Assembly (NCBI GenBank): GCA_003247225.1
Contig: QKAK01000050.1
Coordinates: forward strand, 1 to 33,149
Origin: Spirochaetota bacterium
Lineage (GTDB): Bacteria; Spirochaetota; Spirochaetia; Treponematales; UBA12059
Direction: 5' to 3'
Length of the DNA stretch: 33,149 bases
Shown: positions 1 to 33,149 of the stretch, piece after piece
Numbering within the stretch: the first letter of the stretch is position 1
Layout of the letters: the number at the start of each line of letters is the position of its first letter
Program-made: the position numbers and the translations under genes
The notes under the pieces: generated by a model
Seen by the model: the letters and a program-made list of their open reading frames with translations, nothing else
Databases searched by the model: none
What the model was told of the DNA's origin: nothing

Positions 1-31
1 ACGAGCAAGGTTCTCGGGGCGGCGCGTCGTG

Positions 32-373
32 CTACAATCTGGAATTCAATACGAAGTACAGGACGACGAAGAGCAGGCCGCTTACGACCGAGACCGCGGC
101 GAGCGGGAAGCGGTAGTCGAAGGCCTTCTGATCCTCGGCCGCGCCTGACCGCGAGTACTCGGTCATATCGATCACCGTGCCCCTGGCCGCTCGGCTCCCC
201 GTGCCGAACATCACGGCGGCTACCGCGAAATAGACGATGGCGACCAACATGGCGTTCGAATTAGGGTCGTCGCCCTGCAGGTCCAAGGGCTTGAAGCCGA
301 TCGCGTTGAGCGCGACGAGCGCGATGATCCCGGCGACGAGGGCGATGCCGAAGATGATCAGCAGACGTTTCAT
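32..373 (-). CDS. Small three-helix membrane protein, unknown function
   Basis: Predicted protein of 113 residues. Three hydrophobic stretches, at about residues 4-24, 42-60 and 92-110, suggest a small integral membrane protein. A polar, charged loop (about 62-90) separates the second and third. I chose the ATG at 373 because a GGGAGG Shine-Dalgarno lies about 6 bases upstream; a longer reading from 403 would add a non-hydrophobic N-terminus with no ribosome site. The size and topology resemble small DUF-type membrane proteins, but no motif allows a name. It is transcribed away from the lptD block, so it is probably a separate unit. A TACGAT -10-like box (394-399, minus strand) lies upstream, but its -35 is poor. 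The gene is real with fair confidence; its function is unknown. Confidence 0.65.
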   Translation of the reverse strand: MKRLLIIFGIALVAGIIALVALNAIGFKPLDLQGDDPNSNAMLVAIVYFAVAAVMFGTGSRAARGTVIDMTEYSRSGAAEDQKAFDYRFPLAAVSVVSGLLFVVLYFVLNSRL

Positions 374-403
374 GGTGCCTCCCGACGAAGGACATCGTAC
401 CAT

Positions 404-680
404 GGGCCGCTGAATCGCGGCGCTATAAAACGACCTGATTCAAGCGAGCGACGGTCGGCGATCGCGCGCGTCATGGCGGTAAACGGGTAGCGCTCAGGAT
501 CCGGTTCGCGATCCGGTCGCAGCGATCATGGCGTCCGATAGCCTTGTATTATCATGTTTATCATGTCCACATTTAGTATTGAAGACATCCGCCTCCGCGT
601 GTATGCGAGGCCTGTATAAACTCATGAGCCTCAGGGCGGCGCGTCGTGAGCCTCCTGTGGCGCAAACCGGCGCGGCGTTG
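404..680. other. Intergenic region between the small membrane gene and lptD
   Basis: About 280 bases with no convincing gene. The stretch 540-625 is AT-richer than its surroundings and has promoter-like words, including TTGAAG (579-584) and TATAAA (615-620). GAGGC (606-610) and GCCTC (628-632) flank the TATAAA as a short inverted repeat. The octamer TGAGCCTC occurs at 625-632 and 647-654, 22 bases apart. Possibly regulatory DNA for lptD; reading frames here lack ribosome sites and plausible proteins. Confidence 0.4.
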
Positions 681-694
681 TATCATGCGCCGGT
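681..694 (+). promoter_or_regulatory. -10 box of lptD, near-leaderless arrangement
   Basis: TATCAT at 681-686 ends 8 bases before the ATG at 695, so initiation about 7 bases downstream would fall within a base or two of the start codon. No Shine-Dalgarno exists in the bases between. The -35 position (658-663) is weak. An upstream TATAAA at 615-620 is an alternative promoter that would give a longer leader. Confidence 0.45.
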
Positions 695-3600
695 ATGGCA
701 GTCCGATCGTCCCGCGCCGCGTTCTGGGCGGCGAGCATCGTCGCACTCATCCTCGCCGCCGCGGGACCCGCGTGGTCCCAGGACGCGCCTCCGCCGACGG
801 AGCCGTCGTCGGACGCGCCCGCCGAGTCGCCTTCGACCGAGGCCGCCGAAGGCGAGGCCGGCGAGCCGGAGGACCTGGTGCTCGCGACGCTCGCGCTCGA
901 TATAGCGAGCTCGGACTACTACGCGCTCGCGGCCTGGGCCCGGTCGCTCGGGCTCGACGAGTCTGGTACGGCCCAGGAGCTGCGCTCGAGGCTGTATAAG
1001 CACTTCGGGGTCTCCGCGCCCCCGCCCGCCGCCTCGTCGTCCAAGACTATCACGATAGAGTCGGCGGACCGCACCGAGTACCTGAGCGCCTCGGACGACG
1101 GGGAGTCGACGGTGCGCTTCGAGGGGCGGGTGTCGATCTCGGTCAAGGACGACGATAGGGGCGAGACGCTGACGATCCGGGCCGACGAGATCGTGGTCAA
1201 CCGCGACGCGAATATCCTGTCGGCCCGCGGCGACATCGTCTTCGAGCGCCGCAGGGCGGACGGCTCGGATTATTTCGTCGGCGAGGCGCTCGAGCTGGAC
1301 ATGGACGACTGGAGCGGGGCCTTCCTCGACGGGGAGAGCAAGCGGGCGGCCGGCGAGGAGTCGGGCGACGCGCTGTTCTTCAAGGCCGACGACATCGTCA
1401 AGCGGGGCAGCGACGTGCTGGTGTTCAAGGACGGCGTGGTCAGCTCCTGCGACGACGATCGCCCGCATTACTCGATCCGCGCCTCGAGGATCTGGATACT
1501 CGGCGGCAACGAGTGGGCGATGCTCAACGCGACGCTGTCGGTCGGCGAGCTGCCGCTGCTGTACCTGCCGTTCTTCTATTACCCGGGCGAGGAGATAGCG
1601 TTCAACCCGGTCTTCGGCTACGAGGAGCGCTTCGGGCGCTACGTGCAGACGACGACCTACCTGATCGGCCGCAAGGAGGCCAAGGAGCAGGAGATCAGCC
1701 TGCTCAAGATAGCCGAGGGCGGCTCGGGCTACGAGCGCAGGATCGACGGGGTGTTCCTCAGGACGACGAGGGAGCCGGCCAAATCGAAGACGAGCGACTT
1801 CGTCAAGGTGATCGTCGACCTGTACTCGAACCTGGGCGGCTTCGCGGCGGTCCAGGCCCAGCTCGGCTCGCCCGGCCCGTTCTCGTCGACGACGGCCTTC
1901 GCGGGGCTCGGGCTGTCGCGCTCGGTGTTCAGCGCGTCTTCCGGCTATACGCCCTTCGTATCGGCGGGCGACTACGCGTCGGTATGGAACGGCGTCGACC
2001 TGCTCGGTTCCGAGCTGCCGTTCCGCTTCGGCTGGGAGCTGTCATCGAGCCTGTCCGCCGGGCCGGTCAAGCTGAGCTTCTCGCTGCCGTTCTACAGCGA
2101 CGCGTACTACAACGTCGACTTCCGCGACCGGAGCGAGCACATGAACTGGCTCCAGTTCCTCGACCAGGAGGACGACGAGACGACGGCGTCGAAGCTGTCG
2201 ACGTTCACGGATTCGGTCAGCTTCTCGGCCTCGGCCCCGTCGGCCCGGCTGCCCTCGTGGCTGTCGACCGCGTCGCTGACCAAGCTGAATACGTCGCTGA
2301 CCTGGAACTCGGTAGCCAAGCCGACGCCGACCGACTCGACCGAGGCGGCCCTGTTCGCGGTCGACCCGACGCGCGAGTTCTTCGCGCCGTACGAGTGGAC
2401 GGTGCTCGACTCGAGCGCCAGCCTGTCCGGTTCGCTGTTCAAGTACCCGAAGAAGGCCGCCAAGGCGGCCGCGGCGGCCTCGGGCGGGGCGGCGGGGTCC
2501 GCGGAGCCGGCGGCCGGGGGCGGCGGGGGCGAGGAGCGGTCCCTGGACGCCGTCGACCGGGCCGTGGCGGCGCTGCCGAGCCTCGAGGCGCCCTGGGCGG
2601 CCTCCGACGCGGAGGAGAAGGCGGCGGGCTCGTCCGGGAGCGCCGCCGCCCCGGGCTTCTCGGCGCCCGCGCTGGCGTCCCCCGAGGCCTACTCCGACCG
2701 TACGCCGCTGTCCGCGTCGATGTCGTGGTCGCTGAGCCCGACCTTCGCGTGGAAGCGGCGCTTCCTGACCTCGGCCTGGACCGAGCCGTCGCTCGTCGAC
2801 TGGTCGGCGCTGTACGAGACGAGGACCGCCCGCGCTGCCGGCTCGGTCAGCCTGACCGGGGCGGCCTACGACGGGCTGCTCGCCATGACGCTCGGGCTGT
2901 CCGCGTCGAGCCAGGCCCAGGACCGCCCGAGCATCTCGTCGGACGCGGCCTACGCGAGCGATTCGCTCAGGACGACCTGGGCCAAGCAGGACGCTCAGTA
3001 CCGCAACGACAAGCTGAGCGCCCAGCTCAAGCTGACGAGCTCGCCGTTCCAGGACCTGTGGCTCTGGGCGCCGACCACGGTGGCATATTCCCTGTCGTCG
3101 ACGCTGTACGAGTACGCGTTCAAGGAGATGGACGCGTCGTACCCGACCGACGCCTCGAAGGCGGTCTACGAGACGGTCACGGCCGACTGGACCGACGAGA
3201 CGGTCAGCGCCCACGCGCTGTCGCTCGACCTCGGCCTGCAGCCCTGGGGCTATAAGCAGGTACTCGCCCTGCAGGCGGACCTGCCGCCGCTGCTCGGCGG
3301 CTATACGGGCAAGCTCAGCCTCAAGGCTCCCTGGGCCACGCTGACGGTCGGCACGGAGTATTCGATGCCGTCCGAGGACGAGGAGTACGCCTGGTCGCCC
3401 CTGAGCTCGAGCCTGACGCTCGGCGAGGCCCCGTGGCCGAAGCTTACCGGCAGCTACGTCTGGGACATCGACGACGAGAAGCCGACCGCGCTGTCGCTGC
3501 AGGTCGCCTGGAACGGCTTCTCCGCGTCCGCGAGCGCGAAGGAGGCGGTCGCGTACCGGCTGAGCTACGGTTCGGGCTGGTCGTCGGTCGGCGACCCGTC

Positions 3601-4150
3601 GTTCATGGTCAACGCCATGGCGATGGCCTACAAGGCCAGCTGGAAGCCTCCGGCCGCCTGGCGGCGCCGTATCCAGTGGACGATGGACGTCAACGCGAAC
3701 GCCTCGCAGAGCTTCCTGCGCTTCACCGACTCGTACCTGAGCTTCGTCTACGGCCTGACGTTCAAGGCGCACGAGCTCCTGGACCTGAGCCTGTCGTCGA
3801 CGAGCAAGAATTCGTCGCTGTGGCGGTATTTCCCCGACGCGTTCGAGATACCCGAGGAGATCGACCTCGATCCGGTCAATCCGCTGACCGACCTGCTCGC
3901 GTCGTTCAACTTCTTCGACGGGACGGGAGACGCCAGGCGGGCGTCGCTGTTCAAGCTCAAGTCGCTCGAGCTGACCGCGACCCACCACCTGCACGACTGG
4001 GACCTGGCTCTCAAGCTGACGGCCAGCCCGGTGCTCGAGGACCTCGAATACGTGTTCAAGACCGACTTCTCGGTGACGCTGTCGTGGAATTCGGTGTCCC
4101 AGATCAAGGCCTCGTACGCCAAGGAAGGGGAGACGGTCACCTGGAACTGA
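695..4150 (+). CDS. lptD: LptD/OstA-like outer-membrane glycolipid assembly protein
   Basis: Predicted outer-membrane protein of 1151 residues. In the LptD family, a periplasmic OstA-like domain receives lipopolysaccharide and a large beta-barrel inserts it into the outer leaflet. Residues 1-28 form a signal peptide (hydrophobic 10-24, cleavage near AWS-QDA). Residues 69-106 resemble a small SAP-like helical motif (weak). Residues about 118-280 show repeated beta-strands of OstA type with the family-like phrase LPLLYLPFFYYPG near 288. The rest is alternating, aromatic-rich sequence typical of a barrel. Residues about 584-665 are an Ala/Gly/Glu-rich low-complexity insert, presumably a loop. 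E. coli LptD has 784 residues; spirochaete orthologues such as TP0515 of Treponema pallidum are also long. No lptE is visible nearby. The substrate is uncertain, since many spirochaetes lack LPS. Start is the ATG before the signal peptide. Confidence 0.82.
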   Translation: MAVRSSRAAFWAASIVALILAAAGPAWSQDAPPPTEPSSDAPAESPSTEAAEGEAGEPEDLVLATLALDIASSDYYALAAWARSLGLDESGTAQELRSRLYKHFGVSAPPPAASSSKTITIESADRTEYLSASDDGESTVRFEGRVSISVKDDDRGETLTIRADEIVVNRDANILSARGDIVFERRRADGSDYFVGEALELDMDDWSGAFLDGESKRAAGEESGDALFFKADDIVKRGSDVLVFKDGVVSSCDDDRPHYSIRASRIWILGGNEWAMLNATLSVGELPLLYLPFFYYPGEEIAFNPVFGYEERFGRYVQTTTYLIGRKEAKEQEISLLKIAEGGSGYERRIDGVFLRTTREPAKSKTSDFVKVIVDLYSNLGGFAAVQAQLGSPGPFSSTTAFAGLGLSRSVFSASSGYTPFVSAGDYASVWNGVDLLGSELPFRFGWELSSSLSAGPVKLSFSLPFYSDAYYNVDFRDRSEHMNWLQFLDQEDDETTASKLSTFTDSVSFSASAPSARLPSWLSTASLTKLNTSLTWNSVAKPTPTDSTEAALFAVDPTREFFAPYEWTVLDSSASLSGSLFKYPKKAAKAAAAASGGAAGSAEPAAGGGGGEERSLDAVDRAVAALPSLEAPWAASDAEEKAAGSSGSAAAPGFSAPALASPEAYSDRTPLSASMSWSLSPTFAWKRRFLTSAWTEPSLVDWSALYETRTARAAGSVSLTGAAYDGLLAMTLGLSASSQAQDRPSISSDAAYASDSLRTTWAKQDAQYRNDKLSAQLKLTSSPFQDLWLWAPTTVAYSLSSTLYEYAFKEMDASYPTDASKAVYETVTADWTDETVSAHALSLDLGLQPWGYKQVLALQADLPPLLGGYTGKLSLKAPWATLTVGTEYSMPSEDEEYAWSPLSSSLTLGEAPWPKLTGSYVWDIDDEKPTALSLQVAWNGFSASASAKEAVAYRLSYGSGWSSVGDPSFMVNAMAMAYKASWKPPAAWRRRIQWTMDVNANASQSFLRFTDSYLSFVYGLTFKAHELLDLSLSSTSKNSSLWRYFPDAFEIPEEIDLDPVNPLTDLLASFNFFDGTGDARRASLFKLKSLELTATHHLHDWDLALKLTASPVLEDLEYVFKTDFSVTLSWNSVSQIKASYAKEGETVTWN

Positions 4151-4168
4151 CGGGTAGGCCGGGCTTCC

Positions 4169-4204
4169 TTGATTTTTTCCCCCGGCGGGGTTAGGATCGG
4201 ACAC
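4169..4204 (+). promoter_or_regulatory. phoH promoter, near-leaderless
   Basis: TTGATT (4169-4174), a 17-base spacer and TAGGAT (4192-4197) form a sigma70-type promoter. Initiation is expected near 4204 and the GTG start is at 4206, implying a leaderless or 2-base leader mRNA. Alternatively the AGGA inside the -10 (4193-4196) could act as a Shine-Dalgarno on a transcript reading through from lptD. Confidence 0.5.
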
Positions 4205-4205
4205 C

Positions 4206-5186
4206 GTGGTTCCCACAGCGGCCGTAGGCTTCGCCCTGGACGACACGAGGCTCCTCGCCGATGTCTGCGGCGTCAACGATTACAATCTTCGCGTGCTCGA
4301 GCGCCTCCTGGGGGTGCCCGTGTTCGTGCGCGGCAACGAGCTGTCGCTCGAGTCGCCCGATCCTGGCGTCCGCGAACTGTTCTCGGCGGTGATCGAGCAG
4401 CTCCTGTCGTCGATCGACGACGGCCTGCCGGCCTCCCCCGAGCTGATCACCGCGATCCACGCCAGCCTGACGCCCGACGGCTCCGGCGCCGCCAGCGGCA
4501 ACGCCAACGGCACCGCGTCGTTCAAGGACTCGGCGATCCAGGTGCCCGGCGCCTTCTCGAAGGTCTACCCGCGCACCGCCAACCAGGCCCTGTACCTGCG
4601 CGGGCTGGCCAGCCACGACATTACCGTAGCCGTCGGCCCGGCCGGCACGGGCAAGACCTACCTGGCGGTCGCCTGGGCCCTGCGCGAGGTGCTGTCCAAG
4701 GCGCGCAGGCGCCTGGTGCTGACGCGTCCGGTGGTCGAGGCGGGCGAGAGCCTGGGCTTCCTGCCCGGCGACCTGGGGCAGAAGATCAGCCCCTACCTGA
4801 GGCCGCTATACGACGCGATGGAGGCCCTGGTGCCGTACGACGTGGTCAAGCGGCTCGAGGATAACCATACTATAGAGATAGCCCCGCTCGCGTACATGCG
4901 CGGACGGAGCCTGAACAACTGCGTCGTCATCCTCGACGAGGCGCAGAATACCACGAAGGAACAGATGAAGATGTTCCTGACGAGGCTGGGGGAGGGGTCG
5001 GTCGCCGTGGTGACCGGCGACGCGACCCAGATCGACCTGCCCCGTAAATCCGAATCCGGGCTCGTCCACGCGCTCAAGGTGCTGTCCGACATCGACGACA
5101 TCTTCGTGTGCCGCCTCGACGGCAGGGACGTGGTCAGGAATCCCCTGGTCAGGAAGATAATCGACGCCTATGAGTCAGAGATCTGA
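4206..5186 (+). CDS. phoH: PhoH-family ATPase (YbeZ type)
   Basis: Cytoplasmic P-loop ATPase of 326 residues, the usual length for PhoH/YbeZ. Walker A is GPAGTGKT at residues 144-151, and Walker B is VILDEAQNTT starting near 241 (D244, E245). The N-terminal part (about 8-40) matches the family's small N-terminal domain. YbeZ-type proteins work with YbeY and are linked to RNA processing and ribosome maturation; the biochemical role is not settled. Start is GTG; no upstream in-frame alternative appears before a stop. The last 17 bases overlap the next gene, so the two are co-transcribed. Its neighbours, pgpH-like, ybeY and corC, match the phoH-yqfF-ybeY order of Firmicutes and the ybeZ-ybeY-ybeX order of Proteobacteria combined. 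Confidence 0.93.
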   Translation: MVPTAAVGFALDDTRLLADVCGVNDYNLRVLERLLGVPVFVRGNELSLESPDPGVRELFSAVIEQLLSSIDDGLPASPELITAIHASLTPDGSGAASGNANGTASFKDSAIQVPGAFSKVYPRTANQALYLRGLASHDITVAVGPAGTGKTYLAVAWALREVLSKARRRLVLTRPVVEAGESLGFLPGDLGQKISPYLRPLYDAMEALVPYDVVKRLEDNHTIEIAPLAYMRGRSLNNCVVILDEAQNTTKEQMKMFLTRLGEGSVAVVTGDATQIDLPRKSESGLVHALKVLSDIDDIFVCRLDGRDVVRNPLVRKIIDAYESEI

Positions 5187-7371
5187 TAGTTACGGCCGCC
5201 TCGACCGGCTGCGCGCGGCGTTCCGCGACGCCGCCCTGGTCCGCCGCTACGGGGCGGTGGCCGTCGCGGCCATCGTGTGCATCGGGGCCTATATCGGCTT
5301 CGGCGCGGTCTCGGGGGCGGCCGGCAAGGGCGGCTTCGAGGCCGGCAAGGTGGCCGACCGCGACGTGGTCGCCGAGCGCGACGTGGTCTACGTCGACGTC
5401 AAGGCGACGAGGATACGCACGGAGGCCGAGCTCCGGCTGGTGCCGGCGGTCTTCTCGCTCGACGACGCCGCCACCCGGGCGGCCCTGGCGGAGCTCGAGG
5501 CCTTCAGGCTCGGCTTCGCCTCGCTGGCCGACGAGATAGAGGGCCGCGAGGAGCTGGCGCTCAGGCTGCGCGGCCGCTTCCCCGACCTGGCCGGGTCCGA
5601 CCTGCCCGAGCGGCTGGTCAACTACCCGGCCCCGGCCAACGCGATCGGCCAGGGCCGCGCGGTGCTGACCGCCCTGCTCGGCGCCGGCGTGTTCGCGATC
5701 CCCGACTCGGGCCTCGAGCAGTACAACCCGGAGAGCGTCGAGCTGCGGCGCTGGACCGACGGGCCGCTGGTCTACGAGCAGGTGTCGCTCGAGTCCGCGA
5801 CGACGAGCCGCCGGCTCAAGGCCGCCGCGGCCGAGATAGCCAAGTCGCTCAGGCTGTCGGCCACGATGACGGGCCTGGCGGCCGACCTCGCGGTCGCGTT
5901 CGCCAGGGAGAACGCCTTCTTCGACGCGGAGCAGAGCCTCCGGCGCCTCGAGGCGGCGCGCGCCCGGGTGGAACCGGTCATGCGTAAGATAGCCAAGGGC
6001 GATAAGGTGATCAGGCAGGGCTTCATCGTCACCGCCGAGGACCTCGAGAAGCTCGCGGCCCTGCGCGGCTCGGAGATGGAGTTCGACGCGCTGTTCGCGC
6101 TGTCCGGGATCATGCTGCTCGCGGCCCTCGGCGTCGCGTCGGTCGCGCTGCTCGGCAAGGGCGTCACGGGCATCCGGGTAGAGGGCGCCAGCTACTGGTT
6201 CTCCCTGGCCGTGGCCGTCGGGTACTTCGTGACGGCCGGCGCGATGTCGGCCTTCCTGCCGCCCTCGCTCTCTGCCCACCTCGACGCCTTCCTGCCGACG
6301 GCCCTGGTGTCGATGCTGGTCGCCATCCTGATAGGCGAGCGCTTCGCGCTGGTCTTCACGCTGATCATGGGCTCGAGCCTCGTGCTGGTGACCGGCCTCG
6401 ACGCCTTCGTGCCCGCGCAGGCGATATCGTCCGGGCTGGCCGGCATCGTGCTCGTCAGGCGGGCCGACAAGCGCATCGACCTGGTGCGCGCCGGATCCCA
6501 GCTGGCGGCCGTGCGCTTCGCCGTAGGCTTCGCGTTGGCGGCGCTGGCCGACCGCGGCGCCGCCGCGGCCCTGTCCACGGCCTTCTGGTCGGCGGTCAAC
6601 GGCTTCCTCTGCGGCGTGCTCGCGCTGTCGTTCCTGCCGGTGCTCGAGCACATGCTCAACGCCCCGACGGTCTTCAGGCTCCAGGAGCTGTCGGACCTGA
6701 ACGCGCCGGCGCTCAAGCGCCTCCTGTCGGTGGCCCCGGGCACCTACAGCCACTCGGTGACGGTCGCCCACCTGGCGGAGTCGGCCTGCCGCGAGATAGG
6801 CGCCGACGCGCTCCTGGCCAGGGTCGGCGCGTACTACCACGACATAGGCAAGATCGAGAAGCCCGAGTACTTCATAGAGAACCAGTCGGGCTACAACAAG
6901 CACGACGAGATCAACCCGCGGCTGTCGGCCACGGTCCTGCGCGGCCACGTCAAGTTCGGCCTCGAGCGGGCCGACTCGCTCAGGCTGCCCGAGTCGGTCA
7001 AGGCCATCATCGCGGAGCACCACGGCACCTCGCTGATCAGCTACTTCTTCGCCCAGGCGCAGAAGGAGTCGATGGAGACGAGCGCGGAGGAGTACCGGTA
7101 TCCGGGCCCGCTGCCGTCGAGCCGGGAAGCGGCCGTCGTGATGCTCGCCGACTGCGTCGAGGCGGCGTCGAGGACGCTCAAGCGGCCGACCATCGGCCGG
7201 CTCGAGCAGTTCGTCAAGGAGCTCGTGATGGACCGCTACGAGAACGGCCAGCTGTCCATGTCGTCCCTGACCTTCAGGGACCTCGAGCTGATCAAGAATT
7301 CGTTCGTGAGGGTGCTGTCCGGGCACTTCCACTCGAGGATAGAGTATCCGAAGACCAAGGAGCAGGGGTGA
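5170..7371 (+). CDS. 7TM-HD phosphodiesterase, PgpH-like
   Basis: Membrane-bound HD-domain protein of 733 residues. PgpH of Listeria, in this family, hydrolyses cyclic di-AMP in the cytoplasm. One helix lies near residues 24-45, followed by a long extracytoplasmic 7TMR-HDED domain (about 50-300), a multi-helix membrane region (about 310-500) and a C-terminal HD domain. Visible catalytic residues are H528 (in TYSHSV), H557-D558 (in YYHDIGKIEKP) and H617-H618 (in IAEHHGTSLISYFF), which fit the PgpH signature well. The ATG overlaps the end of phoH by 17 bases, and the TGA overlaps the GTG of ybeY. Cyclic di-AMP as substrate is inferred from the family; no diadenylate cyclase is in the window. 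Often annotated yqfF or pgpH. Confidence 0.9.
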   Translation: MSQRSDSYGRLDRLRAAFRDAALVRRYGAVAVAAIVCIGAYIGFGAVSGAAGKGGFEAGKVADRDVVAERDVVYVDVKATRIRTEAELRLVPAVFSLDDAATRAALAELEAFRLGFASLADEIEGREELALRLRGRFPDLAGSDLPERLVNYPAPANAIGQGRAVLTALLGAGVFAIPDSGLEQYNPESVELRRWTDGPLVYEQVSLESATTSRRLKAAAAEIAKSLRLSATMTGLAADLAVAFARENAFFDAEQSLRRLEAARARVEPVMRKIAKGDKVIRQGFIVTAEDLEKLAALRGSEMEFDALFALSGIMLLAALGVASVALLGKGVTGIRVEGASYWFSLAVAVGYFVTAGAMSAFLPPSLSAHLDAFLPTALVSMLVAILIGERFALVFTLIMGSSLVLVTGLDAFVPAQAISSGLAGIVLVRRADKRIDLVRAGSQLAAVRFAVGFALAALADRGAAAALSTAFWSAVNGFLCGVLALSFLPVLEHMLNAPTVFRLQELSDLNAPALKRLLSVAPGTYSHSVTVAHLAESACREIGADALLARVGAYYHDIGKIEKPEYFIENQSGYNKHDEINPRLSATVLRGHVKFGLERADSLRLPESVKAIIAEHHGTSLISYFFAQAQKESMETSAEEYRYPGPLPSSREAAVVMLADCVEAASRTLKRPTIGRLEQFVKELVMDRYENGQLSMSSLTFRDLELIKNSFVRVLSGHFHSRIEYPKTKEQG

Positions 7372-7820
7372 ACGCCGTAGCCGTCGACTATCGTGACATG
7401 GAGGAGCCGGCCTGGCTCGAGCGGGCCGCGGCCTTCGCCGTCCGGGCGATGGACGCGCTCGGGCTCGAGGACTGGGACCTGTCGCTCTATTTCTGCGGCG
7501 AGGACTTCATGGCCGGCCTGAACGCCGAGTACCGCGGCAAGGACGGCCCGACCGACGTGCTGTCGTTCTCGCTCGGCGAGCGGCGGGACGGAGAAAACGG
7601 CCGTCGCTATATCGCCGGAGACGTGGTAATATGTCTGGGCGTCATGGAGCGCAACGCGGCCGAGTACGGCGCCTCGCGCGACGAGGAGCTCAGGCGCCTC
7701 ATCGCGCACGGCGTCCTGCACCTGTCCGGCATGGACCACGCCACGAACGAGCCCGACGAGCCCATGCTCGCCAGGCAGGAGGCGCTCCTATCGACGCTAG
7801 CGGAGGAAACGATATTTTGA
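7368..7820 (+). CDS. ybeY: Endoribonuclease / rRNA maturation factor YbeY
   Basis: Zinc-dependent single-strand endoribonuclease of 150 residues, known from the family to act in 16S rRNA 3'-end maturation and 70S ribosome quality control. The metal-binding signature HGVLHLSGMDH is at residues 114-124 (H114, H118, H124). Another conserved segment, TDVLSFSLG, is at about residues 63-71. Start is GTG at 7368, fixed by AAGGAG at 7357-7362, 5 bases upstream, and overlapping the preceding stop as GTGA. The 3' end overlaps the TTG start of the corC-like gene. Length and context are normal for ybeY. Confidence 0.95.
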   Translation: MNAVAVDYRDMEEPAWLERAAAFAVRAMDALGLEDWDLSLYFCGEDFMAGLNAEYRGKDGPTDVLSFSLGERRDGENGRRYIAGDVVICLGVMERNAAEYGASRDEELRRLIAHGVLHLSGMDHATNEPDEPMLARQEALLSTLAEETIF

Positions 7821-8608
7821 AGACGAGCGGTTTCTTGAGCGGATTACGGAGGGCCTTCCGCTCCAGGCCCGACGGCGACGAGGCCGACGAGGTTAGCTCC
7901 GAGCGCCAGGATATGATACGCGGCATCCAGGAGCTGTCCGAGACCACGGTCAAGGAAGTGATGGTGCCGCGGATCGACACGGTGTTCATCGCCCTCGACG
8001 CCCCGCGCGACGAGCTCCTCGAGACCGTGACCACCTGCGGCCATTCGAGGATACCCGTATATAACGAGACCATCGACGACGTCGTCGGCGTGCTGTACGT
8101 CAAGGACCTGCTGCTCGCCATAGCCAAGGGCGAGGATATCGACCTGGCTGGGATGATACGCAAGCCCTTCTTCGTGCCGGAGTCGAAGCGCATCGACTCC
8201 CTGCTCAGGGAATTCAAGCGCCGGCACGTCCATATAGCCATCGCGATCGACGAGTACGGCGGGGTGTCCGGCATCGTCTGCATGGAGGACATCATCGAGG
8301 AGATCGTCGGCGACATCCAGGACGAGTTCGACAACGAGCGCGAGGATATCGTCGCGATAGGCGACTCGGCCTGGCTGTGCGACGCGAGGGTCAACCTCGA
8401 GGACCTGAACGAGGAGACCGGGCTCGGCCTGCCCGTGGAGGGCTTCGATACGCTCGGCGGCTTCGTCTTCGACCTGTTCGGCAAGATCCCCGCCCGCTAC
8501 GAGAAGGTGTCATGGCGCACGTTCGACTTCGTCATCCAGGAGATGGACGGCCACAAGATCGGCGCCGTCAAGATACTCAGGCGGCCGGGCGACGTAGAGG
8601 ACGCATGA
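7817..8608 (+). CDS. CorC/HlyC (TlyC-like) CBS-domain protein
   Basis: Protein of about 263 residues with the YbeX/CorC architecture: a short N-terminal segment, two CBS domains (about 45-170, beginning VKEVMVPRIDTVF) and a C-terminal CorC/HlyC transporter-associated domain (about 180-258). The relatives are implicated in magnesium/cobalt efflux, and E. coli YbeX is also tied to ribosome metabolism; spirochaete members are often called TlyC or hemolysin C. No transmembrane segment is seen, so it is a stand-alone regulator-type member. Start is TTG at 7817, overlapping the ybeY stop as TTGA, with GGAGG (7802-7806) 10 bases upstream. Another TTG five codons later is possible. The stop overlaps the next ATG as ATGA. 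Confidence 0.87.
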   Translation: MKTSGFLSGLRRAFRSRPDGDEADEVSSERQDMIRGIQELSETTVKEVMVPRIDTVFIALDAPRDELLETVTTCGHSRIPVYNETIDDVVGVLYVKDLLLAIAKGEDIDLAGMIRKPFFVPESKRIDSLLREFKRRHVHIAIAIDEYGGVSGIVCMEDIIEEIVGDIQDEFDNEREDIVAIGDSAWLCDARVNLEDLNEETGLGLPVEGFDTLGGFVFDLFGKIPARYEKVSWRTFDFVIQEMDGHKIGAVKILRRPGDVEDA

Positions 8609-10671
8609 GGCGGCGCGCCGGACGCGTACGCGCGGCGGCGACGGTAGCCGCGCTGGCGCTTGCCCTATCTAGCGCGCCCGCGGCCTACGCCCAGGCCGCC
8701 AAGCCCGCCTCGGCGCGCGAGCGCTACCAGGCCGGCGTCGAGCTGCTCGAGTCCGGCTCGGTCTATCGGGCCGTCGACGCGTTCATGGCGGCGGTCGCCG
8801 CGAACCCGGCCTACGCCGACGCGTGGGCGATGCTCGCCCGCTGCCAGTACGAGCTCGGCGAGTACGAGCGCGCCGTGTCCTTCATCGCCGAGGCCTACAA
8901 GTACGGTCCGCGCTCCCCGTCCCTTATCACGCTCGAGGCGTTCTCGCGTATCGGGCAGGGCAGCCTGGCCGAGGCCCGGGCCCTGCTCGAGGAGGCCCTG
9001 GCGAGGCTGCCGAACGACCGCGACGCCCGTTTCGGCATGGCGCTGCTCGACCTGCGGAACGGCAGGCCCGGCGACGCGAGGGCCAGGCTGTCGTCGTCGC
9101 TCAAGACCGCGCCGCGCGACCCGCGGGCCCTGCTGTCCCTGGCGCTGATATCCAGGGCCGAGGGCCGCGTCGACGAGGCCTCGGCCTACCTGGCCGAGGC
9201 GCTGCGCTGGACGGCCGGCGATCCGGACGCCTCGTACGCGGCGGCCGAGCTGTACTACGAGCGGGGCGACCTCGCCGAGGCGGCCAGGCTGGCCGGCCAG
9301 GCGGTCCGGGAGCGACCGGGCCACGCCGGGGCGCGCCGGCTGCTCGCCCAGCTGTACTACGAGCGGGGAGAGCTCGACGCGGCCCGCGATGTGCTCGACG
9401 GCTCCATCGCCCTCGACAGGACCGACGCCCGCGCCTGGTTCCTGCTCGGCCTGGTCGAGCGGGCGGCCGGTAGGCGGGCCGAGGCCGAGTACGCGCTATC
9501 GACGCTCGCGGCCCTGCGCCCCGAGGACGAGCTGGCGCGGATAGCGCTCGAGAACCTGGTCATCGAGGGTACCGGCTTCGAGGATCCGTCGAGGCCGGCG
9601 CTGGCGGCCTGGCGCTTCGCCCGGGCTGCCGAATTCGAGCGGCGCCTCCTATACCAGAAGGCCGTCGCCGAGTACCGGCGGGGGCTGCTCGTCGATCCGT
9701 ACGCGAACCCGGGCCGCAGGCGCTACGCCGAGCTGCTCCGCGGCTCGGGCCTCCCGTCGTCGTACCTGGCGGAGCTGCGCTTCCTCGACGACCTCGGTAA
9801 GTCGGACCGGGCCCTGGCCGACGCGATCGAGATCTACGACAGCCTGCTCGCCGGCTCGGTCGGCCGGGACTGGAACGTCGGCCTCGGCGCGCGTACCGAC
9901 CCGTACCGGCTCGCGGTCTTCTCGGTCGCCCCGGACGCCTCCACCTACCACGCCGGAGGGGACCTGGTCGTGGCGCGCTACCTGCGCGACTCGCTCGCCT
10001 TCGAGCCGGGCCTGGCCCCTGACAGGGGCGTCGCCAGGGTCGAAGGCTTCGCCGACGCGTTCGCGCTGGCCAGGGAATCTGGCGCCGAGTGGTTCGTGCT
10101 CGTGCGCGTGGCGGAGACCGAGCGCGACGTCCTGGTGTCGGCCGAGCTGCGCGCGGCGCGGACCGGCGCCCTCGCGGCCCGCGTCGACGCGCCGCGCTCC
10201 GGAAACGACCGCGTCGCCCTGTCGGTCGCCCGCGTCGTCCAGGGCATCCGCGCGGCCCTGCCGACCCGCGGCTCCCTGCTGGAGCGCCGCGGCGACCTGG
10301 CGCTCGTAGGGCTCGGCCGCGTCGACGGCGTGGCGGTCGGCGACGCGTTCATCATCGTCAAGAGCGGCGCGGTATCGATCCAGCCCGACGGCTCCGGCCT
10401 GGCCTGGAAGGACGCCGACGTCGTGGCCCGCGTGGTCGCGACGCGGGTAGACGACGAGCTGTTCGAGGGCAAGCTCGAGCGGGTGGGGTTCTTCGACCGC
10501 GTCAATCCGCGGGACGTGGCTCTCCGCGAGCCGCCCAAGCCCGAGGACGCCCAGGCCGCCGGCGCGGACGCCTCCGCGGCCAAGGCGTCGTCGCCTTCGT
10601 CGTCGCCGGAGGCCGTCCAGTCGTCGTATCTCTGGAGCGCCCTGTTCGAGCGGGTGCGCAGCCTCTACTAG
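8605..10671 (+). CDS. Secreted TPR protein with a CsgG/FlgT-like C-terminal part
   Basis: Predicted exported protein of 688 residues. A signal peptide occupies about residues 1-29 (arginine-rich n-region, Ala/Leu core, AYAQA cleavage). At least eight tetratricopeptide-like helical pairs follow to about residue 370 (repeated A..LYYERGD/ELAEA-type segments). After a linker, residues about 425-590 look like a periplasmic alpha/beta domain: SGAEWFVLVRVAETERDVLVSAELRAARTG-type strands recall CsgG/TolB-N folds, and LALVGLGRVDGVAVGDAF (near 565) recalls the C-terminal module of FlgT. The end is Ser/Ala-rich and finishes in Tyr. There is no lipobox cysteine. It is translationally coupled (ATGA) to the corC-like gene. 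TPRs suggest a scaffold for envelope complexes; the specific role is unknown. Confidence 0.8.
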   Translation: MRRRAGRVRAAATVAALALALSSAPAAYAQAAKPASARERYQAGVELLESGSVYRAVDAFMAAVAANPAYADAWAMLARCQYELGEYERAVSFIAEAYKYGPRSPSLITLEAFSRIGQGSLAEARALLEEALARLPNDRDARFGMALLDLRNGRPGDARARLSSSLKTAPRDPRALLSLALISRAEGRVDEASAYLAEALRWTAGDPDASYAAAELYYERGDLAEAARLAGQAVRERPGHAGARRLLAQLYYERGELDAARDVLDGSIALDRTDARAWFLLGLVERAAGRRAEAEYALSTLAALRPEDELARIALENLVIEGTGFEDPSRPALAAWRFARAAEFERRLLYQKAVAEYRRGLLVDPYANPGRRRYAELLRGSGLPSSYLAELRFLDDLGKSDRALADAIEIYDSLLAGSVGRDWNVGLGARTDPYRLAVFSVAPDASTYHAGGDLVVARYLRDSLAFEPGLAPDRGVARVEGFADAFALARESGAEWFVLVRVAETERDVLVSAELRAARTGALAARVDAPRSGNDRVALSVARVVQGIRAALPTRGSLLERRGDLALVGLGRVDGVAVGDAFIIVKSGAVSIQPDGSGLAWKDADVVARVVATRVDDELFEGKLERVGFFDRVNPRDVALREPPKPEDAQAAGADASAAKASSPSSSPEAVQSSYLWSALFERVRSLY

Positions 10672-10701
10672 CCGGTCATACATCGGATCGCGTCAGTCTT
10701 C

Positions 10702-10740
10702 GGCCACGGCCCGTAGCGCTCGGGTCGTGGTCTGTCGACC
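10702..10740 (+). terminator. Possible terminator hairpin after the phoH-TPR operon
   Basis: Arms at 10702-10713 and 10721-10732 can form a 12-bp stem with two G-U pairs and a 7-base loop. A competing small hairpin GGTC-TGTC-GACC lies at 10729-10740. The nearest T tract (10748-10751) is several bases downstream, so this is not a textbook intrinsic terminator; it may still end the operon or be only structured spacer. Confidence 0.4.
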
Positions 10741-10789
10741 AGTCAAGTTTTGAAATATGAAACACCGCTATCAATAATCGAAAAACGTC

Positions 10790-10818
10790 TTGCACAGACT
10801 TCGTGGAATGTGTACAAT
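10790..10818 (+). promoter_or_regulatory. gdhA promoter
   Basis: TTGCAC (10790-10795), a 17-base spacer and TACAAT (10813-10818) form a strong sigma70-type promoter within an AT-rich patch (10741-10790). Initiation is expected near 10825, giving a leader of about 59 bases. The leader contains a short hairpin with arms CGGAC and GTCCG and ends with AAAGGAGG before the ATG. No operator is evident. Confidence 0.75.
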
Positions 10819-10883
10819 GTTCTTCGGACGGATCAGTGTCCGTACCGAGCATCGTGTCTGTCAGCTCTACTAAAGGAGGGCGA

Positions 10884-12230
<1,347 letters not shown>

Positions 12231-12269
12231 TCCTAGGGCTCTAGCCCGATAGGTTCCCAAAAAGGAGAA

Positions 12270-12305
12270 GGGCCGTCCCGGTTTCGCCGGGACGGCCCGT
12301 TTTTT
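12270..12305 (+). terminator. Intrinsic terminator of gdhA
   Basis: A perfect 12-bp G+C stem (arms 12270-12281 and 12287-12298) with a 5-base loop is followed by a run of six T at 12300-12305. It lies 40 bases after the gdhA stop. An A run (12259-12263) upstream might give weak termination for the convergent operon, but it is too far from the stem to be convincing. Confidence 0.93.
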
Positions 12306-12345
12306 ATATATGATCGACGCGCCCGCCGGGCTCAAGGAGGAATCC

Positions 12346-12363
12346 GGAGCCTCTCTCGGCTCC
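12346..12363 (-). terminator. Hairpin after the efflux operon, possible weak terminator
   Basis: GGAGCC and GGCTCC (6-bp perfect arms, 6-base loop) lie about 35 bases beyond the stop of the PII-like gene. There is no clear T tract on the minus strand after it, only a mixed pyrimidine stretch, so termination here is tentative. Confidence 0.3.
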
Positions 12364-12396
12364 CGAACCGCCCGACCGGCGCGCTTGATCGCGGTA

Positions 12397-12690
12397 TCAG
12401 CCGAGCGACGAGGCGCCTCCGACGGAGAACAGCTTGACGCCCTCGGTCGGGAAGCGCTCCTTGACGCTGCCGACGACGGCGCGCGCCGCGTCGGCAGCGC
12501 CCTCGTCGATATAGGCTATCAGCATGAAATTCTCCTCGGGCCAGGTGGCGGTGCCGAGCATCCGCGCCTCGCGGCCGCGCCCGTGTACCACGGGCACCAC
12601 CGTGTAGTAGAAGCCGTCTATCGCCGCCTCGAGCCCGTCGACGATGTCGTCCTGGACCGAGCGGTTGGCGATTATCTCTATCCTCGTCAT
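12397..12690 (-). CDS. PII-like small protein (PG0164-type) at the end of an RND operon
   Basis: Protein of 97 residues with the look of the PII/CutA-like ferredoxin fold: an opening strand MTRIEIIANRSVQDDI, a loop with YYTVVPVVHGRG (about 28-39), LGTATWPEENFML (about 45-57) and a closing helix-strand ending GVKLFSVGG. Small proteins of this type, often labelled PG0164 family or PII-like, are found next to RND efflux genes in several phyla. Their role is unknown; PII relatives bind nucleotides or small molecules and act as trimers. Here the ATG overlaps the pump's TGA (ATGA), so it is the last gene of the operon and translationally coupled. A sensor or modulator of the pump is an inference only. 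Confidence 0.75.
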   Translation of the reverse strand: MTRIEIIANRSVQDDIVDGLEAAIDGFYYTVVPVVHGRGREARMLGTATWPEENFMLIAYIDEGAADAARAVVGSVKERFPTEGVKLFSVGGASSLG

Positions 12691-15600
12691 ATCGACTCCT
12701 TGGCCGCGCCGCTCCGGCGCTTCTCGTTGAAGAACGAGTACATCACCGGGATGAAGAACAGGGTTATGAGCGTGCTCGACAGGAGCCCGCCGAGCACCGT
12801 CAGGCCTATCGGCTTGAGCATCTGCGAGTTCTCGCCGCTCGACAGCGCCATCGGCAGGAGGCCGAGCACCGTCGTCAGCATGGTCATCAGCACCGGCCTG
12901 AGCCTCGACGCGCCGCCCTTGACGCAGGCCTCGCGCACCGGCATGCCGCGGCGCACCAGCAGGTTCGTGTAGTCGACCAGCACGATGCCGTTGTTGACGA
13001 CGATGCCGATGAGCATCACCACGCCCATCGCGGTGAACATGGTCAGGCTCTCGCCGGTGATCACGTAGACCGCGACGACGCCTATGAGGAGCAGCGGTAT
13101 CGTGAACATGTTGATGATCGGGTCCTTCCACGACTCGTACTGGCCGGCCATCACGCCGAAGACCAGGAGCAGGGCCATCGTGACGATCAGGACGAAGTAT
13201 CCGCCCGTCTCCATCACGCTCGCCCACGAGCCCTCGTACGAAAGCCTCGTTCCCTCGGGCAGCACGACGTTGTCGGCTATGACGGCCTTGATGTCGTCCT
13301 CGACGTCGCCGGCGCGCCGGTCGCTCGTGATGCTCGCGGTCACGTGGATGATGCGGGACTGGTCCTCCCGCGAGATGCTGACCGGGCCGACGCCCTTCTC
13401 GAGCGACGCGAAGTTGGCCACCGCGACGCGGCCGGAGCTGCCCTGCACGTAGATGCGCTCGAGGTCGGGCAGCTTGCTCCTGTCGGCCTCGCGGAGGAGC
13501 AGGGTCACCGCGTACTCGTCGCCGGACTCGCGGTAGGTCGTCGCGGTCACCCCGTCGACGCTCGCGTCTATCTCCTTGGCTATGGCCTGCACGGTCACGC
13601 CGAAGGCGTAGGCGCGCTCCCGGTCGATGACCACCTCGACCTGCGGCAGGCCCTCGTTCAGGTCCATCGCCACGTCCTCGAGGTCGGGTACCTTCTCCTC
13701 GAGCAGGTCGATCAGGGTGCGCGCGGTGGCGATGCCGACGTCGAGGTCCTGGGTCCGTATGACCACGTCTATGTCCGAGCCGCTCATCTGGCGCATCCTG
13801 CCCATAGAGAAGCTGAAGGTCGCGTTCGGGAATTCGGCGAAATGGGCGCGAAGCTTGGCCTGCATCGCCCGGGCGTCGTCGACGCGCTCGGAGAAGTCGG
13901 GCAGCGTAATGGACAGCTGCCCCTTGTAGCTGCTCGAGCCGCCGCCCATCCCGCCGCCGCTACCGACCGTCGTGATAATGGTCTCGGCGCCGTCGAGCTC
14001 GTCCATCGCGTAGGCTTCCATCGCGAGCATCACGGCCTTGGTCTCGCTCAGCTTGGTGCCGAGCGGCATCGTCACCGACAGGTTGATCGACGAGTCGTCC
14101 GAGTTCGGCATCAGGTTGATGTTCATCCCGGGTATGAAGGCGAGCGACAGGGCGAAGAAGCCGACGACGAGGATGACGACGGTCGGCCGGTGGTCGACGG
14201 CGGCGCGCAGGGCCTTGCCGTAGGCGCGGTCCAGGAGGTCCAGGGCCTTGCCGAGGGCTCCGTCCGCCGCCGCGAGGGCTCGGTTCCCGATCGGCCGTTC
14301 CTTCCGCGTCGTCAGCGGCAGGTAGGAGCTGGCGAGCACCGGCACGAGGAGGAGGGCGACGAAGAGGCTCGAGACGATCGAGATGACGATCGTGAAGATG
14401 ATGTCGCCGAACATCATGCCTATCATGCCGAGCTTGTCCTTGAAGAACAGGATCGGCACGAAGACGACGATGGTCGTCAGGTTGCCCGCGACGATCGACG
14501 AGGTCATCTCCTGGGCGCCCAGGATGCCGGCTATCGTCGGCTTGGCCCCGCGCTCGCGGTACTGGTATATGTTCTCGAGGATGACGATGGACGCGTCGAC
14601 TATCATGCCGACGCCGAGGATCAGGCCGGTCATCGTCATCATGTTCAGCGTAATGCCGGCGAAGTACATGCACAGCAGCGTCACGAGGATCGAGAAGGGT
14701 ATCGAGACGCCGATGATCACGGTGCTCTTGAGGCTCCTGAGGAACAGGAACAGGACGGCCATCGCGAGCAGCGCGCCCTGCAGGGCCGCCGACAGCAGGT
14801 TCGACAGCGTGCTCCGTATCGACAGCGTGTCGTCCGACACGATCTCCATGCTCACGTCCGAGGGCAGGAGCGGCTCGATCTCATCGAGCTTCTCGTAGAC
14901 GGCGTCGGCGGCCTTGACCGAGTTGGATCCCGAGCGCTTGGTCAGCGAGACGTAGACGCCCGGCTCGCCGTTGACGTAGACGAGGCGGCTCTCGTCCTCG
15001 TAGCCCATCGCCACCGCGGCGAGGTCCGACAGCCGCACGTCGTAGCCGCCTACCGTCCCGACGACGGTCGACGCTATCTCGTCGACGCTGGCGTACTCGC
15101 CGGTCGTCCGTATCAGGTAGTTCTTGGCGCCCTCGCCGATGCTGCCGCCGCCCAGCTCGACGTTGGCGGCGGCCAGCTTCGAGGCTATGCCGGTGATGGT
15201 CAGCCCGTAGGCGTCGAGCCGGTTCTGGGACAGCTCGACGCGGACGATGCGATCGCGTCCGCCGTTGACGTCCGCCTGGGCGATGCCGTCGACCTGCTCT
15301 AGCCTTGGCTGGATGATGTCCTCGGCTATGACCTTGAGCTCCTCGGAGCTGCGCTCCCCCGATACGGCGATGCGCATGATCGGCATGTCGCTCGACGAGA
15401 ACCTGAAGATCTGCGGGTCGTCGGCGTCGTCCGGCAGGCTCCTGCGTATCCTGTCCAGCTTGTCGCGCACGTCGTTCGTCGCGGCGTCGAGGTCGACGCC
15501 GTACTCGAACTCCAGCTCGAGCCTGGAGGAGCCCTCGCTCGAGGTCGACGATAGGCTCTGGAGGCCGGATACGTTGATCAGCGCGCTCTCGAGCGTAGCG

Positions 15601-15791
15601 GTGACGGATTTCTCGACCGACTCGGGGCTCGCCCCGGAGTAGCTCGCGCTGACCATCAGCACCGGCCGCTCCGTGTCGGGCATCAGGTCCAGGGCCAGGT
15701 CCGACACGGTGTAGAGGCTGACGACCATGACCAGCGCGAAGACGATGGCGACCAGCACCGGCCGCTCGACGACTCTCTTGGCTACGCTCAC
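12687..15791 (-). CDS. RND efflux pump, HAE1-like inner-membrane subunit
   Basis: Inner-membrane proton-driven exporter of 1034 residues, the typical RND length. The first helix (about residues 11-31), the large periplasmic porter domain beginning MPDTERPVLMVSASY, a central helix block (about 335-540), a second periplasmic domain and a terminal helix block (about 850-1025) are all recognisable. The proton-relay region GVGMIVDASIVILEN has D399, equivalent to AcrB D407, but Ala where AcrB has D408. Start is GTG at 15791, overlapping the adaptor stop (GTGA), with GGAGG (15799-15803) 7 bases upstream. It pairs with the adaptor and outer-membrane factor encoded just upstream to form an envelope-spanning channel. 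Substrate is unknown; hydrophobic drugs or lipids fit the HAE1 class better than metal ions. Confidence 0.93.
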   Translation of the reverse strand: MSVAKRVVERPVLVAIVFALVMVVSLYTVSDLALDLMPDTERPVLMVSASYSGASPESVEKSVTATLESALINVSGLQSLSSTSSEGSSRLELEFEYGVDLDAATNDVRDKLDRIRRSLPDDADDPQIFRFSSSDMPIMRIAVSGERSSEELKVIAEDIIQPRLEQVDGIAQADVNGGRDRIVRVELSQNRLDAYGLTITGIASKLAAANVELGGGSIGEGAKNYLIRTTGEYASVDEIASTVVGTVGGYDVRLSDLAAVAMGYEDESRLVYVNGEPGVYVSLTKRSGSNSVKAADAVYEKLDEIEPLLPSDVSMEIVSDDTLSIRSTLSNLLSAALQGALLAMAVLFLFLRSLKSTVIIGVSIPFSILVTLLCMYFAGITLNMMTMTGLILGVGMIVDASIVILENIYQYRERGAKPTIAGILGAQEMTSSIVAGNLTTIVVFVPILFFKDKLGMIGMMFGDIIFTIVISIVSSLFVALLLVPVLASSYLPLTTRKERPIGNRALAAADGALGKALDLLDRAYGKALRAAVDHRPTVVILVVGFFALSLAFIPGMNINLMPNSDDSSINLSVTMPLGTKLSETKAVMLAMEAYAMDELDGAETIITTVGSGGGMGGGSSSYKGQLSITLPDFSERVDDARAMQAKLRAHFAEFPNATFSFSMGRMRQMSGSDIDVVIRTQDLDVGIATARTLIDLLEEKVPDLEDVAMDLNEGLPQVEVVIDRERAYAFGVTVQAIAKEIDASVDGVTATTYRESGDEYAVTLLLREADRSKLPDLERIYVQGSSGRVAVANFASLEKGVGPVSISREDQSRIIHVTASITSDRRAGDVEDDIKAVIADNVVLPEGTRLSYEGSWASVMETGGYFVLIVTMALLLVFGVMAGQYESWKDPIINMFTIPLLLIGVVAVYVITGESLTMFTAMGVVMLIGIVVNNGIVLVDYTNLLVRRGMPVREACVKGGASRLRPVLMTMLTTVLGLLPMALSSGENSQMLKPIGLTVLGGLLSSTLITLFFIPVMYSFFNEKRRSGAAKESI

Positions 15792-16789
15792 TTGCCGGCC
15801 TCCGGCGAGGATATGTCCTTGACCCTGGCGCCGTCGGCGAGCACCGACGCGCCCTCGACGACGACGACCTCGCCCTCGGCCAGGCCGTCGGTTATCTCGA
15901 CGAGGCCGTCGACGTCAGCGCCGGTCTCGACGCGACGCTTCTCGACGGTCGAGCCGTCCTTGACGACGAAGAGGTAGTAGCCGGTCGAGTCCTGGAGCAC
16001 GCCGCCCGACGCGACGGCCAGGGCGTCGGGGTAGGAGACCGTGTCGAGCCTGATCTTGGCGAACATGCCGGCGTTGACGCGCTCGTCGTAGCGGTCGAAG
16101 GCCAGGCGTATCGTCTTGGTCCTCGAGGTGGAGTCGACGATAGGCGACACGCTCGACACGGTCGCGGCGAAGGCGACGCCGGGGTACGCCTCGAGCGACA
16201 CGGACGCCTCGAGGCCTACCCTGAGCACGCCGACGTAGCGCTCGGGGATCCTGGCCTCGACCTCGAGCTCGTCGATCGAGCCTATCTCGGCTATGGCGGT
16301 CGAGGCGCTCACGGTCGAGCCGACCGATACCGGCAGCGAGGTCACCGTGCCGGCTATCGGCGCGTAGACCGCGTTGAGCGTATAGGCCGATCCCGGGGTA
16401 GACGGGTCAATCTCGGCGATGGCCTGGCCCTTGGCTACGCGGGAGCCGAGCGACACCTTCGACGATACCAGCTTGCCGGAGACGTAGGGGTAGACCTTGA
16501 CGGTAGAGTCGACGACGACGTCGCCGTTCGTCTCGATGTAGTCCTGCATCGTCGTCCGCTCGGCGACGACGGTGCGCACCGAGAACTCGGTAGCGGCCGC
16601 GGCGCCGGGCGCGCGTCCGCCGGGACCGCCCGACGTCCTGGAGCCCGGCGGTATCGCCCCAGGCGCCCCCGGAGCCCCTCCGGGGATCGAGGCCGCCTGG
16701 TTCCCGGCTCCGGCCAGCTTCGGTACGACGACGACCGCCGCGATGGCGATCGCGAACAGCGCCAGTAAGGCTATGTTGCGTTTCTTCAT
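15788..16789 (-). CDS. RND periplasmic adaptor (membrane fusion protein)
   Basis: Periplasmic adaptor of 333 residues. An N-terminal helix or uncleaved signal (about 4-24) anchors it in the inner membrane, followed by a Gly/Pro/Ala-rich linker (about 30-65). Residues about 70-170 carry two adjacent lipoyl-like halves (YVSGKLVSSKVSLGSRVAKG, YAPIAGTVTSLPVSVG) with no long alpha-hairpin between them, so this is a short-hairpin adaptor. A beta-barrel domain (about 180-255) and a membrane-proximal domain complete it. Start chosen is ATG at 16789, with AAGGA (16797-16801) at a 7-base spacing. A TTG at 16795 would put the ribosome site too close. It follows the TolC-like gene with essentially no gap and overlaps the pump gene. 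Confidence 0.9.
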   Translation of the reverse strand: MKKRNIALLALFAIAIAAVVVVPKLAGAGNQAASIPGGAPGAPGAIPPGSRTSGGPGGRAPGAAAATEFSVRTVVAERTTMQDYIETNGDVVVDSTVKVYPYVSGKLVSSKVSLGSRVAKGQAIAEIDPSTPGSAYTLNAVYAPIAGTVTSLPVSVGSTVSASTAIAEIGSIDELEVEARIPERYVGVLRVGLEASVSLEAYPGVAFAATVSSVSPIVDSTSRTKTIRLAFDRYDERVNAGMFAKIRLDTVSYPDALAVASGGVLQDSTGYYLFVVKDGSTVEKRRVETGADVDGLVEITDGLAEGEVVVVEGASVLADGARVKDISSPEAGK

Positions 16790-16791
16790 GC

Positions 16792-18048
16792 TCAATTCCT
16801 TCCGAGCGAGCCGAACGGCTCGCCGAGCGCGTACTCGAGGTTCAGTATGGCTATGATCAGCGCGTACGACTCTTCCGATACGGCGAGCCTGGCCTCGGCC
16901 AGGCTGTCCTGGGCGTTCTGCAGCGTTAAGAGGTCCTTGGTGCCGTAACGGTAGGCCTCCTCGGTCAGGGCGTAGGTCCGCTCGGCCAGCGACTCGCTCA
17001 GGCGTCCCGTCTCGAGCGACCTGGCCGCCTGGGCTATCTCTCGCTGGAGCGCGGCGGCGCCGGCGATCGCCTTGGTCCCGGCCTCGGCGAGCTGGCTGTC
17101 GAGCTTGGCGAGCGCGTCCTCGGCCGACGAGACGGCGAGCCTCGCGTCGGACCAGGGCAGCAGGTCGTCGAGGCCCAGGCTGACCGAGGCCGACAGCGAG
17201 CCCGAGCCGCTCAGGGACGCGTCTGACAGGGTCGGCTTATAGGACGCCGACAGGCTCAGCGACGGCGAGTACACCGCGCGCCTGGCCTTGGCGAGGCTCG
17301 CCTCGGCGGCGGCCCTGGACCGCCCCAGGGTCCGTACCGACGGCGAGGCGACGCCGGCGGTCGCGGGATCGACGGCCGCGGCTGCTAGCACCGCGCCGGC
17401 CGGCGCGTCGAGCGCGCCGGCCGGCGTCACGGCCGCGCCCGGCTCGAGGCCGAGCAGCTGCCTGAACGAGTCGAGGGCCGACTCGTAGTCGATCCTGGCG
17501 CTATCGAGCGTCGGGCCGAGCTTCTCGAGCTTGACGAGGGCCGACAGCGCGTCGAGCTCCGGGGCTACGCCGGCCTTCCGCCTGGCCTCGGCCTGCTCGT
17601 AGCTCTTCCTGGCCGTCTCCGCGTTCTGCTCGGCCAGGCGTATCTTCTCCCGCTTCAAGAGCAGCGCGTAGAAGGCGGTCCGCGTCGACAGCTCGACGTC
17701 GCGCCTGGCCGTCTCGTAGGCCAGCGCGGCCGTCTCGTAGGCCAGCTCCGCCGCGGCGCGCGCGTGCAGCGACTCGGCGGACAGGCTCAGGCTCGCGCTC
17801 GCCGAGCCGCCGACGCTGCCGCGGCCCGAGCCGCCGCTGGCCGAGGCGCCTAGCGACAGGGACGGCACGAGGTCGTTCCACGCCAGCGACAGGGCCCTGG
17901 AGGCGGCCTCCATATCTATCTTGGACCTGGCCAGGCTCCCGTTGCCCTCGAGCGCGGTCGCCACGGCCTCGTCGACGCCGAGCGTCTGCTGGGCCCCCGC
18001 GGCGGCCGTCGCGAGCAGGGCTACCGCCAGCGCTATGGGTATTCGCAT
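16792..18048 (-). CDS. TolC-family outer-membrane efflux factor
   Basis: Outer-membrane channel subunit of 418 residues. A cleavable signal peptide (about 1-19, ending AAAGAQQ) is followed by two OEP repeats rich in Ala/Glu/Leu coiled helices (about 22-205 and 225-410), each interrupted by Ser/Gly/Ala strands (SLSLGASASGG near 65, SLSLSASYKPTLSD near 265) expected to form the beta-barrel. This internal duplication is characteristic of TolC/OprM. There is no lipobox cysteine. Start ATG has GGAGGG 4 bases upstream. It is the first gene of the four-gene efflux operon, divergent from a two-component system across 191 bases. Confidence 0.9.
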   Translation of the reverse strand: MRIPIALAVALLATAAAGAQQTLGVDEAVATALEGNGSLARSKIDMEAASRALSLAWNDLVPSLSLGASASGGSGRGSVGGSASASLSLSAESLHARAAAELAYETAALAYETARRDVELSTRTAFYALLLKREKIRLAEQNAETARKSYEQAEARRKAGVAPELDALSALVKLEKLGPTLDSARIDYESALDSFRQLLGLEPGAAVTPAGALDAPAGAVLAAAAVDPATAGVASPSVRTLGRSRAAAEASLAKARRAVYSPSLSLSASYKPTLSDASLSGSGSLSASVSLGLDDLLPWSDARLAVSSAEDALAKLDSQLAEAGTKAIAGAAALQREIAQAARSLETGRLSESLAERTYALTEEAYRYGTKDLLTLQNAQDSLAEARLAVSEESYALIIAILNLEYALGEPFGSLGRN

Positions 18049-18120
18049 CTATCCCTCCATGTCGTACTGACGCTCAGAGGATATCCGATCGTCGAGCATG
18101 AGCATACGTCCGAATAGGTT

Positions 18121-18137
18121 CGCGTCCTATAGACGCG
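18121..18137. promoter_or_regulatory. Inverted repeat between efflux operon and two-component system
   Basis: CGCGTC and GACGCG form perfect 6-bp arms around the 5-base centre CTATA. It is placed between the divergent efflux operon and the response-regulator gene, where an operator would be expected. It could equally form a small RNA hairpin. OmpR-type regulators usually bind direct repeats, so a different protein may be involved if it is functional. Confidence 0.35.
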
Positions 18138-18192
18138 CGATGAAAGGCTCATAATTTTTTGTTATACGCGGCGGCCCCACGGCCCGCCGGCG

Positions 18193-18221
18193 TTGCCCGG
18201 CGGCCGGGCCGCGCGTATACT
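18193..18221 (+). promoter_or_regulatory. Promoter of the response regulator-kinase operon
   Basis: TTGCCC (18193-18198), a 17-base spacer and TATACT (18216-18221). Initiation is expected near 18228, leaving a leader of about 12 bases that still includes GGAG (18231-18234) ahead of the ATG at 18240. Confidence 0.65.
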
Positions 18222-18239
18222 CCGAACCATGGAGAGCGC

Positions 18240-18971
18240 ATGAAGGCGAAGGTCCTGATCATCGAGGACGTGGCGGAGCTGTCGGAGCTCGTGGCCCTGT
18301 ACCTTTCCAAGGAGGGCATGGAGACGAGGCGGGCCGAGTCCGCCGAGGCCGCCCTCGCCGCGCTCCGGGCCGGCGGGGCCGACGCGTTCTCGCCGGACAT
18401 CATCATCCTCGACATCAACCTGCCGGGCATGGACGGCTTCGAGTTCCTCGGGGAGTACCGCCGAACCGGCAAGGCTCCCGTGCTGATCGTGTCCGCGAGG
18501 GACGCCGACGAGGATATCATCGCCGGCCTCGGCCACGGCGCGGACGAGTTCGTGACCAAGCCGTTCTCGCCGCGGGTGCTCGTGGCCCGCGTGCGCGCGA
18601 TGCTACGGCGCGCCCAGGAGGCCCCGTCGGCGCGCGACGCCCGGTCGGTGCGCTTCGGCCCGTACTCGCTCGACCTGGACGCCTGCGTGCTCAGGCGCGG
18701 CGACGATCGCGTCGCGCTGTCCGCCAAGGAATACGCCGTGCTCGCCTTCCTGGCCTCGAACCCCGGCCGCCCCCTCGACCCCGAGACCATCTACTCGTCG
18801 GTATGGAAGAACGCGTACGGCGACGTGACCGCGGTGGCGGTGTATATCCAGCGGCTGCGCAGGAAGCTCGAGGCGGACCCGTCGTCGCCGAGGCACATCG
18901 AGACGGTCTACGGCATGGGCTACCGGTTCACGCTCGACCCCGGGCTCGAACAGGGCGGAGGCGGCCTATGA
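18240..18971 (+). CDS. OmpR/PhoB-family response regulator
   Basis: Cytoplasmic transcription regulator of 243 residues. The receiver domain (about 3-120) has the acidic pair E9-D10, phosphoacceptor D58 in IIILDINLPGMDG, and K107 in FVTKPFSP. The C-terminal winged helix (about 135-235) shows VALSAKEYAVLAFLASNPG and the recognition-helix/wing region AVAVYIQRLRRKLE followed by IETVYGMGYRF. The ATG is chosen because it precedes the receiver's first strand directly and has a GGAG; a longer reading would overlap the promoter. The stop overlaps the kinase ATG (ATGA). Divergent placement next to the RND operon suggests that the operon is its target. Confidence 0.95.
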   Translation: MKAKVLIIEDVAELSELVALYLSKEGMETRRAESAEAALAALRAGGADAFSPDIIILDINLPGMDGFEFLGEYRRTGKAPVLIVSARDADEDIIAGLGHGADEFVTKPFSPRVLVARVRAMLRRAQEAPSARDARSVRFGPYSLDLDACVLRRGDDRVALSAKEYAVLAFLASNPGRPLDPETIYSSVWKNAYGDVTAVAVYIQRLRRKLEADPSSPRHIETVYGMGYRFTLDPGLEQGGGGL

Positions 18972-20332
18972 AGATACGCAGCCAGTTCTATATCCTCGTG
19001 TTCGGCATCGTCGTCGTGCCGCTGCTCGCGTTCGCCGGCCTCCTCGCGATGCAGGGGGGACGCGAGTCGTCGGTCGTCCAGGTGCCCGGCTACGACGAGG
19101 TGGCCGCGCTGGCCGGCGGCTCGTTCGACCGGGCCTCCTGGGAGCGCCTCGCCGACTACATGGCCCACAAGCCGCCGACGATGGAGTTCACCGTGCTCGA
19201 CCCGGAGCGCCGCGTCGTCTTCTCGACGATAAGCGGGCATAAGGTCGGCGACCTCGTCTCCGACGAGGCCCTGCTCGGCTATATGCGGGAGACGAGCGGC
19301 GACTACTTCTATCAGATAGACTCGCCCGTGCGCTCGAGCGAGGGCGGCCTCCTCGTGCTGACCAGGATCGAGCGGTCGGAGCGCTTAAGGCCGCCGAACC
19401 CGTTCAACCGCTTCTTCACCACGTTCGCGGTGCTGCTCGCGGCGCTGTTCCTGTTCTCGGCCGGCATGGCCGTGCTGATCGCCAGGTCGATCACCCAGTC
19501 GGTGCTGGCGCTCGACGCCGCGACCCGGCGCATAGCGGCCGGGGAGCTGGAGCGGACGGTGGAGGTCCGCGGCTCCAACGAGATCACCTCGCTCGCCTCG
19601 TCGCTCAACGCGATGCGCCTCGCGCTGAAGGACGACCTGGCCAGGCGATCGCGCTTCATCATGGGCGTGACCCACGACCTCAAGACGCCGCTCGCTCTGA
19701 TAAAGGGCTACGCCGAGGCGATCGGTGACGGAATGGACGACGGCGCAGGCACCCGGGAGCGCTACGTCGGCATCATAGGGGCCAAGGTGGACCAGCTGGC
19801 GGGGATGATCGACGACCTGATAGACTTCGTCAAGGTGGACTCGGGCGAATGGCGGGAGCGGCTGGAGCTGAAGCCGCTGGCTCCCTTCCTGCGCGGCCTG
19901 TGCCGCAGGCTCGAGGCCGACGCCGTACTGCTAGGGCGCCGGGCCGAGTCTTCGATAGACCTGCCCGACGACCTGGCCGTGCCCTTCGACGAGCGCCTGA
20001 TCACGAGGGCGATCGAGAACATCGTCAACAACGCGCTACGCTACACCGAGCCCGGCGGGCTCGTGCGCGTCTCGGCCCGGGTCGAGCGCGGCGGCGACGG
20101 CGGCGAGCGGGTCGCGCTCGAGATATCCGACGACGGGCCGGGCATCGGCGACGGCGAGCTGCCGCTGATCTTCGACCCGTTCTACCGAGGCTCCGGCTCC
20201 CGTCGGGAGCAGGGCATGGGGCTCGGGCTGTCGGTGGTCAAGGGAGTCGTGGAGTCCCACGGCTGGGCCCTGTCGGCGCGCTCCGAGCCGGGGCGGGGGA
20301 GCGCCTTCCGTATCGAGGCGCCGCTACGCTGA
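18968..20332 (+). CDS. Sensor histidine kinase (HAMP, HisKA, HATPase)
   Basis: Membrane sensor kinase of 454 residues. Helices at about 7-27 and 158-180 bracket a periplasmic sensor region of about 130 residues of no recognised family. A HAMP linker (about 180-230) follows, then HisKA with phosphoacceptor H236 in MGVTHDLKTPLALIKGY, and a HATPase domain with the N box IENIVNNALRYTEPG (about 346-360), G1 DDGPGIG (about 389-395) and G2 GMGLGLSVVKG (about 415-425). The ATG overlaps the regulator's stop. Cognate partner of the response regulator. Its 3' end overlaps the convergent MATE gene by 9 bases. Confidence 0.95.
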   Translation: MKIRSQFYILVFGIVVVPLLAFAGLLAMQGGRESSVVQVPGYDEVAALAGGSFDRASWERLADYMAHKPPTMEFTVLDPERRVVFSTISGHKVGDLVSDEALLGYMRETSGDYFYQIDSPVRSSEGGLLVLTRIERSERLRPPNPFNRFFTTFAVLLAALFLFSAGMAVLIARSITQSVLALDAATRRIAAGELERTVEVRGSNEITSLASSLNAMRLALKDDLARRSRFIMGVTHDLKTPLALIKGYAEAIGDGMDDGAGTRERYVGIIGAKVDQLAGMIDDLIDFVKVDSGEWRERLELKPLAPFLRGLCRRLEADAVLLGRRAESSIDLPDDLAVPFDERLITRAIENIVNNALRYTEPGGLVRVSARVERGGDGGERVALEISDDGPGIGDGELPLIFDPFYRGSGSRREQGMGLGLSVVKGVVESHGWALSARSEPGRGSAFRIEAPLR

Positions 20333-21676
20333 TCGGTCCTCGAGGTGGCGCAGCTCGCGGACGAGCAGGGCCAGGGTCAGCGCCGTCGAGGCCAGGTCCG
20401 CTATCGGGAAGGCCATCCAGACCCCGTCGACGCCGATGAACAGCGGCAGGATCAGCACGATCGGTATAAGCAGCAGGAACTGCCTCGACAGGCCGAGCAT
20501 CATCGACTGGGTCTTCTTGCCGACGGCCTGGAAGTAGGTCGAGCCGGTTATCTGGAGCGACGCGAGCGGGATGAACAGCACCATGACGCGCAGTACCCGC
20601 GCGCTCGAGGCTATCAGCTCGGCGTCGGAGGTGAACATGCCGATGGCCGCGCGCGGCGCCAGCATCATGAACGCGTAGCCGGCCAGGGACACGGTCAGCG
20701 CCGTCAGCACGGCGGTCTTGAGGCTCTGCCTGACCCTGTCGAAGCGCTTGGCGCCGTAGTTATAGCCGGCTATCGGCTGGAAGCCCTGGATGATGCCGAG
20801 TATCGGCATGATGACGATCGACACGATCTTGTGGTTCATGCCGTAGGTCGTAATCGCGAGGTCCCCGCCGTAGCGCCCGAGCGTGTTGTTGATCAGCAGG
20901 GCCAGGAGGCTCATGCCGGCGCTCTGGACGAAGGCCGGCACGCCGAGCAGGGCTTCGTCGCGCAGCGCCGAGGGCTCGATCCGCAGGTCGGACCGGCCGA
21001 TCGGCACGTGGCTCTTCTTCCTGAAGTATAGGGAGAAGAGGTACGAGCAGGAGACGACCTGGCTGATCACCGTCGCGACGGCGGCGCCCGCCACTCCCAT
21101 GCGGAAGCCGAATATGAAGATCGGGTCGAGTACCGTGTTCAGGCCGGCGCCGAGCAGCATGCCTATCATCGACGCCTTGGCGTTGCCCTCGGCCCGCACG
21201 AGGTTGCTGGCGCACATCGACATCGAGAAGAAGAAGAAGCCGGCCGCGACGATACGGGTATAGCTGAGGGCGTAGGGCATGACGGCCTCGCTGGCCCCGA
21301 AGAAGCCGAGGATAGGGCGGGTGAACGCTAGCACCAGCGCGACGAGGACGGCCGTGACGAGCATGACCGCCGTATAGGCGGTGCCCATCGCGGCGGCGGC
21401 GGCGTCCGGCCGCTTCTCGCCGAGGCGCCTGGAGACGATCGAGGCGGCGCCGACGCCGAGCGCCTGGGCGACCGCCGAGACTATCATCTGCAGCGGGAAC
21501 ACGATCGAGAGCGCCGCGATAGCGAGCGGCCCGACGCCGTGGCCGACGAAGATGGTATCGACGACGTTATACAGGGCGTTGACCAGCATGCCTATCGCGG
21601 CCGGGATGCCCATTTTAAGCAAGAGCGGGAATATGGCGTCCCGTCCTAGGAAATCGGTCTTGTGAGGTTCGTTCAT
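20324..21676 (-). CDS. MATE-family efflux transporter
   Basis: Inner-membrane multidrug/toxin exporter of 450 residues with about 12 predicted helices, driven by Na+ or H+ in this family. The opening helices carry IPAAIGMLVNALYNVVDTIFVGH, and helix pairs repeat in two homologous halves (second half from about residue 235). The sequence looks closest to the MepA-like branch. The ATG at 21676 follows an AAGGAA element about 9 bases upstream. An upstream extension would run into its own promoter. It is divergent from a tetR gene across about 97 bases, the usual arrangement for drug-induced efflux control. The last codons overlap the histidine kinase gene tail to tail. Confidence 0.93.
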   Translation of the reverse strand: MNEPHKTDFLGRDAIFPLLLKMGIPAAIGMLVNALYNVVDTIFVGHGVGPLAIAALSIVFPLQMIVSAVAQALGVGAASIVSRRLGEKRPDAAAAAMGTAYTAVMLVTAVLVALVLAFTRPILGFFGASEAVMPYALSYTRIVAAGFFFFSMSMCASNLVRAEGNAKASMIGMLLGAGLNTVLDPIFIFGFRMGVAGAAVATVISQVVSCSYLFSLYFRKKSHVPIGRSDLRIEPSALRDEALLGVPAFVQSAGMSLLALLINNTLGRYGGDLAITTYGMNHKIVSIVIMPILGIIQGFQPIAGYNYGAKRFDRVRQSLKTAVLTALTVSLAGYAFMMLAPRAAIGMFTSDAELIASSARVLRVMVLFIPLASLQITGSTYFQAVGKKTQSMMLGLSRQFLLLIPIVLILPLFIGVDGVWMAFPIADLASTALTLALLVRELRHLEDRSA

Positions 21677-21701
21677 GCGCGGGTTCCTTATCAGTGATTG
21701 G

Positions 21702-21730
21702 AACATAGCGTATATATGCGAGTAATGCAA
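21702..21730 (-). promoter_or_regulatory. MATE gene promoter
   Basis: On the minus strand, TTGCAT (21725-21730), a 17-base spacer and TATGTT (21702-21707). Initiation is expected near 21695, giving a leader of roughly 20 bases. The -35 lies inside the left arm of the palindrome at 21723-21746. Confidence 0.65.
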
Positions 21731-21746
21731 GCACTTGCTTGCATTA
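21723..21746. promoter_or_regulatory. Perfect palindromic operator between tetR and MATE gene
   Basis: Arms TAATGCAAGCA (21723-21733) and TGCTTGCATTA (21736-21746) are perfect 11-bp inverted repeats around the centre CT. The palindrome contains the -35 boxes of both divergent promoters, so one bound TetR-type repressor could block both. The length and symmetry fit TetR-family operators. Confidence 0.8.
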
Positions 21747-21763
21747 TGCCTACGGTGTATACT
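21735..21763 (+). promoter_or_regulatory. tetR promoter, near-leaderless
   Basis: TTGCTT (21735-21740), a 17-base spacer and TATACT (21758-21763). Initiation is expected near 21770 and the ATG is at 21773, so the mRNA would have about 3 leader bases and no Shine-Dalgarno. The -35 overlaps the palindromic operator, implying autorepression. Confidence 0.65.
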
Positions 21764-21772
21764 GCGGATCCG

Positions 21773-22399
21773 ATGGCCCACGCGAAGGAAAAGATACTGG
21801 ACGCGTCGCTCGAACTGTTCTCCGCCCACGGATACGCCTCGGTGACGACCAGGGCGATAGCCGAGGCCGCCGGGGTCAACGAGGTCACCCTGTTCAGGCT
21901 GTTCGGCTCGAAGGAGCGCCTGTTCCGCGAGGTCTTCGCCTCGTTCTTCTCGAGGCCCGACGAGGCGCTATCGAGGATACGCCCGCGCTTCGAGCTAGAA
22001 TCGGACCTCGTCGAGTACGCCGGGACGTTCGTCGATTTCTTTTCCGCGAACCATAAGCTCGTCAGCATGAGCATCAGGAACATCAAGGAGGACTTCGCGG
22101 ACATCGACGAGTCGCTGCGCGACCAGGAGCGATCCATGCGCGCCGCGATCCTCTCGTACCTAGGCGGCATGGCGGCGTCCGGGGCCGTCGCCGGGAGCCC
22201 CGAGGAGCTGTCTCGGCTATTCGTCGAGTGCCTCTTCGGCATGGCGTTCAAGCGGATCAGGACGGGCGGGATGGAGAGCCTCGGCCCGTCGGCCGCCGCC
22301 TTCGCCGCGGTCTTCGCCCGCGGCGTCGCCGCCGGGGCCCATGCTACCGACGGCGCCCCGGTCGCGGGATCTCCCGGCCCGAGCCCCGGAAGCGCCTGA
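21773..22399 (+). CDS. TetR-family transcriptional regulator
   Basis: DNA-binding repressor-type protein of 208 residues. The N-terminal helix-turn-helix is at about residues 10-52 (AHAKEKILDASLELFSAHG start, then VTTRAIAEAAGVNEVTLFRLFGSKERLF). The C-terminal ligand/dimer domain (about 60-205) is helical and not recognisable by ligand. I chose the ATG at 21773 because it immediately precedes the HTH, whereas earlier starts would lie upstream of the promoter and operator. It probably represses both itself and the divergent MATE transporter through the palindrome between them, with induction by a transported compound (inference). Confidence 0.92.
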   Translation: MAHAKEKILDASLELFSAHGYASVTTRAIAEAAGVNEVTLFRLFGSKERLFREVFASFFSRPDEALSRIRPRFELESDLVEYAGTFVDFFSANHKLVSMSIRNIKEDFADIDESLRDQERSMRAAILSYLGGMAASGAVAGSPEELSRLFVECLFGMAFKRIRTGGMESLGPSAAAFAAVFARGVAAGAHATDGAPVAGSPGPSPGSA

Positions 22400-22419
22400 G
22401 AGCCGCCCTCGGGCGGCGC

Positions 22420-22448
22420 TTGCCGGCCGCGCCGCGCCGCGCTACGAT
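22420..22448 (+). promoter_or_regulatory. Leaderless-type promoter of the REC-PPDK gene
   Basis: TTGCCG (22420-22425), a 17-base spacer and TACGAT (22443-22448). Initiation 7 bases beyond the -10 would be exactly the A of the ATG at 22455. No Shine-Dalgarno is present. A small G+C hairpin (GCCGCC/GGCGGC, 22402-22417) lies just upstream, after the tetR stop. Confidence 0.6.
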
Positions 22449-22454
22449 AGCGGC

Positions 22455-25421
22455 ATGTACTTCAACGAGCTGGTCGCCGCGTACGACCGGGAGCGCCACG
22501 AGCGCGATACCTTCCACGACCTGATGCGCCACCGCGTGCGCGAGATACTGCTCGTCGCCAGCCTCTACGACGCCTTCGTGCTCGAGAGCGACGGCGCCCT
22601 GTCCGAGCAGATCTACGGCGAATTCTTCAAGCTCAACCTCACCACCGCGCCGAGGGTGTCCTGCGCCTATACGCCGGAGTCGGCGATGGAGATGTTCGGC
22701 TCAGGCGGCTACGACATGGTCATACTGATGGCCGGCCTGGACTTCGACGTGCCGCTGGCGCTGGCCGCCAGGATGAAGGCCCTCTGGCCGTCCGTGCCGA
22801 TACTGCTGCTCGCGATGAACAACTCGAGCCTGTCCGGCCTCGACGCCGGGTCGGACGCCTGCCGCGACGTGATCGACCGGGTGTTCGTCTGGAACGGCTA
22901 CTCGAAGCTGTTCATCGGCATGATCAAGTACGTCGAGGACCTGTGGAACGTCGACAACGACACCCGCGTGGGCATGGTACGGGTCGTGCTGCTCATCGAG
23001 GACTCGATACGCTACTACTCGCGCTACCTGCCGCTCCTGTACTCGGTCGTGATGAAGCAGACCCAGCAGCTGGTGGAGGAGGAGCGGGTCGTAGAGACCT
23101 ACAAGATCCTGAGGATGCGCGGGCGGCCCAAGGTCCTGCTCGCTACGAGCTACGAGGAGGCGATGGCCCTCTACGAGCGCTACGAGCCGTACCTCCTGAC
23201 CGTCATCTCGGACGTGCGCTACGGCCGCGGCGGCGCCGAGGACTCGGAGGCGGGCTTCCGCTTCCTCGAGATGACCAAGGCGCGCAAGCCCGACCTGCCG
23301 GTGCTGATCCAGTCCAGCGAGCCGGCCAACCGCGAGAAAGCGTACGCGCTCGGCGCCTCGTTCGCCGACAAGAACTCGAACACGCTGGCCAGGGAGCTCG
23401 GCGCGTTCTTCCAGGCCCAGCTCGGCTTCGGGCCCTTCGTCTTCAGGACGCCCGACGGCGTCGAGCTATCCAGGGCCAGGAATATGGAGGAATTCGTCGA
23501 GAAGATGCGGGCCGTGCCGCCCGAGTGCCTGCTGTACCACGCGACCCGCAACCACTTCTCCGCCTGGCTGATGGCCAGGGGGGAGGTCCGTTTCGCCCGC
23601 ATCATCCGGAACTACCTCCCCGACGACTTCGCGGGGCCGACCGAGCTGCGCGACTTCATCTGCCGCGCCCTCGACGACCTGCAGCGCGGCAAGGCGCGCG
23701 GCGTCATGCCCGCCGTCGGGGCCGGCTTCGGCGATAGGGGCCTGGCCAGGCTCGGAGGGGGCTCGGTCGGCGGCAAGGGCCGCGGTCTGGCCTTCATCAA
23801 GAGCCTGATCGACAACCTGGCCTTCCCGAACCGGGGCGGAGGCGTCGACATCAGGCTGCCGTACACGGCGTTCATCGGGATAGACGAGTTCGAGCGCTTC
23901 ATGGACCAGCACGGCCTCTGGGGCTACTCGTGGTACTCCGCCCCGGAGGACGACGTGCGCGCCGCGTTCCTATCGCATCCGCTCGACGCGGAGCTCGTCT
24001 CCAGGCTGCGATCCTACCTGGCCTCGACCGATAAGCCGCTCGCCGTGCGGTCGTCGGGCCTGTTCGAGGACATGCTGATGGTGCCGTTCTCCGGCGTCTA
24101 CGACACCTTCCTGATCCCGAACGCCCACCCCGATCCCGAGCGGCGCCTGGCGCAGCTCTGCGACGCCGTCAGGCTCATCTACGCCAGCCTCTACTCGACG
24201 ACGGCCCGCGCCTACTTCGACGCGTCCGGCTACAAGATCGAGGAGGAGCGGATGGCGGTCGTCATCCAGGAGCTGGTCGGGACCAGGCGCGGCCGCTGGT
24301 ACTATCCGCTGATCTCCGGCACCGCCCAGTCCTATAACTACTATCCCGTCTCGTACCTGAAGCCCGACGACGGCCTCTGCGTCGCGGCGCTCGGCCTCGG
24401 GCCCTACGTCGTCGAGGGCGGCGAGGCGCATCGCTTCTGCCCCCGCTACCCCAAGCTCGACGTCGTCGCGCCGGGCCGGGGCCTGGGCGGCACCCAGCGC
24501 TGGTTCTACGCCCTCGACATGGAGCGGCTCGACTTCGACCTGACCCAGGGCGAGGAGGCCACCCTGTCGCGCCTCGACGTCTCCGAGGCCGAGCCCGACC
24601 CGGGCTTCGCGATGGTCGCCAGCACCTGGAGCGTCGAGGACGACAGGCTGGAGCCGGGCGTCTCGGCCAGGGGCCCGCGCATCGTCGACTTCGCCCCGGT
24701 GCTCAAGTACGACTCGTTCCCGTTCGCCTCGGTCGTCGAGGCCGTCCTCGAGGTCGGGACCAAGAGCATGGGCATACCGGTCGAGATAGAGTACGCCGTC
24801 AGCGAGGACGGGCCTGGCGGCGCGCCGGTCTTCTATATGCTGCAGATCAAGCCGCTCATCCAGCGCTCGGACCGGGTGTCGGTCGACCTCGGCGCGGTCG
24901 CCAGGGGCGAGTGCCTCGTGGCGAGCGAGCGCTGCATGGGCAACGGCCGCGTACACGGCGTCCGCGACGTCGTGTACGTCGACCCGTCGCGATGGAACCC
25001 CGCCGATAGCGGGGCTATAGCCGCCGAGATAGCCGGCCTGAACGAGAGGCTGAAGGCCGAGGGACGCCCCTACGCGCTCGTCGGCCCGGGGCGATGGGGC
25101 ACGCGCGACCATTCGCTCGGGGTCCCGGTGAATTTCTCGCAGATATCGAACGCCAAGGCCATCGTCGAGGCCGACCTGCCCGACTTCAGGGTGGATTCGT
25201 CGCTCGGCAGCCACTTCTTCCATAACGTCACGGCGATGAACATCGGCTATTTCTCCGCGGCCTACGGCTCGCCGTCGTCCTTCGTCGACTGGGACGCGCT
25301 GGCCGCCCTGCCGCTCGCCGCGCGTACGGCGCATTGCTCGCTCGTCCGCGTCGAACGGGAACTGGAGATCCTCATGGACGGAAGCCGGGGCCACGGCGTC
25401 ATACGCCCGGCCTCCGATTGA
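22455..25421 (+). CDS. Tandem receiver-PEP synthase/PPDK-type ATP-binding protein
   Basis: Predicted cytoplasmic protein of 988 residues. Residues about 30-160 look like a degenerate receiver domain (VREILLVASLYDAF, YDMVILMAGLDF, PILLLAMNNS; phosphoacceptor aspartate missing). Residues about 175-320 look like an intact receiver (VVLLIEDSIRYYS with D183, D253 in VISDVRYG, S287/S288, K306 in FADKN). Residues about 430-800 resemble the ATP-binding domain of PEP synthase/pyruvate phosphate dikinase: GGGSVGGKGRG (K441), PLAVRSSGLFEDML (R532) and LQIKPL (796-801). A C-terminal region (about 800-980) has GPGRWGTRDHSLGVPVNF and SLGSHFFHNVTAMNIGYF. The swivelling phosphohistidine domain and the PEP/pyruvate barrel are absent, so it should not be a complete PEP synthase. 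Similar long proteins occur in Bacteroidetes and spirochaetes; function unknown. A signalling phosphotransfer role is inference. Confidence 0.75.
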   Translation: MYFNELVAAYDRERHERDTFHDLMRHRVREILLVASLYDAFVLESDGALSEQIYGEFFKLNLTTAPRVSCAYTPESAMEMFGSGGYDMVILMAGLDFDVPLALAARMKALWPSVPILLLAMNNSSLSGLDAGSDACRDVIDRVFVWNGYSKLFIGMIKYVEDLWNVDNDTRVGMVRVVLLIEDSIRYYSRYLPLLYSVVMKQTQQLVEEERVVETYKILRMRGRPKVLLATSYEEAMALYERYEPYLLTVISDVRYGRGGAEDSEAGFRFLEMTKARKPDLPVLIQSSEPANREKAYALGASFADKNSNTLARELGAFFQAQLGFGPFVFRTPDGVELSRARNMEEFVEKMRAVPPECLLYHATRNHFSAWLMARGEVRFARIIRNYLPDDFAGPTELRDFICRALDDLQRGKARGVMPAVGAGFGDRGLARLGGGSVGGKGRGLAFIKSLIDNLAFPNRGGGVDIRLPYTAFIGIDEFERFMDQHGLWGYSWYSAPEDDVRAAFLSHPLDAELVSRLRSYLASTDKPLAVRSSGLFEDMLMVPFSGVYDTFLIPNAHPDPERRLAQLCDAVRLIYASLYSTTARAYFDASGYKIEEERMAVVIQELVGTRRGRWYYPLISGTAQSYNYYPVSYLKPDDGLCVAALGLGPYVVEGGEAHRFCPRYPKLDVVAPGRGLGGTQRWFYALDMERLDFDLTQGEEATLSRLDVSEAEPDPGFAMVASTWSVEDDRLEPGVSARGPRIVDFAPVLKYDSFPFASVVEAVLEVGTKSMGIPVEIEYAVSEDGPGGAPVFYMLQIKPLIQRSDRVSVDLGAVARGECLVASERCMGNGRVHGVRDVVYVDPSRWNPADSGAIAAEIAGLNERLKAEGRPYALVGPGRWGTRDHSLGVPVNFSQISNAKAIVEADLPDFRVDSSLGSHFFHNVTAMNIGYFSAAYGSPSSFVDWDALAALPLAARTAHCSLVRVERELEILMDGSRGHGVIRPASD

Positions 25422-25446
25422 CGACGAAGGCGAATTCCGACACTAT
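25418..25446 (+). promoter_or_regulatory. Possible pheS promoter
   Basis: TTGACG (25418-25423, overlapping the upstream stop codon), a 17-base spacer and CACTAT (25441-25446). The -35 is good and the -10 is mediocre. It would give a leader of about 28 bases to the ATG at 25481. Confidence 0.4.
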
Positions 25447-25480
25447 CGTAGCAACTATAGCAGACGCTGGAGAATGCACC

Positions 25481-27034
25481 ATGGATCCACGATCGTTCCT
25501 CAAGGGCTTGCACCCGCTCGAGATAAAGGTACTGCTCCGATACGCGCCGGGAGACGGCCTCGACGCCGCCAGGCTCGCCGCGGAGCTCGGCTACGTCGAG
25601 GGGCACGCCAACCAGGCCCAGGCCTGGCTGAGCGCCAAGGGGCTGGCGGCCGAATCGGGCCGCTCGTCGCGTAACGTCTACGAGCTGACCTCGCTCGGCC
25701 GCTCGTGGCTCGAGGCCGGCTCTCCCGAGGAGCGCATGGTCGCGTGGCTTGCCGAGCACGGCCCGGCCGCGATGCCGGCCATCTGCCAAGCCGTCGGCAT
25801 CGAGCAGAAGGACGCCGGCTCGGCGTACGGCCGACTCTCGAAGGAGGGCGTGCTCGCGATGGGGCAGGATAAGCTCGTCGCGCTCGTCGACGCGTCCAAG
25901 TCGCTGCGGGCCGCCGCGCTCAAGGCGCTGCTGGCCAAGGCCGACGCGGCCGGCGGCATCCTGGAAGAAGGCGCCCTGGGGGACGCCGAGCGCGCGCTGA
26001 TGGCCGAGGTGGCCAAGAAGCGCGGCGCCGCCGACGCCGCGTTCAAGGCGGCCGAGCGCGAGACCGTCACCTGGACGCTCACGGCCGACGCGGCGGCCGT
26101 CTCTGACCTGCTGCGCGCCGAGGGCGTGTCCGGCGACGAGCTCGGCGCCGTCACGCAGGAGATGCTCGAGTCCGGCTCGTGGAAGGGCGCCGCGTTCAGG
26201 TCGTACAACATCAAGAGCCGCCCGGCCCGACTGATACCGGGCCGCCGCAACCCCTACGTGCAGTTCCTCGAGAGCGTCAAGGACAAGCTCGTCTCCCTCG
26301 GCTTCGAGGAATTCGACGGAGGGCTCGTCGAGACCGAGTTCTGGAACGGCGACGCGCTGTTCATGCCCCAGTTCCACTCCGCCCGCGATATCCACGACGT
26401 CTACTACGTCTCGGAGCCGACCAAGGCCAAGTCCATCGAGGAGCCCTACCTGTCGCGCGTCGCGGCTACCCACGAGAACGGCGGCGCCACCGGCTCCCGC
26501 GGCTGGCGCTACGGCTTCGACCGCGAGTTCACCAAGCGCCTGGTGCTGCGCAGCCAGGGCACGGTGCTGTCCGCCAGGCAGCTGCCGACCGCGTCGGTGC
26601 CCGGCAAGTACTTCGGCATCGCGCGCTGCTTCCGCTACGACAAGGTCGACGCGACCCACCTGTCCGACTTCTACCAGACCGAGGGCATCGTGCTCGGCGA
26701 GGACGTCAGCCTGCGCACCCTGCTCGGCTTCCTCGAGATGTTCGCCGTGGAGGTGGCCGGCGCCAAGGAAGTCAAGTACGTGCCCGGCTACTTCCCGTTC
26801 ACCGAGCCGTCGGTCGAGGTGCACATCAAGCACCCGGTGCTCGGCTGGTTCGAGCTCGGCGGCGCCGGCATCTTCAGGCCGGAGGTCACCGAGCCGCTCG
26901 GCGTCAGCGTGCCGGTGCTCGCCTGGGGCATAGGCATAGACCGCATGGCCCTGATGGCGCTCGGCCTCAACGACCTGCGCGAGCTGTTCAGCTACGATAT
27001 CGAAGACGTGCGCCTCAGGCGGGCGAAGCTGTAG
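25481..27034 (+). CDS. pheS: Phenylalanyl-tRNA synthetase alpha subunit, archaeal/eukaryotic type
   Basis: Catalytic subunit of 517 residues that charges tRNA-Phe with phenylalanine. It is much longer than the ~330-residue standard bacterial PheS. The first ~200 residues are helix-rich winged-helix-like segments (HPLEIKVLLRYAPG start), as in archaeal/eukaryotic enzymes. The class II core follows, with motif 2-like region FGIARCFRYDKVDATHLSDFYQTEG (about 378-402) and motif 3-like GIGIDRMALMALG (about 484-496). ATG at 25481 has GGAG (25469-25472) 8 bases upstream. pheT follows after 28 bases, forming an operon. Spirochaetes are known for this type of PheRS, thought to be acquired horizontally. 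Confidence 0.95.
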   Translation: MDPRSFLKGLHPLEIKVLLRYAPGDGLDAARLAAELGYVEGHANQAQAWLSAKGLAAESGRSSRNVYELTSLGRSWLEAGSPEERMVAWLAEHGPAAMPAICQAVGIEQKDAGSAYGRLSKEGVLAMGQDKLVALVDASKSLRAAALKALLAKADAAGGILEEGALGDAERALMAEVAKKRGAADAAFKAAERETVTWTLTADAAAVSDLLRAEGVSGDELGAVTQEMLESGSWKGAAFRSYNIKSRPARLIPGRRNPYVQFLESVKDKLVSLGFEEFDGGLVETEFWNGDALFMPQFHSARDIHDVYYVSEPTKAKSIEEPYLSRVAATHENGGATGSRGWRYGFDREFTKRLVLRSQGTVLSARQLPTASVPGKYFGIARCFRYDKVDATHLSDFYQTEGIVLGEDVSLRTLLGFLEMFAVEVAGAKEVKYVPGYFPFTEPSVEVHIKHPVLGWFELGGAGIFRPEVTEPLGVSVPVLAWGIGIDRMALMALGLNDLRELFSYDIEDVRLRRAKL

Positions 27035-27062
27035 TCAAGACGAAAGAACGTGGAGATAGCGA

Positions 27063-28766
27063 ATGCCTAAGATAGAAGTGAACGAAAAGCTGTTCTTCAG
27101 CCTCGTCGGCCGCCGCATGGACGCGGCCGAGCTGGAACCGGCGCTCGAGACCGCGAAGGCCGAGCTCGACGCCTGGGACCCGTCCGGGCCCGAGGACGAG
27201 CGGGTCATCAAGATAGAGCTGAACGATACCAATAGGCCCGACCTCTGGTCGACCGCCGGCCTCGCGCGCCAGCTGCGCGTCCGGCTCGGCGGCGGCATCC
27301 CCGAGTACCCGTTCTTCTCCAGGGAGGGCGACCAGAGGCCTGCCGACTACCGGGTCGTCGTCGACGGATCGATACGCGAGCTGCGCCCCTACATGGCGGC
27401 CTTCGTCATCTCCGGCAAGGCGATCGACGACGCGATGCTCCGCGACGCCATCCAGACCCAGGAGAAGCTGTGCTCGAACTTCGGCCGCAAGCGCCGCTCC
27501 GTGTCGATGGGCATGTACCGCATCGAGCTGATCAAGTGGCCGGTCGCCTATAAGGGCGTCGATCCGGACGCCGTCAGCTTCGTGCCGCTGCAGTCGGACG
27601 AGAGCATGACCCTCAGGCGCATCGTCGCCGAGCACCCGAAGGGCAAGGAGTACGGCCACATCATCGCCGGGTCGCCCGTCTATCCGATCCTGATGGGCGC
27701 CGACGGCGGCGTCCTGTCGATGGCGCCGGTCATCAACTCCGCCGACATAGGCGCCGTCCAGGTGGGCGACCGCGACCTGCTCGTCGAGTTCACCGGCACC
27801 GACATGGCCGCCGTCTGCCTCTCGGCCAGCATCGTCGCCTGCGACTTCGCCGACGCCGGCTACGAGATCAAGCCGCTCCGCGTCGACTACGCCTACGACA
27901 CGCCGTTCGGCCGCTCGGTCACCTTCCCGTACTACTTCCAGCAGCCGGCCTCGGTCGATTCGGGCCGCGTCTCCAAGCTGCTCGGCGACAGCTTCGGCCC
28001 CGAGCAGGTCGTCGAGGCGCTCGCCCGCATGGGCGTCAGGGCCGAGGCCCACGGCCAGCACGTCAGGGCGGCCGTGCCCGAGTACCGCGACGACTTCATC
28101 CACGCGGTCGACCTCGTCGAGGACGTGATGATAGGCCGCGGCATGGCCAGCTTCTCTCCCGAGCGGCCGCGCGACTTCACCATCGGCCGGCTGTCGCCCG
28201 TCGAGTCGTTCACCAGGCGCGCTAAGGACGTGATGGTCGGCCTCGGCTACCAGGAGATGATCTACAACTACCTCGGCTCCGGCAAGGACTACATCGAGCG
28301 GATGAACGCGTCGGCCGACGACGTGATCCGCATCTCGAACCCGATGACCGAGAATTTCGAGTACGTACGGCCGTCGATACTACCGGGGCTCCTCCAGTCC
28401 GAGGCGGTGTCGAGCAAGGCCCCGTATCCCCATCGCATCTTCGAGGCCGGCAAGGTCGCGTTCCTCGACGACGCGAGGAACTACGGCACGGCGACGAGGC
28501 AGCGGATCGGCCTCCTGTGCGCTCACCAGGCGGCCGACTACAACGAGCTGGCCGGCGTCGTCTCGGCCCTGCTCTATTACCTCGGCGAGGAGTACTCGGT
28601 CGACGATTCCGACGATCCGAGGTTCCTTCCCGGCCGCCAGGCGCGTATACTGATAGGCGGCGAGCCCGTCGGCGTGTTCGGCGAGGTGCATCCGGCCGTC
28701 CTGGGGAACTGGGGCATCACGATGCCCTGCGCGGCCTGCGAGCTCGACCTCGAATCGCTCCTGTAA
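27063..28766 (+). CDS. pheT: Phenylalanyl-tRNA synthetase beta subunit, archaeal/eukaryotic type
   Basis: Structural/editing subunit of 567 residues, the short archaeal type; standard bacterial PheT has about 800 residues with a C-terminal anticodon-binding domain. Here the N-terminal tRNA-binding EMAP-like domain and the C-terminal B8 domain of bacterial PheT are absent. Recognisable regions are RPDLWSTAGLARQLR (about 58-72), the B3/B4 editing region with RRSVSMGMYRIELIKWP (about 144-160), B5-like FGPEQVVEALARMGVRAEA (about 311-330) and the catalytic-like core RLSPVESFTRRAKDVMVGLGYQEMI (about 377-400). ATG at 27063 has GGAG 7 bases upstream. Works as a heterotetramer with PheS. Confidence 0.95.
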   Translation: MPKIEVNEKLFFSLVGRRMDAAELEPALETAKAELDAWDPSGPEDERVIKIELNDTNRPDLWSTAGLARQLRVRLGGGIPEYPFFSREGDQRPADYRVVVDGSIRELRPYMAAFVISGKAIDDAMLRDAIQTQEKLCSNFGRKRRSVSMGMYRIELIKWPVAYKGVDPDAVSFVPLQSDESMTLRRIVAEHPKGKEYGHIIAGSPVYPILMGADGGVLSMAPVINSADIGAVQVGDRDLLVEFTGTDMAAVCLSASIVACDFADAGYEIKPLRVDYAYDTPFGRSVTFPYYFQQPASVDSGRVSKLLGDSFGPEQVVEALARMGVRAEAHGQHVRAAVPEYRDDFIHAVDLVEDVMIGRGMASFSPERPRDFTIGRLSPVESFTRRAKDVMVGLGYQEMIYNYLGSGKDYIERMNASADDVIRISNPMTENFEYVRPSILPGLLQSEAVSSKAPYPHRIFEAGKVAFLDDARNYGTATRQRIGLLCAHQAADYNELAGVVSALLYYLGEEYSVDDSDDPRFLPGRQARILIGGEPVGVFGEVHPAVLGNWGITMPCAACELDLESLL

Positions 28767-28782
28767 GGGCCGGGGAGGTCGC

Positions 28783-30636
28783 ATGGATCTAGAGAAACGT
28801 TACTCCAGGCTTCCGGACCGGGACTACGCGAATTTTAGGTCGATGTTCGACTCGATCTTCGACCGGTTCGGCGGCTTGCCCGCGGTTAAGGCCAAGCCCG
28901 ATCCCGCTTCGCCGTATACGGTATGGACCTACGCCGACGCGCGCCGCGAATCGTACGCCGCGGGGCGTTTCCTCCTGTCCAAGGGGCTATCGGCCGGCGA
29001 CCGCGTCTGCGTCATGTCGGAGAATCGCCCGGAGTGGTGCTTCGCCTATATCGGCATCGTGGCCGCCGGCCTCGTCGTCGTGCCGGTCGATTCGACGATG
29101 GACGCGGCCGGCTTAGCCGGCATAATCGCCGCGTCGAGGAGCCGGGCGCTGTTCTACTCGCCCTCGCTCGGGGCGAAGGTAGCGGAGGCGCTCGCGCGGT
29201 CGCCGGTAGACCTGGCGATCGAGTTCACCGCGGTCGTCGGCGATCGTCGGCCGGCCGAGAAGCCCCCGGCCGGCTCGTCCGGGGCGGCGGAACGCTTCGG
29301 CTGGCTCGATCTCGGCTCGTCGGGTGACGCGGCGAGCGGCGGATCGCCCGATAGCGGCGCGGAGCGCGACGCCCGCGGGCTTCCCGACCCGGCCGCTATC
29401 GACGGCGACGCGCCGGCGGTCATTATCTATACGTCCGGCACGACCGGCCTGGCCAAGGGCATCGTGCTGAGCCACCGCGGCGTCATAGCCAACGTCAACG
29501 CGGCGATCCAGTCGCTGAACGTCGACACGAGGGACGTCTTCATAGCGGTGCTGCCCCTGCACCATACCTACGCAGCCACCTGCACCTTCCTTTCGCCGAT
29601 GGCCGCCGGCGGCGATATCGTGTTCATCGAGCGCATCGTCCCGTCGGTCGTCCTCAAGCATATCCGCGAGGCCGGCGTGACCATGGTGATCGGCGTCCCG
29701 CTCCTGTTCGATAAGATCAAGCAGGGCATACGCGCCGAGGTCCAGAAACTGCGCCCGCTCGTACGCGGCCTCATCGGCGTCCTGATGGGCGTCTCGGGCT
29801 TCTGCGCCAAGTCCCTACGCGTTCCGGCCGGCCGCGTCCTGCTCTCCTTCATCCGGAGGAAGGCCGGCCTCGCCACGGTCAGGCTCGGCGTCGCCGGGGG
29901 AGGGCCGCTCGCGCTCGACACGGCCGAGTTCTTCGACGCGATAGGCTTCAACCTGGTCCAGGGCTACGGGATGAGCGAGAACGGGCCGCTCATCGCGGTC
30001 AACCTGCCCGAGTACAAGGACAACCGTTCCGTAGGCCTTCCGGTCAAGCGGACGCTCGTGAGGATCGCCGACCCCGGCCCCGACGGCGTCGGCGAGATCC
30101 AGGTCCGGAGCCCCTCGATGATGCTCGGCTACCTCGACGCCCCCGAGGCGACCCGGGCCGCCGTCACCGACGACCGATGGCTGCGTACCGGCGACCTGGG
30201 CTACGTCGATAAGCGGGGCTTCGTCTTCATAACCGGCCGATCGAAGAATATCATCGTCACCGAGGGCGGCAAGAACGTCTATCCCGAGGAGATAGAGCTG
30301 CGCTTCGAGGGCTCGGCCTGGGTATCCGAGGCCCTCGTGCTCGGCCGCAAGGTCTCCGGCCGCAACGCCGGCGAGCAGGTCATAGCCGTCTGCGTGCCGA
30401 ACTGGGACAGGGTCGACGCGGAGCGCGGGAACGTCCCGCGCGGCGAATTCGCGCTCGAACGCGTCCGCGACGAGGTGCGCCTGGTCAATAAGAGCCTGCC
30501 GTCGTTCATGAAGATCGTCGACTTCATCGTGCGCGACGACGAATTCGAGAAGACGAGCACCCGTAAGATACGGCGCTTCCTGTACGCCGACTACGGACGC
30601 GCCCCCGCCGCCGAGCGGCCCGAGGCCGGCCGATGA
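28783..30636 (+). CDS. AMP-forming long-chain acyl-CoA synthetase
   Basis: ANL-superfamily enzyme of 617 residues that adenylates a fatty acid and transfers it to CoA, probably at the inner face of the membrane. Visible motifs are the P-loop YTSGTTGLAKG (216-226), VQGYGMSENGPL near 393-404 (adenine/substrate region), the hinge region WLRTGDLGYVDKRGF with D471, TEGGKNVYPEEIE with K497, and the C-terminal TSTRKIRRF with probable catalytic K595. A poorly conserved, Ala/Gly/Ser-rich stretch lies at about 155-210. The ATG has GGGGAGG 5 bases upstream, and the gene follows pheT closely. A small membrane protein is translationally coupled downstream (ATGA). Lipid remodelling or exogenous fatty-acid use is likely; chain specificity cannot be read. 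Confidence 0.92.
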   Translation: MDLEKRYSRLPDRDYANFRSMFDSIFDRFGGLPAVKAKPDPASPYTVWTYADARRESYAAGRFLLSKGLSAGDRVCVMSENRPEWCFAYIGIVAAGLVVVPVDSTMDAAGLAGIIAASRSRALFYSPSLGAKVAEALARSPVDLAIEFTAVVGDRRPAEKPPAGSSGAAERFGWLDLGSSGDAASGGSPDSGAERDARGLPDPAAIDGDAPAVIIYTSGTTGLAKGIVLSHRGVIANVNAAIQSLNVDTRDVFIAVLPLHHTYAATCTFLSPMAAGGDIVFIERIVPSVVLKHIREAGVTMVIGVPLLFDKIKQGIRAEVQKLRPLVRGLIGVLMGVSGFCAKSLRVPAGRVLLSFIRRKAGLATVRLGVAGGGPLALDTAEFFDAIGFNLVQGYGMSENGPLIAVNLPEYKDNRSVGLPVKRTLVRIADPGPDGVGEIQVRSPSMMLGYLDAPEATRAAVTDDRWLRTGDLGYVDKRGFVFITGRSKNIIVTEGGKNVYPEEIELRFEGSAWVSEALVLGRKVSGRNAGEQVIAVCVPNWDRVDAERGNVPRGEFALERVRDEVRLVNKSLPSFMKIVDFIVRDDEFEKTSTRKIRRFLYADYGRAPAAERPEAGR

Positions 30637-30932
30637 GCCTCGACGTCGCCGCGCTGGCGCTGCGCTTCGCGGTGATGGCCGTCGCGACCTTCCTGGCCAT
30701 CGTCGTATGGTCGCGCGTCCGCGACGTATCGTGGATGCTCATCGTCGTCGGCATCGTCGCAGGCTACGGCGACATCCTGTACTCGCTGCTGGTCGAATTC
30801 GGCCTCGTGCCTGAACTCGGCGAGGCCTTGGGCGGCTGGAGCGTCCTGGCCTTCGTCGTCCCGAACCTCCCGTGGGCGTTCTTCTCGATCGCCTTCGTAA
30901 CCATGCTGGTCAGGAGACGTTCCCGGCCCTGA
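30633..30932 (+). CDS. Small three-helix membrane protein coupled to acyl-CoA synthetase
   Basis: Predicted membrane protein of 99 residues with hydrophobic segments at about 8-27, 32-58 and 67-93 and an arginine-rich cytoplasmic tail (VRRRSRP). The ATG overlaps the stop of the acyl-CoA synthetase gene as ATGA, so both are made from one mRNA and probably in fixed proportion. A Gly-Tyr-Gly-Asp element sits in the second helix. I do not recognise a family. A membrane anchor or partner for the synthetase is an inference from coupling only. Confidence 0.7.
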   Translation: MSLDVAALALRFAVMAVATFLAIVVWSRVRDVSWMLIVVGIVAGYGDILYSLLVEFGLVPELGEALGGWSVLAFVVPNLPWAFFSIAFVTMLVRRRSRP

Positions 30933-30983
30933 TCCCGCAAGCGCCGCGGCCCCTTCGCGCGTATAGCGGGACGGAGGCCGGCG

Positions 30984-32561
30984 ATGACAGTCTACGCGTT
31001 CGCGCCGATAGGCTTCGACGGCGAGCTCGTCACCGTCGAGGTGGACCTTCGCCGCGGCATACCGAGCGTCGACCTGGTAGGCTTGCCGGACGGCGCCGTC
31101 AAGGAGGCCCGCGAGCGCATGCGGGCCGCCATCCGCAACTCGGGTTTCCAGTTCCCCCTCGATCGGCTGCTTATCAGCCTCGCGCCGGCGGGCATACGCA
31201 AGGAAGGCGCCTCGTTCGACCTGGCGATGGCTATCGCTGTGCTCGCCGCGTCCGGCCAGGTGCCCGACTCCGACGCCTCGCTGATGGCGCTCGGAGAGCT
31301 GGAGCTGTCGGGCCGGATACGCCCGGTATCCGGCGTGCTGCCGGCGGTGGCGGCCGGGCTCAGGGCCGGCGTCCCGCGCTTCATCGTCCCCGTGGAGAAC
31401 ATCGCCGAGGCGAGGGCCTTGGCCGGCGACCGGGCCGCGCCTATCGCCGGCCTGGCGGATTGCGTCGACCTGGCCTCCGGCTTACGGGCCGCGTATGAGC
31501 CTGGCTCGTCCCCGGCCGCCGCGCGACCGGATGAGTCGCCTGCGCCGAGCGGAGATAGCGAGGCGCCTGCCGCGCCGAACGGCGACGAGCCCTGCGATAT
31601 GGCCGATCTCAGGGGGCAGCCGCGGCTGAGGCGGGCTATGGAGATAGCCGCGGCCGGCGGCCATCACGCGCTCCTGTTCGGGCCGCCGGGCGTCGGCAAG
31701 ACCATGGCGGCTCGGCGCCTCGTCGGCCTGCTCCCCGACCTCGACGACGATGACGCCATCGCCGTGACCACGCTGCACTCGCTCGCCGGGACGTTGCCCG
31801 ACCGCGCCTGCCTGATCAGGCGGCCGCCGTTCCGGTCCCCGCACCACGGCGCCTCGGCGGAGGGTATCGTAGGCGGAGGCCGCTCCTGGAAGCCCGGGGA
31901 GATAAGCCTCGCTCACGCGGGAGTGCTGCTGATAGACGAGGCGCCCGAATTCAGGTCGGACGTGCTGCAGGCCCTGCGCGAGCCGCTCGAGGCCGGCAAG
32001 GTGACTATCGTGCGCGCCGACAGGGTCGTCTCGTATCCGTCCAGGTTCATGCTCGTCGCGTCCTGCAATCCGTGCCCATGCGGTAATCTTGGCCGGAAGG
32101 GCGCTGTATGCCTGTGTTCGGCCGACGAGATACGTCGATACTGGAAGCGACTAGGCGGTCCGCTGCTCGACCGTATCGATATACGCCTCCCGGTATGGCC
32201 GGCTACTCCCGAGGAGCTGTCCTCGGGGCCGGGCGAGACGAGCGCCGCGATACGCACGCGGGTGGCGGCGGCGAGGGCGGTTCAGCGAGCCAGGTTCGCC
32301 TCGTCATCCTGCAAGCTTAACGGGCGAATGGGCGTCGGCGCGATAGACGCGTTCTGCCGTTTAGGAGGCGAAGCGGAGGCTAGGCTGACCGAGATGGCGG
32401 CGAAAACGGGGTTCTCGTCGCGCGCCTGCCATTCGACGCTCAGGGTCGCTAGAACGATCGCCGATCTGGCTGGCATGGACGACATCGAACGGGAGCACAT
32501 CGACGAGGCTATTACGCTCCGACGCTATGGCGACGACGATATCTTCTGGATGATTCCGTAA
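30984..32561 (+). CDS. YifB/ComM-family AAA+ ATPase (Mg-chelatase-like)
   Basis: Cytoplasmic AAA+ protein of 525 residues. ComM in naturally transformable bacteria is a helicase promoting branch migration during recombination of incoming DNA; the family is widespread in non-transformable species too. The N-terminal Lon/S5-D2-like domain is at about 1-165 (VTVEVDLRRGIPSVDLVGLPDGAVKEARERM). A Pro/Ala/Ser-rich linker follows (about 172-200). The AAA+ core has Walker A GPPGVGKT (233-240), FRSPHHGASAEGIVGGG (about 288-304) and Walker B GVLLIDEAPEF (about 313-323). A four-cysteine zinc-like cluster, CNPCPCGNLGRKGAVCLC, is at about 360-377. The C-terminal Mg-chelatase domain ends the protein. ATG has GGAGG 8 bases upstream. 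A TATAGC (30962-30967) with a poor -35 may be its own promoter. Confidence 0.93.
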   Translation: MTVYAFAPIGFDGELVTVEVDLRRGIPSVDLVGLPDGAVKEARERMRAAIRNSGFQFPLDRLLISLAPAGIRKEGASFDLAMAIAVLAASGQVPDSDASLMALGELELSGRIRPVSGVLPAVAAGLRAGVPRFIVPVENIAEARALAGDRAAPIAGLADCVDLASGLRAAYEPGSSPAAARPDESPAPSGDSEAPAAPNGDEPCDMADLRGQPRLRRAMEIAAAGGHHALLFGPPGVGKTMAARRLVGLLPDLDDDDAIAVTTLHSLAGTLPDRACLIRRPPFRSPHHGASAEGIVGGGRSWKPGEISLAHAGVLLIDEAPEFRSDVLQALREPLEAGKVTIVRADRVVSYPSRFMLVASCNPCPCGNLGRKGAVCLCSADEIRRYWKRLGGPLLDRIDIRLPVWPATPEELSSGPGETSAAIRTRVAAARAVQRARFASSSCKLNGRMGVGAIDAFCRLGGEAEARLTEMAAKTGFSSRACHSTLRVARTIADLAGMDDIEREHIDEAITLRRYGDDDIFWMIP

Positions 32562-32579
32562 ATAATTCTCATCGCGTTA

Positions 32580-32608
32580 TTGACAAGTAGGATGAATCGT
32601 ATTATAAA
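32580..32608 (+). promoter_or_regulatory. rRNA operon promoter P1
   Basis: Consensus TTGACA (32580-32585), a 17-base spacer and TATAAA (32603-32608). Initiation is expected near 32615, about 515 bases before 16S. Begins only 19 bases after the ComM-like gene's stop codon. Confidence 0.75.
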
Positions 32609-32649
32609 CACTGCGCGGCGATAAAGATCGCTTTTCTGTACGCTGAACA

Positions 32650-32678
32650 TTGACTATAGCTGACGATTGTTTGATAAT
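32650..32678 (+). promoter_or_regulatory. rRNA operon promoter P2
   Basis: TTGACT (32650-32655), a 17-base spacer and GATAAT (32673-32678). Same orientation as P1 and 70 bases downstream of it; initiation expected near 32685. Confidence 0.6.
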
Positions 32679-32794
32679 TATCTCAATCACAGTCATAGGA
32701 TTCATCAGTTGTACGTCATTCATCTGGCGCCTTGACGCGTTGTGCGACGTGTCCTGGCTCATTCGAATGGCAAAAAAAATGCGCTCTAGGGCGC

Positions 32795-32824
32795 TTGACA
32801 CGAATGATCGAAAGGCGCTATAAA
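32795..32824 (+). promoter_or_regulatory. rRNA operon promoter P3 with G+C discriminator
   Basis: TTGACA (32795-32800), an 18-base spacer and TATAAA (32819-32824); CTATAA gives a 17-base alternative. The bases after the -10, GGCGCCGCGCC, form a very G+C-rich discriminator, which in other bacteria makes rRNA promoters sensitive to ppGpp. Initiation expected near 32831. Confidence 0.75.
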
Positions 32825-33106
32825 AGGCGCCGCGCCAACGAAGCCGAGCTTCGGCGGCCGATACAGTCTGAACTGGCACGCAAGTTGCATGCTGGTAACG
32901 ACAGTGGTCTTACACAGGCATAAGGGTGGGGAGAAGCAGGATAAGGAGCCCTGCCGGAGCGTTTCGGCGCGCTGGTAGGGTGGCGATACGAATGCCACAA
33001 AACTGCCGAGGAAAGCGTATGCGGCGAACCCGTAAGCCCCTTGAGTGGGGGTTTGCGACGCGGGGCCCGAGAGGGTTTCGCGAGGTTCATACTCTAATGA
33101 ATCTAG

Positions 33107-33120
33107 CGGTCTTCGGACCG
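33107..33120 (+). other. UUCG tetraloop hairpin just before 16S rRNA
   Basis: CGGTC, loop TTCG and GACCG form a very stable C(UUCG)G tetraloop hairpin that ends about 10 bases before the expected mature 16S 5' end. It probably belongs to the precursor leader, as a folding or processing element. There is no following T run, so it is not a terminator. Confidence 0.65.
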
Positions 33121-33129
33121 TTGGAATAT

Positions 33130-33149
33130 ATCATGAAGAGTTTGATCCT
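33130..33149 (+). rRNA. rrs: 16S ribosomal RNA, 5' end only (partial)
   Basis: AGAGTTTGATCCT at 33137-33149 is the universal 5' segment of bacterial 16S rRNA (E. coli positions 8 onward). By analogy with E. coli numbering the mature 5' end is near 33130. The gene continues past the window end. Too little is present for taxonomic placement. Confidence 0.93.

Follow-up and report, generated by a model that had tools for sequence, protein, structure and literature searches.

Domain organization of the protein

The stretch of DNA analyzed here (33,149 nucleotides, hereafter the window) raises the question of what a protein does that places tandem receivers in front of an ATP-binding domain of the kind found in PEP synthase and pyruvate phosphate dikinase (PPDK). 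The gene lies in an open reading frame spanning 22341–25421, and the start of the 988-amino acid protein was set to the ATG at 22455, where homology begins. The protein is real and conserved, and its features are as follows.

22455–25421, + strand: whole gene, 988 amino acids plus stop (REC1, REC2, DUF5752-like segment, ATP-grasp domain, C-terminal His domain)
22536–22940, + strand: REC1, residues ∼28–162, a receiver without phospho-Asp (Met92), from receiver-structure profile matches, site counts, and Foldseek matches to PleD-like tandem receivers
22980–23429, + strand: REC2, residues ∼176–325, a receiver with an intact pocket (E182/D183, D253, S287, K306), from a weak Pfam Response_reg match and site counts
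23211–23213, + strand: codon of D253, the predicted phospho-aspartate of REC2 (67/67)
23457–23744, + strand: DUF5752-like segment, residues ∼335–430, a weak match here and above the Pfam cut-off in two relatives
23748–24863, + strand: PPDK_N-type ATP-grasp domain, residues ∼432–803, from PF01326, site counts, and Foldseek
24870–25418, + strand: C-terminal domain, residues 806–988, confidently folded and without a Pfam match, from AlphaFold2, Pfam, and Foldseek
25212–25214, + strand: codon of H920, which opens a helix and is a candidate phospho-acceptor, from 78/78 sequences and predicted secondary structure

The AlphaFold2 model of the full-length protein (mean pLDDT 83.9) matched rifampin phosphotransferase (RPH), PPDK, and the tandem receivers of PleD in a Foldseek search. 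A profile built from 67 sequences assigned the N-terminal region to receiver structures and the ATP domain to RPH and PEP synthase. NCBIfam returned partial matches to PEP synthase, RPH, and PigC, all far below cut-off. An earlier note on this DNA had proposed by eye a degenerate receiver, an intact receiver, and a PPDK-type ATP-binding domain, with neither swivel nor barrel and with a C-terminal His of possible function. This order was borne out: a pseudo-receiver, an intact receiver, and a PPDK-type ATP-grasp domain follow one another, neither a swivel nor a barrel was detected, and a C-terminal His is invariant. Residue conservation was assessed in 78 sequences in total, 67 from relatives of the same architecture and 11 from shorter relatives whose N terminus differs.

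Receivers and DUF5752-like segment

REC1 is an aspartate-less receiver, matching receivers by profile and by fold without possessing a phospho-Asp. Position 92 is occupied by Met in 57, Thr in 9, and Ile in 1 of the 67 relatives and never by Asp, which confirms the degeneracy suspected earlier. REC2 features the acidic pair, the phospho-Asp position, the Ser/Thr, and the Lys expected of a receiver, although Pfam Response_reg matches residues 217–301 only weakly and below cut-off (E = 0.0014). Among the 67 relatives, D253 is invariant, E182, S287, and K306 are each retained in 66 (S287 being replaced by Thr in the remaining one), and D183 is retained in 63.

REC2 and the ATP domain are connected by a DUF5752-like segment. 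The match is weak in the protein of the window (E = 0.045) and exceeds the Pfam cut-off in the relatives L088 (26.9 against 23) and L105 (23.2). Approximately 2 kb upstream of the gene, the window encodes an OmpR-type response regulator together with a HAMP-HisKA histidine kinase (18240–20332).

The ATP-grasp domain

Residues 437–807 match PF01326 (PPDK_N) with E = 1.2e-29, and the best structural matches in Foldseek are RPH (PDB codes 5hv3 and 5hv1), with PPDK (PDB code 1kbl) also found. K441, R532, E777, E779, and Q797 are each present in 67/67 relatives, and position 799 is Lys or Arg in 67/67. From their motifs and from established knowledge of PPDK, we take K441, R532, E777, E779, Q797, and K799 to be the catalytic residues. 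Together with H920, the catalytic positions are invariant in 78/78 sequences from two architectures, and the domain is predicted to turn over ATP. Thus, the ATP-binding and receiver residues that the earlier note had singled out (K441, R532, D253, K306, and D183) are retained across homologues at the frequencies given above.

Pfam searches of the 988-amino acid protein returned no match to the swivel domain (PEP-utilizers, PF00391) and none to the PEP/pyruvate-binding barrel; only 183 residues follow the ATP domain. In agreement with the earlier reading, the fold search did not find a complete swivel or PEP domain either.

The C-terminal domain

Modeled alone with AlphaFold2, residues 806–988 fold confidently (pLDDT 92.3, pTM 0.90). 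Pfam identified no family in the member from the window and no meaningfully recurring family among 58 members. A fold search of the PDB gave a best match at E = 0.022, followed by PPDK at E = 0.061, neither of which is significant. The domain was also aligned by hhalign with the swivel profiles of PPDK and enzyme I, giving probabilities below 1%, whereas the control alignment of PPDK with enzyme I reached 98.5%. The idea of a swivel had come from features seen by eye, namely a GSH motif ahead of a helix and a DG..G motif at the end of the domain. We dropped this identity in view of the hhalign probabilities, the lack of a swivel family in the 58 members, and the insignificant Foldseek match to PPDK. 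A structural analogy to the swivel is conceivable but unproven.

The His that had been noticed in the motif SLGSHFFHN is H920, the first His of the motif, and it is conserved in 67/67 relatives as well as in 11/11 shorter relatives. Its surroundings read S916-x-G918-[ST]-H920, and G879, R880, G882, G889, E905, S916, G918, and F921 are invariant alongside it in the same 67 + 11 sequences. Because the fold is confident, these residues are invariant, and neither a Pfam family nor a solved fold matches significantly, we regard the C-terminal domain as a conserved, catalytic-looking domain of an undescribed family, in which H920 may become phosphorylated.

Distribution and architectures

The family is found in 64/296 sampled genomes of Spirochaetota and in 87/99 sampled genomes of Bacteroidales; further relatives come from Acidobacteriota, Cloacimonadota, Riflebacteria, Bdellovibrionales, and Neomarinimicrobiota. 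The Spirochaetota members mostly fall into two classes, one of ∼980 amino acids with the layout described here and one of ∼870 amino acids that shares only the core of ATP-grasp and C-terminal domain. Longer members (1150–1571 amino acids), in many cases encoded by the leading one of two tandem genes, begin with between one and three GAF-like repeats, for which the GAF match is weak (best E = 0.041, below cut-off). Hence, the core is constant and the N terminus variable, consisting of two receivers as in the protein of the window, of GAF-like repeats, or of another N-terminal domain.

Pfam and PDB searches identified nothing in the N terminus of the short class, including no receiver. A likeness to KaiC/RecA had been seen there by eye, but was not confirmed by these searches, and we therefore describe this class merely as having a different N terminus. 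Two loci deviate from the common layouts. Locus L113 (G245:C115) encodes tandem members, the second of which matches the query piecewise, strongly over residues 1–652 and weakly in its C-terminal part, so that its C-terminal domain may be diverging. In Riflebacteria, a 783-amino acid protein with the ATP-grasp core follows a full-length member (L043, 13113–15464) and represents a third arrangement of the core.

Linkage to glutamate dehydrogenase

The main new observation is that genes of this family are linked to the gene for glutamate dehydrogenase (GDH). One GDH was found in the genome of the window, on the same contig and 10 kb upstream of the gene studied here.

10845–12230, + strand: GDH gene (open reading frame from 10803), from Pfam ELFV_dehydrog and NCBIfam PRK14030, above cut-off

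In the two closest of the sampled relatives whose loci were extended, GDH lies ∼3 kb upstream of the family gene. Clustering of the neighbors at 68 loci showed that GDH is the commonest of them, occurring within 2.5 kb at 28 loci. A KorAB-type 2-oxoacid:acceptor oxidoreductase pair is located directly upstream at 13/68 loci, and a NarL-type response regulator neighbors ∼10/68.

Whole-genome positions in Spirochaetota place GDH within 5 kb in 14/18 genomes with the receiver form and in 29/40 genomes with the short form, against a chance expectation of ∼0.4% per genome. In Bacteroidales, GDH lies within 5 kb in 32/83 genomes, where chance (∼1%) would account for ∼0.84 genomes, and is absent from this distance in 51/83. 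The linkage probabilities treat the genomes as independent although they are related; the recurrence of the linkage across phyla, orientations, and two architectures stands regardless of this assumption. Searches with GDH by tblastn extended the linkage to Acidobacteriota (L060, L062, and L071), Cloacimonadota (L095), and Bdellovibrionales (L109), in mixed orientation. Nearly all linked pairs in Bacteroidales have GDH either divergent upstream or co-directional downstream, and GDH genes flank the family gene on both sides in Phocaeicola massiliensis and Parabacteroides distasonis.

The two genes also co-occur, as GDH is present in 58/61 Spirochaetota genomes with the family versus 94/235 without it (Fisher p ∼3e-16, uncorrected for relatedness); many genomes possess GDH without the family. 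We compared the residues of 54 linked and 20 unlinked GDHs, and only Cys413 differed in conservation, with no phospho-acceptor signature. This weakens the case for a direct modification of GDH without excluding it.

Other parts of the window are noted here for completeness. GDH and the gene studied here are separated by a three-gene efflux-like block on the − strand (12687–18048), which by eye encodes an inner-membrane pump, a membrane-fusion protein, and an outer-membrane channel. Genes for phenylalanyl-tRNA synthetase (pheS and pheT by sequence, 25334–28766) follow directly after the gene, and several relatives among the spirochaetes (L032, L034, L035, and L093) show the same arrangement. 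A 7TM-HD receptor protein (5170–7371) is encoded beside a PhoH-like ATPase (4206–5186).

Proposed function and alternatives

The domain order, the conservation, and the gene linkage are observed. The earlier note had suggested a two-component-controlled phosphotransferase of unknown target, without mention of the DUF5752-like segment or of GDH. Its reading of the domains holds and, judged from the sequence, such a role is plausible, whereas the target is no longer entirely open, because the gene linkage points to GDH or 2-oxoglutarate metabolism. A signaling enzyme acting on the glutamate/2-oxoglutarate node is the simplest reading, since the core is constant, the inputs vary, and the short class is equally linked to GDH. 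In this reading, a constant ATP/His core controls the node under exchangeable inputs, with GDH as the favored target; our confidence in it is evenly balanced. The receivers would then be one exchangeable input among several and not the heart of the system, because the short class, with no receiver detected, is linked to GDH as well. We infer both the direction of control and the identity of the target.

A possible sequence of events would begin with a histidine kinase that phosphorylates D253 of REC2. REC1, which could not be phosphorylated on Asp, might act in dimerization or docking, in the manner of PleD-type tandem receivers. The state of the receivers would switch the ATP-grasp domain on or off, and this domain would use ATP to phosphorylate H920. 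From there, the phosphoryl group might be passed on by the C-terminal domain to the target, most simply to GDH, whose activity would thereby be altered.

Linkage alone cannot separate regulation from a shared pathway. The core might instead be a small-molecule dikinase whose substrate, a metabolite from the glutamate/2-oxoglutarate pathway, would be phosphorylated via a His intermediate, in which case the receivers would regulate the enzyme and GDH would be a pathway-mate. The similarity of the ATP-grasp domain to RPH and PPDK, the metabolic neighbors (GDH and the 2-oxoacid:acceptor oxidoreductase), and the existence of dikinases with varied acceptors (PMC12167813) are all consistent with this. 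However, Pfam detects no known acceptor-binding domain in the 988-amino acid protein, and the diverse inputs, the tandem duplicates, and the NarL-type neighbor at ∼10 loci fit a regulator better, so that we consider a dikinase unlikely, though the foremost of the alternatives. It is somewhat less probable that the core is an ATP-binding pseudoenzyme, which would sense energy or nitrogen and control GDH or its gene by contact, without phosphoryl transfer. Whereas the lack of a recognizable swivel and of a modification signature in GDH would suit such a protein, the invariance of the catalytic ATP-grasp positions and H920 in 78 sequences seems to exceed what binding needs.

Candidate His and Asp phospho-sites, both invariant, occur in one protein, which could also point to an internal phosphorelay, with the core acting as a non-canonical histidine kinase that sends the phosphoryl group from ATP via H920 to D253, either in its own receiver or in that of a partner. 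Tandem pairs and neighboring NarL-type regulators could provide such partners. Yet the short class, in which no receiver was detected, retains the core, H920, and the GDH linkage; a fused receiver is therefore not an obligatory acceptor, and we judge a phosphorelay very unlikely. About as improbable is that the linkage reflects inherited gene order or joint transfer with no functional tie. Within Bacteroidales the genes keep a fairly stable order, but the linkage is seen again in several phyla, in varying orientation, with two architectures, and with one or two copies of GDH.

The signaling enzyme acting on the glutamate/2-oxoglutarate node remains our preferred reading. GDH is a main enzyme of ammonia assimilation and glutamate breakdown in gut Bacteroidales. 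Present in 87 of the 99 sampled Bacteroidales and located beside GDH in several phyla, the family would be a testable candidate for GDH control. A more far-reaching version, which we consider unlikely, would see in the family multi-phylum, ATP-dependent regulators that covalently control GDH through an undescribed phosphohistidine domain, bear interchangeable sensory front ends, and explain the reported trans-acting control of GDH in Bacteroides.

Comparison with known systems

Our literature search for the architecture together with GDH, conducted largely outside subscription journals, found no paper linking the family to GDH. According to its title, a 1996 paper on Bacteroides thetaiotaomicron concerns one or more genes that lie downstream of gdhA and influence GDH activity in trans; a tie between these and the family is only a lead. 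The protein WP_041525632.1 of P. distasonis belongs to the same family (∼34% identity over 98% of the length) and adjoins gdhA. Bacteroidales members are annotated just as “PEP/pyruvate-binding domain-containing protein,” with no assigned function.

The combination of receiver and dikinase domain as such is not new, as the census of aspartate-less receivers by Maule et al. (2015) names pyruvate phosphate dikinases among the associated effectors (PMC4395418). REC1 shares with these proteins the lack of a phospho-Asp, whereas the census passage on these effectors does not mention GDH, a C-terminal His domain, or input variation.

RPH and the dikinases HpeHI, CreHI, and PpsAB (PMC12167813) resemble the protein in following dikinase logic without a PEP barrel and in having a conserved His toward the C terminus, and RPH also provides the best structural match of the ATP-grasp domain. 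In contrast to RPH and HpeHI-type dikinases, whose swivel motif is T/SXXGGXXXH (PMC12167813), the protein possesses S-x-G-[ST]-H instead, and no acceptor domain of the rifampin or phenol type is detected.

With PEP synthase and PPDK, the protein has in common the PF01326 ATP-grasp domain with its conserved GGKG, VRSS, E-x-E, and LQ-x-K/R positions. It differs from them in lacking a recognized swivel and a PEP/pyruvate barrel, in its different C-terminal domain, and in the tandem receivers in front. If the proposed function is correct, the ATP engine of PEP synthase would have been reused here as a signaling output.
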